In this document: positions 1-64,000 of the stretch, piece by piece
Position numbering within the stretch: the first letter of the stretch is position 1
Layout: the number at the start of each line of letters is the position of its first letter
From: Planctomycetaceae bacterium
Lineage (GTDB): Bacteria; Planctomycetota; Planctomycetia; Planctomycetales; Planctomycetaceae
DNA: 64,000 bases
NCBI GenBank assembly: GCA_021732415.1
Contig: JAKFVC010000048.1
Span: forward strand, 1 to 64,000
Direction of reading: 5' to 3'
Notes under the pieces: generated by a model
Databases searched by the model: none
What the model was told of the DNA's origin: nothing
Seen by the model: only the letters and a program-made list of their open reading frames with translations
Position numbers and translations under genes: made by a program

Positions 1-610
1 AGCAATCTTCCTCTGGACATTCCGGATCGTCGAAATCCAGCAAGACCGGTTTTCTCAGTGGCTCCCGTCGGCAACGGCTCCGCTTTTCGGCCGCCTTCAG
101 TCGATCCCATGCCGCCTGCACTTCCTCGCCAGTCACTGTTCCTTCTGCCAGCAACTTCCCGGCGACGCTCGTGTAGAAGTCGTGCGCACCATAAGAGATC
201 ACCGCAGGACTGCTATGAATCCATCGCTCCAGCCAACTCCTTCGCAGCGGCTCCTCCTCCCAGAAGAAGCCCGCGGTCTTCCACGCTTGATCCCAGTCGA
301 TCGCAAACTGCTGGACGTGCGCAATGTCGCATGGCATCTCGCGGTGCAAAAGTTCGGCACACGGTCCCGCTAAAGCAATGCTCATCAAGTCTTCCATCAC
401 CCGCGCATGATCACGACCGCCATCGACCCCCTGCCAGTGTGGCACACGGATCATCGTCCACGGATCCAGACGCCGTGCTGTGCCGCGCTGCTCAATATCG
501 GTATCGGAAAAGCCATCGAGCCCGAGTTTGTAAACCGGAAAACCACACATCGCTGCGGCATAGGCATGCCCGGCGATATGCCACGCGCGGTGCTCAAGTT
601 CGGCGTTCAT
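1..610 (-). CDS. Partial hypothetical protein with a degenerate zincin-like motif
   Basis: An open frame on the minus strand starts at the ATG at 608-610 and runs off the left edge, so the C-terminus is missing. About 203 residues are visible. Near the N-terminus is HIAGHA, preceded by AW. In M41/FtsH-type metalloproteases the matching motif is HEAGHA, in which the two His bind zinc and the Glu is catalytic. Here the Glu is replaced by Ile, so I expect no protease activity. The rest is acidic and Trp-rich, with no membrane segment. Planctomycete genomes often carry short M41-like proteins of unknown role. The assignment rests on one motif; calling it a real gene is safer than naming the family. 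Confidence 0.55.
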   Translation of the reverse strand, partial: MNAELEHRAWHIAGHAYAAAMCGFPVYKLGLDGFSDTDIEQRGTARRLDPWTMIRVPHWQGVDGGRDHARVMEDLMSIALAGPCAELLHREMPCDIAHVQQFAIDWDQAWKTAGFFWEEEPLRRSWLERWIHSSPAVISYGAHDFYTSVAGKLLAEGTVTGEEVQAAWDRLKAAEKRSRCRREPLRKPVLLDFDDPECPEEDC

Positions 611-733
611 GCGGGGATCTCCAATCCATTGGGCCTTTGAACCATCGAATCAAACCGATGCCAGGGTTACCGCTGCGTCCCGATCGTGACGCGCTCCAAT
701 GCGGCACACGCTGACTCGATATGATTCATCATC

Positions 734-1060
734 TCACGAACAGTTGCTCCTGGCACTCAATCTTTCGTGCCGTCGTCTGGATTTGCTCAATTTCGCGTAA
801 AGTTCATCCCCACCCATGAGCACTTGGTGCAGGGTCTCACCGGCAGACCAGACGGAATCATGGCCACCGAAGAAGTGTTCCCAGTTATTCCACTGCCGCT
901 GCTCGTCTCGGACCTTGACCAGACGGGTGAGTTCAACCCACTCCGCTTGCGTCTCCGCCCAGTTCCGGCCGCAGTTATGACCATCCGCGTAGGCTTGGGC
1001 TTGTGCCGCTTGCTTCGAGGTGCGCAGGCGTTCGATCATCGCTTGATTCAGGTCTTGCAT
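734..1060 (-). CDS. Small hypothetical protein (108 aa)
   Basis: I do not recognise this family. The frame is open further upstream, but the ATG at 1058-1060 is preceded by GAAGGA at suitable spacing, and the protein then begins MQDLNQAMIERL. The first 40 residues are helical and charged. A region rich in Trp, His and Asn follows (around residues 55-80), and the tail is basic. There is no signal peptide or membrane segment. It lies between the partial gene at the left edge and the DUF5131 gene, all on the same strand, and could be expressed with them. It may be an accessory protein from a mobile element. Confidence 0.5.
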   Translation of the reverse strand: MQDLNQAMIERLRTSKQAAQAQAYADGHNCGRNWAETQAEWVELTRLVKVRDEQRQWNNWEHFFGGHDSVWSAGETLHQVLMGGDELYAKLSKSRRRHERLSARSNCS

Positions 1061-1257
1061 GTTCGTGTTCCTTCGATTTACTGAAATTGCTGGAGTAGAC
1101 TGGCACGATGTTGTATTTCTCGCCCGCTGACCTAAGGTCTGCGGGCACACTTGGTCGGTCGACACGTCCTGCGTCGACCGACCTCGATGCTGTGTTGTCG
1201 ACTGGTCGAAGGCTCCTGCGCTTAGCGAATCAGTCGTCCGCTCTCACTCAGGCGACT

Positions 1258-1992
1258 TCAGCGAGCGAACGGGGAACGCGGCCAGGATTGACGAACGACA
1301 CCATCAATCAGTCCATCGAAAGTGAGCGTCGTTCCCTGGAAATACTGCTTGTGAAACAGCGACACGCTAGCGGCATCGCACTCGTCGCGGATGCTCCGAA
1401 CCCAGTCCGTGCTCATCCCCCGACGGCTCTCCTTTGCCGCGTTCTCGCAGCCGGTAATCACCCAGTCGAGCTTCTCAATTCGTCGACCAAAGCGGACGGG
1501 GCCGAGCAGCGGCTCCGCGGACACGAAGCGGATCGCAGCCGGGATCTTCGCGAGGAGGTCAAGCCGCTGGATCTGGCTTTGATCCTCGATGGTCACTCCC
1601 AGCCAGACGTTGCGATAGCCTTTGCCCCAGTCGCGCGGGAGTCGTTCGAGGATCAACTCCGGGCGCTTGGTCAGGATCAGAAAGTCGAGGTTTGCGCACC
1701 GACGGATAATCTCCCACACTTCGTCCCGCCAGCCGTCGGCTCCGGGATGGAAGAAGTCGGACATCGAACAGGTGAAGATGCGCAGGCGTTGGCCGGTCTC
1801 AGCCGCCTTCCGATCCCAGATGAAGGGCATCTTCCAAGTCGTCGTGGTCCGCATCGGACCGTGGAACGGTTCGTTCCCGGAGCGCCGCATGATCGGTCCG
1901 ATATAGCAGAACTTACATGCCTCTGAGACCTTGTTGCACCCCCACCAAGGGTTCCAAGTGTGATGAGTCCAGCCGATTTTCGAGTCTTGCAT
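1258..1992 (-). CDS. DUF5131 family protein (phage Gp37/Gp68-like)
   Basis: The 244-residue protein begins MQDSKIGWTHHTWNPWWGC, the hallmark start of the DUF5131 family. The cysteines at GCNKVSEACKFCY (C-x7-C-x2-C here) resemble an Fe-S binding cluster of a radical-SAM-like barrel. Other conserved family pieces are CSMSDFFHPGAD, ILTKRPE, WLGVTIEDQ and RFVSAEPLLGP. Family members occur in phages and defence-type islands, and their biochemical role is unsettled. I chose the internal ATG at 1990-1992 because homologues start there and the upstream 33 codons look non-coding. The length is normal for the family, so the gene looks intact. It reads on the minus strand, with an unassigned 0.8-kb region upstream. 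Confidence 0.85.
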   Translation of the reverse strand: MQDSKIGWTHHTWNPWWGCNKVSEACKFCYIGPIMRRSGNEPFHGPMRTTTTWKMPFIWDRKAAETGQRLRIFTCSMSDFFHPGADGWRDEVWEIIRRCANLDFLILTKRPELILERLPRDWGKGYRNVWLGVTIEDQSQIQRLDLLAKIPAAIRFVSAEPLLGPVRFGRRIEKLDWVITGCENAAKESRRGMSTDWVRSIRDECDAASVSLFHKQYFQGTTLTFDGLIDGVVRQSWPRSPFAR

Positions 1993-2812
1993 TGTGCCTA
2001 CTCCCATATTTGGGTTGAGTTCCGTCGGAACTCTGTCGGATTGTGAACCAGTACCGGTCATGCGGCGTACGGCCGCATAACCACCGACCATCCCAGGTCA
2101 GAATGGGGATCGTGCCAGACGTCTTGGGCACGAGCGACAGGGCTGAGTTGAAGGAAAGACGCCGCAGGCAAAGTGTTGCGGGATGCTGCGTCTTTCTGGC
2201 GCAAACCACCGAGGAAATCCCCGGCTGATCAACCAGACCGATCCTTGGGTAGACCGCAGATTGCGGTCGGTGTCAGATGACTTTGGTTGGCTGCCCGGCG
2301 GGCAATGCCAAACTCAGTGAAAGTCGAATCTGACTTGTCGTTGACTCACCGCGAAGGATCGAACTCTACTGAGTTTTGATATTCGCGAAATGTGGCCGGT
2401 GTGTTCGGAAAGGCCACCATGTTGTTAAGGCGTCTCAAGTTTTACGGACGAACACCTGCGCAATCAAGCAAAGAATACTGCTGACAACATTCTTTTTGCA
2501 AAATTCCCTGCGCCCCCAGCCGCTCCCGTCTGTGGGCGCTTTCCCCACGCCTTAGAGGCTTTCTGGGCGCGAAATATGTGAAGCTGGATGGACTTGGCAG
2601 TTTCATTCGCCAACCGGCTCGGTCCGCGGCCGAGTTGTCTGGCCCAGATCGGAAGAGCATGGGCGTCATGAGAGGAAGACACAGCGAGTCGTTCGGGTTC
2701 GAAAGTCGTAATGGTCGCGGTTGGAAAGATACGGGGCCCCCGGGGCAGGGTGCGGTCGACAGCGTTCCACTCGCATCCGCAGCAGGCGGGGCTAATAAAC
2801 GACCGCACGACT
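1993..2812. other. Intergenic stretch, no supportable gene
   Basis: About 820 bases lie between the DUF5131 start and the end of the DUF3592 gene. The open frames here have unnatural composition. A palindrome-rich spot around 2060-2080 (ATGCGGC near GGCCGCAT) precedes the DUF5131 gene and could be regulatory. GC-rich text around 2500-2570 resembles decayed sequence. I see no RNA gene. Confidence 0.4.
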
Positions 2813-3928
2813 CTAACTGACCGCCAATTCGAGTTCATCAAGCTGCCTGACGGCTTTGCCGACTTTTCGCAGTTGCCTCAGTCCGAACCAGAGAATTGGC
2901 AAAGGGATGAGGTAGAAAATGTAGGCTCCGCCAAAGCCCCGCCGGACGACGACGTTGGAGGGATCGGCGGGGTCGTACCAGCAGGGAATCGTTTTGCCAG
3001 CGACCCATCCATCCATCACGGCCTTCCCCAGCACTTGGCCGCCGATGTGCAGGGATGTCCCGGTATCGAAGCCGGAGGAAATCATTTCGCGCTCGCCCCC
3101 TTGATATTTCAGCGCAAATTCCGGAGTACGGGTGGTACTGGTTTGTCTCCGCTTCCCGGTTTCCTTTCGCGACTCAGTCCGGATGACTTCGCGTCGATCA
3201 AGGATGGTCGCCTGAGCCTCTTTCCAGTTCGTCAGGGTTTGCAGATCCCGCCACGCGAGTCCAGCCCCGACCATCAGAAACGCCAGCGGCACCATCATCA
3301 ATGCGACGAGCCCGAACGCGGGGAGTCGACGGACATCAGACGGCAGCGTGTTGGACTGCGGATGTTCCCGGACCCACTGCAACCGGGATCGCATCCAGAC
3401 GAAAAACAATCCACCGAAGACAATCCATCCCAGCAACCAGAACGCGGCGGGATGAAACCTCAATCCACCGATGACGACTCCCGCCGTGGTCGTTGCGTTG
3501 CTGATCTTGATCGAAAACGCGGTGTCCAACCGGGCCTCCGCCAGAAAGTTTCGGACTTCGATCTCCGACGACAGGGTATGTTGCGCCTCTTTGCGGGATG
3601 CCAGCAGGTCGAACGAAAAGCGAGACTCCCCTCCAGCGGGAATGTTCACAACCGCTGTCACCTCGCGATCGTTGTCGTCGCGCTTCAGCTCGGGCAACTC
3701 GTCAATCCGCACGAGAAACCCGTTATGCGGAAACCGAACTCGCACATCGGTCCCCTCCGACGCCGTCTCCCCCGAATTCTTGAGAACCACATTCACCGTC
3801 ACCACGGTCCCCGCAGGAACCGCTTCCAGGTCGGAAGAGACGGTTGACTGACTGAAATCCACCCCGGCAACCGCGCTTCGTGCGAAGAGGACGACGGTCG
3901 GAATCAACATCGCGAGAAGTCTGTTCAT
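2813..3928 (-). CDS. DUF3592-containing membrane protein with signal peptide
   Basis: This 371-residue protein opens with a signal peptide (MNRLLAMLIPTVVLFARSAVA). An extracytoplasmic beta-rich region of about 110 residues follows, resembling a CARDB/DUF11-like adhesion fold (VTVNVVLKNSGETASEG). Three further hydrophobic segments are visible, at roughly residues 160-180, 205-230 and 335-355. Between the last two lies a DUF3592-type domain: ATILDRREV..., SSGFDTGTSLHIGG, and IPCWYDPADPSNVVVRRG, the family's signature ending. DUF3592 proteins are membrane proteins of unknown function. The gene ends next to an unassigned region and starts about 50 bases downstream of the tspO-like gene on the same strand, so co-transcription is possible. 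Confidence 0.8.
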   Translation of the reverse strand: MNRLLAMLIPTVVLFARSAVAGVDFSQSTVSSDLEAVPAGTVVTVNVVLKNSGETASEGTDVRVRFPHNGFLVRIDELPELKRDDNDREVTAVVNIPAGGESRFSFDLLASRKEAQHTLSSEIEVRNFLAEARLDTAFSIKISNATTTAGVVIGGLRFHPAAFWLLGWIVFGGLFFVWMRSRLQWVREHPQSNTLPSDVRRLPAFGLVALMMVPLAFLMVGAGLAWRDLQTLTNWKEAQATILDRREVIRTESRKETGKRRQTSTTRTPEFALKYQGGEREMISSGFDTGTSLHIGGQVLGKAVMDGWVAGKTIPCWYDPADPSNVVVRRGFGGAYIFYLIPLPILWFGLRQLRKVGKAVRQLDELELAVS

Positions 3929-3977
3929 CGGGACTCATCAAAATCGGGTGACATTCATTCACAAACGGGCATCGTTG

Positions 3978-4478
3978 TCATGATGGCCAGTTGAGCCGCC
4001 AGATGGCAAAGTTGAGCACCGCAGCGAAGCTCACCCATGCCAAGTACGGCACGAGCAGCCAACCGGCGAGCTTGGAACGCTGGAAAAACGCACGAAGTGT
4101 CACCGCAATCGCCGTCCATAAGATCAAAATCTCCGCGAAGGCCCAACCGGGCTCGTGAAGACCGAAGAAGATCCACGACCATGCGACATTCAAGGCCAGT
4201 TGTAGGGCAAACAACACGAGAGGTCCCTTGGCGGCGATGAATCCCGCCGGTCTCCAGACCAGCCAGGCCGCGATGGCCATCGTGAAATAGAGCGTAGTCC
4301 AGACCGGGCCGAAGACATAGTCGGGAGGGTTCCATGCGGGCTTGGTGACGGTCCTGTACCAGCCGTCAATCTCCGGTGTGGTCGCGATGGCTCCGAGGCC
4401 ACCCGCACTGAGGCAGATCACAAGGAAGACGGCAAGGCCCATCCAGCGAGTTCGTTCCGTCACCATCAACCTCAACAC
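3978..4478 (-). CDS. tspO: TspO/MBR family membrane protein
   Basis: The 166-residue protein has five predicted transmembrane helices, as expected for TspO/MBR (translocator/peripheral benzodiazepine receptor) proteins. Family signatures are clear: [22 protein letters not shown] in the first loop and helix 2, [17 protein letters not shown] in helix 3, and [19 protein letters not shown] at the end. TspO binds porphyrins and cholesterol-like molecules and affects tetrapyrrole-related stress responses. That role is family knowledge, not shown by this sequence. Length is normal. [14 protein letters not shown] offers two possible starts, and the second Met, at residue 5, could also be used. The strand matches its neighbours but there is no functional link to them. 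Confidence 0.9.
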
Positions 4479-4581
4479 TCAGACGACGTCAGCCCAGGTC
4501 GATCTGCTGGCCACGCGCAAGATTATTTTTTTTGAAGGCGATGCCGTCGTCTCCCGAGTGTTTCACGAGACGACTGCCCAA

Positions 4582-5307
4582 TCACTTCTCGGTGAGCCCA
4601 CCTTTTCGACGGATGGCCGTGATAAGCTCATCCGCAATGGCTTTCATCCCTTTGTCACCGGGATGGCCCGCGACGCCGGCATGTTCGATCTTCCGCTCGG
4701 AACTCGCCGCATTGGATTTATCGCGGCCCACTTTGGCAATGTCCACGAACGTGACGCCGGCGTCCACACTCGCCTTTCGCAGGATGCCGTCTTTGACTTC
4801 ATGCGGCCAAAACGAACTACGGACGAAGATGGTCGGCTGGCCGTGCTCTTTGAGGATCGACAGTAGGTTTGCGAACGCGGCGGCGAACTTGTCTCGTGCC
4901 TCGTCGGTGGTGAGTTCGGCCACATTCTCGCCAATGGCCACGATCACGAGGTCCGGTTGGAAGTGCAGCGCTTCCTTGAGTTCTTTCTCGATGTCGAAGC
5001 TGCCGTATCCGCGTTCAAAGTCAGCGACATTACGGACTTTGATCTCCGGCTTTACGCCGGTAGCTTTGGCAATCTCCGCGGTGAGAAGATGGACATAATC
5101 CTTCTCTTTGGCACTGGCCGCCATGCCCCAGTTCCCTGTCCAGCCAATGGCGGGAGCAGGGCCGTGTAGCGTGATGCTGTTGCCAAGATACAGCACCTTT
5201 CCTGCGGCGAGATTTCCGATCATCGGTTTGGGAGACGGCACATCCGCAGCCTCAACCGCCGTGTGCGACATCAGCAATAAGACGGCCAGTCTCAGAACGC
5301 ATTTCAT
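4582..5307 (-). CDS. Secreted SGNH/GDSL-type hydrolase
   Basis: The 241-residue protein starts with a signal peptide (MKCVLRLAVLLLMSHTAVEA) and is probably exported. Block I has the nucleophile Ser in YLGNSITLHG. Block III-like GENVAEL carries the oxyanion Asn, and HPGDKGM near the C-terminus provides the catalytic His with its Asp partner region. This fits the SGNH hydrolase fold, which covers esterases that remove acyl or acetyl groups from sugars or lipids. The substrate cannot be told from sequence. It lies about 100 bases upstream of tspO on the same strand. Length and motif order are normal, so the gene appears intact. Confidence 0.85.
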   Translation of the reverse strand: MKCVLRLAVLLLMSHTAVEAADVPSPKPMIGNLAAGKVLYLGNSITLHGPAPAIGWTGNWGMAASAKEKDYVHLLTAEIAKATGVKPEIKVRNVADFERGYGSFDIEKELKEALHFQPDLVIVAIGENVAELTTDEARDKFAAAFANLLSILKEHGQPTIFVRSSFWPHEVKDGILRKASVDAGVTFVDIAKVGRDKSNAASSERKIEHAGVAGHPGDKGMKAIADELITAIRRKGGLTEK

Positions 5308-5600
5308 CAGGATGTTCCCGCATCAACGGTCCACAAAACCCAGTTCGCTTTTGTACCATGTGGCCGGCGAGTCCGCCAAAAGGGAGTTAAAACCAACGGA
5401 TTACGAAGCCAGGCACCCAGCGCCGTGAAAAAATGGAAGAAATGAATACGCACTTGCTGTGCCTCTCCTGACCTCCGGATCGACAACCCGATAGTACGGC
5501 TCGCGATCAATGATCCGTGAGCCAATTAGCGAAGTATGCGAGCCCCTATTCCGTGAGCCAACGGGCGCGGTGACCCCGATCAGAATCTGGCAAATCTACC

Positions 5601-8600
5601 TCAGCCGGATTTAGACCTTGATCCCCCGCTAGTGTTTGCACTAAGTCGGTGGAGCGTAAACTGACCTTCGCCCACCGTCTCGTTGCAGAGTTCAACAAGA
5701 TGTTCGTGGTGCGTGAACAGGAAAATCTGAGTCCGCTTGGCGAGATTAACGAGTTGCGGAATGATTGCCTTCGTTCGTTCATTATCGAACGTCATCAAAA
5801 GATCATCCAGGATGAGCGGCATTGGCTCGTGCTCCTCCAGATAACGATCCATCGCTGCAATCCGAAGGGCAAGATATAGCTGATCTCGGGATCCGTCACT
5901 CATTACTTCCACAGGAACATTCGCCCCGTTTGCCCTGCGGCCAACCATTACCGGAATGTCCGCGTCATTGAATTCCACCGCGAGACCGTCAAAGGCATTT
6001 CGCGTTATCTGCTTGAACACTTGTCCTGATTTTTCCAGCAATGGCCCCTGATTTTCCTCTCGAAACCTTTCGATTTGATTCCGCAGAAAGTGCGCAGCCA
6101 GTCGCAGGCGGATGTACCGGGAAGCGTCGTGATTCAAGGTCGCAGCCACAGATTCCGCTTGTTGCCGAAAATCCGCAGCTTTATCGCCAGCCTTCTCAAG
6201 TTCATTCTTCTGACGGTTCAGCTCGTCCAACTTGGACTGAACCCCCTGATGGTCTGCATTCTTTGTTCTTTTGTTTGCTTCCAGGTGGGTCTTTCGCTGG
6301 GGCAAATCATCGGCGTTCTCAGATTGAACACGCGTGATAAAATCATCCACGCCCTGGCCACGTGCCAGTCCACCAAGAGTTTCCCTGTAACTGTCAATCC
6401 GACCTTGTATGGTCGAACGCTTCTCCAGGTTAGCGAGCAGTGGCTCCAGCTCTTCCGAGTCCTTGAGCTTGGATAATCGTATCAACTCCTGCACGGCTTC
6501 CATCGCCTTCGTTTCCGCTTTTCCCGCGTCCAGCAGTTCAGATTTGGCATGCGCGATCTGAGACATCAGTTGTTCATGCTGTGTCTGGGCATTCCTCGCC
6601 TGAGAAAGCACATTCCATAGCCCGGCCTCCTGCAATTCTGCTCGATCCGCTTTAATCCCGAGCGACTTCGCATGCGTGGAAACACTCTGTTCATACCGCT
6701 GGATCTCGGCCGCCGTAATCTCAGCTTCAGCGGAAAGTTTGGTCCAACTGTCAAACTTCGAGAGGAGTTCCTTCCGTTCTTGCAGCAACTTCTGGCCTGC
6801 TTCGGGAGTTGTGTCTTCCAGCAAACCCACGGACCGACACCTCAACTTCCAGTTTGCTTCCGCCGTTTGGACTGCCTCGAATAGACCGGCCGATTTGCGA
6901 TGAAGGCTCGCCAGATCGTCTGTTAACTTTTCAAGGCGATTTCTGATAGCGTTTCGCTCCCCAGTTGATTCTTCCCCTTTTTGAACCCGACTTCTGGCGG
7001 CCTCGAACAGCACTGAATATGGCTTTTCACGAGAATCCATCAACGCAGTCGCCAAGGTGTTCTTGGCCTTTTCCACGTTCGTTCTTTTGGAATTGAACTC
7101 CGCTTCAGCTTCTCTCAGTTTGCTGGTTAACTCCCGGAACTGAACCCAGTTCCCACGCCACTCCTCCATCTCATCGGGCGAACGAGGAGTGACACCGATC
7201 GGAGCCCATTCTGACTCCCACGAGGACTGACATTCTTCGATCTGACGCTCAAGTGATGCGAGTTTCTCCTTCGCCTCGGTGATTTTCTTTCGGCTGTTCT
7301 GGACCTGGTGGCGTTTCTCTTCGGCTTGAGCTACAGCTTCCGCATCGAAGCGCAGTTGATCTGCTATATTATCCGCCTTAGTGATCGCGAGCGGAAACGC
7401 CTCCATCAAAGGCAATCCGTCGTCCAACTCAATCTTCGCGCCGTCGCCCTTCCATTCCGCGAGCACCAACTGCCAGCCATGATCCCGATGCTCTCTGGCT
7501 TGCTTGAGAGACTCCTCGGAGGGCAATTCCCCCCGACGCTCAAGACGGTGTAGATCGTTCTCGATGGTACTGACGATCTCCTTCTCGTCACGGATCAGGT
7601 TATTGGCCAACTCGATATCGCGATTAAGATTGACAAACCACTCACGGAATTTACGAATAGTGGCCGGGGAGGGAACGGAGAGGTTTGAGGCGGCATCCCG
7701 ATCTTCGGGAACACCTGGCACGAGGGCCCGATGGGTCGCAATGCTGCGGATCAATTTGTCGACCGCCATCTGACTCACCGTTAGCGTTTTGTTGGCTTCA
7801 GTGGCCTCTGCGGCATCCGCCAAGGCTTCTCGGAGAGGCGTCAGATCCGTTTCCGGGAGCAACGCTAGCTCGGTCTCATCCTTCTCAATATCTGTCTTCA
7901 ACTCTTCCGCATTAGCCCCATGGGCGGAGTAATTCTTCAGCGCAGACTGTAAGGAATTCGCAGCCTCTTCAATGCTCAGCCGCGCAACACTGCTCAGTCG
8001 CAATGACTCCAACGACTCAAACTTGCCTTGAACTTCCAGACACTTCATCGCTGCCAGCAAACTTGGTTCGATGCCGGACATTTCTTGTTTCTGCTTAGTC
8101 AGCAACTTTTTCTGCTCGCGATATGCACCCAGATCCTGGTGTAGCAAATCCAGTGCATCCGCATCGGCTAGAACCGCTGGGGAAGTCGCACAGTTCGCCA
8201 GTTGGCTATCGAGTCGCGTGATCTGTTCCGTGAGCGTCCGAACTTTGTCGCTGGACGAACCGACCGCAAGACGGGCGGATCTCGCCCGCTCTACAAAGTC
8301 ACTGCCGAGTTCCGGCAGTGCGGGAAGTTCGTTCAGTGATCTCATTTCATCGTTCAGGCGTCCGACACTCGGCAAAGCATCCTCGCACCGGTCAACCCAG
8401 GCGAGATTGCGCGATATTTCGTCGATCTCGTCCTCCAGGTTCTTCTTAGCTACCGACAGTTGCTCCAAATCCTTTTCCAACTGCCCCCATGTTTCGGCGT
8501 TGACTGTGGCGTCGCGGCTTTGCTTCAAAAGATCCTTGTAACGGTTCGCCGCTGGCCTGATGGACACATTGGCTGTTGCCCGACCTTTGAAAAGCATCTC

Positions 8601-9107
8601 GGAATCCGCAACCATCGCTTCCAAGACACGCTGGATCGGCGTGCCTCCAAGGCTAGCAGAAAACAGTGCAGTGCCAATTTCGCCCTCGCCTTTGAGGAGT
8701 TGCGCGGCACCCTCGCGGAGTTCGCTGCCTCCGAGCCCAAACATCGCTGAAAAATATGTCAGATCAACGCCGCCCAGAAACGGCCGGAGGGTACTGTCCA
8801 ACAGCGGACTTCCATCCTGGTCCAGAAGTGTGTTCTTGTTGCCCTTGCGGCGCTGGAACACCAACCGATCGCCTGCCTGGTTCTCAATCTCACCCAAGAC
8901 GCGAAGATTCTTATAATCGTGCAGGAAGTTGTCCGGGGATTGGCCATGAATGCCGAATAACAGATCGCGAATCGCCCGTAGCAGGGAACTTTTGCCAGCT
9001 TCATTCTCACCATACATCACATGTAGATCGTTGTCCGCTGCGGGAAACGAAAGTTCCAGATTCGTAAATGGTCCAAATGCCGGAATTTGCAGCCGCTGAA
9101 ATCTCAT
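5601..9107 (-). CDS. YhaN-like Rad50/SbcC-type ATPase
   Basis: This 1168-residue protein has an N-terminal half-ATPase with Walker A GENEAGKSS at about residue 36. Then come roughly 850 residues of heptad-rich coiled coil. The C-terminal half-ATPase has the ABC-type signature region (VEVMSDGSRDQLYLALR), Walker B PLILDDLLMTFDNERT and the H-loop FLFTHHEHL. The start MRFQRLQIPAFGPFTNLEL matches the YhaN subgroup of Rad50/SbcC-like SMC ATPases. Such proteins pair with an Mre11-like nuclease and act on DNA ends. The partner gene lies immediately upstream and overlaps by four bases (ATGA), so the two are translationally coupled. I see no canonical CxxC zinc hook in the coiled coil. Confidence 0.85.
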   Translation of the reverse strand: MRFQRLQIPAFGPFTNLELSFPAADNDLHVMYGENEAGKSSLLRAIRDLLFGIHGQSPDNFLHDYKNLRVLGEIENQAGDRLVFQRRKGNKNTLLDQDGSPLLDSTLRPFLGGVDLTYFSAMFGLGGSELREGAAQLLKGEGEIGTALFSASLGGTPIQRVLEAMVADSEMLFKGRATANVSIRPAANRYKDLLKQSRDATVNAETWGQLEKDLEQLSVAKKNLEDEIDEISRNLAWVDRCEDALPSVGRLNDEMRSLNELPALPELGSDFVERARSARLAVGSSSDKVRTLTEQITRLDSQLANCATSPAVLADADALDLLHQDLGAYREQKKLLTKQKQEMSGIEPSLLAAMKCLEVQGKFESLESLRLSSVARLSIEEAANSLQSALKNYSAHGANAEELKTDIEKDETELALLPETDLTPLREALADAAEATEANKTLTVSQMAVDKLIRSIATHRALVPGVPEDRDAASNLSVPSPATIRKFREWFVNLNRDIELANNLIRDEKEIVSTIENDLHRLERRGELPSEESLKQAREHRDHGWQLVLAEWKGDGAKIELDDGLPLMEAFPLAITKADNIADQLRFDAEAVAQAEEKRHQVQNSRKKITEAKEKLASLERQIEECQSSWESEWAPIGVTPRSPDEMEEWRGNWVQFRELTSKLREAEAEFNSKRTNVEKAKNTLATALMDSREKPYSVLFEAARSRVQKGEESTGERNAIRNRLEKLTDDLASLHRKSAGLFEAVQTAEANWKLRCRSVGLLEDTTPEAGQKLLQERKELLSKFDSWTKLSAEAEITAAEIQRYEQSVSTHAKSLGIKADRAELQEAGLWNVLSQARNAQTQHEQLMSQIAHAKSELLDAGKAETKAMEAVQELIRLSKLKDSEELEPLLANLEKRSTIQGRIDSYRETLGGLARGQGVDDFITRVQSENADDLPQRKTHLEANKRTKNADHQGVQSKLDELNRQKNELEKAGDKAADFRQQAESVAATLNHDASRYIRLRLAAHFLRNQIERFREENQGPLLEKSGQVFKQITRNAFDGLAVEFNDADIPVMVGRRANGANVPVEVMSDGSRDQLYLALRIAAMDRYLEEHEPMPLILDDLLMTFDNERTKAIIPQLVNLAKRTQIFLFTHHEHLVELCNETVGEGQFTLHRLSANTSGGSRSKSG

Positions 9108-10381
9108 GTGGTGGTTCCTCCTGTCGTTTGGAGCGACTCCAGGATAATGGCACGCACATCAGACATTAGCGGGAAGCGTTGGTCCAGCTGCCATTCGGCT
9201 TCCAACTCGGCCCGCACTTCCAGAGGCAGGACATTTAGCATCTCCACGATGTCAACCGGCAAGTCACTCAGGTCGTGGGACGCCTTGTCTAGCGTTTCCA
9301 GCACGATCTTTGTCAGAGCATCGCGCTCAGCCAATTCGCTAAGGTCATACACTGGTGACGTGGCGACTTTGACCTGCTCGATCCAGACAACATCTTCGCC
9401 GAAGTCCTGCGCGATTGCCTGAACCTGGGCCCGCCAGTGTTGGCCTTCCCGGTGTAGGTTTCCATGCAGCCGGCATGCTCCGGTCAAGGTGATCCTAGTT
9501 GCCAACAGACGGCCTTCGGCCTTCTCGACCGCATCGGCGAGGGATTCGCGAATTCGCTGAACCGCTTCGTTTTCCTTCTCCAATCCGTCGAGGTTCACCC
9601 TTACATCCTGCCAGCGCACCACATCCAACGTGCGCCACTCCACGCTTTCCACTTCGACCGAATCATTCACCGTGACCAGCCGACAACCGCGTGGCCCGGT
9701 CTCGCGGGTATGCCGTCCTTGGCAGTTGCCCGCAAAAACAATCCATGGGTCTTCGCTAATCACCGCAGGTTGGTGGATGTGTCCCAGTGCCCAGTAGCCA
9801 TACCCCTTGTTCCGGAGGTCTTGTTCGGAGCACGGGGCGTAGGTGTCATGGCCGAGGAGCCCGGTTAGGCTTGTGTGAAGCAGCCCAATGTTGAACTTAT
9901 CCGGCATCGCTGGCGGATACTCTTGAGCCAGATTTTCGGGAACAGCGCGATTGGGAAATCCGCGGCCATGAATCACGACCGGCAGACCTGGCACATCGAA
10001 CGACTCTGCCATGCGTGTGGAAAACACATGTACGTTGTCGGGTAGGCTGAGTTTCTTGGAGATGATCGAGGCGGCATCATGATTCCCGGCAATCAAGTAG
10101 ACTGGAGTGCCACTGGCTTTTAGCCGGACCATCTGACTGCGAAAGAACAAACCCGTGCTATAGTCTTTCCAATCGCCATCGTATAGGTCGCCGGCAATGA
10201 CCACAAAATCGATCCGCTCGTCGATCGCAAGCTGTACCAGATTCTCGAATGCTCGCCGAGTCGCGCCGCGTAGCACGTCAACCGGCGCGCCGTCATGAGA
10301 TTCCAGTCCATGGAGTGGGCTGTCCAGATGAGGATCAGCGGCATGGATGAATCGAAACATGGGTGAGCGAACGTCAGACAT
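9104..10381 (-). CDS. YhaO-like Mre11/SbcD-type phosphoesterase
   Basis: The 425-residue protein carries the calcineurin-like metallophosphoesterase motifs of the Mre11/SbcD group. In order these are FIHAADPHLDSPL, FVVIAGDLYDGDW, LIAGNHDA (the GNHD block), LLHTSL and GYGYWALGHIHQP. These residues bind two metal ions for nuclease activity. The C-terminal 170 residues would contact the ATPase partner. A second possible start is Met8 (MFRFIHAADPHL), where many homologues begin; I kept the first ATG because neither has a clear ribosome site. It is followed without a gap by the YhaN-like ATPase gene. It sits downstream of the SNF2 helicase after about 300 bases with no gene. Confidence 0.85.
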   Translation of the reverse strand: MSDVRSPMFRFIHAADPHLDSPLHGLESHDGAPVDVLRGATRRAFENLVQLAIDERIDFVVIAGDLYDGDWKDYSTGLFFRSQMVRLKASGTPVYLIAGNHDAASIISKKLSLPDNVHVFSTRMAESFDVPGLPVVIHGRGFPNRAVPENLAQEYPPAMPDKFNIGLLHTSLTGLLGHDTYAPCSEQDLRNKGYGYWALGHIHQPAVISEDPWIVFAGNCQGRHTRETGPRGCRLVTVNDSVEVESVEWRTLDVVRWQDVRVNLDGLEKENEAVQRIRESLADAVEKAEGRLLATRITLTGACRLHGNLHREGQHWRAQVQAIAQDFGEDVVWIEQVKVATSPVYDLSELAERDALTKIVLETLDKASHDLSDLPVDIVEMLNVLPLEVRAELEAEWQLDQRFPLMSDVRAIILESLQTTGGTTT

Positions 10382-10679
10382 ATTCCTGATCCGTCTTCTT
10401 TTTTGCCAATAAGAATTGGACGTCGTTCATGGAAGCAGCGGAAGCGAAATGAAGGCCACAAACTCGTAGGAGCCACGAGTGCCGAAAACCTATTAAAATA
10501 CGGCGAATGAGTCGCAGCATTTGTCGTCTTCGTTCAACACATTCGACCGTTCAGAATGGTTGATGATGGAGGCACCTTTCGGGTGGGCTCGTGAAATCGT
10601 GTGAGCGACAGGCAGCATGGCCCGCCAGGGCGGCTTCGATCTATCATGGATCATTCGTTGAACCGCGAGAGAAACGTCG

Positions 10680-13421
10680 CTACGAAGTAAGATGCAAGGC
10701 AAGGATCGGCCACACCGCATGACGAATCCCCTGCCTGATCTCCTCATCTGACGGTCGCCGTAATTGATTGACAAGTTGCAACTCTTCCAGCTCCGCACGC
10801 TCGAACAATTGTGACTCAATCGGGCGTACTCGGACCGTAGCTTGCCGACTCATGTCAAACAAGGAAGCTCGGTCGGCCGGAGAGAGCACAACAGTCGTCT
10901 CATTGCCGACTGCGTACGCACTCAAATCCGTACCGACCTCGTTAATCCCGCCCATCGAATTGAGGCGGAAAATCTGACGTGCAAATGCAAGGATGACGAC
11001 CTCATTACCTAGTCGAGCCCGGAGTTCCTTTTGATTTTCGCCCCAGCGTAAGTGGGCGGCACCGGTCGGGTGAAGTGGACTCGCACAGGTGCGCAGCAAG
11101 TCGGCCACGTGCGGAACATTCAATCCGAGCGGCTCCACATCTCCGGCGTTTGGTCCACTGAAGAGTCCCCCATCAAAATTGCCGGCAAAGCACAGCGAGC
11201 CATTGTCAAGTTTTAGAACATCCGCCGGCTCATCGACGGTTTGCACTTGTCCTTCGCTCTGTACGAAGCGAGTTTTTCCGATTCCTGACGCTAGCTGGGC
11301 TCCTCCATAATGAATGAGAAAGTCCCGAAGTTGACTCCAGCGAGCAAGTCCTGCCGGCTGCTCGCGAATCTGACGTTGGTTGGCGGCATATCGATCATGA
11401 AAGGTTTGCCAGTTTCGGAAACCGGAATCAACGAGCGAAGACAGATGTTGAACTTCAGCATCCGCCAGCGGCGACGCTGGGCTGTTGATCAGAACGGTCT
11501 GCAACTCCTCTGGAGGAATTAGACACATTACTCGGGAGAAAACTGTCTCAAAACGGTCTGGAGCCACAAGTGTAGAAGCGATGGAAACTAGGCGATCACG
11601 AGCAATTCGCCACGCCTGGGTCTCTCTACTGTCCCGGACAACGATCGTGTCCACGAGGATCGTCTCTCGTGAACCAAAGCGATGTACACGTCCGACCCGC
11701 TGTTCCATCTCCATCGGATTCCAGGGTACGTCAAGGTGGACGAGCCGGCGCGAGAACTGAAGGTTGATACCCTCACCCCCGGCACGCGATGAAATCAGGA
11801 AACGCGGGCCGTTCAGATCCCGGAAGCGTGCTACCTGCTGATCTCGCTCCGTATCCGATTGTCCGCCAATAATAATCGCGGGACGCTGTGCTGTACGGCC
11901 TTGCAACCATGTCGCCAGGGCCAAAACGGTCTCGATCGGCTGGGCAAACAGTACGACTTTCTCTTCCCCGGCTGGTTGCAGCACGTCGCGCCAAAGACGT
12001 TCCCATTTCAATTGACGGGGCGAAACTACCAGATCAATTCCCTGCCTGATCAACGAGGCCAGTGCTTCATGATCGATTTCGTCGCTGGTAGCATCAGCGC
12101 CTTCTTCAATGTCTTCAACATCATCATCGGCGGCTTGGCGACGAATTTCGGCGACAAGTCGCTGGTAGACCATGTCGACAGGTTCGTCCGCGGAACCGGA
12201 ACGATAGGGGCGCATTGCGGCAATGGCCTCTGGCAACGGCGGTTGCTTCAACGTCCACCCCGCGCGGAGAGCCTGACGCACGAGGTAACCCAAGCCCGCA
12301 TTGGGGCTGGATGCCGCCCATTGGAGAGCCTGAGCACACTTCCAACCTGCGGCACGTTGGAGCGCTTCACTGCTGGCAACGGTCGGCGGACGAAAGTAGT
12401 GGTGGATCGCCGTCAGCCAAGATTGATGATCCGGATCAAGCTCGACAATGATCGGCGGATTGACTTGCCGTTTGGGAAACAGTGGATTCCCGTCCCAATC
12501 GCGAACATCCTCTTTGGTACGATAGATCACTCGTCCTGCGGCAGCGGCCTGTGATTCCCCTGGGACTTGAAGAAGTCGCAGAAGATTGTCGAAGCGTGCA
12601 GCATGAGCTTGATGGGGCGTCCCCGACAAGAGGAGCAGTCTGCTCTCTGCGGACTGCGCGACGAGCAAGTCGCGGACCAGACGATATTTCAGGACCGGGT
12701 CGCCGCCACCTTCACTCCAGTCGCTCAAATGATGGCATTCGTCAACGACAATGAGATCCCAGGGTCGCAGCTTCAGCAATCGGTCAAAATGATTGGGATG
12801 AACGGCGCGATGTATGCTTGCGATAATCCGACTATCCGTTTCGAGACGAGCGTCCCCGTCTTGGGCTTTCCACTCCCGAAAGAATAAAGAGAGCCGTCCG
12901 AACTCACGGCCGACGTTTGAAACCAACTTTGCCGGTGCCAAATAGAGAACTCGAAGTCCTGGGTTGGCCTCAAGCAATTCTTGAATAATCAGGCCCGCAA
13001 CAACTGTCTTACCAAGCCCGACTTCATCCCCAATCAGCACTCGATTTCGGCCTGGCGTGTCGAGAATGTGCCGTACCAGGCTCACTTGATGGGCGAGCGT
13101 CACTACTTTCCGTACGTCGAGGCGGCGCTGAGGATCCTCACAAGCCAGAAAGAATGCTTCAAATCGGGCAAGGCTCCGTTTGCTCATCGCGCTCCAGGTG
13201 TCTCCGTCAGCCAGTTGCGATTTGAGCAACTGACCCGGCAGTGGATACGGTTGAGTCTGATAGGGGTCAATATGTGTGCGAACCGCAGCCGAACTGGTCA
13301 GTTGGCTCCCCCAAAGTCGACGCGGGGGCGCAGCCAAATCAAAAACGCGAATTCCCCAGTCATCCGTTTCTCGAAACACGACATGCGGAATGCGTTCATA
13401 GACAACCACAGGATTAGTCAT
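10680..13421 (-). CDS. SNF2/RapA-type DEAD-box helicase
   Basis: The 913-residue protein has an SF2 helicase core. Motif I is VLIGDEVGLGKTVVAGL (around residues 130-147) and motif II is LIVVDECHHLSDW, a DECH box. Motif III is LLLLSGTPHQ. The C-terminal RecA domain has ISSRAGGEGINLQF and MEMEQRVGRVHRFGSRET. This is the pattern of SNF2/RapA-like translocases that move on double-stranded DNA. I chose the ATG at 13419-13421, which overlaps the end of the GTPase gene by eight bases, so translation is likely coupled. The longer frame adds 21 residues that belong to the overlapping gene. Its partner suggests a two-gene defence or DNA-surveillance unit. It is not a DISARM helicase by any domain I can see. 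Confidence 0.85.
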   Translation of the reverse strand: MTNPVVVYERIPHVVFRETDDWGIRVFDLAAPPRRLWGSQLTSSAAVRTHIDPYQTQPYPLPGQLLKSQLADGDTWSAMSKRSLARFEAFFLACEDPQRRLDVRKVVTLAHQVSLVRHILDTPGRNRVLIGDEVGLGKTVVAGLIIQELLEANPGLRVLYLAPAKLVSNVGREFGRLSLFFREWKAQDGDARLETDSRIIASIHRAVHPNHFDRLLKLRPWDLIVVDECHHLSDWSEGGGDPVLKYRLVRDLLVAQSAESRLLLLSGTPHQAHAARFDNLLRLLQVPGESQAAAAGRVIYRTKEDVRDWDGNPLFPKRQVNPPIIVELDPDHQSWLTAIHHYFRPPTVASSEALQRAAGWKCAQALQWAASSPNAGLGYLVRQALRAGWTLKQPPLPEAIAAMRPYRSGSADEPVDMVYQRLVAEIRRQAADDDVEDIEEGADATSDEIDHEALASLIRQGIDLVVSPRQLKWERLWRDVLQPAGEEKVVLFAQPIETVLALATWLQGRTAQRPAIIIGGQSDTERDQQVARFRDLNGPRFLISSRAGGEGINLQFSRRLVHLDVPWNPMEMEQRVGRVHRFGSRETILVDTIVVRDSRETQAWRIARDRLVSIASTLVAPDRFETVFSRVMCLIPPEELQTVLINSPASPLADAEVQHLSSLVDSGFRNWQTFHDRYAANQRQIREQPAGLARWSQLRDFLIHYGGAQLASGIGKTRFVQSEGQVQTVDEPADVLKLDNGSLCFAGNFDGGLFSGPNAGDVEPLGLNVPHVADLLRTCASPLHPTGAAHLRWGENQKELRARLGNEVVILAFARQIFRLNSMGGINEVGTDLSAYAVGNETTVVLSPADRASLFDMSRQATVRVRPIESQLFERAELEELQLVNQLRRPSDEEIRQGIRHAVWPILALHLTS

Positions 13422-15831
13422 GCAATTCTTTCTTGAATGTAGCGACCTCAATTGGCATTGCTGCCAAGGCCGACTCGATTGCACGCGTCAATTGATCTGC
13501 CTGGGGGTCCACGGCTCGGATTCGCTTCTCCCGGCGCTGGATTAGCGCATCCGCAGCTTCGGTGAGTGGTTCGCTATGGTCACCAAAGGCCGCGAGGATC
13601 TCCTTTTCCACTTCCCTAAATCTTGCCACAAGAAGTTCAACAGCTGGGGTCGCGGCAGCCTCGACGACGTCATCCGCGAGTTGCTCAAACAATTCAAGAA
13701 TTCGTGACTTGACGCCCGAGCCAATGTGTTTCTCGTCATCGACGAATCTCTTGCATTTACGCCGGATTGGACCTTCGATTTTCTTGATCAATTCATTACG
13801 AACTTTATCACGCAGGTCGTCTACGGCTTCTTTCCCTACCGCGTTGACTTGCTGTCGGTGTTGTCTCACGGCTTCGACTAGCGCTTCGAGCAGGCGAGTG
13901 GAGCGACGGATCCCTTGCCCCTGAGACCACTCCAGAACCTGAGTGACGGCACTAGATTGGTATTCTGCAAAACCACGAGTTTCGCGTCGGACTTCGACCA
14001 AGATTTCTCGACTCCAGACTTCGGCCACGGGTTCCTCAAAGCGTAGCGCAAAGTCGTGTGGTAGATTGATTTTACGACTGCCGTAAAAAGTTCCCTCCTT
14101 TCGCACTGCTGCTTGCAGGGTTTTCCAGTGAGCATCTTGGAGTTTCTTCAGGTCTCCATGAATGCTCTTTCGGGCTTTCATCGAAGCGGCGTCCACTTTG
14201 GCCCCAATTTGCACGGGAATCGTTTTTCTTAGGAAAGTTCGGAAGCCGCCACGGCGCGTGTCAAACTCACGTTGGAGTGGGGCGATAAAGCACTCCAAGC
14301 TCTCCTTGAACTTGTTGATTTCCTCTTCGGCTTGCCGCTCCTCACTCCTCTGCGCGTTCAGCACTTGGAGCCGGGCGCGCAGCTGTCCGAAAAAACGCTG
14401 ATTGGTCTCCGTGTACCGGCGGTCTTGTTCGGCCAGGCACTGTTTGGCGACTTGAGAGATTGCCTCGCGCAGTGCGATGATGTTGGTCGATTCCGCATCA
14501 GGAAGGAATGGCGTGTCCTCATCTGGATCGTTTGAGCAATGAAGGCGGTACTGGGGGGCCGAGACGGGAAACACCTGCAACTTTTCCAGAATCGATTGAA
14601 TCACGAGGCGCTTCCCTTCGGTATCGTCGTCCCAGACTTCCCGCAGAAAGGTATGCAGACGCTTGGCGATATCATCGCGACACCGTTCAACTTGTTCGGA
14701 GAAATGCTGAGCCTTGGACTTGATCGCCGTCCCATTGACAGACTTGTCGTTTCTCCAATTCTCAACGGCGACATCGTCGATCTTTACCGCAACGACAATG
14801 AGCGCAACTGGATCGGCTGCTAGATCGTTGCTAGCGTGCAATAACCGGTTCAAAAACCCGCTGCTTCGCAGAATCTCCGCGTCCTCGCGACGAATCCCCC
14901 GCGAGTCCGCGACAAGCATCACGGCCTTGGCGCGACTGCGAAGGTAATCTGAAGTGACCGAGGCATAGGCATCACTCAAGATGCCAATACCAGGGAGATC
15001 GATCAGTTCCAAGCAGTCTCGCAACACCGGTGACGGCCAATGAATCGTCATTTCAACGATGAGCGGAGCCAGAAAGCCACACGCGTGCTCCCGAAGGCGG
15101 TGTCCAAAACTGGAATCGTCTGCACTATCAAAGCGTCGGACGGTTTCCTGGGTGCCGTGCTGCAATGCCACCTGCACCTCGCGTAATCGTTCCAAGTCTT
15201 CTTCGAGAATCTGCGTTTGAAAATGCGAATCCTGTTTTAAGATCCAGCGCAACGCATCGGCGAGATAGGTCAATTCACGTCGTGCTGACTGGGCACCAGC
15301 GACGAGCAAGCACGCCCGTCCGATCGCCTCGTCGGTACGAGTCTTTTTCTGCTCATCGCTATCCAACTCAAGATCCGAGATTTCAGCTTGGTCGAGAGCG
15401 GCGGCTCCGTCGACCGCCGCTTCTGACAACGGAGACTTACTCTTGGATTGGCGCAGAATTTCCGATTCCAGGATGAAGCGGGTTTGGTTGACCTGCTTTT
15501 CGGAATGGTAGCGAACTTCAAAGGCGGGACGGTCGCCGTAAATGACGCGCAGAGCGTTCGCGGTCAGCGGTCCTGTGCCACCGCCCGAAGGGACCACGAT
15601 CTCTGTGTCGGCGATCAGTGTATTGATCAGCGTGCTTTTTCCGACGCCCGCCTGGCCGAGAAGGCAGATCGGAAAAAGTCGCTCCTTATTCTTCTCCAGC
15701 TCTTCAATCTGAGAAGCCAGTTTGTCCAGTTCCTCGACGACGGGAGCCGCCTCGGTCTTTTGCAGGATTGGACGAACATGAGCCTTGAACCACTCGACGT
15801 TGTATCGCGATTTCGGCTTTTGGTCGGCCAT
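13414..15831 (-). CDS. Dynamin-like large GTPase
   Basis: The 805-residue protein has G1 CLLGQAGVGKSTLINTL near residue 55 and a G2-region run of SGGGTGPLTANA. G3 is ELIDLPGIG, and G4 appears as VVAVKIDDV, a relaxed N/TKxD. Long charged helices follow, typical of bacterial dynamin-like proteins that remodel membranes or assemble on targets. A large insert between G1 and G3 (about residues 110-260) is unusual. The start at 15829-15831 has AAGGGG at good spacing; the ATG ten codons earlier would place that ribosome site inside the gene. It is coupled by overlap to the SNF2-type helicase, and I infer that the two form one functional unit. Confidence 0.8.
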   Translation of the reverse strand: MADQKPKSRYNVEWFKAHVRPILQKTEAAPVVEELDKLASQIEELEKNKERLFPICLLGQAGVGKSTLINTLIADTEIVVPSGGGTGPLTANALRVIYGDRPAFEVRYHSEKQVNQTRFILESEILRQSKSKSPLSEAAVDGAAALDQAEISDLELDSDEQKKTRTDEAIGRACLLVAGAQSARRELTYLADALRWILKQDSHFQTQILEEDLERLREVQVALQHGTQETVRRFDSADDSSFGHRLREHACGFLAPLIVEMTIHWPSPVLRDCLELIDLPGIGILSDAYASVTSDYLRSRAKAVMLVADSRGIRREDAEILRSSGFLNRLLHASNDLAADPVALIVVAVKIDDVAVENWRNDKSVNGTAIKSKAQHFSEQVERCRDDIAKRLHTFLREVWDDDTEGKRLVIQSILEKLQVFPVSAPQYRLHCSNDPDEDTPFLPDAESTNIIALREAISQVAKQCLAEQDRRYTETNQRFFGQLRARLQVLNAQRSEERQAEEEINKFKESLECFIAPLQREFDTRRGGFRTFLRKTIPVQIGAKVDAASMKARKSIHGDLKKLQDAHWKTLQAAVRKEGTFYGSRKINLPHDFALRFEEPVAEVWSREILVEVRRETRGFAEYQSSAVTQVLEWSQGQGIRRSTRLLEALVEAVRQHRQQVNAVGKEAVDDLRDKVRNELIKKIEGPIRRKCKRFVDDEKHIGSGVKSRILELFEQLADDVVEAAATPAVELLVARFREVEKEILAAFGDHSEPLTEAADALIQRREKRIRAVDPQADQLTRAIESALAAMPIEVATFKKELHD

Positions 15832-16518
15832 TTCCCAGATTCCCCTTGTATCTTCTATCATTCGGCCCGGCAGCTGGAACTAACACTTTTAGCGAAGCGT
15901 GATGAATTCGGCGCGGCGAGGTATGGGCATAACCTGCTGAGTCTTCTCGTCCTCAGAACCGAGTTGCCAATGTCGCTTGGGATTTTCGTCCGGCGAGTTC
16001 AGGATCGGATGCTCGCAGACTGGGTTCGACACTTTTAGATCCTTGTTTCATTTCGTATTTCCATTTCACCAACTTCAAATCGATTTCAGTGATTCCTTCC
16101 ATCAACTGCGGCCGCGTTGCCCGCCGCATGCCTCATCGCCATGCTGCTTCGGACGATCATTGAGGAATAGGAGAAGAAGCCAGCATAGACAGCAGCCCCG
16201 ACGCCGTGCCATCCAGTCGCGATCAGCCAGAACTCGCCCAATGCCTCGCGACCCCATCGCCCGTACCACCGCTTCCGATGGACGCACTTCAACACCGTGG
16301 GATCGTGCCACAGGTTGACGATTCGGTAAACAGACTGCAAACCACCGCTCGAAACGATTCCAGCTGCCGCTCACGATTTGTTCGGCCAATCTTGCCAAGG
16401 AATCGTCGGAGATTCAGAACACAGAGGAAAGAGAAGTCGAACGTGCCAAGCTCGTCTTTAACACACTCAGCGAAGTTGTGATTTGAATCTATTGTTGCGA
16501 TGCGGGGAGAGGCCCAGG
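15832..16518. other. Intergenic stretch, no confident gene
   Basis: Nearly 690 bases separate the dynamin-like gene from the PD-(D/E)XK gene. The best open frame is minus strand 16086-16340 (84 codons, Trp/His-rich, with a hydrophobic middle). I cannot support it by motif or ribosome site. The region between 15832 and about 16000 must hold the promoter of the dynamin-helicase pair. Confidence 0.35.
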
Positions 16519-17316
16519 TCATGGTTTGTTGTCGGTCGAGATTTCAGACACCCATTCCCGGAGTTCGTCGTGTTTGATTTCCATCGCCTTCAAGAGGCCC
16601 AGCAGCACTTCCTTTCGGAGCTGTCGTTGGAACGGCAGTTTGTGCGAGCCCTTCGGTTGCCGATTGTGGTCCCACGGAAGTCTGTCTAGCTCGGGACTTA
16701 GATAGCGGTGAAGTTCCCTGAACAAGTCCTTAAACGGGTTGGCGAACCGGCGGCCGTAACCAGCATCGATTCGTTTGAATACAGCACTGACTAAATCTGT
16801 CGCCACGGCAATGGTTGGTTTCACCTCTGCGCGTATCAAGCCGCCATTCGCAAACCATCCCTCGAATGCAGAGTTTTGACGAAGGTACCGGCTAGCTGCG
16901 TGAGCTAAAAGTTTGTCTGGATGTTTCGGATCACAAAGGACGACGAGATTACAGCAGAACACCACCTCGATCTGCGACACATTCGTTAGGTCTAGCAGCC
17001 ACGGGACAACTGGCTGACCGTTTTCGTTCCAGAGCTTTGGCAGGTTTCGGAGCCAATCGGACCAGCCGTCAATCATCCAGCCAGTGAAGTCCTTCTCAGG
17101 CTGCTTTTCGATGAAGGCGAGGCTATAGTCATCCACTACGTAAACCTTTTGGCTCCCTTCCCGAACTTTCGCTTCGCCGATGCGCACTTTTTTCTCGCCG
17201 GCATGTATGGCCAAGACATCCACATCGGACCGGCCGATTGGAACGCGGGTCTTGCCTACGAAGCCCTCTTCTTCCCACGTGGATAGGACCAGACTTTCTA
17301 TGCTCATCGCTTCCAT
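16519..17316 (-). CDS. Predicted PD-(D/E)XK-fold protein next to CBASS
   Basis: I do not know this 265-residue family by name. Residues 20-52 look like a PD-(D/E)XK nuclease core: a beta strand with D (GRSDVDVLAI) and, after a short turn, IGEAKVREG, where E-x-K is the catalytic signature. The middle (residues 100-180) is hydrophobic and strand-rich (VVFCCNLVVLCDP), and the C-terminus is helical and basic. The start ATG at 17314-17316 has AAAGG upstream. It is the last minus-strand gene after the CD-NTase gene, 110 bases away and separated from it by a perfect hairpin. It could be an added CBASS nuclease or an unrelated restriction-like gene. Confidence 0.55.
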   Translation of the reverse strand: MEAMSIESLVLSTWEEEGFVGKTRVPIGRSDVDVLAIHAGEKKVRIGEAKVREGSQKVYVVDDYSLAFIEKQPEKDFTGWMIDGWSDWLRNLPKLWNENGQPVVPWLLDLTNVSQIEVVFCCNLVVLCDPKHPDKLLAHAASRYLRQNSAFEGWFANGGLIRAEVKPTIAVATDLVSAVFKRIDAGYGRRFANPFKDLFRELHRYLSPELDRLPWDHNRQPKGSHKLPFQRQLRKEVLLGLLKAMEIKHDELREWVSEISTDNKP

Positions 17317-17334
17317 ATTTCAACCTTTTGCTGT

Positions 17335-17367
17335 GTCACTCCGCATCGCAGTGCTATGCGGAGTGAC
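17335..17367. promoter_or_regulatory. Perfect 12-bp hairpin between the CD-NTase and PD-(D/E)XK genes
   Basis: GTCACTCCGCAT and ATGCGGAGTGAC pair perfectly around a 9-base loop. On the minus strand the hairpin falls 60-92 bases after the CD-NTase stop and just before the AAAGG ribosome site of the next gene. There is no clear U-run in the minus-strand direction, so attenuation, RNA processing or protein binding fits better than simple termination. Confidence 0.6.
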
Positions 17368-17426
17368 GAGTAAAACAAACGATTGCGATTTCGCACCTGA
17401 CGATAGCTGTCTATCTCAGAGTCAGG

Positions 17427-18998
17427 TCAGGATATGTTCACAACGAACTCTCCGCTCCTTGCAACGCAGACTCCATCTTTGATAATGAAGCACTCGACCC
17501 AGTGCATCCCCGAGTAGCGGGTGCCTTCGTGACGCGTTCGTCCGGTTCCGCCACTTTCGTAGAACTCTCCGCGAAGTTGGCCTGCTCGATAGGCTTCGTC
17601 TCCCGTGTTGACGACCTGCCAGTGAACTTTGTACGGCTTCGGAACGTCGGTTTCAGCCTCAAAGACCAGGCCTGCGTGTTTTGACAAGGGCGATGAATTG
17701 TTGGTGAATGCGGTCGGCCGAAAGCCATTTCGCGTATATCGTGCTGTGATCGACGCCTTGTAGCGTGTCGCGGCAACGTGCCATTGCGGCGCGCGGCGGT
17801 GTGCCACATCGAAACGCAAGAAGTTGCCGGCAACACGATGAAATAGGGAACTTGGCTGAGGCTGCATACCGGGCATCGCTCCCTTGTAGTTTGCCGTCAC
17901 TTTGCGCCCGGGGGAATCACCGAAAGCGCCTCGTAGCCGTTTTTCCAACTCAGAGGCGGTTGACGCATTCAGGATCTCGTCGAGATCCTCACGCACCCAA
18001 TTGATCCACTGGAAGAAGGCATCAGCCTTGCGGCTGTCCAGGTCGTTCCACCTATCGGCAAAATTCTCATCCAAGTGGACGGGATTGGGAATGACCCACC
18101 GATCATTGCGACAACGGATGATGCCCGTCTCCTGGTAGCGGACGATGCTGTCGAGGAAGTTCGCTAGAGTGCTGTAGACATCCGACTCCTGACGGTAGGC
18201 GATGGCGGCGAGTGTGGTGATGATCACTGAAAGCGGCCTATCAGCCTCGTTCCGGTGACCGGCAAAGCGAACGTCGCGGTGACGTTTGAGAATCTGCACT
18301 GCGCGCTGAAGTGGTGTGCGGACGAGTTGATCCGGCACATCGTCGACGCGTGCGAACACGTTGGAATACTTGGCTTGAATGTCCCGTTTACGCAAGGCGG
18401 CGATACGAGAAAATGTTTCGCGTTGCCGATCGGCAAACCATTCCGCATACCCTGCCGGGTTGCTCTTTCCCCAAGAATACGTCCTCTCGTCGTCGTGCCG
18501 GTTCGTCAAGTCGATTGCCCGCTCGGCATACTTGGGATGGATATCCGGATGCGATATCGGCTTGGGAATACATGGAAGGGTGTCGAGATGAAAACCAATG
18601 CCGTCCTGTTCGGCATAGTTGAGGGTCCAGCATCGACGGCCCTCATTATCGAGCATCTTCTTGTATGTCTCATGATCTTTGAGACGTTGCCCAACCATGT
18701 GCTTGATCGCCGCCGGCGTCGTGCCAGCAATGGCGTTCAACAGGCAAACGAGATCGATATCGTATTCGCATTCGATTCCATGCCGAATCGGACGAACCAC
18801 AGTGCCGAGCCGGAACGAGCCTTGCGGATGGACGTGCGGAATCCCCTGAATGCCGGGATACGTGCCCGCCTCAAGCCACCGCCCAACAGCGGTGTAGCGT
18901 TCAACGGCCACTTTGTACTTAGTCGGCGGAATATCCAGTTCCTCCGCGATTTCGCGGAGAATGGCGTCCGCAATCAGAATCCGATTGTCATTCATCAT
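17427..18998 (-). CDS. CD-NTase (CBASS cyclic oligonucleotide synthase) with C-terminal sensor domain
   Basis: The protein is about 523 residues long. The nucleotidyltransferase core has the G-S motif in HPQGSFRLGTVVRP, and metal-binding acids in EYDIDLVCLL and, later, GFHLDTLPCIP. The C-terminal 140 residues form the adenylyl/guanylyl-cyclase SMODS-associated sensor domain (AGS-C). Its pieces are VHWQVVNTGDEA, LRGEFYESGG, TRYSGMHWVECFIIKDG and SGEFVVNI. This family makes cyclic oligonucleotide signals on phage infection. The product cannot be read from sequence. A GTG in the same frame overlaps the upstream stop, but GAGGA sits before the ATG at 18996-18998, which I chose. It directly follows the HNH-SAVED effector gene. 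Confidence 0.9.
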   Translation of the reverse strand: MMNDNRILIADAILREIAEELDIPPTKYKVAVERYTAVGRWLEAGTYPGIQGIPHVHPQGSFRLGTVVRPIRHGIECEYDIDLVCLLNAIAGTTPAAIKHMVGQRLKDHETYKKMLDNEGRRCWTLNYAEQDGIGFHLDTLPCIPKPISHPDIHPKYAERAIDLTNRHDDERTYSWGKSNPAGYAEWFADRQRETFSRIAALRKRDIQAKYSNVFARVDDVPDQLVRTPLQRAVQILKRHRDVRFAGHRNEADRPLSVIITTLAAIAYRQESDVYSTLANFLDSIVRYQETGIIRCRNDRWVIPNPVHLDENFADRWNDLDSRKADAFFQWINWVREDLDEILNASTASELEKRLRGAFGDSPGRKVTANYKGAMPGMQPQPSSLFHRVAGNFLRFDVAHRRAPQWHVAATRYKASITARYTRNGFRPTAFTNNSSPLSKHAGLVFEAETDVPKPYKVHWQVVNTGDEAYRAGQLRGEFYESGGTGRTRHEGTRYSGMHWVECFIIKDGVCVARSGEFVVNIS

Positions 18999-19009
18999 GG
19001 CTTCTGTCC

Positions 19010-20143
19010 TCACGTGGGCTGCTGAATGGTAAGCGCGGGAACGAAGCCGCCGCTATTTCTGTTTTGATCGTAAACTACGAAGGGAAGGTCGGCCTTGGGC
19101 TGCCAGACACGCCCAATTTCGATGGCCGCTGAGACAGGAACGGCAGGAAACACATGCAGCTGAGCATCTTCGCCGTGGATGGCTTTGATCTGATTGAACG
19201 TCCGACGCATCACGCGCCGGAATTCTTGCAGCTGACTTCGCGCCCGAAGGAAGTCATTGTGTGGGTCGCTGTGGTGAATCGACCAGATCGCGACGTCGTC
19301 ACCTAGCACGGAGTGGATTCGGTCCGGCAACACATTGGCACTCAGCGACAGGATCAGAGCGACTTTCGTTCGGGTTGAATCACCGCTTGGCGAAACCTGG
19401 TATGTGAACTTTGGCGTCCGCGTCTGCCAACTCCATGTCGCAGGCTCTCGGTGAAGCTGATAGACCTCTGCCGGGCAAATGTCAGAGATTTCTCGCCCCA
19501 ACGCGATGAGCAAAGGAATCGGCGCGAATCCAAAAACCGAGAGATGCTCAACATCTCCCGATGAAATCGCAGGCTTTACCAAACGGTCAAAATGTCGGCG
19601 GAGATTCTCGTGTTCCATTTCCCAATACCGAATCTCCCCATCCGAGAAGTTGCTTCTCATTCCAATCGCAAACGGCTGGTTGGTTGCCGGATACCAGTTC
19701 GGGACCATTGCACGCTTGGCCTTGCTGACTGTCAGGGGTGATTCGTTGTCTCCTACCTTTGCGCCGTAGAGCAGAACATGAGATTTCATTTCGTCTTGAA
19801 TACCGGTCAGCAACTCGACTCTGGCTTCATGCTCCGCTTTCATTTCCTCAAGCAGGCTGACTGGATGCCCCCCGACGTCGGCAATGTCGATGAGGCGATG
19901 GTGGACATCGCACAACAACAGCAGATTTGCGATGTCCGCCTTCAGTTTCGCGGATAGAACCTTGTCGCCACGAGGTCCGTCGGGCTTGTCCGCGACAATA
20001 TGAGCGATGTACGAACTGTTGAACTCGGCTTGCGTCAGGTCGTCTCGGTACAGCGCTTGGTTGCAGCCACGATATTGGCACCGGCCGGCCGCTCGACCCC
20101 AGAGGCAGTAGCGAATTGAAGGGGGAACATCGGTAACGGACAA
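19010..20143 (-). CDS. cap5: CBASS effector: HNH endonuclease fused to SAVED domain (Cap5-like)
   Basis: The N-terminus (IRYCLWGRAAGRCQYRGCN, then YIAHIVAD, and NLLLLCDVHHRLID) is an HNH nuclease with a Cys-rich zinc site. The C-terminal 230 residues resemble a SAVED ligand-binding domain (VFGFAPIPLLIALGREI, DVAIWSIHHSD, LHVFPAVPVSAAIEIGRVW). In Cap5, binding of the cyclic nucleotide signal activates DNA degradation that kills the infected cell. I set the start at the TTG at 20141-20143, because AAGGGAG lies six bases before it and homologues begin about here; longer in-frame starts lack a ribosome site. The stop is 11 bases from the CD-NTase ATG, so both form one operon. The upstream side is interrupted by an insertion sequence. 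Confidence 0.88.
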   Translation of the reverse strand: MSVTDVPPSIRYCLWGRAAGRCQYRGCNQALYRDDLTQAEFNSSYIAHIVADKPDGPRGDKVLSAKLKADIANLLLLCDVHHRLIDIADVGGHPVSLLEEMKAEHEARVELLTGIQDEMKSHVLLYGAKVGDNESPLTVSKAKRAMVPNWYPATNQPFAIGMRSNFSDGEIRYWEMEHENLRRHFDRLVKPAISSGDVEHLSVFGFAPIPLLIALGREISDICPAEVYQLHREPATWSWQTRTPKFTYQVSPSGDSTRTKVALILSLSANVLPDRIHSVLGDDVAIWSIHHSDPHNDFLRARSQLQEFRRVMRRTFNQIKAIHGEDAQLHVFPAVPVSAAIEIGRVWQPKADLPFVVYDQNRNSGGFVPALTIQQPT

Positions 20144-20290
20144 TTGAGACTCCCTTGAATGGACTCGTGGACCTTCAAGTGTGCAGCGCCTGATCCTTAG
20201 CATCCGTGAAGCAGATTTACTATTGGCTGGAACCTGCAATTGCATCTGGCGTGCCAAACACGCTTCCAAAATTTAGCGCTGGTGCGGCAA

Positions 20291-20303
20291 CTAGTGTAGT
20301 GTC
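20291..20303. repeat. Left terminal inverted repeat of the IS630 element
   Basis: CTAGTGTAGTGTC matches the complement of the right end at 13 of 13 positions, including the TA target site. Confidence 0.9.
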
Positions 20304-21466
20304 GCATAATCAAGGGAACTTATTGAGTCGGCTGGCGTCTGATCCTTGAAGACGGGAGGATCGAAGCCATGCGCATTGCGAAAGCGATTCTGTTGACCAG
20401 TGAGGAGCGAGTCACGCTGGCGAAGTGGGCGCGCGGACGGAGCACGCCGACCCGGCTGGTTCTGCGTTCCCAGATCGTGTTGGCCGCAGCGGACGGTCGC
20501 GAGAACCGGGACATCGCTGCGGAACTCGGTTGCACGCGGCGGACGGTGGGCACCTGGCGCAATCGTTTTGCGGACGATCGTCTGGCGGGCATCGAACGGG
20601 ATGCCCCGCGCGGCGGCCGCACACCGGCGGTGCGCGGGGCGAAAGAGGCCGAGATTCTGCGGCTGACAACGCAGGAAACGCCGCCGAACGCCACGCAGTG
20701 GTCCACGCGCACGCTCGCCAAAGCGGTGGGCGTCAGCAAGGACACGGTGCAGCGGGTCTGGCGCGACCACCACCTCCAACCGCATCGCACGAAAGGCTTC
20801 AAATCGTCCAATGATCCGAAACTCGTCGAGAAACTGCTCGACGTCGTGGGGCTGTATCTCGATCCGCCGGACCGTGCGCTGGTGCTGTCGTGCGATGAAA
20901 AGAGCCAGATTCAAGCTTTGGACCGCACGCAGAAAAGCCTGCCGATGTTCCCCGGCCGATTGAAGACGTTGACCCACGACGACCGGCGGCATGGCACGAC
21001 GACATTGTTCGCCGCGATCGAACTGGCCGAAGGCCGGATCATTTCGGACTTGCACCGCCGGCACCGGCACCAGGAATGGATCCAGTTCCTGAAGAAGATC
21101 GATGCCCAGACGCCGCCCGATCTCGATCGGCACCTGATCGTCGACAACGACGCCACGCACAAGCACCCCAAAGTGAACGCTTGGCTCAAGCGACATCCCC
21201 GGTTCCACAGGCACTTCACGCCCACATCGAGCTCGTGGCTGAACGTGATCGAACGTTGGTTCCGCGACCTGACGCACAATCGGTTGCGCAACGGCGTCTT
21301 CCGCAGTGTGGCGGAATTGGAACAGGCCCTGCGGGATTACGTGGACCATCACAATGCGAATCCGAAATCGTTCGTCTGGACCAAGAAAGCCGAAGACATC
21401 CTGGAAAAAATCACCCGTGCCCGCCAAGCGCTGAATAAGACCCCAACTGCGTGAGACACTACACTA
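20292..21466 (+). mobile_element. IS630-family insertion sequence
   Basis: A 1.17-kb element is bounded by perfect 13-base inverted ends (CTAGTGTAGTGTC at 20291-20303 and its complement at 21455-21467). Both ends contain TA, the target dinucleotide that IS630/Tc1-mariner elements duplicate. It holds one transposase gene on the plus strand, and nothing suggests decay. It sits about 150 bases upstream of the CBASS operon, reading away from it, and about 240 bases upstream of the RtcR-like gene, reading toward it. Confidence 0.9.
20369..21454 (+). CDS. IS630-family DDE transposase
   Basis: The 361-residue protein has an N-terminal helix-turn-helix ([20 protein letters not shown]) and a second one ([16 protein letters not shown]), as in IS630 transposases. 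The DDE catalytic triad is complete: Asp in VLSCDEKSQ, Asp in [11 protein letters not shown], and Glu in [11 protein letters not shown]. It cuts and pastes the element at TA sites. The ATG at 20369 has GGGAGGA eight bases upstream, and the stop codon abuts the right inverted repeat. The length is complete for the family, so the element may still move. Its codon use is more GC-rich than the CBASS genes next to it, in keeping with recent arrival. Confidence 0.95.
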
Positions 21467-21467
21467 G
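21455..21467. repeat. Right terminal inverted repeat of the IS630 element
   Basis: GACACTACACTAG is the exact reverse complement of the left end; it begins at the base after the transposase stop codon. Confidence 0.9.
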
Positions 21468-21705
21468 GATTTTTCATGGCAATGTCGCTGTGAAAGCCCT
21501 GTTGATCACCTGCATTCTGGTCCGCTCACACAAATTGATTTCTTTCAAACAAACGAGGACGTGCCCATCCAAGTCGTTTGAATTCCAACAGTCGCCGGAG
21601 TCGGCTTGAGCGTTACGACCAGGCAAGACCCGGCCGACTCTGTCAATCGGAGCTGTCTGTCGATACCATCTCATTTGCATCTACACAAACAAATTGGTGG
21701 GGGCA

Positions 21706-23292
21706 ATGGGCCAGCAAATACTCGTGTCTTGGATCGGTCATGCAGACCTGCGAGCGATGGCCGCCTCGTTGCCGGCGTCAGAGCGGCGTGCCGTTGCGGA
21801 GGTCGTCCGAACGAACATGGACGATGACCAGGGGACTGGTCCCGTCAAAGCTCTCTTGGACAAGGAAAAGTTCAAGCAAATCCACTTGCTCAGCAACTAC
21901 GATCCGGTAATTACCAAGCAGTTTGTAGGGTGGCTGAAACGCCGCTGTGTTACGCACCAGGTCAAATTGCCCAATCCCTCGGAACACGGTCAGATTCTTG
22001 ACGTCGTCAGGCCCTTGCTCGCGGCCATCAAGCTCGAAGAGGACGACGAACTCTGCTTTCATCTGAGTCCAGGTACGCCTGCGATGGCCGCAATCTGGAT
22101 TTTACTGGGCAAAAGCCAGTTTCCGGCCAAGCTCTTTCAGTCCCACTGGGACAAGGTCTGGCAGACGAAAATCCCCTTCGACATCGCCACGGATGTGCTT
22201 CCGCAGTTGTTGCGCGAGCCGGATCGGCTCTGGCAGCATCTCGCCGCCAAAGCACCCCAGGAGATCCGAGGATTCGAAGGAATTGTCGGTAAGAGCGAAG
22301 CGATACGCATGGCGGTCGGCCGTGCCCAGCGAGCGGCCATCCATGATGTACCGGTTCTGATTTTGGGGGAAACCGGTACCGGTAAGGAAATGTTTGCCGA
22401 GGCCATTCATTACGCCAGCCACCGGCGGGACAAAGCACCCATTCTGATTAACTGCGCAGCGATTCCTGGAAACCTGCTGGAATCGGAATTGTTCGGCCAT
22501 GTCGAAGGAGCATTTACTGGTGCCACAAAAAAACGGAAGGGTGCGTTTGAACTCGCCCACGGCAGCACACTGTTTCTCGATGAAATTGGCGAGTGTGACC
22601 TCAACTTGCAGGCTACGCTGCTACGCGTCCTACAGCCGCCTCCCAAGGAAGGGCCGTGCTGCCGTGTCTTCCGACCAGTCGGTGGCGAGAAAGACGTGAA
22701 AGTCGACGTCCGGATCGTTGCCGCAACCAATAAAGACCTGACAAAAGCAGTCGAGAAAGGCGAGTTCCGGGAAGACCTTCTTTACCGGTTGTCGATCGTC
22801 ACGGTGAAACTGCCCCCGCTTCGCGAACGCGACAATGATTTGATCATGCTCGCGGACTCGATCCTGCTTGATATCAACCATCGGCTTCGGAAACGGACGG
22901 AAACCGGCTATCAGGACAAATCCCTTTCTGAAGACACAAAGCGGTTTATGCAACGATATCACTGGCCGGGAAATGTCCGAGAACTTTCCAACGCATTGTT
23001 GCAGTCCGCCGTTATGGCCGAGGATACCACGCTCCGACCACACGACATTGCCGCTGCAATCGCCGATCTTCCGGGGCGAAAGAGTGACGACGTCTTGAAC
23101 TGCGCACTCGGTGATGGCTTTGCGATAGATACAAAACTAGACGAAATCCAGGCCCATTTCATTCGTCGAGCGATGATTGAAGCCGGGGGCAAGGTCACGA
23201 AGGCCGCCAAGCTGCTGGGCATGAAACACTACCAAACATTGTCTGCGCAACTGGATCGTCTGGGCATCGAATATGAGGCTGAAGAATCATGA
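21706..23292 (+). CDS. RtcR-like CARF-domain sigma-54 activator
   Basis: About 528 residues in three parts. The first 185 form a CARF-like domain: QILVSWIGHADLR, then IHLLSNYD, and CFHLSPGTPAMAAIW, the RtcR-type ligand loop. The centre is an AAA+ sigma-54 interaction domain with Walker A LGETGTGKE, the sigma-54 contact GAFTGAT, Walker B TLFLDEIGE and the arginine-finger region FREDLLYRL. The end is a Fis-type helix-turn-helix (GGKVTKAAKLLGMKHYQTL). In E. coli RtcR the CARF domain controls activation of RNA-repair genes. Here no rtcA or rtcB is present; the next gene is hsdR, behind a sigma-54 promoter. TTG and GTG starts lie just upstream, and I chose the ATG at 21706. Confidence 0.85.
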   Translation: MGQQILVSWIGHADLRAMAASLPASERRAVAEVVRTNMDDDQGTGPVKALLDKEKFKQIHLLSNYDPVITKQFVGWLKRRCVTHQVKLPNPSEHGQILDVVRPLLAAIKLEEDDELCFHLSPGTPAMAAIWILLGKSQFPAKLFQSHWDKVWQTKIPFDIATDVLPQLLREPDRLWQHLAAKAPQEIRGFEGIVGKSEAIRMAVGRAQRAAIHDVPVLILGETGTGKEMFAEAIHYASHRRDKAPILINCAAIPGNLLESELFGHVEGAFTGATKKRKGAFELAHGSTLFLDEIGECDLNLQATLLRVLQPPPKEGPCCRVFRPVGGEKDVKVDVRIVAATNKDLTKAVEKGEFREDLLYRLSIVTVKLPPLRERDNDLIMLADSILLDINHRLRKRTETGYQDKSLSEDTKRFMQRYHWPGNVRELSNALLQSAVMAEDTTLRPHDIAAAIADLPGRKSDDVLNCALGDGFAIDTKLDEIQAHFIRRAMIEAGGKVTKAAKLLGMKHYQTLSAQLDRLGIEYEAEES

Positions 23293-23333
23293 GCGGCATC
23301 GTCCAACCTCAGATTACGAAGAGTCGCGGTGCT

Positions 23334-23350
23334 TTGGCACGATACCTGCG
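23334..23350 (+). promoter_or_regulatory. Candidate sigma-54 promoter upstream of hsdR
   Basis: TTGGCACGATACCTGCG fits the -24/-12 consensus TTGGCACG-N4-TTGC with a single mismatch (C for the first T of the -12 box). GG at 23336-23337 and GC at 23348-23349 are separated by exactly ten bases, the invariant spacing. It lies between the sigma-54 activator gene and hsdR, pointing at hsdR. A transcript would start near 23361, about 80 bases before the hsdR start. Confidence 0.75.
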
Positions 23351-23443
23351 TTGGTCTGACCAACTCGTGCATCTCTCTTTTTTCGCCAGCACGTGTCGAA
23401 CGACCAAACGGGCCACCTCGTCGTCGAACGGGGATGAATGCAA

Positions 23444-26400
23444 ATGACGACGATTAACTTTGAATACTTGAGGCCGAAGTGGGGAGCGCTGGCAAACATT
23501 GCTGGGTTTGCTGAGCAGTACGTTCACGCCGATGCCGCAAGTGCGTTGGTAAAATTGCGTCAGTTTTGTGAGCAGGTCGTCGGGCACATCTACGCTTTCC
23601 ATCAACTGCACAAACCGTTGCAATCAGGTCTAAATGACCTGATGCAGGATTACACCTTCAAGCAGACCGTTCCACCTGTTGTCCTGTCCAAACTCCATTC
23701 TCTCCGTGTTCAGGGAAACAAAGCTGCTCACGGCGACGAAGTAGGAACACAGCAATCTCGGTGGATCCTTCAGGAAGCCTATGACATCGCGAAGTGGATC
23801 GTTCTCACTTACGGTGATGTTAAGGTGGGCTCGCTCCCGGCTTACCACGAACCCGAGCCGCCATCGACTCGCGATCCCGCTGAGTTGCGTCGCGAGAAGA
23901 AAGCCATTCTGGAGCGACTTGCAAAGCAGGAAGCTCAGACCGAGCAACTCCTGAAAGAACTTGACACTGAGCGTAAGAAGGCTCGAACCGCCGAAGCAAC
24001 GACCGAAGAGTTGCAGGCTGCGATCGCTGCCGGTCGAAGGTCGGCACAGGCTCTTCAATTCAACGAAGAAACCACTCGGCACCGGCTCATCGACAGCGAC
24101 CTCGTGTCGGCAGGGTGGAACGTCGGCCCCAATGGAGAATCAACGGAAGAAGTTGGCCAGGAAATCGATGTCGTTTATGTGGGTGACCATTCCGGGAAAG
24201 GCCGCGCGGACTACGTCCTTTATCGCATCCAAGATGGTCGAGCGCTTGCGGTCATCGAAGCGAAGAAGACATCTGTGGACCCGGAAGTGGGTCGCGAGCA
24301 GGCACGCATGTACGCGGATGCGATCGCTGCAACGCAGGGCGGACACCGTCCCATCATCTTCTGCACGAATGGCTACGAAATCACCATCTGGAATGACGCG
24401 AACGACGAACCGCCACGTCAGGTTTTCGGCTTCTATTCCAAGGACAGCCTTGAATACCTGCTCGTCCAGAATCGAGAGCGACGTCCTCCGGACCAGATCA
24501 AGGTCAACACCGGAATCACAAACCGGATGTACCAGATCGAATCGATCAAGCGTGTCACCGAGCGATTTGGTGCTCGCCACCGCCAGGCATTGATTGTCCT
24601 GGCGACGGGGACTGGCAAAACACGCGTGGCCATTTCGTTGTGCGATGCCTTGATCAAGGCGGGATGGGCACGCCGAATCCTGTTTCTGTCTGATCGTCGC
24701 GAATTGCGAAAACAGGCGAAGGAGAACTTCCAGAGGTACCTCGATGAACCACTGACCTACGTCACGGCAAACACATACAAGGAGCGCGAGCACCGCATCT
24801 ACCTGGCCACCTACCCAGCCATGATGAAGGTCTACGAGTCATTCGACGTTGGTTTCTTCGATCTCGTCATTTGCGACGAGTCGCACCGCAGCATCTACAA
24901 CCGCTACCGCGATCTGCTGCTGTACTTCGATGCCTTTCAGGTGGGCCTCACCGCCACGCCCGTGAAGTTCATTTCCCGTAACACCTATTCGCTGTTTGGC
25001 TGCGAGGACAAAGATCCGACGGCGCATTACAGCTATTCCGATGCGCTGACCGACCCCAACGGTCCATTCCTTGTGAACTTCAAGGTGAAAACGCTCACCA
25101 CCGATTTCACTCGCCGAGGCATCAAGTATTCGCAACTCTCGGACGAGCAGCGAGAGCAGCTTGAAGAAAATGAAGGCGACCCGGAGTCGATTGAATATGA
25201 GTCACACGAACTCGACAAGAAGGTGTTCAACAAGCCCACGATCAACATCATCCTGGAAAACCTGATGAACAACGGCATCCGGGATGCCACGGAATCGCAT
25301 GTCGGCAAATCGATCATTTTCGCTCGCAACCACAACCACGCGCTCATCCTGCAAAAGCAGTTTCGCACGCTTTTCCCGCAGTACGGCGGCAACTTCTGTA
25401 AAGTGATCGACAATCATGAACCCCGCGCAGAGGAACTGATTGAGGAGTTCAAGAAGCCCATTTCGGGTTTTAACATCGCGATCTCGGTCGACATGCTCGA
25501 CACCGGCGTCGATGTGCCGGAAGTCGTCAACCTGGTCTTCGCCAAGCCTGTCTTCTCGTATGTCAAGTTCTGGCAGATGATTGGTCGCGGAACCCGGCTC
25601 CGTGAAGGTCTGCTTGGAACTGACGACAACGGGAAGCCGATCAACAAGAAGGAGTTCCTCATTTTCGATCATTGGGGCAACTTCGAGTATTTCGACGAAC
25701 TCGGAGAAGAGGCAGAACCACGCCCCAGTAAGTCACTGTTGCAGCGATTGTTTGAATCGCGTCTGGAACTGGCCGCGACCGCTCTCAATAAGCCGGACAT
25801 TCCTTCGTTTGACGCGGCAGCAGAGCTGCTCATCAAAGATATCGTCGATTTGCCCGACCGCACGATCAGCATCAAAGAGAAGTACAAGGAAGTTCATACA
25901 GCTCGGAACCCGGAGGTCATCAAGCAGTTTGATCCCGCCACAGTCGCCATGCTTCGGCAGGACATCGCTCCGCTTATGCAGTGGAGGTCGATCGAAGCTG
26001 ACGCGGACGCGTACAAGTTCGATCTGCTGATGTGTCGGCTGGAAACCGAACACCTGCGGGGCAGTCCCCGCTTCGAAGACTTCAAAGCCGACTTCCTGAA
26101 TCAGCTCACGCAGCTCTCGATGCACCTCAATCAGGTGCGTGCCAAGGCCGATGCGATCGCCAAAGTCCGAGGCTCGGCGTTCTGGACCAGTGTGAACGTC
26201 GCAGAGCTGGAAAGCGTACGCACGGAACTGCGCGGCATCATGAAGTACCGGGCCACCGGCGGAATACCGGCCCTTCCGCCCAAAGTGCTTGACGTCGTTG
26301 ACCACAAAGACCTGATCGAAGCCCAGGACTACAAGCCGAAGCTCGATGGCCTCAACCTGGCCCAGTACCGCAACCGGGTCGAAAGCGTCCTGCGTAAGCT

Positions 26401-26833
26401 GTTTGATCAGAATGAGATTCTGCAACGGATCAAGGCCGGACAAGCGGTTAGCGAAGACGATCTTCAATCGCTAGTCTCTCTGGTGCTCACACAGGAACCG
26501 GACCTCAACCTATCCGACCTAGTGGACTACTACCCTGAAACCGCCGGGCACTTGGATCTGGCAATCCGCAGCATCATTGGACTTGATCCCGAAGCCGTAA
26601 AGCAGCGTTTCAACGCCTTCGTTCAGAAACACACCACCATGAATTCCACGCAGCTCCGCTTCATGCAGATGCTGCAAAACCACATCGCGAAGTATGGCTC
26701 CATCGAAGTCGACCGCCTGTATGAGGAGCCGTTCACGGCTCTTTCCGCCAGCGGAGTCGATGGCATTTTTCGTGAAGACCAGATCGATGATCTGCTGGAG
26801 ATCATCGGAGCTTTTCGCCCGATCGACACCTGA
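23444..26833 (+). CDS. hsdR: Type I restriction enzyme, R subunit
   Basis: About 1129 residues. An N-terminal DUF4145-like region (residues 15-120) and a short coiled coil are followed by the nuclease domain ([19 protein letters not shown]: the D...E-x-K signature). Next is the SF2 motor with [26 protein letters not shown] (DESH box), GLTATP and [14 protein letters not shown]-terminal EcoEI-type domain completes it. The protein translocates and cuts unmodified DNA with the M and S subunits. Two ATGs lie six bases apart (23438 and 23444) behind GGGGATGA; I prefer the second by spacing. It is the first gene of hsdRMS and is probably sigma-54 controlled. Confidence 0.93.
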
Positions 26834-26954
26834 CACCGGACTTTGACTGATGCCCCAACGCACCTTCGACTTCGATTCTAAGTTGCGTTCATCGGTCCGA
26901 GCGGTCCCCCAACAACATTCCGATGAGAACATCTTCGACCTACGCAGGACATCC

Positions 26955-28556
26955 ATGATTACCGGAGCACTTCGCAGCAAGATCGACCGCCTGTGGCTGG
27001 AATTCCACTCGGGCGGCATCACCAACCCCCTGACGGTGATCGAGCAGATCACCTACCTGATGTTCCTGCGCCTGCTGGACATCACCGAGATGCGGAACGA
27101 GAAAAGGGCCGCTCGCACCAAAAAGCCGTTCAAACGTGTCTTCGCCAATCCTGAAGCCGATGGCACAAAGGGGCATAGTGAGCAGCACCTGCGCTGGCAC
27201 CGTCTCCGCCTAATGGATGGTCCGGCTCTTGTCCAATTGATGACCAAACCAAAGACCAAAGACGACCCGGCGGGCGGTGTCTTCGCCCATCTCAAAGAGA
27301 TGACTTCCGAGCAAACCACGTTCGGCGAGTTCATGAAGGAAGCTCAGTTCCTCGTCATCAAGCCGCAGCTCTTGGTCAAGGCGATGGAGCTGATCGAAGA
27401 CCTGCCGCTGGAGAAGGGAGACACCAAGGGTGACCTATACGAGTACATGCTCGGCAAGCTGACCACGGCGGGGATCAACGGCCAATTCCGGACTCCGCCG
27501 CACATCATCCGCATGATGGTCGAGGTTGTCGATCCGCAGCCGCAGTGGAGAATCTGTGACCCCGCTTGCGGGACCGGCGGCTTTCTCGTCCGCACGATCG
27601 AGTTCCTGCAAAAGAAGTACACCTCTCCCGAGGGGATCATCACCGAGGAAGTCGAGAACGAGGATGGCTCGAAGGAAACGAACACGATCTACACCGGCGA
27701 CCTGCTGGAGCAATACCGCGGTCACATCCAGAACGACATGTTCTTCGGCTACGATTTCGACGCGACCATGCTCCGCATTGCGGCGATGAACCTGATGCTG
27801 CACGGTGTCGACAATCCGCACATCGAAAACCGTGACACGCTCTCCAACGCCTTCGTCGAAGCCTGCCCGGCTGTGGCCAACGATCACTTCGACCTAATCC
27901 TGGCCAATCCGCCGTTCAAGGGGAGTCTTGATGCCGAACTGGTCCACAAGTCGCTGACATCGACCGTCATGACCAAGAAGACCGAGTTGCTGTTCCCGGC
28001 CTTGATGCTGCGGATGCTCAAGCCCGGTGGCCGCTGTGCCGTAATTGTTCCGGACGGCGTGCTGTTCGGTTCATCAACGGCACATTGCAAGCTCCGCAGT
28101 GAGATCATCAACAAGCACCAGCTCGATGCGATTATCAAGCTCCCTTCAGGTGTCTTCAAGCCGTACGCGGGCGTCGCCACCGCGATCATGATTTTCACCA
28201 AATCCGGCGAGACGCAGGACGTCTTCTTCTACGATGTCGGTGCTGATGGCTTCAGCCTCGATGACAAGCGCACGCCAGTCAAAGAGAACGATCTCCCTGA
28301 TGTCGTCGCGCAGTGGAAGAAGTGGGACGGCGGCAAAGGAAAGAAGCACTTCAAAGGTCGCAGCAAAAAGGCATTTTTCGTCACAGCGGACGAGATTCGC
28401 CGACAGAAGTACGACCTATCCATTTCGCAGTACAGGGAGATTGCGTACGAGGAACCAGAGTTCGACGACCCGCTGGCCATTCTTTCTCGGTTAAACGCAA
28501 TTCAGACCGGGATAAATGCGGACCTTAAAGCGCTAGAAGAGATGCTGCGCAAATGA
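26955..28556 (+). CDS. hsdM: Type I DNA methyltransferase, M subunit
   Basis: About 533 residues. An HsdM N-terminal helical domain (MITGALRSKIDRLWLEFHSG) precedes the SAM-binding motif CDPACGTGGFL and the catalytic adenine-N6 motif ILANPPFKGS (NPPF). CAVIVPDGVLFG and IIKLPSGVF are further family blocks. The open frame extends 35 codons upstream, but AGGA lies six bases before the ATG at 26955, where homologues begin. It methylates the recognition site together with HsdS and so protects host DNA. It lies 120 bases after hsdR and overlaps hsdS by four bases. Confidence 0.93.
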   Translation: MITGALRSKIDRLWLEFHSGGITNPLTVIEQITYLMFLRLLDITEMRNEKRAARTKKPFKRVFANPEADGTKGHSEQHLRWHRLRLMDGPALVQLMTKPKTKDDPAGGVFAHLKEMTSEQTTFGEFMKEAQFLVIKPQLLVKAMELIEDLPLEKGDTKGDLYEYMLGKLTTAGINGQFRTPPHIIRMMVEVVDPQPQWRICDPACGTGGFLVRTIEFLQKKYTSPEGIITEEVENEDGSKETNTIYTGDLLEQYRGHIQNDMFFGYDFDATMLRIAAMNLMLHGVDNPHIENRDTLSNAFVEACPAVANDHFDLILANPPFKGSLDAELVHKSLTSTVMTKKTELLFPALMLRMLKPGGRCAVIVPDGVLFGSSTAHCKLRSEIINKHQLDAIIKLPSGVFKPYAGVATAIMIFTKSGETQDVFFYDVGADGFSLDDKRTPVKENDLPDVVAQWKKWDGGKGKKHFKGRSKKAFFVTADEIRRQKYDLSISQYREIAYEEPEFDDPLAILSRLNAIQTGINADLKALEEMLRK

Positions 28557-29728
28557 CAGACACAATCAAGAAATGGCCGACTAAGCCCTTGGGAACAGTG
28601 GCCAAGATCGAACGGAACAGTGTCGCGCCGGAAGACATTCGGAGCGGGTCGTTATACGTCGGGCTTGAGAACATCACCGGTAGCGGTGGTTTCGACAGTG
28701 TGCGAGAGGTCGCCAATGGCGAGCTTGTCAGCAGCAAGTTTGTGTTCACACCGGAACACGTGCTCTACGGAAAGCTCCGCCCTTATCTCTCAAAGATTGC
28801 GCGCCCAGGTTTTTCGGGGATTTGCAGCACTGATATTTTGCCTTTGTTGCCCGGCACGGAGGTTGACCGTGACTACCTATTCCACTTTCTTCGCCGCCCA
28901 GAAATGGTTCAGCATGCCACCACTCGATCAACAGGGGCCAATCTGCCGCGTTTGAGCCCGTCGGAACTTGTACAGTTTGAGATTCCGTTGCCGAAGTTGG
29001 AGGAGCAGAAGCGGATTGCCGCCATTCTCGATAAGGCTGACGCCGTCCGGCGTAGGCGGCAGGAAGGGGCATCGCTTTCGCAATCTCTCAGGCGGGCTAC
29101 CTTTTGCGACTTATTTGGTGATCTCAAGTCAAATCCACTCAGATGGGCAACCAAAACTCTTGGGGATATCTGTCACGGCAGATTGCGAAATGGCGTTTCC
29201 CCATCTAGTTCAGGCGATTATGTCGGATCGGTCCTTGTGCTCTCCGCAATCACTGGAGATCGCTTCGATGCCACTTGTGTCAAAGAAGGGACCTTTGCGT
29301 CACCCTTCACGGAGACTCAACTTGTAAACGAAAACGACTTTCTGATTTGTCGCGGCAATGGAAACGTCGAACTGGTTGCGCGAGCAGCGTTTCCAACGTC
29401 TGTGATTGAGCACTGCGTGTTCCCTGACACCATGATCGCGGCAACTGTTGATACCAGCGTGATTGAGAAGGAGTACCTAGAAGAAGTCTGGCGAACAGCA
29501 TTCGTTCGTCAGCAAGTTGAATCGGGGGCCAGGACGACGAACGGAACTCATAAAGTCAACCAGGGCGTGTTGGAAGAGGTGGCGTTTCCGATTCCGCCGC
29601 TTTCTTTACAGAAAGAATTCGGAGCGATAAGCCGCGACTGTGAAACACTTCGCGAGAAGTTTTCGGATGACATCGACGGTGACTTGTTCAACTCCCTCGT
29701 CCAACGAGCGTTCAAGGGGGAGCTGTAA
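28553..29728 (+). CDS. hsdS: Type I restriction-modification specificity subunit
   Basis: The 391-residue protein has the usual two target-recognition domains separated by conserved helices. The first half ends in IPLPKLEEQKRIAAILDKADAV, the classic HsdS helix. The second domain carries a typical GNVELVARAAFP stretch and ends in VAFPIPPLSLQKEF and the closing helix SLVQRAFKGEL. HsdS sets the DNA target of the complex; the target sequence cannot be predicted. ATGA overlap with hsdM indicates coupled translation. Both halves are present, so the enzyme is probably functional. Confidence 0.9.
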   Translation: MTDTIKKWPTKPLGTVAKIERNSVAPEDIRSGSLYVGLENITGSGGFDSVREVANGELVSSKFVFTPEHVLYGKLRPYLSKIARPGFSGICSTDILPLLPGTEVDRDYLFHFLRRPEMVQHATTRSTGANLPRLSPSELVQFEIPLPKLEEQKRIAAILDKADAVRRRRQEGASLSQSLRRATFCDLFGDLKSNPLRWATKTLGDICHGRLRNGVSPSSSGDYVGSVLVLSAITGDRFDATCVKEGTFASPFTETQLVNENDFLICRGNGNVELVARAAFPTSVIEHCVFPDTMIAATVDTSVIEKEYLEEVWRTAFVRQQVESGARTTNGTHKVNQGVLEEVAFPIPPLSLQKEFGAISRDCETLREKFSDDIDGDLFNSLVQRAFKGEL

Positions 29729-30091
29729 GTGAGCGGGGATTTGACGCAGACCACGGTGTTCTATTCCTGGGAGTCTGACCTCCCCGGCAAGACCACGCGC
29801 AATCTGATCGAAGGCTGCCTCAACGCCGCGATCCAGCAACTTGGCCGCGAGGACGATCTGGATGTCGATCCCAGCCTCGACCGTGACACGAAAGGTGTGA
29901 CCGGCTCGCCCGTCATTCTCGACGCGATCCTGGAGAAGATCGACAACTGCACGGCATTCGTGGCTGATGTCTCGATCATCAACTCCGCCGACGTCCGCCG
30001 CGATCCCCCGGCACGCCCCACACCGAACCCCAACGTCCTGATCGAACTCGGCTACGCCCTCAAGACCCTCGGCATCCGGGCATCACGCTGA
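29729..30091 (+). pseudogene. N-terminal fragment of a TIR-like nucleotide-binding protein
   Basis: The frame begins with GTG immediately after the hsdS stop. The first 113 residues are well preserved: TTVFYSWESDLPGKTTRN, DPSLDRDTKGVTGSP, AFVADVSIINS and PNPNVLIELGYALKTLG. These match the start of widespread TIR-like proteins that continue for another 150 or more residues. After KTLGI the homology stops and the frame ends within a few codons. At that point the sequence switches to a piece of an unrelated AAA ATPase. I read this as a deletion that removed the rest of the gene. Without its C-terminal half the product is probably inactive. Confidence 0.7.
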
Positions 30092-30426
30092 TCGAGCAGC
30101 CGGAGTTGCACAATCATCCGTCCGTCGAAGTCGGTCTCGGTGATTTGTTCGTCGAGACGATCCACCAAAAGCACTGCCGGTTTATTCTGGAAACACACGG
30201 CGAACACTTGATGTTGCGGATGCTGAGACGCATTCGCCAGACGACAGACAAGGAGTTGCCCGAGGGAGTCAATGGGCTGTTGCCTGGTGAAGTTGCCGTT
30301 TACTACGTTGAGAGAACACCGAGCGGGGTGAAATGCCGAAGGCTGCGGATCGACGAAACGGGCGAGTTTCTTGATGATTGGCCAAAAGGCTTCTTTGACG
30401 AACGAGCAGAGGAACTGTTCGGATGA
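30079..30426 (+). pseudogene. C-terminal fragment of an AAA ATPase (DUF3696/OLD-like)
   Basis: In a different frame from the TIR-like fragment, the sequence resumes with GITLIEQPELHNHPSVEVGL, a Walker B/D-loop. RFILETHGEHLMLRMLRRI follows, the switch His region of OLD/RecF-like ATPases with a DUF3696 tail (VAVYYVER, GEFLDDWPKGFFDERAEEL). Walker A and the first two thirds are missing. The junction lies in a repeat of GGCATC (30071-30076 and 30079-30084), which suggests a microhomology-mediated deletion. The stop codon overlaps the ATG of the next gene by four bases, so the intact ancestor formed an operon with it. Confidence 0.75.
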
Positions 30427-31340
30427 TTTTTGAGTATGCACTGGAGCCGGAAGTTCTCTCCAAACCAGAAAACGTCCGGTATTTCCTTGAACAGTTCGAC
30501 GTCCATAAAGGGAGGCTAATCGCAGACTACCCGAAGAAATGGGCGTCGGTCGTATATCGCATGTGGGCTCCCAAGTTGATGACTATGGAAGGGGCGAGAT
30601 TCCGACAGCTACTCGAATCATTGTCGAAGAAGGTGCTGGAGCGTGAAACCACTCGGACCTACGAAGGGTCAGTCTGGTTGGAAAACGCCGAAAGAATCCA
30701 GAACAATGGTCGCGAACCCTTCCGAGCAATCGTCGCCAAGGAAAACCCGCGATCGCATCCGGCGGTGTTGGTTGCGGAAGCAGTCAACGAACTATCGTCG
30801 TTATGGCATGTCAAACGGCAAGACGTGGTCGAGAGAAAAGCACGGGCATTGGCCGATGTTGCTGCTCCGCTAATTCTGATCTCCAAACAGATTCTGTTGA
30901 TCGACCCATACTTTGACCCATGTGAGCGGACCTTTCAGAGCAGCCTGAAGGCGTTGCTTTATCCTCTCGGATATCGTCGGGCTCGCCCCGGCCGGCTTGA
31001 ACTGCATTGCTGTGTCAATCCGAAGTCTAGTCAGACGTTTTGGAGCGACTGTTTGACTGAACTTCCTGAGTTCGTCCCCCACGGGATCAGTTTATCGGTC
31101 GTTCGTTGGAAATTGATGGACGGGGGAGAACGATTCCATCGGCGTTACGTTCTGACCGAACGCGGCGGCATTGCATTCGAGGGTGGACTCGATCGCGGAA
31201 AAGAGGGACAAACAACCGATGTCTACCTCTTGGAGTCTGAGCTGCGAGATACCCGGTGGAAAGAATACCAGCCCGATTCAACGGTATTTGAGAAGGACGA
31301 AGACGGCCCAATTCAAGTGGTCGGCAAATGGCAGATATGA
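30423..31340 (+). CDS. PLD-like (MIT_C-like) nuclease-type protein, orphaned partner
   Basis: The 305-residue protein has a helical N-terminal half. Its C-terminal half contains ILLIDPYFDPCERTFQSSL and then GERFHRRYVLTERGGIAFEGGLD. Such H-x-R-Y and G-G/D patterns resemble the phospholipase-D-like MIT_C domain, with one His-centred active-site half. I cannot see a full HxKxxxxD motif, so catalysis is uncertain. It overlaps the AAA fragment by four bases and was probably its functional partner (ATPase plus effector). With the ATPase truncated, this gene may be non-functional even though its own frame is intact. The role is unknown; defence is likely from its position after hsdRMS. Confidence 0.5.
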   Translation: MIFEYALEPEVLSKPENVRYFLEQFDVHKGRLIADYPKKWASVVYRMWAPKLMTMEGARFRQLLESLSKKVLERETTRTYEGSVWLENAERIQNNGREPFRAIVAKENPRSHPAVLVAEAVNELSSLWHVKRQDVVERKARALADVAAPLILISKQILLIDPYFDPCERTFQSSLKALLYPLGYRRARPGRLELHCCVNPKSSQTFWSDCLTELPEFVPHGISLSVVRWKLMDGGERFHRRYVLTERGGIAFEGGLDRGKEGQTTDVYLLESELRDTRWKEYQPDSTVFEKDEDGPIQVVGKWQI

Positions 31341-31497
31341 CTGAGCGAAATGTGGAATTCCATCGAAACTGAAAAGATCGAATGAATCGCGAGCGCTACC
31401 GATTAAGGATTCGTATCTACTGAATCCGAGCCCGAAATGCGTCATATAAGTTGAAGCCCTTGGCATAGCTCTGGGGATTTGTTCCCCAAGTATCTCC

Positions 31498-31548
31498 AGC
31501 CCCACGAACTCCAGTTTCGACTGGTTCTCGCGGGGCTGTTTTCGTTTT
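31498..31548 (+). terminator. Intrinsic terminator-like hairpin with T-rich tail
   Basis: AGCCCC...GGGGCT encloses a second paired block (CCAG/CTGG, plus CGA/TCG), and GTTTTCGTTTT follows. It lies about 160 bases after the PLD-like gene and 65 bases before the DUF1257 gene, so it divides the defence island from the next one. Confidence 0.6.
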
Positions 31549-31613
31549 CCACCAGGCACGTGGGACCGGCGGTCGGTCCTATCGCAATATCACCAAAGTG
31601 GAGGATCAACATC

Positions 31614-31976
31614 ATGTCGCACATTGTGCAGATTCAGACGGAGATTCGGGACCCAGTCGCCATTCGAGCGGCCTGTGATCGGTTGGCTTTGCCGGAGCCG
31701 GTCTTCGGTGAGACGAAGCTCTTCTCCAGTTCGGCCGTGGGCTGGGCGGTGCGGTTGCCGGCATGGCGGTATCCGGTGGTCTGTGATGTCACCACCGCCA
31801 AGATCGCCTTTGACAGCTTCGGTGGTCGATGGGGAGAGCAGAAAGAATTGGACAAGTTCCTTCAAAGGTACTCGGTGGAGAAAGCTCGGATCGAAGCGAG
31901 CCGACAGGGGCACACTGTCAGTGAAGAACAGTTGGCCAACGGCTCGATTCGTGTGCGGATCGCCGTCGCGGGATGA
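31614..31976 (+). CDS. DUF1257 (Ycf35-like) protein
   Basis: The 120-residue protein begins MSHIVQIQTEIRDPVAIRAA, the typical start of DUF1257/Ycf35, and contains VFGETKLFSSSAVGWAVRLP and WRYPVVCDVTTAKIAFDSFGGRWG. GGAGG precedes the ATG at suitable spacing. The upstream part of the frame is non-coding leader. DUF1257, DUF2997 and a Ycf46-like AAA ATPase are a recurring gene set in cyanobacteria, plastids and planctomycetes; its role is unknown. All three occur here in order. Confidence 0.85.
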   Translation: MSHIVQIQTEIRDPVAIRAACDRLALPEPVFGETKLFSSSAVGWAVRLPAWRYPVVCDVTTAKIAFDSFGGRWGEQKELDKFLQRYSVEKARIEASRQGHTVSEEQLANGSIRVRIAVAG

Positions 31977-32026
31977 GAGGGACTCACTCTCTGCCATCGA
32001 ATCTCATTTGCGAATAAGGAGACAGC

Positions 32027-32245
32027 ATGACGATCGCACGCCGCCGCCGTGTTCTTCGTCCAGTGGCATCGACGCCCACGGCCGCCTCGGTGCGGTTATC
32101 CCGATGGCGAGAACGGCTGGCTGAAGAGCAGCAGACATTGACTCGCTGGATGGCGAAACTGAAGCGCGCCTTTCACTCATTAGAAAAACATCAACAGCGA
32201 GTCGCCCGGCTGGAGCGGCAGATTCGCCAAGTGGAGGAGACCTGA
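32027..32245 (+). CDS. Small basic coiled-coil protein (72 aa)
   Basis: A very basic N-terminus (MTIARRRRVLRPVA) is followed by a heptad helix (LAEEQQTLTRWMAKLKRAF, then HQQRVARLERQIRQVEE). AAGGAG precedes the ATG. The stop codon shares its A with the DUF2997 start (TGATG), so the two genes are coupled. I do not recognise the family; the charge and coiled coil suggest an adaptor or a nucleic-acid-bound protein. Confidence 0.7.
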   Translation: MTIARRRRVLRPVASTPTAASVRLSRWRERLAEEQQTLTRWMAKLKRAFHSLEKHQQRVARLERQIRQVEET

Positions 32246-32433
32246 TGGCCAAGATCATCGAAGTCACGGTATCGCCCAAGGGGGAGACCACCATTCAATC
32301 AAAAGGTTTCACCGGCGATCAATGTCGTGACGCCACGCGCAACCTCGAAGCCGCACTGGGCGTGCGGACGCGCGAACAATTAACGGACGAATTCCATGCC
32401 ACGGCGGCGAACGCTCAAGAGGCACGCCAGTAA
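32245..32433 (+). CDS. DUF2997 protein (62 aa)
   Basis: MAKIIEVTVSPKGETTIQSK followed by GFTGDQCRDATRNLEAALG is the DUF2997 signature, and the length of about 60 residues is normal. The function is unknown. It is always small and usually lies beside DUF1257 and a Ycf46-like ATPase. Its translation is coupled to the preceding coiled-coil gene by a one-base overlap. Confidence 0.8.
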   Translation: MAKIIEVTVSPKGETTIQSKGFTGDQCRDATRNLEAALGVRTREQLTDEFHATAANAQEARQ

Positions 32434-32466
32434 GACGCTGGCCTATTCATCCATTGAATCCCAATC

Positions 32467-32497
32467 CGCTCCGCATCGCTTGTCGCGATGCGGAGCG
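32467..32497. promoter_or_regulatory. Perfect 13-bp hairpin before the AAA ATPase gene
   Basis: CGCTCCGCATCGC pairs with GCGATGCGGAGCG across a 5-base loop. It lies between DUF2997 and the AAA gene and lacks a strong T-run, so it could be a weak terminator or an RNA-processing or protein-binding element. The core CTCCGCATCGC also occurs in the hairpin at 17335. Confidence 0.55.
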
Positions 32498-32557
32498 ATC
32501 TCATTTCTGGAATGACGGCCACCGCACTCCGGCCTCGCAACATAAGGAGTCCCCTTT

Positions 32558-34072
32558 ATGAGCCTGCTGACGCAACTCAACGACTACATCAACGCGGCCT
32601 TCAGTGGGCTGTGGGTCACGACGGTCGAACCCGACGAAGCCGAGCGGGAATTGGTGGAACACGCTCGCCGTCGCCAGTGGACGCTGGCGGTGTGGGATCT
32701 CGCACGGGGGTTGCGATTTCCCGCGAATGCCCCTGCGACCGTGCCCCAGGTCGATGATCCACTCGCCGTGTTGAAAGCCCTGCCCACACTGGCACCGGCG
32801 TCCACCAGCGAAGATGCGACCGCGACCGAGCAGACCACGCTGCTCGTCCTGCCGAACTTTCATCGCTTCTTGAACAGTCCCGAGATCGTTCAAAACCTGT
32901 TCGAGCAACTCGTCGCGGGCAAGCAGAGCCGGACGTTCATCGTTGTGCTCTCCCCTGTTGTCGCGATCCCGGTCGAACTCGAACGGGCCTTCGTGGTGAT
33001 TGACCATGCGTTGCCGACGCCGGACCAACTCGGTCAGATTGCCCAAGATGTCCTCGCTGACCATCCCGATGGCATCCCCACCAATCGCGCGTGGCAGAGT
33101 CTATTGGAGGCGGCCGCCGGGTTGACGCGGGCAGAGGCCGAGGGCGCGTTTGCCCTGAGTTTGGCCCGGCACGATGCTCTGCGACCGGAAGTCATCTGGG
33201 AACTCAAGGCCCAGACGCTGCGGAAGCAAAGCCTGCTCACCCTGCACCGGGGGCCGGGAGACTTCTCGTCGCTCGGTGGTCTCGCGGCCCTGAAGGAGTT
33301 CTGTCGCCGGGCGCTTCAGCCGCGCCGGTCCGTGAAACCGCGCGGAACGCTCCTCTTGTCGCCGCCCGGTTGTGGCAAATCGGCGTTCGCTCGGGCCCTC
33401 GGCAACGAGATGGGCCGCCCGGTGCTCATGCTCGACATCGGTAACCTGATGGGCGGACTGGTCGGCGACACGGAGCGCAATGTCCGGCAGGCGCTCAAGA
33501 TCGCTGATGCGATGAGTCCCTGTATTCTGTTCGCCGATGAACTGGAGAAGGGCCTGGCGGGCGTGGGCGGCAATGGCGATTCGGGGGTCTCGACACGACT
33601 GTTCGGCACGCTGTTGAGCTGGCTGGCCGATCACGAGTCCGATGTGTTCTTCATTGGCACGGCGAACGACATCAGTCGGTTGCCGCCCGAGTTCACTCGC
33701 GCCGAGCGCCTCGATGCGGTGTTCTTCGTGGATCTTCCCGGTGCTGCTGAACGCCAGACGATCTGGCAGCTCTATCGCCGGCAGTACGACATCGCGGCCA
33801 ATCAGCCGATCCCGCAGGACACCGATTGGACGGGTGCCGAGATTAAATCGTGTTGCCGGTTGTCGGCACTGCTGGATGTGTCACTGACCGAAGCGGCAAA
33901 GAATGTTGTGCCGGTCGCCCACACGGCGGCGGAAGCCGTCGCGAAACTCCGTCAGTGGGCGAGCGGCCGGTGCCTGTCGGCCGATCGTTCCGGTCTGTAT
34001 GTCCATTCTCCGGAGGCGGGGGAGGCTTCGCGCCGGAAGGTGCGGCGGCCTGCCGATCCGCAGAACAACTGA
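32558..34072 (+). CDS. Ycf46-like AAA+ ATPase
   Basis: The 504-residue protein has an N-terminal non-catalytic domain (residues 1-200, with a degenerate RecA-like fold, LLVLPNFHRFL). One AAA+ module follows: Walker A LLSPPGCGKSAFARALG near residue 270, Walker B CILFADELEKGL, sensor I FIGTAND and arginine-finger-like FTRAERLDAVFFVDLPG. This is the Ycf46 arrangement. Ycf46-type ATPases are found with DUF1257 and DUF2997, and their substrate is unknown. AAGGAG precedes the ATG. Remodelling of a DNA- or protein-bound complex of the small neighbours is my inference. Confidence 0.85.
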   Translation: MSLLTQLNDYINAAFSGLWVTTVEPDEAERELVEHARRRQWTLAVWDLARGLRFPANAPATVPQVDDPLAVLKALPTLAPASTSEDATATEQTTLLVLPNFHRFLNSPEIVQNLFEQLVAGKQSRTFIVVLSPVVAIPVELERAFVVIDHALPTPDQLGQIAQDVLADHPDGIPTNRAWQSLLEAAAGLTRAEAEGAFALSLARHDALRPEVIWELKAQTLRKQSLLTLHRGPGDFSSLGGLAALKEFCRRALQPRRSVKPRGTLLLSPPGCGKSAFARALGNEMGRPVLMLDIGNLMGGLVGDTERNVRQALKIADAMSPCILFADELEKGLAGVGGNGDSGVSTRLFGTLLSWLADHESDVFFIGTANDISRLPPEFTRAERLDAVFFVDLPGAAERQTIWQLYRRQYDIAANQPIPQDTDWTGAEIKSCCRLSALLDVSLTEAAKNVVPVAHTAAEAVAKLRQWASGRCLSADRSGLYVHSPEAGEASRRKVRRPADPQNN

Positions 34073-34128
34073 GCGGTTGACTTGTGCCTGCGGGTGTTTC
34101 ACTCTTCCTCTAACAGGAGACTCTCACG

Positions 34129-34851
34129 ATGGGCTTAACCATTCACTGGAAACTCAAAGCGGATGTTCGTCAGGAAGGGGAGGCCCGTGCGCTCGTGGAG
34201 CGGCTCCGACAACGGGCATGCGATCTTCCGCTGGCAAACGTCAGCGAGATGATGGAACTGGCGGGGGAGGAGACCGATTTTGCCAAGTTGCCGCGCGAGT
34301 CCCCCGCGCGCTGGTTGCTCATTCAAGCCGGAGCGTACATCAAGGTCAGCGGCAGCGATTATCAGGTGTCCCCGCAACATGTGATCGCGTTCACGACCCG
34401 ACCGGGTGAGGGCTGTGAACCGGCCAACTTCGGTCTGTGCCGGTATCCGGCGACCCTCGAAGTCGACGATCACCGGGCCGGTGCGACGGGTGGGAAGCGG
34501 CGTGTGAAGACTGGCCTCACTGGCTGGCGCTGGGAGAGCTTCTGCAAGACTCAGTATGCCAGCAACCCGGACTGCGGCGGGGTCGAGAACTTTTTGCGCT
34601 GTCACTTGTCAGTGGTCGCCTTGCTCGACTTCGCTCAGTCACTGGGGCTCGTCGAGGAAATCTCCGACGAGGGAAACTACTGGGAAGCGCGCGACGCAGA
34701 AGCACTCGCGAAAGAGGTCGGAGTGTGGAATGCGATGATTGCCGGGTTCGCCGGCCGATTGAAGGACGCTCTCGGCAACGGTGTCGTGAGCGCGATCACC
34801 CAATTCCCCAACTTCGAGCATCTCGAAGCCAAAGGCCGCCGCGACTCGTAG
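34129..34851 (+). CDS. Hypothetical protein (240 aa)
   Basis: I do not recognise this family. It starts MGLTIHWKLKADVRQEGEAR behind CAGGAGA, which makes the start secure. The middle shows a beta-rich pattern (YQVSPQHVIAFTTRPGEGCE, NFGLCRYPATLEV), and the last third is helical with LLDFAQSLGLVEEI. Similar proteins appear alongside DUF1257/AAA gene sets in planctomycetes, as far as I recall, with no assigned role. There is no membrane segment. It is probably co-transcribed with the ATPase 56 bases upstream. Confidence 0.7.
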   Translation: MGLTIHWKLKADVRQEGEARALVERLRQRACDLPLANVSEMMELAGEETDFAKLPRESPARWLLIQAGAYIKVSGSDYQVSPQHVIAFTTRPGEGCEPANFGLCRYPATLEVDDHRAGATGGKRRVKTGLTGWRWESFCKTQYASNPDCGGVENFLRCHLSVVALLDFAQSLGLVEEISDEGNYWEARDAEALAKEVGVWNAMIAGFAGRLKDALGNGVVSAITQFPNFEHLEAKGRRDS

Positions 34852-34921
34852 TTGAAAAGGGTGTGCTACTGCTGTTGGCTGGATGATTTGTGAACTGCTG
34901 ACGACAGAAAAGGAGGCTTGA

Positions 34922-35227
34922 TTGCTGACGCGAAGGCATCTCGCCGTCCTCCGGGCGGCATTGCAATTCTTTGATGAGGAACTCATGCCGCATGGCCTTC
35001 GTGCCATGCGGCCCTATTTTGATGAACCGCTGCACAGAGCACTGAAGCCGTCAGAGCTGCGAGAACTGCGGACATTTCTGCGGGACTGTGAGCTGAAATA
35101 CGCGGGCTATGATCCCGCGTCGGGTCGGCTGACCAACCCAAAGCTACCTCCGTCGCCGCAAACGACTCGGTTGAAGACCAGCGATCCTGCGCCCCAGATC
35201 GCCGTGGTCTTGTTGCCGCCAAGTTGA
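34922..35227 (+). CDS. Small helical protein, TTG start, paralogue of 38757 gene
   Basis: The start is TTG at 34922, with AAGGAGG at good spacing; no ATG fits. The 101-residue product begins LTRRHLAVLRAALQFFDEE and shares its first 60 residues with the product of the gene at 38757 (LTLRELATTLAALRFWREE). Both continue with R-PY and a helix around ELR-LR. A perfect hairpin (GCCGCATGGC/GCCATGCGGC, 34986-35011) lies inside the coding region. The function is unknown. The last 40 residues are proline-rich. Confidence 0.65.
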   Translation: MLTRRHLAVLRAALQFFDEELMPHGLRAMRPYFDEPLHRALKPSELRELRTFLRDCELKYAGYDPASGRLTNPKLPPSPQTTRLKTSDPAPQIAVVLLPPS

Positions 35228-35238
35228 ACCGGCCCGCA

Positions 35239-35472
35239 TCATAAGCCGTCCATCAACTCGGCTAAGGTGATGCCGAGCGTCTGCGCGATCGCTTCGATGT
35301 TCCGCAAGGCGACATTCCGCTCGCCTCGCTCGATCCCGCCGATGTACGTGCGGTCCAACTCACAGGCCGCGGCGAATCCTTCCTGGGAATAGCCCAGCTC
35401 TTTCCGCAGATCGCGGACACGCTGTCCAAATCGCTCCAGGATGTCCGCGGCTCGCTTTCCCATGCGAGCCAT
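35239..35472 (-). CDS. XRE-family helix-turn-helix regulator
   Basis: A short DNA-binding protein of about 77 residues. [20 protein letters not shown], then [20 protein letters not shown], then [16 protein letters not shown] is a complete XRE/Cro HTH with no extra domain. I placed the start at [12 protein letters not shown] (35470-35472); MGKR at 35463 is possible, and neither has a ribosome site. It is the only minus-strand gene in the island and diverges from the secreted-protein gene at 35605. The gap between them holds repeats that could be its operators. It is probably the island's autoregulated repressor. Confidence 0.85.
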
Positions 35473-35479
35473 TGGAATG

Positions 35480-35515
35480 TTGACAATGAGTATCGCTCTA
35501 CGGACTATGAGTATC
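35480..35515 (+). promoter_or_regulatory. Candidate promoter overlapped by direct repeats (XRE operator)
   Basis: TTGACA at 35480-35485 is a perfect -35 box. A weak -10 (GACTAT) follows at 17-base spacing. ATGAGTATC occurs at 35486-35494 and again at 35507-35515, exactly 21 bases (two helical turns) apart, covering the spacer and the -10. A diverged copy (ATGCGCATC) is at 35534. This is the layout expected for repression by the divergent XRE protein. Confidence 0.5.
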
Positions 35516-35604
35516 ATCCGGCGAGTGATGACGATGCGCATCGCTCTGTGCCGTTCGGGATCGGCTTCCCGACAATTTCAGATCGCCCAAGAAAGGAGCT
35601 TCTC

Positions 35605-36711
35605 TTGAACTCACACAACTGGCTGTTCGCCGTGTCTCTGATCGGTATCTCATCTCTTGGGTGCGGAACTTCCATCACACCCAACCCATTAAACGCGACA
35701 ACATCAGACAACACTGATCAGTCCTTTTCGGCTATCGGGCCTGCCGCTGACGGAAACGTCCCCAGCGAAGATCCGACCGAAACAACGCAGGACGCACGTC
35801 CTGAGACCTCGCGTAAGGATGTAAGGTCGCAACCACCGAAATCGGGGCCAAAACACATGGCGACCGCCAATGCGGGGCAGAAGAACCTAGCAGCGGGAAA
35901 GAAGACCATTCGCAGAGAAGATGCCGTCGATCTTGTCGAGTATGCGCAGTCAAAAGGACTCGGCACGCAATTCGAGGCGCGGACTCTCATCAACAAAGCG
36001 GGGAACTCGGATCACGTCCTCGCTGGCCTTTGGAAGTTGACAGTTTCTCAGACGGACTGTGAGACTGGGTTCCTTGAAGGAAGTCCTGGAATCCAGGTCA
36101 CCGACGACTCAGAACTTTGGCTCAGCGCGAGGGTCCCGTTTCGCATCTACATTCCGTGCGGGCCGCTGGGTGAAAGCACACGGGTCGGCATCAAAGGGGC
36201 AAGAACCGTTGTTGCCGCGAAATACGAAAGCCGTGCTCAACCATTTGTGCTCACAGCGGATTCGACGCTTCGTCCATGTAGCCGACAAGAATATCAGGCG
36301 ATGGGCATTGCTCGGAACAGAGACAGCCTCTTCTACCCGGAAGCCGACAGGACAAAGGTATTGATCGCAGGGCAATTCAATACTGACGTGAGAGCCTTCT
36401 TCAAGAACCGTTCGTCACCGAAGGGCTACACTGCGACAATCTATCTTCAAGATTTGCGTTACGGATCCATCGTACACTATCAACATTCTTGTGGATTTTA
36501 CAGGTGGGGCGCTCTACGCACCAACGACTGGGATTCGGACCTTCTGATGACATGGAATACCACCGGTGCGCTGACTGGCACCGTACCGGACTATGTCCAC
36601 ACAGACCCCGCCGACAGCCCCATGATTACGTCAGCCACCATGCGCGCCATTGATGTGTTCGATCCGGCGGGGGAGGTCTTGGTGAGTGCTGACTGGGCCC
36701 TCGATCAATAG
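35605..36711 (+). CDS. Secreted protein, probable lipoprotein, function unknown
   Basis: The TTG at 35605 has AAAGGAG six bases upstream and gives MNSHNWLFAVSLIGISSLGC, a short signal peptide ending in a weak lipobox. I prefer it to the ATG at 35548, whose extra 19 residues look like leader. A Ser/Thr/Pro-rich linker (residues 25-85) precedes a beta-rich domain of about 270 residues (LSARVPFRIYIPCGPLGES, ATIYLQDLRYGSIVHY). The product has few cysteines and I do not recognise the fold. It is the odd gene in a DNA-metabolism island, and a role at the cell surface is my inference. A good terminator follows. Confidence 0.65.
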   Translation: MNSHNWLFAVSLIGISSLGCGTSITPNPLNATTSDNTDQSFSAIGPAADGNVPSEDPTETTQDARPETSRKDVRSQPPKSGPKHMATANAGQKNLAAGKKTIRREDAVDLVEYAQSKGLGTQFEARTLINKAGNSDHVLAGLWKLTVSQTDCETGFLEGSPGIQVTDDSELWLSARVPFRIYIPCGPLGESTRVGIKGARTVVAAKYESRAQPFVLTADSTLRPCSRQEYQAMGIARNRDSLFYPEADRTKVLIAGQFNTDVRAFFKNRSSPKGYTATIYLQDLRYGSIVHYQHSCGFYRWGALRTNDWDSDLLMTWNTTGALTGTVPDYVHTDPADSPMITSATMRAIDVFDPAGEVLVSADWALDQ

Positions 36712-36743
36712 TAAAGAAGTCAACGTCTCTGTCCTCTCCACTT

Positions 36744-36790
36744 AACGCCGTTCGGTCCTTCACGGGATCGAGCGGCGTTTTTCGTTTTGA
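36744..36790 (+). terminator. Intrinsic terminator
   Basis: AACGCCG at 36744-36750 pairs with CGGCGTT at 36773-36779, followed by a T-rich tract (TTTTCGTTTT). It lies 33 bases after the secreted-protein gene and 30 bases before the next start codon. Confidence 0.7.
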
Positions 36791-36820
36791 CACCATCCCT
36801 TCCATCACGAAAGGCCCACG

Positions 36821-37786
36821 ATGAACACGACTTTGCTCGACGAACCGCTGACGGATTCATCACAACCGTTGACCGCTGCCGATCGCCTGCGCACGACAAT
36901 GGCCGCCGTCCGGGTCTGCTTCACCTGGTTCGGAACCCGCAAGACCCTCTCGCCCGAACAGAAAGCCCAAGCCGCCGAGTCATTCGGGGCCGAAGGGCAG
37001 TACCTCACGGCGGGCAAGAAACTGCTGGATTCGACGCATCCCGCCTTCAAGACGGTGACCGCGATCCGTGGCCGGATCATGAGTTTCTGGAAAGGGATTT
37101 CGTTGCCGTTTCCCGAGCCGGGGTTGCGGCTGATCCGTCAGCAGGACATCGCTCCCTTTGACGTGCAGATGACCACCCTGCGCGTCGAACTCGACGAGGC
37201 GGTGGCTCTGCTCGATCAGCACTATGAGGAACTCCGCACCACGGCACGGGAGCGGCTTGGGGCGCTCTTCAACCCCGGCGATTACCCAGCCAGCCTGCGC
37301 GGTCTGTTCGGGATCGCGTGGGAATTCCCCAGCGTCGAGCCCCCCGAGTACCTCAGCCGCCTTAGCCCGCGGCTGTTCGAGCAGGAGTGCGAGCGGGTGA
37401 CGGCCCGCTTCGATGAGGCGATTCAGCTCGCCGAAGACGCCTTCCTGAACGAACTCAACCGGCTGGTGTCCCATCTTTCGGAACGACTGTCGGGTCAGGA
37501 GGACGGCCGTCCCAAGGTCTTTCGTGACACGGCGGTCGAAAACTTGCGGGAGTTCTTCACCCGGTTCCAGCAACTCAACGTGCGGTCCAACGCCGACCTC
37601 GACGCCCTTGTCGAGCAGGCGCGGCGCATTTTGCGGGGCGTGGAACCGCAGCAACTCCGCGACAACACGATGCGCCGTCAGCAGGTCGCGTCGCAACTCG
37701 CAGGGGTGCAGGCGTCGCTCGATGGGTTGATGGTCGATCGGCCGCGTCGTCGGATCATCCGACCGGCCCAGCAGGAGCGGACGTGA
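36821..37786 (+). CDS. DUF3150-like protein (tentative)
   Basis: The 321-residue protein is mostly helical. RTTMAAVRVCFTWFGTRKTL near the N-terminus and the long helices around LDQHYEELRTTARERLGALF resemble DUF3150 proteins, which accompany AAA ATPases on plasmids and integrated elements. A central FPSVEPPEYL loop and a basic, Gln-rich tail follow. AAAGG precedes the ATG. The stop overlaps the next gene by one base. The family call is from memory of its general pattern, so I rate it as tentative; the gene itself is secure. Confidence 0.6.
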   Translation: MNTTLLDEPLTDSSQPLTAADRLRTTMAAVRVCFTWFGTRKTLSPEQKAQAAESFGAEGQYLTAGKKLLDSTHPAFKTVTAIRGRIMSFWKGISLPFPEPGLRLIRQQDIAPFDVQMTTLRVELDEAVALLDQHYEELRTTARERLGALFNPGDYPASLRGLFGIAWEFPSVEPPEYLSRLSPRLFEQECERVTARFDEAIQLAEDAFLNELNRLVSHLSERLSGQEDGRPKVFRDTAVENLREFFTRFQQLNVRSNADLDALVEQARRILRGVEPQQLRDNTMRRQQVASQLAGVQASLDGLMVDRPRRRIIRPAQQERT

Positions 37787-38025
37787 TGGATCTCGTCATT
37801 CACCCGGATGGCGCTGTCACCACGCTCTATTCGGAACTGCTGGACCTTTCCACCCTCGGAGCGATGAACATCGCTAGGGCCAGCCACGTGGAACCCGATG
37901 CGGACGGACGCTGGTTCGCCGCCATCATCGATGGGCCGAAACTCGGCCCGTTCGCTCGACGCAGTGAGGCGATCGCCGCGGAAGTCGCCTGGCTGACGGA
38001 GCACCGGCTCCGCCTTCCGGGCTGA
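37786..38025 (+). CDS. Small hypothetical protein (79 aa)
   Basis: MDLVIHPDGAVTTLYSELLD is followed by ASHVEPDADGRWFAAIIDGP and a closing helix with FARRSEAIAAEVAWL. Similar small proteins are common in planctomycete accessory DNA, as far as I recall, with no known role. The start codon shares one base with the stop of the DUF3150-like gene (TGATG); a GTG three bases upstream is an alternative. Confidence 0.65.
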   Translation: MDLVIHPDGAVTTLYSELLDLSTLGAMNIARASHVEPDADGRWFAAIIDGPKLGPFARRSEAIAAEVAWLTEHRLRLPG

Positions 38026-38078
38026 TTTGAGCCAAGTGAGTTGTTGCCTCGCATGCGCGGGGCGGTTGTTTCTTCACG

Positions 38079-38116
38079 CGACCGCCCTGGTGTGGGCGGT
38101 CGTTTTCTCTTTTGTC
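38079..38116 (+). terminator. Intrinsic terminator-like hairpin
   Basis: CGACCGCCC and GGGCGGTCG form a 9-bp perfect stem with a 6-base loop, followed by TTTTCTCTTTTG. It lies 54 bases after the small gene ending at 38025 and 13 bases before the next ATG. Confidence 0.65.
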
Positions 38117-38128
38117 TGGAGAATGACG

Positions 38129-38365
38129 ATGCCCGTTCAAATCCGTTCGCAAGGTGCCCTTGATCATGCCGTGGCGACTGCCACCGGGGAAGACCTGCCC
38201 ACGATCCGCCGTCGCGGCTTTTCCCTCGTCGATCCCCACGACGCTCACTTCGACGACGAACCCGACCTGTTGCCGCCGCAATATGTCGACTGGGATGAGT
38301 TGGAACTGTCCCGCAACGCCTCCGCGGCCTGTCGGCCATTATGCACTCCGCGACGGGTCGCCTGA
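38129..38365 (+). CDS. Small acidic protein, paralogue of the 39080 gene
   Basis: MPVQIRSQGALDHAVATATG, then EDLPTIRRRGFSLVDPHD, and a run of acidic residues ending in YVDWDELELSR. The gene at 39080 has the same layout (AVSHATGDDCDVIARHGFSL, then an acidic stretch with WQQLE). The ATG has GGAG seven bases upstream. The function is unknown. The pair frames two other small genes, which suggests an internal duplication. Confidence 0.65.
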   Translation: MPVQIRSQGALDHAVATATGEDLPTIRRRGFSLVDPHDAHFDDEPDLLPPQYVDWDELELSRNASAACRPLCTPRRVA

Positions 38366-38366
38366 G

Positions 38367-38615
38367 GTGGGCGGCGATCACGATCGTGAGCGAAAGCTGG
38401 CCGAGCTGGAAGCCGCCAGCGAGCGTTACGTCGCCTTCGGCGGTGCCATCTGCTTGGTCGCCTTCTTCCTGCTGGGCTGGCCCGCGCTCATCGCGTGGGT
38501 CGGCCTGGCGTGGGGGATGCAGCAGTTTTGTCAGGCGATGCGAGGCCCGGCTCCCGGTCCCCCTCGTCAAAATCCCCGTCGTACCGACAAATCCCAGCGA
38601 AGAGGCCGTCCTTGA
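38367..38615 (+). CDS. Small membrane protein, GTG start
   Basis: This is an 82-residue frame starting at a GTG two bases after the preceding stop. Residues 5-20 are charged and helical (DRERKLAELEAASERY). One hydrophobic segment follows (FGGAICLVAFFLLGWPALIA), then a Pro/Arg-rich tail. No clear ribosome site is seen, so translation would rely on coupling. The composition of the membrane segment supports a real gene, but the assignment is moderate. Confidence 0.45.
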   Translation: MGGDHDRERKLAELEAASERYVAFGGAICLVAFFLLGWPALIAWVGLAWGMQQFCQAMRGPAPGPPRQNPRRTDKSQRRGRP

Positions 38616-38756
38616 ACTGTCACGCAAACCAATCCAGCGCCTCCGGGCCTCCGTGCGTCCGGCCCGGTGGCGACCACCCACCCGTTGCAGGCTGACCCGT
38701 CAAACGACACCCCACGTGCTGGTCAGTCAGCGGGCCCTCATCTCGGAGTGCCTCCC

Positions 38757-38948
38757 ATGCTCACGCTGCGCGAATTGGCAACGACCTTGGCGGCCTTACG
38801 GTTCTGGCGCGAAGAAATCACCCAGAGTGGGGATTTCTCGGCGCGCCCGTATTTGAAGGGCGTAGGCATGCCCGGCGTGCAGCCGCTCACCACCGAGGAA
38901 ATCGAGCGGTTGTCGGCCAAGCTGCGATCGTTACCGGTCACCGAGTAA
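38757..38948 (+). CDS. Small helical protein, paralogue of the 34922 gene
   Basis: The 63-residue product (LTLRELATTLAALRFWREE at its start, LTTEEIERLSAKLRSL at its end) matches the first 60 residues of the product of the gene at 34922. GGAG precedes the ATG by about nine bases. The function is unknown. Confidence 0.6.
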   Translation: MLTLRELATTLAALRFWREEITQSGDFSARPYLKGVGMPGVQPLTTEEIERLSAKLRSLPVTE

Positions 38949-39079
38949 CGCCGGCCTCCCGCGATCGAGGCCGTCGTCGTGCCGGTCCCCTTCGGTGAAT
39001 CACTTTTCCCGGCGCTCCGGAACCGTTTCGGGGCGGCTGTTCGCGTTTCTGCCCGTTTCCTCCTTCCCAGGACTTGGTC

Positions 39080-39286
39080 ATGACCCAATCCCAATTGAAT
39101 CGTGCCGTCTCGCATGCCACCGGGGACGACTGCGACGTCATCGCCCGTCACGGCTTCTCCCTCGTCGAAGACGAATATCCCGTGCAGGACGACGAGCTCC
39201 TCGCCCTCGTCACCGATTGGCAGCAACTCGAAGCGGAGCACGTCGCCGCGACCCGACGCCAGACACCGTATGCCTCCATCGCCTGA
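39080..39286 (+). CDS. Small acidic protein, paralogue of the 38129 gene
   Basis: MTQSQLNRAVSHATGDDCDV, then ARHGFSLVEDEYPVQDDEL and a short basic tail. It shares the ATG-D/E-x-I-R-x-GFSLV core with the product of the gene at 38129. The ATG at 39080 is preferred over a TTG two codons earlier. The function is unknown. Confidence 0.6.
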   Translation: MTQSQLNRAVSHATGDDCDVIARHGFSLVEDEYPVQDDELLALVTDWQQLEAEHVAATRRQTPYASIA

Positions 39287-39398
39287 GCCAACGGGGATAC
39301 GGGAGGCGGACGGTCCTAGTGAGCTCCGCCTCCCGTGTTCTCCGCGATGGACGCCACTTGTGTCGTTTTCTTTCCCCGTTCTCCACCGGAGTCACTTC

Positions 39399-40859
39399 AT
39401 GATTTCCTTTTCCCGTTCGTTGGCTCGTCAGTTTCGAGCCGTCGCCCGTCGCGCTGGTCTCTCGGCCCGCCGCGGGAGTTTTGTGCGGTTGGTGACCACC
39501 GCCGACACGCTCAGCGTGTTGGTCGCCAACCATCGTGTCGCCGTCGAATATCGAGCGAGCGGCGGGTTCATGGCCGCCGATGTCACCGTACCGCTGCAAC
39601 TGTTCGCCGATTGCGAAGGAAAAAGCAGCGACCTGGTGACGATCCAGCCGGGCGAGCCCGGTCACATTGTGGCAACCTGGGAGGCCGGGGGCGTTCCGCA
39701 GCACCGCGATTATGCGTGCGTTGATGAGACGGCACAGCCCACCCTGCCACCCATGCCCACCGAGTTCGTGTCGAACGATCCCAGTTTGCTGACCGCGTTG
39801 CGGGACGGCATGGAGACGACGGAAACGAACGGGACCCGGTATGCCCTCGCCTGTGTGCAACTTCAGGGACGAGGGGCGATGGCCGCTACGGATGGCAGCC
39901 AACTCTTAATGCAGTCCGGGTTCGTGTTCGGCTGGAACGAGGATCTCCTCATGGAAGCCAGCGATGTCTTCGCCAGCCGCGAACTGCCCCACGATCAGCC
40001 CGTCCACATTGGCAAGACTCCGAACTGGGTGACGCTGCAAGTGGGAGCCTGGACGATCCATCACGCCATTCACAAAGAGGGTCGTTTTCCGGATGTGGAG
40101 TGCGTGATCCCGGCACCTTCGAGTGTGCTGACTCGGATGCAGCTCGATGCGGGCGATGCCGAGTTCCTGGCGGATCGCATCGAGCGGTTGCCGGCGGACG
40201 ATGTCCACGATCGTCCGGTCACGGTGGATCTCAACGGCAGCGTCGCGATCCGGGCCCGTCTGGACGCGACGTCGCCTTTAACGGAACTCGTGTTGAGTCG
40301 CTCGCGTCGCGTGGGGCCGGAGCTTCGGCTGCAAACCAATCGCGAGTTTCTGGCCCGTGCACTCGACCTGGGGTTCACGGAATTTGGCTTCGTGAACGCC
40401 GAATCCCCGTGCGTCTGTGCGGATGCGACGCGCACGTATGTCTGGCAGTTGCTGGATCCTCAAAACGTCCTGGCTCCGAACGAAGAAGCGCGGCGAATCG
40501 TTTCGCCCGTGGCTTCCCCCTCCGTCAGTCCGTCGATGTCCGACCGACGGCCCATCCCCCGTTCCCATGTCTCCCCCTCAAAGGAACCACGCATGCCCAC
40601 ACCGCAGGATCGTCCTGGCCCCGTGAATCGTCTCCCCCCGACTTCGGCAGCGGGGACGCCTCCCGCGACGTCCCTCGCCTCGCCGGCTGCGACGTCCAAT
40701 GACCTGATCTCACAGGCGGAGTTGGTGCGCGACTCGCTGCGGACGACGTTGCTGAACGTGACCACGCTGATCACGGTGGCCCGGCAGCAGCGTCGCCAGT
40801 CCCGGTTGATGAAGACCACGCTCGCGTCGCTCAAGCAATTGCAGCAGCTCGAAGCGTGA
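39399..40859 (+). CDS. Sliding-clamp-like protein (DnaN-related)
   Basis: The 486-residue protein starts at the ATG at 39399, behind GGAG. Residues 125-370 look like DNA polymerase III beta-clamp domains. The clearest is ALACVQLQGRGAMAATDGSQ, matching the beta-clamp ATDG-hR-L strand. The next domain shows FPDVECVIPAP, typical of the clamp middle domain. The N-terminal 120 residues are a more diverged clamp repeat. The C-terminal 110 residues are a proline-rich linker and a helix absent from DnaN. A second, plasmid- or phage-type clamp fits the ligase and exonuclease genes downstream. It could act as a decoy or processivity factor; that is inference. Confidence 0.6.
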   Translation: MISFSRSLARQFRAVARRAGLSARRGSFVRLVTTADTLSVLVANHRVAVEYRASGGFMAADVTVPLQLFADCEGKSSDLVTIQPGEPGHIVATWEAGGVPQHRDYACVDETAQPTLPPMPTEFVSNDPSLLTALRDGMETTETNGTRYALACVQLQGRGAMAATDGSQLLMQSGFVFGWNEDLLMEASDVFASRELPHDQPVHIGKTPNWVTLQVGAWTIHHAIHKEGRFPDVECVIPAPSSVLTRMQLDAGDAEFLADRIERLPADDVHDRPVTVDLNGSVAIRARLDATSPLTELVLSRSRRVGPELRLQTNREFLARALDLGFTEFGFVNAESPCVCADATRTYVWQLLDPQNVLAPNEEARRIVSPVASPSVSPSMSDRRPIPRSHVSPSKEPRMPTPQDRPGPVNRLPPTSAAGTPPATSLASPAATSNDLISQAELVRDSLRTTLLNVTTLITVARQQRRQSRLMKTTLASLKQLQQLEA

Positions 40860-40895
40860 CACTCGCCACAGGCGAAGTGATCGTCGGTTTCTCAA

Positions 40896-40930
40896 CGCCC
40901 CGGCCGTATCCAATGGATGCGGCCGGGGCG
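40896..40930. promoter_or_regulatory. Perfect 11-bp GC-rich hairpin
   Basis: CGCCCCGGCCG and CGGCCGGGGCG pair around a 13-base loop. It lies 36 bases after the clamp-like gene and 28 bases before the next ATG. CTCTTGGTTCTTT follows, so termination is possible. Confidence 0.55.
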
Positions 40931-40958
40931 CTCTTGGTTCTTTACAGGAGAATGTCTC

Positions 40959-41501
40959 ATGCCTATGACCGTGAAAGTGGGCCTCGCCAAGAAGGTCGGC
41001 CAACCCGATTTCGGTTCGCTCGGAGCGAGTTGCGACATCGAGCTGGAAGTCGATGGCGGATTACTCTTCAACGATCTCGATGGTCTGCAACAGAAAGTCC
41101 GGGCGGCCTACACAGCCTGCCGCCGGGCGGTCGACGACGAGTTGGCGAGCCAGACGGGTTCCCCGTCCACCGCCTTAAACTCGCATAGCGCCGATCACGT
41201 CCCGAACAACACCAACGGCCGTGATCACAGCGATAGTGACGTCGCGGCACGAGGGAATCCGAACCGCGACGGCGGTGGCGGGGCGAACCGTTCTCAGAAC
41301 GGTCGCCAGTCCAACGGCAACCGGCGGGCGGCGACCAGTGCCCAAGTGCGGGCGTTGCACTCGATCGCCACGCGGCAAAACTTCAACCTCACCGATCTGC
41401 TCCGCGAACGGTTCCACATTTACAAAGCGGAAGAGTTGTCGCTGCGCGAAGCCAGCCAGTTGATCGACGAACTGAACGCCACGCACGGGAGTCGCGCATG
41501 A
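40959..41501 (+). CDS. Hypothetical protein, possible DNA-binding accessory
   Basis: The 180-residue protein begins MPMTVKVGLAKKVGQPDFGS and has a compact 65-residue N-terminal domain. A long Asn/Gly/Arg linker (residues 75-125) follows, then a C-terminal helical domain (SAQVRALHSIATRQNFNLTD). AGGAGA precedes the ATG. This architecture (small domain, disordered linker, C-terminal domain) is common in single-strand-binding-like proteins, but I see no OB-fold signature. It overlaps the exonuclease gene by four bases (ATGA). In other elements, as I recall, the N-terminal domain also occurs next to RecB-like nucleases. Confidence 0.6.
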   Translation: MPMTVKVGLAKKVGQPDFGSLGASCDIELEVDGGLLFNDLDGLQQKVRAAYTACRRAVDDELASQTGSPSTALNSHSADHVPNNTNGRDHSDSDVAARGNPNRDGGGGANRSQNGRQSNGNRRAATSAQVRALHSIATRQNFNLTDLLRERFHIYKAEELSLREASQLIDELNATHGSRA

Positions 41502-42325
41502 TCGCCTTCGCCCACCCCGTGTCTGCACCCTCTCGCATGGCCGAGTCACTGACCGGACGGCCGTACTTGTCGTGGTCGGCGATCAGCACGTTCATGAAAT
41601 GCCCGTTGAAGTATCAGTTCCATTACCTCGATCAACTGCCGGAGGAATTCGTCTCGGCCAATCTGATCTTCGGGTCGGCGATCCATTCCGCTCTCGAAGC
41701 CTATTTTGGCGAACACCTCGCTTCGCGGCGGTCGCTCGATGTCGATGATCTGTTGGCGGTATATCACTCGACGTGGAGCCAGGCCGATCTGGCGGCCGTT
41801 CAATTCGGCAAATCGGATGACCTTGTCAGTCTCGACGCGCTCGCCAAACGGATGCTGCAAGCGTTCATGGACAGTGATCTCGCGTGCCCCACCGGCGCAA
41901 TTATTGGGATCGAAGAGGAACTCCGGTCTCCCTTGATCGCCGATTGCCCGGACCTGCTCGCTCGCCTCGATCTACTGGTCGAAAGCGACGAGTCGTTGAT
42001 CGTGACCGACTTCAAGACGGCGCGGAGCCGTTGGTCGGCCGGTGATGTTCACGCGGCGGAAGGGCAACTGATCGTCTACCACGAACTGGTGCGTCAGTTT
42101 GCCGACAAGCCGATCCGGTTGCAGTTCGCGGTCATCACGAAGACCAAACAGCCCGAGGTTGAAATCCACACGGTTGCCGCCGATCCCTTGCGCATCGAGC
42201 GGATTCGCCAACTCATTCAGAGGGTCTGGGCGGGAATCCAAACCGGCAACTTCTTTCCGGTCCCCAATAGCATGAACTGCCCCACCTGTGGTTATCGCAG
42301 CCGCTGTGCGAGTTGGACCGGGTAA
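41498..42325 (+). CDS. PD-(D/E)XK exonuclease with Fe-S cluster (RecB/Cas4-like)
   Basis: The 275-residue protein has the RecB-family nuclease layout. These are an early cysteine (MKCPLKYQFHYLDQL), then ANLIFGSAIHSALEAYFGEH, EEELRSPLIADCPDLLARLDLL, and VTDFKTARS, carrying the catalytic D-x-K. QLIVYHEL follows, and finally CPTCGYRSRC. The first cysteine and the last three are positioned as in AddB/Cas4 4Fe-4S nucleases. It would resect DNA ends 5' to 3' or 3' to 5'; the direction cannot be read. Translation is coupled to the preceding gene. It pairs well with the ligase and clamp-like genes as a DNA-end-processing set. Confidence 0.88.
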   Translation: MIAFAHPVSAPSRMAESLTGRPYLSWSAISTFMKCPLKYQFHYLDQLPEEFVSANLIFGSAIHSALEAYFGEHLASRRSLDVDDLLAVYHSTWSQADLAAVQFGKSDDLVSLDALAKRMLQAFMDSDLACPTGAIIGIEEELRSPLIADCPDLLARLDLLVESDESLIVTDFKTARSRWSAGDVHAAEGQLIVYHELVRQFADKPIRLQFAVITKTKQPEVEIHTVAADPLRIERIRQLIQRVWAGIQTGNFFPVPNSMNCPTCGYRSRCASWTG

Positions 42326-42372
42326 GCCGCGTGTTCTTGTCCCTCTCGTTCGTCTTTAGAAAGGAGACTTTT

Positions 42373-43653
42373 ATGCCGGATCTTCTCGAAGGCCAGACGG
42401 CGGAAGTCTGGGGATCGGGATCGAAACCCTATCAGTTGAAGAACGTGGGTGGTGTCTATTCGTGTTCCTGTCCGGCCTGGCGGAACCAGTCCCTGCCGAT
42501 CGACCAACGGACCTGCAAACACCTGCGCCACTATCGGGGCGAGGCCGTAGAAATGGCCCGCCTCGGCAGCCTGATCGATACCGCTCCGCTGCGTGCGGCA
42601 ACCGTCGCTTCTGCCCCGCCACTGCTACTGGCCGAATCTTGGAATTCCGACACCGATCCGATCGGGTGGTGGCTCAGCGAGAAGCTGGATGGCGTCCGGG
42701 CTTACTGGGACGGCCACCAGTTCCTCTCGCGGAACGGAAATGTCTATCACGCACCGCCGTGGTTCACGCAGGGCCTGCCGGAGACGTCGCTCGATGGCGA
42801 ACTGTGGGTTGGCCGCAAGCAGTTCCAACGCACCGTTTCGATCGTCCGAAGGAGTGATGCGTGCGAGTCATGGCGTGATGTCCGCTATCTGATCTTCGAC
42901 GCGCCCACGCTGGCTCAGCCGTTCGAGCAACGCCTGGAGGCCGTGACGGCGCTGTTGATCACGCACCAACCGCCGTTTGCTCTTGCTTTGGCTCAGTCGG
43001 TGTGTCGCAGCGCGGAGCATCTCACGCAAGAACTCAATCGTATCGAGGCATTCGGCGGCGAGGGGCTCATGCTGCGGCAGCCGGCTTCGCTCTATGAATC
43101 GCGACGGTCTTCGACGCTGCTCAAGGTGAAACGCTTCCAAGACTGCGAAGCGGTCGTCATGGGCCACGAACCGGGGAAGGGCCGCCACAAAGGACGCCTC
43201 GGCGCGTTGCTGCTTCAACTCCCCAGCGGGATTCGGTTCGCCTGCGGTACGGGTCTCTCCGATGCCCAGCGGGAACTGCCACCTGCGCTCGGCGAGACGG
43301 TCACCGTGAAGTTTCAGGAACTGACCAACGGCGGCGTCCCGCGCTTCCCCGTATTCGCAGGAGTTCGGAGTGATGAACCTACCGCCCAACAACCCATCCA
43401 CTCACGATCCCGCACGAAAGGCACTTTCACGATGTCCACAACCCCACCGCGCCGCTTCGAGTATGTCGGAGGGAACAGCCGCAAGTTCTGGGAAGTCTGC
43501 GTCGAAGGCCACGACGTTCATGTCCGCTTTGGCCGCATCGGTTCAGATGGGCAAACGTCTTGCAAGACGCTGGCGTCACCCGACGCCGCCGCGGCACACG
43601 CCGCGAAGCTCGTGCAGGAGAAGGTCGGCAAAGGATACGCCGCGGTGGCGTGA
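42373..43653 (+). CDS. SWIM zinc finger - ATP-dependent DNA ligase - WGR fusion
   Basis: The 426-residue protein has three parts. Residues 1-60 form a SWIM zinc finger (YSCSCPAW, then TCKHLRHY). Residues 80-330 form an ATP-dependent ligase core of the small LigE/Haemophilus type. It has adenylation motif I SEKLDGVRAYW (Lys nucleophile), motif III LDGELWVG, motif IV EGLMLRQP, motif V LLKVKRF, and an OB-like end (VKFQELTNGGVPRFPVFAG). The C-terminal 70 residues form a WGR domain (RFEYVGGNSRKFWEV, HVRFGRIGSDGQ). SWIM and WGR are nucleic-acid-binding domains. No signal peptide is present, unlike periplasmic LigE. AAGGAG precedes the ATG. The linker before WGR looks like old intergenic DNA. Confidence 0.9.
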   Translation: MPDLLEGQTAEVWGSGSKPYQLKNVGGVYSCSCPAWRNQSLPIDQRTCKHLRHYRGEAVEMARLGSLIDTAPLRAATVASAPPLLLAESWNSDTDPIGWWLSEKLDGVRAYWDGHQFLSRNGNVYHAPPWFTQGLPETSLDGELWVGRKQFQRTVSIVRRSDACESWRDVRYLIFDAPTLAQPFEQRLEAVTALLITHQPPFALALAQSVCRSAEHLTQELNRIEAFGGEGLMLRQPASLYESRRSSTLLKVKRFQDCEAVVMGHEPGKGRHKGRLGALLLQLPSGIRFACGTGLSDAQRELPPALGETVTVKFQELTNGGVPRFPVFAGVRSDEPTAQQPIHSRSRTKGTFTMSTTPPRRFEYVGGNSRKFWEVCVEGHDVHVRFGRIGSDGQTSCKTLASPDAAAAHAAKLVQEKVGKGYAAVA

Positions 43654-43723
43654 CCACCGAGGTCGCGGACCGCTGCATCCCGCTGGTTTCAATTCGGAAT
43701 GTCATTTTGCCAAGGGGCCAAAC

Positions 43724-43891
43724 ATGGGTGCCCGCTCAAAATTGAATGCCGCTGCGCTCAACGGAGCGCTGCTGACCGGCGTCTTGGTCGCCTGTTTCAG
43801 CGGCGATCTTGGTGCCGGTATCCTTGTGGGAGGTTTCGTCGTCGCGATCCAACTCATCGGCGGCGACATCCGCCCATCGCGTCGGCAATGA
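43724..43891 (+). CDS. Small membrane protein (55 aa)
   Basis: The ATG at 43724 has AAGGGG upstream. The product is MGARSKLNAAALNGALLTGV followed by two adjoining hydrophobic stretches (VACF, then GAGILVGGFVVAIQLIGG). The function is unknown. It is the last gene of the plus-strand DNA-metabolism island. Confidence 0.55.
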   Translation: MGARSKLNAAALNGALLTGVLVACFSGDLGAGILVGGFVVAIQLIGGDIRPSRRQ

Positions 43892-44215
43892 GTCATTGAG
43901 TCATGCGTGCGGGGCCAACGGCCGAGCGCGCCGCGTCCGTCGCTCACCACGAATTCACCTTGAACACTCGGGCCGCCCTGCGGGGCGGCTTGGGGTGATT
44001 TTTCTTAACTATTGGCCGAATGGCTGCTTTGCTTGTTTCGATCGCGATTATGAAGGCAGCGGCATAGCACGGAGCCCAAAGTGCGGTGTAGTATCGGGGG
44101 CCAGCGGCCAGGTTGTCGCAAGTCCTTAGCGACAAAGACGCATCAGAATTGACAACTCCATGCTACACCGCGAAACTGCGGTAATACTCTACCGCACTTC
44201 GGCGGTCGAATACCT
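43892..44215. other. Intergenic stretch leading into the cassette cluster
   Basis: There is no supportable gene. A palindrome (TTGTCGC / GCGACAA) lies at 44112-44136. ACAAC at 44150 and a stem-loop-rich run up to 44216 could be a further diverged attC site, but the match is partial. Confidence 0.35.
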
Positions 44216-44216
44216 G

Positions 44217-44470
44217 TTGTTTCGACACATGGGCCGCGATGTGATTCAGAACGAAATTTGACAATGGGTCGCGCTCATGTTACACCGCGCATGCGGCCTC
44301 GGCGGCATAGCATGGAAGCTGATGCCGACTGTCGGCAGCAGCGCGGAGAGGATGCGACCCTGTCGGAATGCGCTGTTGTATACCTTGGGTGGCAATGGTG
44401 CGAAACAACAAGGCGTTCCAGCCGACAACAGTCAGCCATCCATGCTGACCATTGCGGCTGAACTTTTTCG
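44217..44470. other. Gene cassette without a clear gene
   Basis: This 254-base unit begins at GTTGTTTCG (44216-44224) and ends in the attC site at 44401-44477, whose inner arm CGAAACAAC (44401-44409) is the exact complement of the unit's own start. This is the rule for an integrated cassette. I find no convincing open frame; it may be non-coding or carry a promoter. Confidence 0.55.
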
Positions 44471-44477
44471 TTAGGAC
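44401..44477 (+). repeat. attC-like site 1
   Basis: Outer arms are CGAAACAAC and CGTTAGGAC. Inner arms GTTCCAGCCG and CGGCTGAAC pair with one extra base, giving the bulged hairpin typical of attC. A central spacer of about 20 bases includes CAGC/GCTG. Confidence 0.65.
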
Positions 44478-44484
44478 GCACTCG

Positions 44485-44937
44485 GTGACATCGCAAGTCT
44501 TAACCGACGCAGACTTCGATTCGACGTCTTGGCACGACAATCACATTCACGCTGTCCGCTTCATCGAAGGGAAGGACGGCACAGGCGACTTAGAGCTCGA
44601 CTTAGACCACATCGTTGAATGGCTCAAAGGCGAACGAAGCGGCTTTAAGTTCAAGGTCGTTCCGGTCACTCTGACCTTTCACGAGGTCATGTTTCCACGC
44701 ATCGCAATCGACTATGGCGCGGCTTCGGCCGCTTTTGGCCCCATCATGATTCATGGCATCGAGCGCCGTACTGAACAGAAGGCACATTACGTGGCCACAA
44801 TTTGGAAAGTTCCTTGCACATTCCCTCCCGGCGAGATGGAATTCGAGGCCAGCGGCTTCACCCAAATAGCACGAGGACAGCCAGTGTTGAGCGATTCGCA
44901 ATCCCTGAGCCCCGCCGATCGCGTAAGTGCGTCCTAA
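44485..44937 (+). CDS. Cassette-borne hypothetical protein
   Basis: A 150-residue protein starts at a GTG eight bases after the cassette boundary region. DSTSWHDNHIHAVRFIEG, LELDLDHIVEWLKGE and VPVTLTFHEVMFPRIAIDYG match a family of small proteins of unknown function, seen to my knowledge in integron cassettes and elsewhere. The stop codon TAA lies inside the outer arm of attC site 2 (CCTAAC), a classic cassette feature. No ribosome site is obvious, so expression probably depends on read-through from upstream. Confidence 0.75.
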   Translation: MTSQVLTDADFDSTSWHDNHIHAVRFIEGKDGTGDLELDLDHIVEWLKGERSGFKFKVVPVTLTFHEVMFPRIAIDYGAASAAFGPIMIHGIERRTEQKAHYVATIWKVPCTFPPGEMEFEASGFTQIARGQPVLSDSQSLSPADRVSAS

Positions 44938-45022
44938 CAAATCGCTGGAGCGGACGCGTGATAGGTAAAGTGCCAAGCTCATACATCGGCGTGCGCGCCG
45001 CTCAGCTCAACCGTTATGCGGC
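44927..45022 (+). repeat. attC-like site 2
   Basis: The outer arm GTGCGTCCTAAC is the exact complement of its cassette's start (GTTAGGACGCAC, 44470-44481): 12 of 12. The inner arms ATCGCTGGAGCGG and CCGCTCAGCTCAACC pair with bulged bases, and GTTATGCGGC closes the site. Confidence 0.75.
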
Positions 45023-45031
45023 GAGGTTTCC

Positions 45032-45604
45032 GTGAGCATTCCTTGCCTAAAATGCGGTCGCCTGTATACCTTCGACGGGAAGCGGTGCTGCAACAAGTAC
45101 TGCCGCTATGGATCGGATCAGAAGCCCAAGATCGACTTCAAGGCGGTCCGTCATCAGCGATTCCTTTCCGATGGAGGGCGAAAAGCCATCGCAGTCTGGG
45201 TTCCCGCGTGGTATGAACTGGACCCACCCATGTTGGAAGTCGGGCTGACGGCAGAGTTTTCCTTTTGCCGTGATGTCTCGCAAGGTCTGCTTGGGAATGA
45301 GCCGTTGGTTTTCTACACCGGTCTTGCTGGCGGCCAGATTGATATTGCGTGGGGAACAATCGCGGCGATTCATCACGCTGATTTCGGTTCAATTCGAACA
45401 ATCAGCGCGCGAGGGTTGGATTACACGATTGTGCTGGAGAACGGCAAGCAGTTCATCGTAAATGCGGAAGAGAATCCCGGGCAGTTGTACGAGCAGCATG
45501 AGCAAGAATGGACTGAATCAGCGCTTGCCATCTCCGATTGGCGATTCACAGTTGAGTTCTCAGCCCTTGCGGAGGGGGAACCTGCCGAGCCCCGCTCCAC
45601 TTGA
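45032..45604 (+). CDS. Cassette-borne protein with N-terminal Cys cluster
   Basis: 190 residues from a GTG start. MSIPCLKCGRLYTFDGKRCC has C-x2-C and further cysteines (C-N-K-Y-C), suggesting a small zinc ribbon. The rest is a beta-rich domain (VWVPAWYELDPPMLEVGLTA, LVFYTGLAGGQID, ARGLDYTIVLENGKQFIVN). I do not recognise the family. It lies between attC sites 2 and 3, so it is a mobile cassette gene. Its AT content is higher than that of the surrounding genes. Confidence 0.7.
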   Translation: MSIPCLKCGRLYTFDGKRCCNKYCRYGSDQKPKIDFKAVRHQRFLSDGGRKAIAVWVPAWYELDPPMLEVGLTAEFSFCRDVSQGLLGNEPLVFYTGLAGGQIDIAWGTIAAIHHADFGSIRTISARGLDYTIVLENGKQFIVNAEENPGQLYEQHEQEWTESALAISDWRFTVEFSALAEGEPAEPRST

Positions 45605-45623
45605 CTGTCGCTCGGAGGGCGAG

Positions 45624-45730
45624 GGCCGCATAACAAACGGATGAAGCTGACCGGGGCCGCCATCCTGGTTTCGCGCGGCATGAAGGTCTTGCAGGCGGCC
45701 CCGGCAGCTTATCCTTATCGTTATGCGGTA
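45624..45730 (+). repeat. attC-like site 3
   Basis: This is the best of the three sites. The outer arm GGCCGCATAAC is complementary to the cassette start GTTATGCGGC (45013-45022) at ten positions. The inner arms GGATGAAGCTGACCGGGGCC and GGCCCCGGCAGCTTATCC pair along their length with two unpaired bases (one G, one A), the extrahelical bases that set attC strand choice. CGTTATGCGG closes the site. Confidence 0.85.
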
Positions 45731-45759
45731 TAGTGCACGCTATGGCGTAGGAGTAACAG

Positions 45760-46038
45760 ATGAGTGATAGCGCAAACCGAGAAGTTCGATTGCAAATGCG
45801 TGACGCAAAACGTCTGTTTGCTTCTGCCGACAAGATATTCTACTTTCTTGGCGGCATCTTCTTCAGCGAGATGCTGTTTGCCTTCACTGGCTCCCGTATT
45901 GAAATCAACTATTTGGGCCTCGCATTTGCATCGGTTATTGTCATGGGTACCGCCTTGGTCATCTGTCGCGCTGTTATTCGCATGCGGAAGGCAGGAGTCT
46001 GTAGCGTAGATAGCAGCGGCAATTCGCTTCAAAAGTGA
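45760..46038 (+). CDS. Cassette-borne small membrane protein
   Basis: The 92-residue protein has a charged N-terminus (SDSANREVRLQMRDAKRLFA) and two transmembrane helices (FYFLGGIFFSEMLFAF and YLGLAFASVIVMGTALVIC). The cassette begins with GTTATGCGGTATAGT at 45720. No matching attC follows the gene (ACCGCATAAC would be expected). The array therefore ends here, either cut off or joined to the WD40 gene by deletion. The function is unknown. Confidence 0.65.
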   Translation: MSDSANREVRLQMRDAKRLFASADKIFYFLGGIFFSEMLFAFTGSRIEINYLGLAFASVIVMGTALVICRAVIRMRKAGVCSVDSSGNSLQK

Positions 46039-46069
46039 ATCAGTTCTTTCAAATCACCGGAGGCAAGCG

Positions 46070-47113
46070 ATGGCACCGGATGTGAAACAAGGGCGGCGGG
46101 TGACGGCGTGGCTGGGCGTCGCCTGCCTGGGACTGCTGCCGGTGTCGTTCCTTTCGGCACAAGAACCCCAACTGCGGGCCACCCTCAAGGGGCATACGAA
46201 TGCGGTCGTGGCCGTGACATTCAGCCCGGATGGCATGACCCTGGCCTCAGCCAGCTACGACGGGACTCTGAAACTGTGGGACATGACCACAGGCAAGGAG
46301 CGAGCAACCCTGGGCGAGTACCGGGGCTGTCTCGGCTGTGTGGCGTTCTCCCCCGACGGGAAGACCCTGGCATCGGGGACAATCGGATCGCCTGGTTACT
46401 TTCCCGACCTCATGGACGTCAAGTTGTGGGACGTGCCCACCGGCAAGGTACGGACCACCCTCACGGGGGATACGTTCCATGTACACTCTGTGACCTTCAG
46501 CCCGGATGGCAGAACCCTGGCCTCGTTGAACGGCGATGTCAAGCTCTGGGACTTGGCCAGCAACAAAGAGCGAGCCACCCTCCCAGGGCATACCACCGAG
46601 GATCTGGAGACCAGCGAACCTGCATACGGTGTCCGGTCCGTGGCGTTCAGCCCGGATGGCAAGACGCTGGCGGCAGCGGCCCATGACAGGACCGTCAAGG
46701 TCTGGGACGTGGCCACCGCCAAGCGGTCCACCCTTCAGGGGCATACCCATGCGGTCTATGGCGTGGCCTTCAGCTCGGATGGCAAGACCCTAGCATCGGC
46801 GAGCGGCGACAAGACCGTCAAGCTCTGGGATCTGGCCACCAGCAAAGAGCGGGCCTCCCCGCACGGTCATACCGAGTCGGTCATGTCCGTAGCGTTCTGC
46901 GCGGATGGGAAGACCCTGGCTTCAGCCAGTCGCGACAAGACCGTCAAGTTCTGGGATGTGGTCACCGGCAAGGAACGAGCCACCCTCGCAGGGACCGAGG
47001 CAGTCTGGTCCGTGGCATTCAGCCCAGACGGTCTGCTGTTCGCTTCTGCTGGTGGGACCATCGCCAACGCGCCGGGTGAGTTGAAGGTCTGGGACATTGC
47101 CACCGGCAGGTAG
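46070..47113 (+). CDS. Secreted WD40-repeat protein
   Basis: 347 residues. A signal peptide (VTAWLGVACLGLLPVSFLSA) is followed by seven WD40 repeats, each with a recognisable GHT...V-FSPDG-TLASAS-D-T-KLWD core. One example is LKGHTNAVVAVTFSPDGMTL and a later one is HAVYGVAFSSDGKTLASASG. This is enough for one closed seven-blade propeller. Exported WD40 proteins are common in planctomycetes and serve as binding platforms. The partner is unknown. CGGAGG precedes the ATG at good spacing. Confidence 0.9.
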   Translation: MAPDVKQGRRVTAWLGVACLGLLPVSFLSAQEPQLRATLKGHTNAVVAVTFSPDGMTLASASYDGTLKLWDMTTGKERATLGEYRGCLGCVAFSPDGKTLASGTIGSPGYFPDLMDVKLWDVPTGKVRTTLTGDTFHVHSVTFSPDGRTLASLNGDVKLWDLASNKERATLPGHTTEDLETSEPAYGVRSVAFSPDGKTLAAAAHDRTVKVWDVATAKRSTLQGHTHAVYGVAFSSDGKTLASASGDKTVKLWDLATSKERASPHGHTESVMSVAFCADGKTLASASRDKTVKFWDVVTGKERATLAGTEAVWSVAFSPDGLLFASAGGTIANAPGELKVWDIATGR

Positions 47114-47269
47114 GCGGGCGGGTGGGGCTGATCATCTGCGGAACAGACCTTTTCAATAGCGGGCCGAACCATGCGGTAAACTCAAGCGGCGGATCGGGCG
47201 GTCATTGAAATCCACGGTTCTTGGCCGCCGCCGGGTTACCTGGGGCGTTCGGCGGCTGGAGTGCATCAC

Positions 47270-47785
47270 ATGTCAGAGGTTGGTCGGAGATGGGGCAAAC
47301 GACTGCTCTGGGTTCTGCCGGTGTTGTTGGCCATTTACTGCATTGGAAATCTCGCTGACTTCGTATGGTTCCGCAGCCAGGTTCCGATCGGATTTCAAAA
47401 TGCCAACTGGTCCGGCAGTTGGCAAACGGAGCAGTACGGCAGCTTGTCTGGCAGACTGCTCGTCCGGTTGCCTGACCCACTCCCGGAGGCTCAGGGCTTT
47501 CGGGCCGAGGCGCTCGTCTATTATCCGATCTACAGCGTGTGGAAGACCGGGCAGTTTGTCAAAATGGATTTTGCCGGGCAGTTCAGCCCGGATGCACCCA
47601 CCTCAGCCGGGCAGTCCACGAACTCGATTCCCAGTGGCGGCGGGAAACTAAAATTTCAAGGCGTCGCAGGCGACCAAGTTGTCGAATACGTGGCAATTCT
47701 GGACCCGACGCGGACTAAGATTGTCGGCGGCTACCGATCCCGCTCGCCCTCCGACTACGGCTACTTCACGATCAGATACTACTGA
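47270..47785 (+). CDS. Membrane-anchored hypothetical protein
   Basis: 171 residues. MSEVGRRWGKRLLWVLPVLL is a basic N-terminus leading into one transmembrane segment (residues 13-30). The remainder is a beta-rich outer domain (ANWSGSWQTEQYGSLSGRLL, GKLKFQGVAGDQVVEYVAIL). A GTG three codons upstream is an alternative start. I do not recognise the family. Confidence 0.6.
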   Translation: MSEVGRRWGKRLLWVLPVLLAIYCIGNLADFVWFRSQVPIGFQNANWSGSWQTEQYGSLSGRLLVRLPDPLPEAQGFRAEALVYYPIYSVWKTGQFVKMDFAGQFSPDAPTSAGQSTNSIPSGGGKLKFQGVAGDQVVEYVAILDPTRTKIVGGYRSRSPSDYGYFTIRYY

Positions 47786-47888
47786 CCAGCCATCGGAACC
47801 CAAGCAGTGCATGCACGGGATGAGGTGGCAGTGTCGGGGTTGATCGGACAGTTAGTCGGCTGGTCTGTGATCGCTTTGCGAAACATCC

Positions 47889-48275
47889 GTGCTCGACGTA
47901 AAAATAGCAACTAAAGCTAAGTTGCTCTACATGAACTCTGACGACTTCTTGCTGCTGTATCCGGTGTTTCTGCTGGGCAAATACCCCGCCGGAATCATCC
48001 AGGCCGACCCAGACCTACGCCAGCGCTATGCCATCACCACCGCCAACGAGCAGGCCGCGTTGCTGATCTTCACTGAACGCGAACTGGCCGAACGGATGAT
48101 GATGGTGGAAGGACTCGCCGCGAATGTGATCAGCATCGGCAGCCCGGTCGAACTGGCAGACGTCATCCACCAGAACCGGCCGCACCTTGAAATCGTCCTG
48201 GTCGATCCGAATCTCTCCACCAAGATGGGCCGCGGGTTTCCCGTCGATCCGTTTTTGCGTGAATTGGAACGGTGA
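47889..48275 (+). CDS. Hypothetical protein (up to 128 aa)
   Basis: An alpha/beta pattern without a known motif: SDDFLLLYPVFLLGKYPAGI, then RYAITTANEQAALLIFTERE, and a final beta strand HLEIVLVDPNLSTKMG. The GTG at 47889 and an ATG at 47931 are both possible starts; no ribosome site decides between them. A role cannot be inferred. Confidence 0.5.
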   Translation: MLDVKIATKAKLLYMNSDDFLLLYPVFLLGKYPAGIIQADPDLRQRYAITTANEQAALLIFTERELAERMMMVEGLAANVISIGSPVELADVIHQNRPHLEIVLVDPNLSTKMGRGFPVDPFLRELER

Positions 48276-48712
48276 ACCATGCACGGGATGGTGACGAGTT
48301 GTTGGGCGATCATCGCCGCGTGCGGGCTCGCTAACCTTATTGACATCGCGATGATTAAGCCGGCCGTGTTTACCGCCCCCACCGGAATGCCGCTGGATCA
48401 CGCGGGAGAGTCGCCGAACGGCCCGTATTGCCAGCATGCTCGGACAACGAACACTGACGGCTGTGTCTATGTCTGCGGAAGTGCGAACACGGTTTCGCGT
48501 GCCGCCTTGAGGCCGATGGTCGCATGGTGTTTGTGACGGAGTCACGCATTCGAGGAGGATCTTGGGATCAAGCGGGGGAACCTGCCCAACACGAATTCTC
48601 ACGACCCTTCACACCATCTTAACGCTGAGATTGGACGAACTTCCGTCCGGCTTGGTGGAATGGGCGACGTCAGCCCCTCACACCGCCACCAGCCAGAACG
48701 GGATTCGCAAAA
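48276..48712. other. Intergenic stretch, no supportable gene
   Basis: About 440 bases without a coding-like frame. ATGCACGGGATG occurs at 48279 and also near 47812 just past the previous gene, which suggests small decayed repeats. Confidence 0.35.
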
Positions 48713-49699
48713 ATGCTCCGACTCACCGCGGGATTTCTCGCCGCTTTCATCGTCGTGACGTCGACGTCCGATCTCTTCGCCTGGAATGCCGCCGGTCACA
48801 AAACGATTGCCTCGATCATCTGGCGGCGGCTTGCGGAAGAACGGCATGCCGAACTGGCAGAACTCCTGACGCATCACCCACGGTATCAAGAGGATTTCGT
48901 CACCGCGCTCCCGGAGTCCGTGAAAGATGCCGATCCGCTGGTTCGCGGGGAGTGGTTGCTGCAACAGGCGTCGGTCTGGCCGGATATCGTGCGGGGAGAT
49001 CCGCCTGAACGCAAAGCCTTCAACCGACCCGGATGGCATTATCTGCCAAAAGGATTCTTCTTGGCGGATGCCGATCCGGCGTTCCGAATCAAAGCCGAAA
49101 CCGGGATGAATCGGAAACTCGACCCCGTCGGCGGAACGGAAAATCCCGATTTGAATGGTCCGCAAGCGTTCAAAGCAAATCTGGCATTGCTCAAGAGTTC
49201 GTCGGCACCGAAACCCGACCGGGCCGTAGCATTGTGCTGGGTTCTGCATCTCGGCCAGGATTTGCACCAACCGTGCCACACAGCCAGTCTTTGCTTGCCG
49301 CGCTTGTTCCCGGAAGGGGACCGCGGTGCGAACAGCGTTAAAACCAAAGAACAAGGCAACCTGCATGCCGTGTGGGATGGTCCGTTGGGTCCGAATGAGC
49401 GCTATGAACAATGCCGGGATTGGGCGATTGTCTTGCTCGGCGAAGCCGATCCCACCGCACTCCAGGAATCCGTCGGCGATGCCGATGCCGAGATCGCAAA
49501 ATGGCTGAGCGAAGGATGGCAACTTGCAGGGGAAGCCGTTTACGTCGGCGAGCTAAAAGAAGCGATCCTGCGTACCGAAACCGGTGAAGGAACGCTTCCC
49601 GTGATCGACCTCACAGACGACTATCTGCGGAACGTGCGGAGGGTGGCGGACAAACGGTTTGTGGCGTCCGGTGTGCGGATGGGGCATTTGTTGAAGTGA
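48713..49699 (+). CDS. Secreted S1/P1-type nuclease
   Basis: 328 residues. The signal peptide MLRLTAGFLAAFIVVTSTSD ends before FAWNAAGHKTIASI; the N-terminal Trp and the His of W-x3-GH are zinc ligands in S1/P1 nucleases. Further ligands are VWPDIV, LCWVLHLGQDLHQPCH and NLHAVWDG. The enzyme cuts single-stranded DNA and RNA outside the cytoplasm, probably for phosphate or nucleotide recovery. Its length and motifs are complete. No ribosome site is obvious. Confidence 0.9.
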   Translation: MLRLTAGFLAAFIVVTSTSDLFAWNAAGHKTIASIIWRRLAEERHAELAELLTHHPRYQEDFVTALPESVKDADPLVRGEWLLQQASVWPDIVRGDPPERKAFNRPGWHYLPKGFFLADADPAFRIKAETGMNRKLDPVGGTENPDLNGPQAFKANLALLKSSSAPKPDRAVALCWVLHLGQDLHQPCHTASLCLPRLFPEGDRGANSVKTKEQGNLHAVWDGPLGPNERYEQCRDWAIVLLGEADPTALQESVGDADAEIAKWLSEGWQLAGEAVYVGELKEAILRTETGEGTLPVIDLTDDYLRNVRRVADKRFVASGVRMGHLLK

Positions 49700-49909
49700 T
49701 CGACCGCGATCAATCGTCGTTGGAGGGACGTTGCCATTTTACCGTGACAATGACGCACCTGGGTTTACAATGGCCCGCGACATCACAAAGCCGTGGGAGA
49801 TTGCCACGGTCGTTCGGCATTTCAAAATCTGTGCGACAGCCGATTTGGCTGTGCAAAGGAAACTCGGCAAACTGCGATCCCGACACTCTGTCATCGTAGG
49901 GAGATGACC

Positions 49910-51019
49910 ATGCCCATGTACTGGAAACTGAAGTATTGGAAGAACAAAAGCGACCGCGAGCGAGTGATCGATCACCTGACCACATTGAGGAAGCACATCG
50001 CCAAGTCAGTCCCGCGGCGCACGGCGTCCGACACATTGCTGCTGGCGACCTGGAACATTCGTGATTTCGATTCCAATAAATTTGGGGAGGGGCCGCGGAT
50101 CGCCGAGTCGTTCCACTACATCGCCGAAGTCATTGCCGCGTTCGACCTGGTGGCCATTCAGGAAGTGAACGAGGACATGCGGCCGTTCGAGAAGGTCATG
50201 GATTTACTCGGACCAAATTGGCGGTATATCGCCACCGACTTGACTGAGGGACCGTCCGGCAATGGCGAGCGGATGGTCTTCGTCTATGACTCGAACAAGG
50301 TGCAGTTCAAGTACATTGCAGGCGAAGTGGTCCTGCCAAAGAACGCGCTCGTCGGCGGGATCGATCAACTTGCCCGGAGCCCCTTTCTGGTCCGCTTCCA
50401 GTCCGGCTGGTTCAAGTTCAATCTCTGCACAGTCCACCTGTATTACGGAGACGATTCTGGCGCAGGGAAAGCGCGGCGAGTCGCCGAGATTGACACGATT
50501 GGCAAGTTTCTGAAAAAACGTGCCGACGAAGACGGTGAGAATTATGTCCTACTCGGCGACATGAATGTCGTGAGCCCCGAAGATGAGACGATGAAGGCGC
50601 TCAGGAAACACAAATTTGTCTTGCCCGCCGACTTAACCGAAGACAACAACACCCTGCGCTGGGTGAGCAACATGAGCGGGGACAAGCATTACGACCAGAT
50701 CGCCTTCCTCCCCCGCAAAGACGAGTTGGAACTGGGCCCGAGCGAGAACAACGCGGGCGTGTTCAACTATTACAAAGCAGTCTACACCGAAGACGAAACC
50801 GAGACGTACTACCCGCTCGGCAAAGAGAATGGAAAGTGGCCGGACACGGCCGCCAAGCGAAAGACGTACTTTGCCAAGAAATGGCGCACCTGGCAGATGT
50901 CGGATCACCTGCCGCTGTTTATCGAACTGCGGATCGACTTCACGGAGAAGTACCTGAAACGAATCCGCGAAGGGACGCAACCGGTGGACCCTCCCACCAC
51001 CGACGCGACGGACGGTTGA
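49910..51019 (+). CDS. Endonuclease/exonuclease/phosphatase family protein
   Basis: 369 residues. The EEP fold is clear: TLLLATWNIRDFDSNK (Asn), LVAIQEVNED (metal Glu), VLLGDMNVVSPEDET (D-x-N) and MSDHLPLFIEL (catalytic His). It could cleave DNA, a phosphoinositide or another phosphodiester. The ATG at 49910 has GGGAG six bases upstream; ATG 49904 immediately abuts that site. No signal peptide is present, so it is probably cytoplasmic. Confidence 0.85.
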   Translation: MPMYWKLKYWKNKSDRERVIDHLTTLRKHIAKSVPRRTASDTLLLATWNIRDFDSNKFGEGPRIAESFHYIAEVIAAFDLVAIQEVNEDMRPFEKVMDLLGPNWRYIATDLTEGPSGNGERMVFVYDSNKVQFKYIAGEVVLPKNALVGGIDQLARSPFLVRFQSGWFKFNLCTVHLYYGDDSGAGKARRVAEIDTIGKFLKKRADEDGENYVLLGDMNVVSPEDETMKALRKHKFVLPADLTEDNNTLRWVSNMSGDKHYDQIAFLPRKDELELGPSENNAGVFNYYKAVYTEDETETYYPLGKENGKWPDTAAKRKTYFAKKWRTWQMSDHLPLFIELRIDFTEKYLKRIREGTQPVDPPTTDATDG

Positions 51020-51126
51020 GGATTCGGAACGGAGTTGCTGGTCGGGCCACATCTGTCATGGAGAATCAGTGGCGGCGACCCAGTGATTAACAGACGCTCG
51101 GCGGTGGTCGGTCTTGGGGGGAGCGA

Positions 51127-51777
51127 ATGATCTCGACGCGCGATCTGTCGCTGCTGCCCGACGTGGATGGCCTCCGCCGCGTCTTGCAGTCGATGGCGAT
51201 GCTCGACGCGGTCCTCTGCCCGGAGTGGCAGGACCGCTACTACCTGTTTAATGCCACTTGGTCCCCTGGCGAGCAGATGGGTTCCATGCGGAACGGCAGT
51301 GGCGACGGGTTCTTCGCCCATTTCGGTAAGGCTGGGTGCTGGTTCAAGGGGTTCGCGCACGAGTCCCCGCTGTCGCCGTATCGTGAGCGGCCACCCCGCC
51401 CCTGGCCGGGAGTATTGGACGCTGTGCCGGCCGAGTTTTCCGGTTGCTTACAGGAGCCCGCGTTCAGCGTCGAGGAGGTGACATTCTGCGTCTGGCGGCG
51501 GCTCGGCGAGCCCGCTTGGCAGGTGGGGCCGGTTAATTTTCCGCCCACCCACCCGGACGCGGATGGATCAATGTTCCTGTTGTCGGTCTTGGATGGCCGG
51601 CCCGAGTCCTACCGCGACTGGGCGGTAGACTATTATGAGCGTGAAGTGGAGTTGGCTGCGGTCGCCCATGTGTGCGCGCACAGGCCACTCACACCGGAAT
51701 TGGTCACCCGGCTCAACCGGGACCTGTCAGTGGGCGAACTAACGGCGGACATCAGCGAGATCGGCTATCCTCGGTAG
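51127..51777 (+). CDS. Hypothetical protein (216 aa)
   Basis: No known motif. WQDRYYLFNATWSPGEQMGS and GDGFFAHFGKAGCWFKGFAH resemble SMI1/KNR4-like or immunity-type small proteins that recur in planctomycetes, but the match is not good enough to name. GGGGGGAGCGA precedes the ATG. The C-terminus is helical (VTRLNRDLSVGELTADI). Confidence 0.6.
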   Translation: MISTRDLSLLPDVDGLRRVLQSMAMLDAVLCPEWQDRYYLFNATWSPGEQMGSMRNGSGDGFFAHFGKAGCWFKGFAHESPLSPYRERPPRPWPGVLDAVPAEFSGCLQEPAFSVEEVTFCVWRRLGEPAWQVGPVNFPPTHPDADGSMFLLSVLDGRPESYRDWAVDYYEREVELAAVAHVCAHRPLTPELVTRLNRDLSVGELTADISEIGYPR

Positions 51778-51894
51778 CAGACGTCCGCCGAACCTGGCGC
51801 AGCAATCGACGACGGGGCTTGATTCGGTAGATTTCCTCGCTCACGGGTGACCCGCTGCTGTGGAGCACTATCATTCCGCGATGAAGACGCACCG

Positions 51895-52335
51895 ATGGCG
51901 GAAATCTTTGTCCCCCTAAAAAGTCTCGGCGAGGTACCGGCGTCACACGCTGTCCAGATGCGGTACCTGCCGACTGCCGATCGATCGGTGTTCGGCACCA
52001 TCCGACTCGGCGTGGTCTTCGTCATGGCCTGGTGGAGCGGCGGGGCTCGGCAGGGGTTCGCCCAACTCAAGCAGGTGCTGGCTACCGTCGATCCGCGTGA
52101 CCGGCTGGAGTTGGTCGTGGTCGACACCGACGGTTGCCCGGACCTTTACGAGTGCCCGGAGTTCGCCGGCCAGTTACATGGGTGGGGCGAGGTCGCGTGG
52201 GTGCGAGACGGGCAGGTGGTCGGCACGTCGGGCCTGGGCTATCATCCCGAGTGCTTGGAGTCTTTTACGCGGGAACTGCTGGCAAGCACCACTCACACCG
52301 AATTGGGCGCTGCATCGGAACGGGGCCGTAGTTAG
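51895..52335 (+). CDS. Hypothetical protein (146 aa)
   Basis: FGTIRLGVVFVMAWWSGGAR and RLELVVVDTDGCPDLYECPE form an alternating alpha/beta pattern that loosely recalls a thioredoxin fold without its CxxC. I cannot name it. The ATG at 51895 is the first Met of the well-composed part of the frame. Confidence 0.5.
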   Translation: MAEIFVPLKSLGEVPASHAVQMRYLPTADRSVFGTIRLGVVFVMAWWSGGARQGFAQLKQVLATVDPRDRLELVVVDTDGCPDLYECPEFAGQLHGWGEVAWVRDGQVVGTSGLGYHPECLESFTRELLASTTHTELGAASERGRS

Positions 52336-53957
52336 CGTTTCTGGGATTTGTGCATGGCTAGTATTCGGACTTCCCCCAGTCCATATCACCGGCCTGGTAG
52401 TGAACGTCGTCATTCGGCGATGCGGACATGGTGGTTGAGTTGCCGGCCACGGTGTGTCCCATCGGCGACCCCGTGAGGGCATCCCTGTGGCAGCGCCCGG
52501 GGCGTGCGTCGCTCTCGCTCGCTGCGGCTGAACGGCACCGAGATCGCCACCACGGCTCGGCCACACCCACCCGTCAGCTCCTCTACATCCTGGGGAACCC
52601 TTCGCGGGGGCTGTGTCGCCCCCCTCCCAATGGCCCCACCCGTCGCTTCTGGAAGGGGCTTGCTAAGCACCCGAGTCATGATGAAGTACAAGTACCTCGG
52701 AATCCGGGGCCAGTTCGGCAAGGCTCCCGTCGACGTCAAAGAGCACGTCGGAGGACGTAATGGCCGGGCTAAACGGCGCGTGAGAGCGGGGGTGAGGCAG
52801 GCACTGAGAGCCCTCCCCGGATCACCAACCAGAGAAATGCGAGCGCTCACAGTCCCACATCCAGAGAGTGCGACGCATGGAAAAACCGGCTTTAAGGTCG
52901 ATTTGGCGGGTGCTAAAGTCACAGCACACGGAAAAGAGCACGAGAGATAAGAAGTTACAGCGATTTTCGCCCGGCGAGTGATTGCGAAATCGCCAACGAC
53001 CCTTGATTTCATGCGTCAACACGCACCGATATCAACGGATGCCCTGACCCAGGGAAGCCGTTTTCGAGGTTTGCCCGTGATTTGCCAAGTCGTTAGGAGC
53101 GTTTACATGCGCGTATGGGTCACATTGTGTGGGCGGGTCGGCGAACTCACTGCCGCGATTGCACTGGCAATCCACCGTGGGGAAAACTCACAGAGAATTG
53201 AGCACAGGTAATCGGTCGGCAGCCCCCCTTCGAAGGGCTCACAGGGGCGGCGTTTGTCGCCCTCCCAGTGAGGTGCCCAGCCGTCATGCGGACGCAGGCA
53301 GTGTAAAGGCGTGAATTGCGAGAAGTCCTCAACCGTTCCAGATTCCTGTTCTCGGCCAGCGGTGCCCACTGCGTCCCTGCGGACGCTTCACGCCCCCATT
53401 GGACGATCTCCCCCGGGGACGACTCCCCACGATTCTGAGGTGGCTAGCAGCGTATTGGAAGCCGCGATCTTTGGACAAGATTCTGCAAAAGTTGCGAATC
53501 GGTAGCGGCCGAGATCGCCGTGGGCGAACGTGCTGGCGTCGCTGCCAACACACGGTCCACATCCCTCTTTGAACCCCCTCCGCGGAGGCGTCTCGACCGC
53601 CTCGCAGAGCCTTGTTCAGAGGCTTCAAGCAAGCCTCGCAACGCGACCCTCCAGCCCCGTCGACTGATGGCCCCTGACAGCCTAGCGGCATCGGCTGGAC
53701 CCAGCCTGACCTCCGCAGTTCCGCCCCAGGGAGCCGGAGCGTCGACGTCAGCCAACCAGCCGTCTCAGGGCACATGCACGGCCGCCCCCCTGCTGAACAT
53801 GTATTTTGAACCCAAGCGTCGGACGGAAGTTGAAACCTGTGCCTGAATGGCCGGTTTCGCAATTCCACAGTACTTCACTGGTCGGCAACTGCATGCCTTA
53901 GTTGAGAATTCCACCCGGTGACGGCTGTATCAGTTCGACTCCTATCCATTCTAACCC
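52336..53957. other. 1.6-kb stretch without a supportable gene, GC-rich repeats
   Basis: Every open frame here has unnatural composition and no motif. Three loosely similar GC-rich blocks stand out, near 52593-52660, 53218-53290 and 53569-53645. Each has an AACCCCC/TTCG start, an internal GGGGCGG/CCGCC pairing and a C-rich end. They could be structured RNA, remains of mobile elements, or chance. No promoter is apparent. The region borders the reverse-transcriptase operon. Confidence 0.4.
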
Positions 53958-54524
53958 TTATTGCCGTAGCGATTTCAGGTCGACCGGGATCACCGCGAGA
54001 ACGTCACATGGCCACTTCTGATCCAACCACTTTGCCAAGTCCTTCACGCCGAGCACGACAGCTGAGTTCTCGGAGACCACGATGACGGGATGTTCTCCCC
54101 GCCGTTCGATGGCCTCGGCGGTTGTCAGGTCTTCGTCCGTGATCAACTCAGGTCCCAAGGCTCCGAGGTTCTGACGGGAAAACTGCCGCAACGAATCGGT
54201 GACCAGATCCCGCAGTCGGAACAAGAACCCCTCTCTGTCCAGCTTCTGTGAGACTTCTTTGTAGACGTACTTACGACGAGACGTCCGCTTGGTCGGCTTT
54301 TCAGCGGTGATTTGTTCCAGCGTCATCCCTGATTTCAGTTTCTCGCGCACGTCCATCGCTTGAGCGAAGACTTGTGCGGGCCATCTTGCAATCCGGCCTC
54401 GCCCCGATGAAACAGGCTCGATCGTCGGACCGTCGATTAGTCCGGCTTCGCGCCATCGCCGAAGTGTTTCCGGCGATTTCAGCCTCAACTTGGCGAGCAA
54501 TTCTTGCGTAGTCAGCGTGTCCAT
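53958..54524 (-). CDS. MerR-like DNA-binding regulator
   Basis: 188 residues. LTTQELLAKLRLKSPETLRR followed by WREAGLIDGPTIEP is a MerR-type helix-turn-helix with the W-R-E-x-G-L-I recognition helix. The next part (AQVFAQAMDVREKLKSGMTL) resembles the helix that links the wings. The C-terminal half (about residues 100-185) contains IVVSENSAVVLGVKDLAKWL, a small unknown sensing domain. The gene is transcribed away from the ParB-like gene, with 117 bases between their start codons. I infer that it controls the adjacent operon. Confidence 0.75.
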   Translation of the reverse strand: MDTLTTQELLAKLRLKSPETLRRWREAGLIDGPTIEPVSSGRGRIARWPAQVFAQAMDVREKLKSGMTLEQITAEKPTKRTSRRKYVYKEVSQKLDREGFLFRLRDLVTDSLRQFSRQNLGALGPELITDEDLTTAEAIERRGEHPVIVVSENSAVVLGVKDLAKWLDQKWPCDVLAVIPVDLKSLRQ

Positions 54525-54543
54525 GAATTCTCCTACTTGATTT

Positions 54544-54620
54544 CAGACACCCGCTACGTTAACAATGGCGTCTGTAGGTCGACAATTTTGTCTGTCGCTT
54601 GTAGGAAGTCAATCGCAGAC
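54544..54620. promoter_or_regulatory. Operator-like repeats between MerR-like and ParB-like genes
   Basis: GTCTGT occurs at 54570-54575 and 54590-54595, exactly 20 bases apart. Each is flanked on the outside by its inverted form CAGAC (54544-54548 and 54616-54620). The symmetric set lies between two divergent genes and is likely bound by the MerR-like protein. Confidence 0.5.
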
Positions 54621-54641
54621 CCCTCGATATGGGAGCCACTG

Positions 54642-55463
54642 ATGCAAATCATCAAGATTCGGATTGCCAATCTGCGACCGCACCCCTGTCAGGATGAAAT
54701 CTTCGGGGATTTGTCCGCCGGCGAATATGCAGCTTTGAAGCAGGACATTCGGCTACACGGCATTCGGCAGCCCATTGAAGTCACGTCTGAAGGAATCATC
54801 GTCGATGGTCATCATCGCGTCCGAGCGCTCCGCGAGCAGGGCATCGAAGAAGTCGACGCGATCGTCGTAGAAGGCGACACTGAAGTGCGCTTCGCGACGG
54901 CAAATCTAGCGCGACGTCATGCGGACCCTGTGACGAAGGCTCGCTCGATCCAGCACTTGGCCAAGATTGAATCCCGCCGAACCGGCATCCGCATCGATTT
55001 GCACGAAAACGGACCATTTCGCGAACGGTTAGCCTCCCTGCTGGGTAATACCTCGGGACGGACAATCGATCGCTACCTCCAACTGCTCCGGCTGGAACGG
55101 GAGATTCAGGACGCGGTCTCTTCCGGTCAGCTTCCAATGACCAAAGCGCTCAAGATCGAATCGCTGCCGAAGGCCGACCGAAAGGCGATTGTCGAGCGGC
55201 TGAAGAAGAAAGAGCCGCCTCGCAAGGTCGTGGAAGATTATCTCCGGCTTCCGCAGGTAGAAGAGGAAGTCCTGCCGGAGGATCGCTACCGCGAACTATG
55301 TCAGTTCTTCGAGGCATCTCTCGACGACCTCGCCCTTCACACTCAGCTGATCGTGGGATCGGCTGACACCAAAACACCGGCCCCGCAGCTCTTGGCCCGC
55401 GCCGCGGCGTTCTGTGCCCAGATGCAGCATCTCGAACTCCAGGTTCAAGGCGGAACGATGTAG
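54642..55463 (+). CDS. ParB/Srx-fold domain protein
   Basis: 273 residues. The N-terminal 100 are a ParB/Srx fold: IRIANLRPHPCQDEIFGDLS, DIRLHGIRQPIEVTSEGIIV, DGHHRVRALREQGIEEVDAI and then TANLARRHADP. These positions bind NTP in ParB (GHHR box). A helix-turn-helix follows (RERLASLLGNTSGRTIDRYL), then helices rich in Lys/Glu. It probably binds DNA or acts as a CTP/ATP-dependent switch; it is not next to parA, so it is unlikely to segregate DNA. GGGAG lies seven bases before the ATG at 54642. It is the first gene of the RT operon. Confidence 0.8.
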   Translation: MQIIKIRIANLRPHPCQDEIFGDLSAGEYAALKQDIRLHGIRQPIEVTSEGIIVDGHHRVRALREQGIEEVDAIVVEGDTEVRFATANLARRHADPVTKARSIQHLAKIESRRTGIRIDLHENGPFRERLASLLGNTSGRTIDRYLQLLRLEREIQDAVSSGQLPMTKALKIESLPKADRKAIVERLKKKEPPRKVVEDYLRLPQVEEEVLPEDRYRELCQFFEASLDDLALHTQLIVGSADTKTPAPQLLARAAAFCAQMQHLELQVQGGTM

Positions 55464-55516
55464 CTCTGCGTTGTGTTTTACCGCTGTTGGACACGCTGTC
55501 CCGCAAGATTGACGGA

Positions 55517-57070
55517 ATGTATTTACCACTGAGTCATCCCATGCCCCACAACCGCACCCCAACCCCCAGTACGGGTCCTCTGCCAGTCACGATCACTGTC
55601 AATGGCGGGCTTTCTCAAGTCCGTCCCGCATGCACCGAAGTCCTGGCTCCTGTACTCTCCTATGAGGAATTCCGCTTCGGTCCCAGCGCCGACGGCCGTC
55701 TTGCCCATTTCGTGGCATCCGAAGTCGCCTACAAGCAGGTGGACGATCATCTGGAGATCGTGACAGGTTGCCTTCAACGAGTGATCCAGCGACTGGCCGA
55801 GGCCGGGCATGAGGTCACTGTCGATGATCGCCGGAATTGTTCGCACGATCCAATCCAGATCAATACAAGTGTCCTCTCGGACGCCGAGGCAATCGCGCCG
55901 GGATTGGCTGAGGTCCTGCGCGTTCAACGGCAGGGCGTCCTCGAATGCAAGGATTGCAGGAGAGCGGACATCGTCGGCTGCCTCTGCCAGCTCTTTCGGC
56001 CCGCCACAATCTTCATCGCCTGCAAGACCAATGAAGCCGCCCAATCGATGGCCGCGAGATTGGGCCAGTACCTGGGCGGCGGAGTGGAGGCGGTTCACGG
56101 GTGGAACTGGGCGTTCTCATGCCGCGTTGTCTGTGGCACATTTCAGAGCTTGAATCGCAGTAACCCAGCGGACTGGCAGATCCTGGTGTTCGCGGATGCG
56201 CGTGAGGGCATTCAGGCCACGAACAATGACGCCATGCGTGATTACTGTCATCACCGCCTGTACGCGTTCGACGATCCCCGGAAACGCCGATCTCCCGAGG
56301 AAGAGCTGCGGATCGAAATTCTCGCCGGTTCGGTGATCTATCGCGACCCCCAACTTCGCCGACCGCGCACCACCGAGTTCCTGGCAGCCTTTTTGTCGCA
56401 TTCATCCAGCGGAGGGCATCCGTCCACGAATGCACGCGATCACCGCACTGCTCTTTGGCAGGACTCCCGGCGCAATCAATCGATTGCCGACGTCGCACGA
56501 GCGCTGGCACGTGGTGAAGAAACATCGCTTTGGAATCATGAGCTAGTTCTGGAAGAGGAAGATATCGCGCCCCTCGGGCAGCAACGAGGAGTGGTGGTCG
56601 TCGTCGACTCCTATGAGCACGGAAATCAGCTGCGCCGCCTGCTTCGCGGCTGGCAATTCTTTCACGGCCAACCACACCGCGATCAGACCGCCTTGCACAG
56701 CGCTCCCGTGCCGGTATGGGGCGTCCCACGAAATTCGATCATCACCGCCGTGGTCGCCAACTCGCTGACGTGTATGGATGCTCGCATCGTCGTTTGGGCC
56801 AGCGGCGGCAATGTCCCGTTCTTACCACCCGTCCTGGGACGCTCGCAGCAGACGCAACTGCTGATCGACGTCTGGGATGACGGAAATTCGCTGCTGGCAG
56901 CAGAGACCCGGCAACGACTGGACATCTACCGAACCCTCGGATGCCGGATTCTTGGAGACAACCTCGCCCGTCGGGAACAGGTTCTGTCTCAGCAGATCGA
57001 GTCGCACGACTCAATCGCCAATCAAAACACCTCGCGCCGACGTCGTCGGTCGCATCGTCCGTCCGTTTGA
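55517..57070 (+). CDS. Helicase-like protein with degraded Walker A
   Basis: About 517 residues with two apparent RecA-like halves. In the first half, GVLECKDCRRADIVGCLCQL takes the place of a Walker A strand-loop-helix but lacks the G-x4-GK(S/T). ATIFIACKTNEAAQSMAARL follows as motif Ia and WQILVFADAREG as a degraded DEAD box. The second half (residues 310-500) has ISFLV-like strand GVVVVVDSYEHGNQLRRLL and MDARIVVWASGG. No residue set for ATP hydrolysis is complete, so it is likely a structural or nucleic-acid-binding relative. The start is uncertain (55487 TTG, 55517 ATG, 55541 ATG). It lies between the ParB-like and RT genes. Confidence 0.6.
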   Translation: MYLPLSHPMPHNRTPTPSTGPLPVTITVNGGLSQVRPACTEVLAPVLSYEEFRFGPSADGRLAHFVASEVAYKQVDDHLEIVTGCLQRVIQRLAEAGHEVTVDDRRNCSHDPIQINTSVLSDAEAIAPGLAEVLRVQRQGVLECKDCRRADIVGCLCQLFRPATIFIACKTNEAAQSMAARLGQYLGGGVEAVHGWNWAFSCRVVCGTFQSLNRSNPADWQILVFADAREGIQATNNDAMRDYCHHRLYAFDDPRKRRSPEEELRIEILAGSVIYRDPQLRRPRTTEFLAAFLSHSSSGGHPSTNARDHRTALWQDSRRNQSIADVARALARGEETSLWNHELVLEEEDIAPLGQQRGVVVVVDSYEHGNQLRRLLRGWQFFHGQPHRDQTALHSAPVPVWGVPRNSIITAVVANSLTCMDARIVVWASGGNVPFLPPVLGRSQQTQLLIDVWDDGNSLLAAETRQRLDIYRTLGCRILGDNLARREQVLSQQIESHDSIANQNTSRRRRRSHRPSV

Positions 57071-57094
57071 TCCCCGCAACGAAAGGAGACCACC

Positions 57095-58984
57095 ATGTAC
57101 AATCGGCCCGCCCGGCGAAGGGCCGCAATAGGGTTCGCCGGCGCTCTTGCCCGCCAGATTCCCGCGACCTCTCACCAGGGATCCGCGTGTGATTTTCTGC
57201 GCCGACATGAGCTGGAAGTTCAGCAGGCCCTGCAAAGCAACCAACGCGAACGATCAGCGCTCGCAGGGGAATTGCTTGAGCGAGCCGGAGATGACCGAAA
57301 CGTCCAGCAGGCGATCGAGCATTGCGCCTCTCGGGGACAGGCAGCGGGGCCAAATGGTCTAAGACCAGCGGCTCTCAACGCCCGTTCCCGGTGGAACCTC
57401 GCAAGTACCCTGGGCGAACTGATCGAAAACGGTGAATACCAACCCAGCGAACCAAGGACCACCTGGATCGATAAAGGCCGAGGCCGTGGCCAACGCCCAA
57501 TTCGTATTCAGAACTTCGAGGACCGCTGTGTGGAACGCGCCGTTCTCCAGATCATCCGCCCGTACACCGAGTCGCAATACCTCGACCACTCAATGGGATT
57601 CCGGAGTCCAGGCTTCTCTCGCGAGCGAGCCTTGGCAACGGCAGAACATTGGGCACTGACCCATGGCCAATGGTTATGGATCAGTGACGACCTGCGCGAC
57701 GCCTTCGAACATGTCCCGACCAGACGACTGGCTCAGATTCTGCGTCAGATGATCCCCAACGAACGTCTGTGCAGATTCATCGAGCGTATCGCCTTCACAC
57801 GTAACAGAAAGGGAATCCGGCAAGGCGGCCCACTGTCTCCCGAGCTACTCAACATCTTTCTACATTGGGTACTCGACCGATGGTGGCGTCAACACTTTCC
57901 GGAAAACCCACTGCTTCGTGTGGCAGACGATTTGCTGATCCTGGCCCGCCCCGAAGAGGCCCAATCACTGTACCAGGCGCTGATACAGCGTACGACGGCG
58001 ATTGGCATGCCCCTGAAAGGATCGATTCTGACCTCGCTACGCAACCTCACATCCGGCCAATCCGTGGATTGGTTAGGATATCAGGTGCGCCATGACAGTT
58101 CAGAACTGACGGTCAGAATCGGCCAGAAGTCCTGGGACAAACTCGAAGATCACTTGCAACTGGCATGGGAAGCGCCGATACCGGCCCTGGCGGCCAACGA
58201 GACCATCCGGGGATGGATCAGCCAGCAGGGAGCATGTTATCGGGAAACAGAAGTGTCAGGGGTGTGTTCGGAAATCTCCCGGCTTGCAGGAACGCAGGGA
58301 TTTCAGGAGATCCCGGAACATCGTGAAGTAGCACTGCTATGGTCTCGGGCGTATGACCGTGATTGGCTACAGGCACGTCAGGATGTTTCACATCAGGTTT
58401 CTCCGGGTACGTTGCCTGCTGGTGGCTTCGCCAGCCAGCATTCCGTTTCAGCGGCAGTTTCCAGCCGCGGCCGAGTGGCGATTGCCACCGGCACAACCAC
58501 GCAGTCAACGCCGCGTCGGCGCGAGGTGTTTCTCTATTGTGACGGATCGTGTCTGAGCCCCCACGGCGTGGGAGCTTGGGCCTATCTGTTGATTGACCGG
58601 GAAACCGGATGTCGCCAATGGAATGGAGGTGCAGTTCAGGAAACAACAAACAATCGAATGGAGCTGACGGCGGTGATTCAGGGATTGGCCGCACTCTCGG
58701 AGTCGTCCCAAGTCCACCTGGTGGTCGACAGCCGATATGTTGACAACGGGATTACCCAATGGCTACCGACATGGCTTGCGCGTGGCTGGCGATCGGCCGA
58801 TCGGCAGTCACGGCGGGTTGCGAATGTTGACCTTTGGGAACAGCTGGTGGAGCAGTTGCAACGGTATGAGGTCGACTCCGAATGGATTCGCGGGCATGCT
58901 GGCCATCCTGAAAACGAACTGGTAGATCGGATGGCCCGGACCATCGCGGAACAGTTTGAGGATCAGCCGCTGGCGGAACCATAG
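57095..58984 (+). CDS. Reverse transcriptase fused to RNase H
   Basis: 629 residues, start secured by AAAGGAGA. The RT domain spans about residues 70-340. It has motif A ISDDLRDAFEHV (Asp 198/199/202), the group-II/DGR-like motif RQGGPLSPELLNIFLHWVLD, and catalytic box VADD at residues 276-279 where most families have YADD. NFEDRCVERAVLQIIRP is the RT0/1-2 region. A 120-residue linker is Ser/Thr/Gly-rich. From about residue 478 an RNase HI follows with all four acids: LYCDGSCLS, NNRMELTAV, VVDSRYVD and RGHAGHPENELVD. It could make cDNA and remove the RNA template itself. No retron RNA or intron is visible. Confidence 0.88.
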   Translation: MYNRPARRRAAIGFAGALARQIPATSHQGSACDFLRRHELEVQQALQSNQRERSALAGELLERAGDDRNVQQAIEHCASRGQAAGPNGLRPAALNARSRWNLASTLGELIENGEYQPSEPRTTWIDKGRGRGQRPIRIQNFEDRCVERAVLQIIRPYTESQYLDHSMGFRSPGFSRERALATAEHWALTHGQWLWISDDLRDAFEHVPTRRLAQILRQMIPNERLCRFIERIAFTRNRKGIRQGGPLSPELLNIFLHWVLDRWWRQHFPENPLLRVADDLLILARPEEAQSLYQALIQRTTAIGMPLKGSILTSLRNLTSGQSVDWLGYQVRHDSSELTVRIGQKSWDKLEDHLQLAWEAPIPALAANETIRGWISQQGACYRETEVSGVCSEISRLAGTQGFQEIPEHREVALLWSRAYDRDWLQARQDVSHQVSPGTLPAGGFASQHSVSAAVSSRGRVAIATGTTTQSTPRRREVFLYCDGSCLSPHGVGAWAYLLIDRETGCRQWNGGAVQETTNNRMELTAVIQGLAALSESSQVHLVVDSRYVDNGITQWLPTWLARGWRSADRQSRRVANVDLWEQLVEQLQRYEVDSEWIRGHAGHPENELVDRMARTIAEQFEDQPLAEP

Positions 58985-59144
58985 CCTTGTGAAGTGGCTC
59001 ACAAATCCAATACCAGCATTGTGGCCAAAGGCTGCTGCGCCCGCGGTACGCCCTAAGCAGAATGCTTGTGGGCCGATCGGTGGAAAGAAGTACGCTGTCC
59101 GACCATCGTGATCGGCCAGTATCATCTGGAATAAAGGTCTTGTG

Positions 59145-60248
59145 ATGTTGAAGGACAGGGTCCGTAAGCTGAGCGTGCGCGTTGCACTGATGACTCCGCT
59201 GTTCCTGACCTTCGGGGGCAATGCGCAAGAGCTATCTCCGAAGAAGATCGCTTCTGAAAGCATGACTCGTTCGCCCCGAGTCGTTGCCCAGCAGCTTGCC
59301 GCCGTCTACGGGAAGAAGCTCGATCAGGTCGCCTATATTCCGGCGCTGCCGCTGGTGGCGAAATTGCGTCTCAGCGAACTGACGCAGGAGCCGAAGTACG
59401 CCGCTGAAGTCCAGATGATCGTCGCCCCCTATCTCAACGGTGAGAAATCGCCGATTCCGAAATCGGGGAGCGAACAGGCGGGGCATCTGATTTTTGCCGA
59501 GTTGGCCCGACGAGCCAAGGGTCAGGACCGCGAACGCTGGACGGAATTGTGTCGCAAGGCTGCTGATCAAATCTTCGACAGGGATGGCAAGCCGCTGCCG
59601 ATCATGCCTTTTCACAACGAGATGAGCGATGCCGTATTCATGGCGGGGCCGATCCTGGCAGCAACTGGCAAGCTGACCGGCGAGCGTCGGTACTTCGATG
59701 CCGCGGTGACTCACTTTACATCCATGCGCGCGTTGTGCGTTCGTCCCGATGGCCTCTATCGCCACTCGCCGCTCTGCGAAGCCGCGTGGGGACGCGGAAA
59801 TGGTTTTCCAGCGCTGGGACTGGCACTCGCTTTGAGTGACTGGCCCGAGGACCACCCGGCTCGGGCAGACCTCCTCAAGGAGTTTCAAAAGCACATGGCG
59901 GCCCTCAAGCCATATCAGGATGCCAAAACCGGCTGCTGGCATCAGGTCATCGATCATCCTGAGAGTTACGACGAATACTCCTGCACTTGCATGATCGGCT
60001 TCGCGTTGCAGCGCGGTATCCGCCGGGGCTGGTTGCCGAAGAACGAATACCAACCCTGCGTCGATCAAACGTGGCGAGCCATTCAGGAGCGGACCAGCGC
60101 CGATGGGAAGCTGATCAATGTCTGCTCAGGGACCGGCAAACAGAAAACACTTCAAGACTACTTCGACCGCCCGGCGATCAATGGTCGCGATGACCGTGGC
60201 GGTGCGATGGGCTTACTTTTTGCGACTGAACTTGTTGAGATTGAGTAG
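59145..60248 (+). CDS. Secreted GH88/GH105-type unsaturated glycoside hydrolase
   Basis: 367 residues with a signal peptide (VALMTPLFLTFGGNAQ). An (alpha/alpha)6-barrel is suggested by YIPALPLVAKLRLSEL, LCEAAWGRGNGFPALGLALA and CWHQVIDHPESYDEYSCTCM. W-G-R-G-N-G is the GH88/105 signature of unsaturated uronyl or rhamnogalacturonyl hydrolases, which use a water-addition mechanism on lyase products. The Asp expected in MPFHNEMSDAVFMAG is present. It fits planctomycete polysaccharide breakdown. It lies 160 bases after the RT gene but does not appear functionally linked. Confidence 0.85.
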   Translation: MLKDRVRKLSVRVALMTPLFLTFGGNAQELSPKKIASESMTRSPRVVAQQLAAVYGKKLDQVAYIPALPLVAKLRLSELTQEPKYAAEVQMIVAPYLNGEKSPIPKSGSEQAGHLIFAELARRAKGQDRERWTELCRKAADQIFDRDGKPLPIMPFHNEMSDAVFMAGPILAATGKLTGERRYFDAAVTHFTSMRALCVRPDGLYRHSPLCEAAWGRGNGFPALGLALALSDWPEDHPARADLLKEFQKHMAALKPYQDAKTGCWHQVIDHPESYDEYSCTCMIGFALQRGIRRGWLPKNEYQPCVDQTWRAIQERTSADGKLINVCSGTGKQKTLQDYFDRPAINGRDDRGGAMGLLFATELVEIE

Positions 60249-60584
60249 TCGGGAATACTCGTTCGAGAGTCGCTTGCTGGCGTACAGCATGCCACGTCAT
60301 CCGATGAGTGATCGAAGAATCGAAGTCCGACAATGATCCCCAGTCTGTGCGAATTGTGCTGCCACATGAAGGAAGTCATCTCCGGCAAGGGATCGCGCTT
60401 CATCATGTGCCAGAAATCCGTGACGGACAATCGCTTCCCCAAATACCCGCCGCAACCCGTCATTCAATGTGCTTCGTTCGAGCAGAAGAAAATCGCGACG
60501 GGTATGACGTGAGCACGGTGATCCCATGCGGATCGTCACTTCCCGGCAAGGATCAGTGACTCCTTTGCCTTTCGTGAAAGCGCA
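60249..60584. other. Intergenic stretch, no supportable gene
   Basis: About 340 bases before the decayed SDR gene. The open frames lack motifs. The sequence before 60585 in other frames does not restore the missing SDR N-terminus. Confidence 0.35.
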
Positions 60585-61412
60585 TTGCTGGCCAATTCCC
60601 GCTTCAGTGCAGGGCTGGCGATGGCCGGGCTCTTCCTCGATCGCGGATGGAATGTGATCGCCACGATGCGGCGTCTCAATCCGGGTCTGTTCGCGACAGA
60701 TTCGGAGAAGCTGAAGGTGCTTCCACTCGACGTCACCGATCCGGAGAGCATTCGCAAGGCCATCGCTGACGGCGTCGCCGCGTTTGGGGCGATCGACGTC
60801 CTCGTGAACAATGCGGGTCTCGGCCTGGCATCGGCGTTTGAAGCCACTCCCGATCACATGGTGCGCGGGATTTTCGAGACAAACACTTTCGGGATGATGG
60901 CGACTTGCCGGGCGATCATCCCCCCGATGCGTCAGCAAGGCCGGGGCGTTATCGTGAACGTCACCTCGAACGCGGCCATCGCGCCCCTGATGCCGCTCGT
61001 GTCCATCTACGCCGCCAGCAAGTGCGCCATTGAGGGGTTCACAGAATCGCTCTCGAACGAGCTGGAGTTATTCAACATCCGGGTGCGGCTGGTCGAGCCG
61101 GGGCTGGCACCCACCACGAACTTCGCGGCCAACGGTGGCCCACGGATGCAGGGGTTGATTCCCGCCGAATACGAGGCTTTTGCCCAGACCTTATTCACCA
61201 AGATGGCGAACTATCCGACCGACTACTGTACTGAAGCAGAAGTCGCCGAGGCCACATTCGCGGCGGCGACCGAGGACGGTCGCGCTCCGCTATCCCGCCG
61301 GCGCAGACTCGCGGCTCACCACGCTCCGTTGGACAACCTCGGAAGAGCACTACCTGTCGAAGATGCGGGAACTCTTCGGACCGGGATTTGTCCCGACAGC
61401 GCCTGGAAGTGA
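60585..61412 (+). pseudogene. Decayed short-chain dehydrogenase/reductase
   Basis: The SDR core is intact: DVLVNNAGLG, VIVNVTSNAAI (catalytic Ser region) and SIYAASKCAIEGF (YxxxK). The NAD(P)-binding TGxxxGIG segment is absent from the start, which reads FSAGLAMAGLFL. Around 61275-61290 the frame shifts. The normal SDR tail (RYPAGADSRLTTLRW) continues in another frame. Both defects indicate a pseudogene. Confidence 0.75.
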
Positions 61413-61466
61413 TGGACATGCTGGAAGGCGGGTTGCTTTGCGCTGGTTTGTTGATAAGGATGTGAA

Positions 61467-63098
61467 TCATTCAACGGGTGTCGACGATTGCTGTTCCCGG
61501 AACTGCTGAATATGCCGACTGACTGTCGGGCTCGACACTCCCACTGCCGCCGCGATCTGCCCCGTCGGCAATCCCTGCTCGTGCAGGGTGATGATCCGCT
61601 CAATGACGGACCTTTTCGTGTATGCCTGGGGCTGGGGTGAAAATGGGGTCGGGCCGGCCTCGGCGAACACTGGGCCGAGGTACGTCTCGACGGCGCGGAT
61701 TGCGCGAAACACTTTGCCGAAGGGGCGGTTCGTATACGCGTCCGACAGAGAATCTGTTTTAACCGGCTCGCCGTGGCAATCAAACACGCCTGCGATTTCG
61801 CCATCCGAGTGGCGTTTAATCAGATCGCTCGCCGTCTTGCGCAGTTTGCCGAAGGACAAGGGGCGAACTTCCTGCCCGTCGTCGCGTATGCGCTCGATGA
61901 GCCGAGCGAACTGGTTGGGAATCGCCTGATTGGCATTGCTGCCTTTGGTCTGTTGGTCGAACGGCGCTCCTTTCTCGTTGAGAATCAGGCGGGACGACTT
62001 GGCGAAATCGGGAAATTGCTCTCGACGTTCGCGGGCCCACTCCAGGGCCTGAACCGTAAGGGGAAACAGGATATGTTCGCCGTACACACCGCTCTTTCGG
62101 CGGATGCGTTTGATGAAGCTGTCGCTGTCGGTCGTCTCAAAGCCCAGGATTTCCTGCTCGCGAGGCGAGTGCCCCTTCCGAATGTGGACTTCTCCGACGA
62201 GCAGCGAGGCGATCTCGGCCCGTCCGAAGCCGCAGTTCAACCCGAGCAGTAGCAATAGCCGGTCGAAGGGCTGGCCGTACCGCATCAGCAGACGTAACTC
62301 ATCTAGTGAGAACGTATCGACCTGCTCCAGGCTGCGCTTGGCATGGTCGCTGGGGAGCCGACGAATGCGTCGATCGAAATCGTTGAAGGCTTGGGGCTTC
62401 GTCCATTCAAACTCACTGGTGCTGTGCAGCCACGTCAGAAACCGCATCAGGGTTCCGAGGTAATGGCTGGCCGCTTTGGCGCTGATGGGCTCGGTGCTCC
62501 CGAGTTTACAGGGACGGCGACGCCAGTAACCGATCAACTCGCCGACGGCCGTCGCGTCGAGCTGGCTCAAGAGCTGGTCGGGGTGATGGTGTTGGAGATT
62601 TTTGATCTGCCGCACTTGAATTCTTCCCCACGGCGAGATGTGCCCCGTTTCCTGCCGAAAGAACTCTTTTTGTAAATAGCCCTGAAAGCGTTTGAATGCC
62701 TGATGCAGGGTGGCCGACAGCGATCGCGTCGGCATGGTTTTCGGGTTGGGGACACTCGGTCCTGAAGGCACCCGTGATGCGGACTGCGGAGCAGCGTCTG
62801 TGGGCCGAGCGGCGGGATCGCTGGGCTTGAGAATCCCCAGCCGATCAAGCTCGCTCCAGGAGTTTTTTGACGGGGCAGGGGTGAGTCCGAGAACGGGATC
62901 AGCCGAGATGCCTGCCTCATGCGCGAGCTGCTGAATTTTCACCCGTGCCCGCGCTTGGTCGTCCGTCAGCGGTTCGACCTTGATGTTCTGAGTGGTGTTC
63001 GGGATGGCCTCGAAGAGTTCCAGCGCGGCCTGCCCGATCTCGTATGCGTGCTGGTCTTCGGGGATGAAGCAGATCGGCAAGTAAAAAGTAGACCACAC
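61467..63098 (-). CDS. Tyrosine recombinase with C-terminal helix-turn-helix
   Basis: 543 residues. After a variable N-terminus (start GTG at 63098, uncertain), a SAM-like DNA-binding domain spans residues 170-290. The catalytic part has box I LLLGLNCGFGRAEIASL (first Arg), FGKLRKTASDLI (second Arg; the H of H-x-x-R is Gly), VFDCHG (His) and DAYTNRPFGKVF (Tyr nucleophile). The last 45 residues form an added HTH (AAAVGVSSPTVSRHIQQF). It may mobilise an element whose edge lies nearby. It faces the decayed SDR and the truncated gene at 63220. Confidence 0.75.
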   Translation of the reverse strand: MWSTFYLPICFIPEDQHAYEIGQAALELFEAIPNTTQNIKVEPLTDDQARARVKIQQLAHEAGISADPVLGLTPAPSKNSWSELDRLGILKPSDPAARPTDAAPQSASRVPSGPSVPNPKTMPTRSLSATLHQAFKRFQGYLQKEFFRQETGHISPWGRIQVRQIKNLQHHHPDQLLSQLDATAVGELIGYWRRRPCKLGSTEPISAKAASHYLGTLMRFLTWLHSTSEFEWTKPQAFNDFDRRIRRLPSDHAKRSLEQVDTFSLDELRLLMRYGQPFDRLLLLLGLNCGFGRAEIASLLVGEVHIRKGHSPREQEILGFETTDSDSFIKRIRRKSGVYGEHILFPLTVQALEWARERREQFPDFAKSSRLILNEKGAPFDQQTKGSNANQAIPNQFARLIERIRDDGQEVRPLSFGKLRKTASDLIKRHSDGEIAGVFDCHGEPVKTDSLSDAYTNRPFGKVFRAIRAVETYLGPVFAEAGPTPFSPQPQAYTKRSVIERIITLHEQGLPTGQIAAAVGVSSPTVSRHIQQFREQQSSTPVE

Positions 63099-63219
63099 TC
63101 AGGGTCACCAAAAAAACTATCCAACTCCCAAGTGCACCCTTAAACCACCCTGGACACCAACTCGCCTGCCGTCTCCACGCGGCAAGCGATTCCGTGGTTT
63201 GCACATTGGGAGTTTTCTC

Positions 63220-63759
63220 ATGGATGAGCTTCTCACGCTCAAGGCGCATTCTGCCACGTCGGTGATTGCCGCGGCCGATCTTGGCCTAGTCTTTTCCGAG
63301 AACGTGCTCTCGGACTCAGCCTCAACGGAGCGAACGGCAGGCTCCGCGCCAGCGGATGCCGTTCGCTCCGCGGGGGCGTTGACTGTAACACGCCCCCCGG
63401 AAAATACAGGAAAAGAAGGAGAACTGGCCGGTAGGCCAATTGCACCGGAGGTGCTGATCGCCGGGACGGATACGCTCGACCTGGGACTCTACGTGGAGTT
63501 CCCCGAAAGTTACCCACGGCTCGTGCAAATTCTGGCCAGATGGAAACGAGCCGCCTCGGGATCGAAGGGACTCGTGGTCGGTGGCGGCCGGTGTCTCGTT
63601 TCGCCGGGTGGGAAGCCGAACTATCCGTTCCACCTGCGGTATCCCCAATTTGAACTCTATCTCTCTCGTCATCCGTGCCCCCAGGGTGACACGCCCAATG
63701 TCTTCGTGTCCCTCGGATCGCAACTGCTGTGGGAACGGGGTGATCGAGACAGGCAATAA
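63220..63759 (+). pseudogene. Truncated gene, possibly a replication-initiation remnant
   Basis: The ATG at 63220 has GGGAG upstream. The 179-residue product shows TDTLDLGLYVEFPES, YPFHLRYPQFELYLSRH and TPNVFVSLGSQLLWERG. Rep-type initiators have a comparable beta-rich start, and in those proteins the sequence continues past LW-x-G for 200 residues. Here the frame ends within a few codons of that point, and a neighbouring frame carries a short coding-like run. I read it as frameshifted or truncated, and the family is a guess from memory. Confidence 0.35.
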
Positions 63760-64000
63760 GCTACCGAGAATGTCGGGAATGATGGCAAGTTTTTGCGGTG
63801 ATCCCGGAGAGGTCGTCGAGATGGTCGACGACGAAGTGAATGATCGAACCTTCGCGTGGCAGGATGCCGCGGGCGATGAACGCTCCTGAACAATGTCAGC
63901 CCTGCCGATCCCGTGGTCTATATCGCTGCGGCGGCGGATGGTCGCGAATCGCGCATCTGCGACTTTGGCTTTAGTCCGACCTGGTCCGATTCGAGACGCG
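63760..64000. other. Right edge, no complete gene
   Basis: Short runs such as NVSPADPVVYIAAAAD (plus strand, near 63893-63945) resemble the junk-like tail of an FtsX-type permease, but no full domain or start is present. Confidence 0.3.

Follow-up and report, generated by a model that had tools for sequence, protein, structure and literature searches.

The region that begins at position 44216 of the 64,000-nucleotide window analysed here (the whole stretch of planctomycete DNA under study) holds gene cassettes of the integron type with no integron integrase beside them, and this raises the question of whether we are looking at stray cassettes or at what is left of an integron. A preliminary description had placed three attC-like sites with bulged hairpins between 44216 and 46038, and these are borne out by their structure. 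All three, namely attC1 (44403-44476), attC2 (44932-45019) and attC3 (45628-45726), share the attC layout in full detail: R'' ending in AAC, 5 nt, a 9-nt L'', a variable hairpin, an 8-nt L', 6 nt, and GTT. The L boxes pair at 8 of 8 positions in each site, and the 9-nt L'' carries one extrahelical base, which occupies the identical position in these sites and in a fourth one described below. R boxes are fully paired in two of the attC sites (7/7 in attC3), while those of attC1 pair only at AAC/GTT, as is expected where two different cassettes meet. With the exact L-box spacing, shuffled window DNA gave 0.45 sites per strand at L pairing of at least 7 and 0.1 at L pairing of 8; a plain R''/R' regular-expression scan was too noisy, and it was this exact spacing that worked instead. 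Moreover, the preliminary description had proposed a check with a covariance model, and our independent model R1, trained on 34 attC sites from relatives and from other contigs of the genome with none from the window, scored attC1 (29.9 bits, E = 2.3e-6), attC2 (E = 3.1e-8) and attC3 (E = 7.4e-14) well above background, these E-values being per 64 kb and rough because the model calibration was short. Rfam gave zero matches within the window at the gathering threshold. At 52297-52418, R1 also matched weakly (E = 0.004), but the attC layout is absent there and we do not claim a site.

The array also runs further than the 46038 end first given to it, as a fourth attC (47163-47253) is located 3' of a WD40 gene. 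This site has the highest R1 score (75.2 bits, E = 1e-19), its L boxes form 7 pairs and a wobble with spacers of 5 and 6 nt, and relatives of it are present in the arrays of many genomes. All four attC sites are on the plus strand, as are the cassettes and their genes. Cassettes 1 (44216-44469), 2 (44470-45012) and 3 (45013-45719) start with sequence complementary to their own R'' over 9, 13 and 10 contiguous nucleotides, respectively, which agrees with the earlier counts for the first and third, the middle one being 13 and not 12. No convincing ORF was found in cassette 1. This cassette does contain scraps of 13-18 nt that are like attI motifs (GCGGCATAGCATGGAAGC at 44302 and CATGTTACACCGCG at 44276) and that, on weak statistics, are possibly a scrambled attI fragment. 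Cassette 2 has an ORF of 150 codons (44485-44937), whose stop codon lies inside the outer arm, as had been pointed out (the TAA of CCTAAC within R'' of attC2). The protein has no match in Pfam, NCBIfam, PADLOC or PDB, and its homologs, at 28-47% identity, occur in 3 of the 170 genomes of the family, with no attC within about 1.5 kb of them. For the 190-residue protein of cassette 3 (45032-45604), which has a Cys-rich N-terminus, there was no significant family or PDB match, and it was not detected in any other of the 170 family genomes.

Cassette 4 (45720-46049), with an ORF of 92 codons (45760-46038), has lost its 3' end and its attC. It starts with GTTATGC, whereas the next outer arm, which is that of the attC at 47163-47253, predicts GTTCGGCC, so that only 3 nt match. 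In the relative G033, the order is attC, then GTTCGGCC, then the start of a WD40 gene that is 92% identical to the one in the window over the 272 nt available (G033:C192:3835-4106). The mismatch and the G033 order together indicate that the WD40 gene (46070-47113, 347 codons) is a cassette gene, belonging to a cassette 5 (46050-47246) that has lost its 5' end and is joined to truncated cassette 4, presumably through a deletion near 46040-46050. The suggestion that the last cassette is truncated or joined to the WD40 gene was therefore a sound one, and the view of the cassettes as having no assignable function agrees with our profile and PDB searches, though the WD40 gene had been missed as a further cassette gene. 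The DNA 3' of the last attC (47247-47785), with an ORF at 47261-47785 and no attC downstream, is either a last cassette in which no attC can be recognised or the flank that originally lay to the right of the array's attI, to which we return below.

No integrase of the integron type is encoded in cis. The window contig (C30) has no TIGR02249 match at E ≤ 0.01, and the ORF at 61467-63098 on the minus strand, which had been called a tyrosine recombinase, has no Phage_integrase profile match and only a C-terminal HTH, so that this name is unsupported. The reported absence of an integrase thus stands for the contig but not for the genome. The search elsewhere that the preliminary description had recommended revealed one full-length IntI on contig C2 (C2:88253-89242, 420 bits), which has its own array, and some two dozen attC-like sites are found genome-wide over about 15 contigs. 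Several attC sites of the resident array (L018, G000:C2:70000-89999) have mutated crossover triplets (GGT, GAT), and this array looks partly decayed. Having at least four attC sites and no intI on its contig, with the nearest full IntI on C2, the cluster in the window was locally well labelled as a CALIN, but that label missed a retained attI. It has been proposed that CALINs are integrons in a degraded state.

The left end at 44216 had been placed correctly, since it is the crossover, but what lies 5' of it had been overlooked. A DNA comparison with 59 relatives revealed an element (44045-44218, plus strand), a repeat whose end coincides exactly with the first nucleotides of cassette 1, at the G|TT crossover (44216-44218). 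The family consensus is about 175-190 bp long, and the window element is 80% identical to it over 176 nt. Conservation extends to ...GGTCGAATACCT|GTT and not past GTT, and in nearly all pairwise comparisons the homology among copies stops at the crossover. Cassette insertion at genomic attG sites is published (Loot et al. 2024, as cited in PMC11023631), and CALINs distant from intI are common; had the cassettes been inserted at a random attG site in this way, the DNA upstream would be unrelated host sequence without a conserved platform. Instead, the upstream element belongs to one homologous family that stops at GTT in unrelated loci, and in four genomes it forms the spacer between intI and the cassettes, so that the attG reading is contradicted by the intI synteny of G119 and G177 (see below) and is, in our estimation, very unlikely.

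The element folds into a strong hairpin, which shows some covariation, and it occurs in many copies, as would an unrelated dispersed repeat (MITE- or REP-like) that happens to lie before cassettes. Its placement, on the other hand, is far from random. Among 57 copies, which are those fetched and were picked by similarity to a model that includes the GTT end, so that copies without that end are under-sampled, 39 have an attC downstream within 3.5 kb on the same strand and none has one on the opposite strand, with contig ends concealing some downstream sites. In 19 of these 39, the first cassette start is complementary to its own outer arm over at least 7 nt, as compared with a mean of 2.6 and a maximum of 8 in 5000 shuffles. 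This fixed orientation and exact cassette boundary, together with the position of the element next to intI and the intI codons in its left part, contradict a chance association, which we regard as extremely improbable.

The identity of the element is best seen in those relatives where intI is still present. An intact and divergent intI directly adjoins it in G119 and G177, with the element as the spacer towards the cassette side, and a truncated intI is found at the same place in G197 and G199. Here, the intI start codon sits inside the left part of the element, where the intI of G119 and G177 begins with MPQ. Three of the four element-linked integrases (G119, G177 and G197) were long enough to be placed in a tree, and these form one clade with 68-73% identity and a support of 1.00. 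Moreover, about ten solo copies retain intI scraps beside the element, and at one locus (L086) an N-terminal piece of intI is joined to the last ~40 codons of the gene. The first 21 genomes had suggested that the element is never beside intI, but a wider search of the family disproved this. We rejected a reading of the element as attC, since it has no L boxes and R1 gives no match to it in its copies. Nor does it seem to belong to some larger mobile gene unit, as copies outside G035 have no flanking gene in common. By virtue of its spacer position beside intact or truncated intI of one clade, and of the intI scraps next to solo copies, we conclude from synteny that the element is the attI belonging to one lineage of integrons, and that its copy in the window is a solo attI. 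The G|TT crossover at the first cassette is present both in the family and in the window, there with the 9-nt own-arm complement, while the position between intI and first cassette is seen in G119, G177, G197 and G199 and not in the window copy. Among the other IntI-linked attI sites in the family, some share a core resembling GTC[G/T]AAT ahead of GTT, such as GTCGAATCAATT|GTT in G091.

In the window, attI is linked to at most a five-codon stub of intI. On the minus strand at 44048-44065, which is the intI start position of the intact relatives, the sequence ATG CCG CTG CCT TCA TAA would read MPLPS*, a possible remnant of the lost intI, though these five codons are weak by themselves. As no more than these codons are kept, it is from the relatives that we infer the deletion of intI in this copy. 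The retained attI, in turn, argues that the cluster is an integrase-deleted integron and not a set of stray cassettes. The resident IntI may not be able to use this attI, because it shares 53% identity with the G119/G177/G197 integrases and falls in a separate clade, because its own attI (GACGTCTTTAGACTTCTT|GTT) is unlike the window element, and because IntI enzymes, going by the title of Collis 2002 (cited in PMC3108266), prefer their cognate attI.

Copies of the element number about 90 in the family, nearly all of them solo, and at a threshold of E ≤ 1e-5 they are present in 28 of 170 genomes, each of which has between 1 and about 19. The genome of the window has three solo attI sites besides the one described here (C37:35110, C64:5333 and C46:25385). 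In genus g33, each genome has 11-19 copies, which in G035 and G156 are spread round the chromosomes. No match to the element was obtained in phage, plasmid and viral collections. An exact search of GTDB for the core returned 22 contigs, all labelled planctomycetes except for one labelled Myxococcales (L144, PLNW01000002.1), which reflects either mis-binning or transfer. As 14 of 21 attI-bearing genomes have no IntI above the cut-off, many solo attI sites may be dead. The copies could have multiplied either by the decay of many separate integrons or by movement at the end of cassette-like units. At one locus of G035 (L069, G035:C1:2484000-2502000), there are three units of ~658 bp, each of which runs from a different attC crossover to the element crossover and is followed by different cassettes. 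Along with the finding that deltaattI-type cassettes are functional for IntI1 (PMC12901181), these units speak for the alternative that a mobile unit has the element as its 3' recombination site, and that the element was spread as a cassette end and not left behind by intI deletion. However, an attC lies within the 3.5 kb upstream in only 10 of the 57 copies, a variety of host genes precedes others, and the intI scraps are kept just where a deletion would be expected to leave them. Hence, we consider the mobile-unit explanation unlikely as a replacement for intI deletion, but the two are compatible, and such units may explain how the copies multiplied.

Whether cassettes still turn over at a solo attI can be judged in genus g33, in which there is no IntI (the best TIGR02249 matches reach about 80 bits) and where none was found in the effectively complete genomes G035 and G156. 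At three orthologous loci (L081/L167, L096/L170/L182, and L089/L171), the species can be aligned over kilobases of left flank and through the element, the intI-less junction is identical, and homology ends at GTT, downstream of which the cassettes differ. At L081/L167, the right flank resumes, and what lies between is one attC (1.6 kb) in G035 versus at least four (6.3 kb) in G156. Moreover, a 1,296-bp cassette that directly adjoins a solo attI in G156 has a counterpart of 99.85% identity in another species, G157, where it sits deeper in an array; GTT flanks the cassette on both sides, and its neighbours differ between the two genomes. The ORF of this cassette (L167:8080-9374), as judged by eye, resembles an AlbA_2/Schlafen-type protein. 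Cassette boundaries at GTT are what IntI acting in trans would yield, and homologous recombination would not readily produce them.

Loss alone can make two arrays differ, and some later segments are common to L096 and L170, which would agree with different deletions from a longer ancestral array, or with one-off events, and no insertion in trans. Nevertheless, the intI-less junction is common to the species, so that an IntI in trans would be required for losses exact at GTT as well, and a nearly identical cassette with different neighbours favours recent movement; loss by itself thus seems to us a rather improbable account. An ortholog pair with intI in one genome and without it in the other was not found in this comparison. 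Altogether, the turnover at these loci, which belong to genus g33 and not to the window's genus or locus, suggests that cassette exchange can continue at solo attI sites by means of an integrase whose gene lies elsewhere.

In our well-supported view, 44045-47253 represents an integron deprived of its integrase gene but not of its attI, one whose cassettes would go in and out by way of IntI in trans. The retained parts are the attI, with possibly the first intI codons, three intact cassettes, and cassette 4 fused to the WD40 cassette 5, whereas intI would have been lost by deletion. It is established for integrons that attC is recombined by IntI as a folded bottom strand, with G|TT chemistry. 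In the window, an IntI supplied in trans would recombine the folded bottom strand of a cassette attC with the double-stranded attI, the crossover falling between G and TT of GTT, and since it acts in trans, cassettes could enter and leave beside attI with no linked integrase gene. The window attI probably stays usable in this manner. More tentatively, and with somewhat less than even confidence, we propose that in this planctomycete family many chromosomal attI sites without their own intI keep exchanging cassettes via one trans integrase, resident elsewhere or visiting, which would give up to about 19 entry points per genome.

This analysis identifies the head of a CALIN as an attI without its intI. 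It also provides a series of intermediates, with intI intact, then truncated, then absent beside the attI, and it shows that species can have different cassettes at one and the same site lacking an integrase. Should solo attI sites work in trans, cassette capture would outlast the loss of the integrase, and one integrase would feed many loci. Moreover, whether a CALIN is dead becomes directly testable. According to PMC9024848, annotated genomes contain CALINs about as often as they contain complete integrons, and both CALINs and their mobilisation in trans are already known, insofar as treated in PMC12444791, PMC9668308 and PMC9024848. Dispersed solo attI platforms, of which we found no report in the open-access literature, appear to be undescribed so far, a provisional statement given that subscription papers were outside the search.

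Compared with known systems, the array in the window resembles a CALIN in its attC-bounded cassettes with no intI nearby, but it differs in keeping at its head a recognisable attI, one of a family dispersed in many copies. With a sedentary chromosomal integron (intI-attI-cassettes), of which G119 and G177 are intact members, it shares the same attI, attC and cassette order, although intI is missing from the window array and there are several platforms per genome. Those integrons of Xanthomonas whose intI is inactivated or lost, along with the CALINs found there at conserved loci (PMC12444791), are similar in their integrase loss and in having arrays at fixed loci, yet the passages of that account consulted for this comparison report neither solo attI copies nor cassette turnover at such copies after integrase loss. 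Sites of the attG type (Loot et al. 2024) likewise receive cassettes away from an integron platform, but these are genomic sites with a consensus, distinct from both attC and attI, at least as summarised in PMC12444791, whereas the window has a conserved element of ~175 bp. Lastly, deltaattI-type gene cassettes (PMC12901181) also use an attI-derived site away from the platform, but they are resistance cassettes of mobile integrons, while the solo attI sites described here are mostly chromosomal platforms.

What the first reader, a model, noticed from the sequence alone, without database searches (positions are those of the whole stretch)
53958..58984. ParB-like / degenerate helicase / RT-RNase H operon with a divergent MerR-like regulator
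Seen: three same-strand genes, with gaps of about 50 and 25 bases between frames, follow a divergent MerR-type gene with symmetric repeats between them. The third gene joins a group-II/DGR-like reverse transcriptase to a complete RNase HI. Known: bacterial RTs usually belong to group II introns, retrons, DGRs, CRISPR-associated RTs or Abi/UG types, and RNase H fused in cis is rare outside viral-type RTs. Inference: the ParB-like protein may recognise DNA or a nucleotide, the helicase-like protein may present the template, and the RT-RNase H may make a cDNA or clear RNA:DNA hybrids. No retron RNA, intron or DGR repeat is visible, so the template is unknown.
Basis: partly seen in the sequence, partly recalled or inferred. 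Interest (0 to 1): 0.88.

Follow-up and report, generated by a model that had tools for sequence, protein, structure and literature searches.

The report
Reverse transcriptase paired with dead helicase
The window holds one copy of an apparently undescribed bacterial gene module, scattered among planctomycetes, in which an RNA-to-DNA copying enzyme almost always sits beside (or is fused to) a helicase-like protein that has lost its ATPase motifs; it probably copies its own small RNA and is carried on integrating mobile DNA, possibly as an antiviral system.

Summary
In detail: a divergent MerR-like gene, then ParB-like, helicase-like and RT-RNase HI genes, catalytic residues intact. It is a recurring module: the four-gene order occurs in five other genomes, and the core pair (helicase-like, then RT) recurs across Planctomycetia (helicase-like profile in 48 of 397 genomes). 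The helicase-like protein resembles SF2 (HsdR-like) helicases over both RecA domains but lacks motifs I and II. The linked RTs form one clade (bootstrap/SH-aLRT 100/99) beside group II RTs, outside the UG, retron, DGR and CRISPR models tested. New here: RNase HI was fused to these RTs about three times, once as a different subtype; one branch (34 of 34 RTs) has YxDN instead of YxDD in the polymerase active site; and two structured non-coding RNAs lie beside the RT in sister lineages, though none was found in the window's own lineage. Family loci are enriched in integrases but not in known defence genes, although this window is itself a defence island (CBASS, type I RM). Most likely an island-borne RT/pseudo-helicase machine that copies a cis-encoded RNA; a defence role is plausible but unproven. 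Closest prior label: the unplaced planctomycete RT group G2L5, which I could not compare by sequence.

The parts
53958..54524 (-). MerR-like regulator, divergent (188 aa)
   Evidence: same gene divergent in L047, L057, L096, L099, L100, L103, L124, L127
54525..54641 (.). divergent control region: overlapping promoter-like sites 54559-54586(+) and 54612-54585(-), direct repeats 54566-54613
   Evidence: fold z-score -0.6, so no sign of a structured RNA
54642..55463 (+). ParB-like DNA-binding protein (273 aa), optional member of the module
   Evidence: 4 of its 6 best relatives in 148 class genomes lie in genomes that have this module, 3 of them in the cassette itself (with 38)
55487..57070 (+). 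pseudo-helicase (527 aa; start uncertain: TTG 55487, ATG 55517 or 55541), SF2-like without motifs I and II
   Evidence: neighbours the RT throughout the family
57095..58984 (+). group-II-like reverse transcriptase fused to RNase HI (629 aa)
57485..58084 (+). RT domain (RVT_1), motif C VADD at aa 276-279
58523..58945 (+). RNase HI domain, E. coli type
   Evidence: 4.2e-35 to E. coli RNase HI

Best explanation
A two-component RT machine. Shown by sequence: a group-II-derived RT is tied by gene order, and about twice by gene fusion, to an SF2-helicase-like protein without ATPase motifs; MerR-like, DUF1580 or ParB-like DNA-binding genes are variable front-end parts; RNase HI was added to the RT about three times. 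Inferred: the pseudo-helicase is a nucleic-acid-binding scaffold that holds a structured RNA encoded beside the RT (seen in two sister lineages, not located in this one); the RT copies it into DNA; RNase H, fused here or supplied by the host elsewhere, removes the template and frees single-stranded cDNA. The module rides on integrase-bearing elements and is most likely a conflict system (against phage or rival elements), switched by the MerR-like regulator. In this copy it sits in a defence island.
For: Gene order: 12 of 13 clade loci found through the RT have the helicase-like gene next to it (the exception, L055, is at a contig edge), and 39 of 43 loci found through the helicase-like gene have the RT. 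Single ORF in L046, L097, L111, L115, L133, two fusion events. RT clade support 100/99. RNase HI fusions: 3 changes on the tree, of E. coli type and Bacillus halodurans type (L044, 3e-30). RNA: hel-RT gap 71-90% identical, mostly 79-90, while the helicase-like gene is 53-83%; fold z -5.7 and -3.2; shared hairpin ending TTAA in L044/L098, L118, L123; three-hairpin RNA 3' of RT in seven loci with compensatory changes. Integrase in 19 of 58 loci versus 0 of 20 control regions, p=0.002. Helicase-like protein evolves faster than RT in 15 of 16 pairs. Window: CBASS pair and type I RM 24-37 kb upstream.
Against: Known defence genes are not enriched within about 7 kb across the family: only a few of 101 neighbours (one of them Cas1) versus two of 99 controls at E<=1e-15. 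No RNA was found in the window's own lineage, although intergenic space there is small. No experiment shows RT activity; the YxDN branch may be inactive or altered. The helicase call rests on profile alignment (P=5.5e-4 for the best pair), and AlphaFold with two sequences failed.
Confidence: 0.45

Rival explanations
1. Part of the life cycle of an integrative mobile element: the RT/pseudo-helicase pair makes a DNA copy, or manages element DNA, and the linked tyrosine recombinase inserts it.
For: Tyrosine recombinase in 19 of 58 loci, an unnamed three-gene set (X/Y/Z) in up to 17 of 58, none in 20 control regions; X occurs in 23 genomes that also have the helicase-like gene where about 6 are expected; several copies per genome (G050, G612, G621, G702).
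Against: Two thirds of the loci show no such integrase within reach; X is also found in 28 genomes without the helicase-like gene, so the RT pair looks like cargo rather than backbone; the window has no X/Y/Z and only a weakly recombinase-like gene (61467-63098, Phage_integrase 0.033).
Confidence: 0.25
2. A domesticated group-II-like RT used in host DNA repair, as reported for G2L4 RT.
For: RT is group-II-like, lacks an intron RNA and a GIIM match; G2L4 precedent (PMC12337344, abstract); RNase H would suit hybrid removal.
Against: Patchy, mobile, fast-diverging distribution (12% of class genomes) does not look like a host repair gene; G2L4 has the YIDD motif (PMC4244168), unlike VADD/YADD/YxDN here; dedicated RNAs in two lineages.
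Confidence: 0.12
3. Ordinary: a decayed group II intron ORF that by chance lies next to unrelated genes.
For: A strong match of the RT is to group II RTs (TIGR04416 3.4e-37); some family copies are broken (L008, L121, L128, L134).
Against: Intact catalytic residues, gene order conserved down to about 25-30% identity, repeated fusions and a clade distinct from group II RTs.
Confidence: 0.04

Closest known systems
G2L5, 'group II-like 5' RTs of Planctomycetes (Simon and Zimmerly; see PMC4244168, PMC8934634)
   Same: Planctomycete, group-II-like RT without intron RNA, left unplaced in trees
   Different: Known from three sequences, said to keep a maturase domain; no partner gene, RNA or YxDN split described in the passages read. 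Their sequences could not be fetched here, so identity with this clade is untested
Group II intron RTs
   Same: Nearest RT family by profile
   Different: No intron RNA, no GIIM match, generic RT-model score 82-163 bits versus 231-242 for true group II RTs, separate clade
Retrons and DRT/UG antiphage RTs
   Same: RT plus partner protein plus, in relatives, an adjacent structured RNA; island-borne
   Different: UG/retron models score 78 bits or less on family members; no retron RNA in Rfam scans; partner is a pseudo-helicase
RT-Cas1 / CRISPR-associated RTs
   Same: Group-II-side RTs
   Different: No cas operon; one type I-C-like array next to L135 is a single case out of 58
Retroviral/LTR RT-RNase H
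   Same: RT and RNase H in one chain
   Different: RNase HI here is bacterial RnhA type, joined independently; no integrase, protease or LTR in the operon

Membership tests
Group II intron | catalytic intron RNA (domains V/VI) around the ORF | tested here: not met
   Rfam E<=1 over window 49000-64000: no match; gathering scan of ten relatives: none
Group II intron | RT inside the group II RT clade, with maturase (GIIM) domain | tested here: not met
   (100/99 split)
DGR | template/variable repeat pair near the RT | tested here: not met
   no qualifying repeat in window 49001-64000; RT far from Brt in the tree
Retron | msr-msd RNA beside RT; RT best matched by retron models | tested here: not met
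   retron models at most weakly hit
DRT / UG RTs | best match to a UG/DRT RT model | tested here: not met
   window: UG17 52 bits versus generic RT 128 bits; family members: best UG 78 bits
DRT / UG RTs | protects against phage | not testable with these tools
   needs plaque assay
CRISPR-associated RT | cas1/cas2 linkage or Cas1 fusion | tested here: not met
   no cas gene in the window's operon; only L135 abuts a CRISPR-Cas locus
G2L5 | groups with the three published planctomycete G2L5 sequences | not tested
   sequences not available in the tools; names from PMC4244168
SF2 helicase | two RecA-like domains | tested here: inconclusive
   profile alignment over both domains with HsdR of the same window, P=5.5e-4; the seven best partners are all helicases, above every non-helicase control; structure prediction failed
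SF2 helicase | Walker A/B (motifs I and II) | tested here: not met
   absent in the 16-sequence alignment and in the HsdR alignment
RNase HI | DEDD active site and RnhA match | tested here: met

The most novel reading that the evidence does not exclude
A new class of prokaryotic RT system: a pseudo-helicase holds a dedicated structured RNA for an RT that in one whole branch works with YxDN in place of YxDD, and in others carries its own RNase HI, making a defined cDNA product used in conflict between genomes.
Probability: 0.35. Interest if true: 0.92.

Novelty: new variant of a known kind. Interest (0 to 1): 0.78.

Why it matters
Bacterial RTs have repeatedly turned out to be antiviral or repair machines with unusual products. 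This family adds a near-obligate pseudo-helicase partner, repeated capture of RNase H (rare in cellular RTs), candidate template RNAs ready for testing, and a clade-wide Asp-to-Asn change in the polymerase active site. Each is directly testable, and the RT-RNase H proteins may also be useful enzymes.

Tried and rejected
AlphaFold of the helicase-like protein with two sequences: mean pLDDT 31, discarded. A common GCTCCGC-loop hairpin 3' of the RT: no positional enrichment. CRISPR link suggested by L135: a CRISPR-Cas locus merely abuts it. Tandem repeat in L115 is a 24-nt unit that looks like a coding repeat. Covariance model of the three-hairpin RNA over 1.0 Mb (58 loci, window, 20 controls): only its seven training loci below E=5, none in the window. 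Rfam on window and ten relatives: nothing. Viral contigs, phages, plasmids: no full-length relative. Defence-gene enrichment around family loci: not found. A covariance model of the hel-RT gap RNA was not built because the alignment offset the stems. The 52336-53957 stretch is single copy in the genome and without Rfam match; not explained.

Full report
OBSERVATION. The four genes are real and at the stated places. The RT-RNase HI protein (57095-58984) has RVT_1 at aa 131-330 and a complete RNase HI at 477-617. Catalytic residues are present: RT D199 and D278/D279 in the motif VADD; RNase H D483/E523/D545/D611 and H601. The helicase-like protein matches nothing in Pfam, NCBIfam, PHROGs or PADLOC. 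The genome is a 9.87-Mb assembly; the closest relative, 82% identical, is in a Planctomycetaceae MAG (L005).

RECURRENCE. Searching with the RT and with the helicase-like protein found distant relatives with the same neighbours. A profile of the helicase-like family (A1) then found it in 9 of 392 genomes spread over the phylum, all nine in the window's own class, and in 48 of 397 genomes of the class. Of 43 loci reached through the helicase-like gene (L044-L046, L096-L135), 39 have the RT; of 13 clade loci reached through the RT (L047-L059), 12 have the helicase-like gene and the last is at a contig edge. The exceptions L104 (contig end), L128 and L134 (broken copies) are easily explained; L119 has an intact helicase-like ORF and no RT within its 13.5 kb. 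The full cassette MerR(-)/ParB/helicase-like/RT is in the window, L047, L099, L100, L103 and L127; ParB without MerR in L048, L102, L105, L118, L120, L122, L125; MerR without ParB in L057, L096, L124. On the tree ParB needs 8 changes, RNase H 3, helicase-RT fusion 2. So the core is helicase-like plus RT; the rest is variable.

THE RT. Helicase-linked RTs form one side of a branch against group II, DGR, phage and other planctomycete RTs: SH-aLRT 99 with 81 rows, bootstrap/SH-aLRT 100/99 with 61 rows. An HMM separates them cleanly (278 bits or more versus 208 or less). True group II RTs score 231-242 bits with the generic RT model of PADLOC, members of this family 82-163; the best UG model gives 78. 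Within the family one branch (34 RTs; 100/100 in the 61-row tree) has motif C YxDN in 34 of 34, the other (19 RTs, including the window) keeps DD in 19 of 19, as do 27 of 27 other RTs. I found no report of this in the held papers (a narrow search).

RNASE H. The fused domain in the window, L005, L103 and L127 is of the E. coli type (L127 weaker, 1.5e-6). L131 carries one on a separate branch (1.7e-23). L044, L045 and L098 carry a different subtype, close to Bacillus halodurans RNase HI (3e-30). Three or so independent gains of the same activity argue that removing RNA from a hybrid matters to this system.

THE HELICASE-LIKE PROTEIN. Comparing a 48-member profile with single proteins, the best partner was the HsdR (ResIII) subunit encoded in this same window (P=5.5e-4), aligned over both RecA domains, followed by six other SF2 helicases; every non-helicase window ORF scored lower. 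The alignment puts motifs Ia, Ic and IV in register and shows motifs I (GxGKT) and II (DExH) missing. The protein evolves faster than the RT in 15 of 16 close pairs, strikingly so in L044/L045 (57 versus 88% amino-acid identity). The fold is thus likely but not proven.

RNA. In L044/L045/L098 about 500 nt between helicase-like gene and RT are more conserved than most of the helicase-like gene itself and fold better than shuffles (z -5.7 and -3.2). A hairpin CGnCC...GGnCG followed by TTAA recurs in that gap in L044/L098, L118 and L123, with variants in L045, L120, L122; the background rate is 0.01-0.02 per kb. In the YxDN branch seven loci share a 120-nt three-hairpin RNA directly 3' of the RT that ends in GCGAnCC; 15 of 19 hand-aligned pairs are paired in all six sequences compared and many show compensatory changes. 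The hand alignment was fitted to the structure, so the counts lean towards it; the model's E-values for the training loci are by construction. Neither RNA was found in the window, whose own intergenic stretches do not fold unusually.

SURROUNDINGS. Family loci carry a tyrosine recombinase in 19 of 58 cases and gene X of an unnamed three-gene set in 17 of 58, against none in 20 control regions of the same genomes (p=0.002 and 0.004). Gene X also occurs in 28 genomes without the helicase-like gene, so the RT pair looks like cargo. Known defence genes are not enriched within about 7 kb. The window itself, however, carries a CBASS cyclase and SAVED-HNH effector (17427-20272), type I restriction-modification (23438-29728) and a BREX/DISARM-like helicase (10680-13487).

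MECHANISM AND VERDICT. Shown by sequence: an RT/pseudo-helicase pair under strong linkage, repeated RNase H capture, adjacent RNAs in some lineages, carriage on integrating elements. Inferred: the pseudo-helicase holds the RNA, the RT copies it, RNase H frees the cDNA, and the product serves in conflict between genomes. I put the full model at 0.45, a role in element biology at 0.25, repair at 0.12. The closest prior label is G2L5, three unplaced planctomycete RTs (PMC4244168; PMC8934634), whose sequences I could not compare. I rate the system a new variant of a known kind (group-II-derived, domesticated RT module), with a real chance that it is a new class.

Noticed in passing
window 17427-20272(-): CBASS pair: oligonucleotide cyclase (AGS_C) and SAVED-HNH effector, adjacent.
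   Followed up: partly
window 23438-29728(+): Complete type I restriction-modification operon hsdR, hsdM, hsdS.
   Followed up: partly
window 5601-15879(-): SMC-like AAA_27 ATPase, SF2 helicase of BrxH/HmaA/DISARM type and a dynamin-like GTPase in a row; may be another defence operon.
   Followed up: no
window 61467-63098(-): Weakly recombinase-like protein (Phage_integrase 0.033) with a C-terminal HTH; possible remnant of a mobile element.
   Followed up: no
window 52336-53957: 1.6 kb without convincing genes next to the operon, single copy in the genome, no Rfam match; origin unknown.
   Followed up: partly
L135 8628-10961 and 11245-13968: CRISPR array of about 33 repeats (GTGCTCAACGCCTGACGGCGTCATTGAATGAATCAC) with Cas2-like and Cas4-Cas1-like genes (apparently type I-C), 400 nt downstream of a truncated copy of the module.
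   Followed up: yes
L008 727-2286(+): Decayed copy in G028: the RT's C-terminal part with RNase HI is joined to an unrelated membrane-like N-terminus.
   Followed up: no
L120 4535-4697, 5336-5491 versus 8869-9038, 10354-10509: Partial copies of the RT 3' end and its downstream sequence lie between ParB and the helicase-like gene, as if part of the module had been duplicated and shuffled.
   Followed up: no
L045 7882-9641(+) and relatives: Unnamed three-gene set X/Y/Z (no Pfam match for the members scanned) common beside this module and in other planctomycete genomes.
   Followed up: partly
L105 3854-6679, L106 2339-5083, L116 8794-11337: RTs with roughly 350-480 aa C-terminal extensions that match no Pfam family where scanned.
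   Followed up: no
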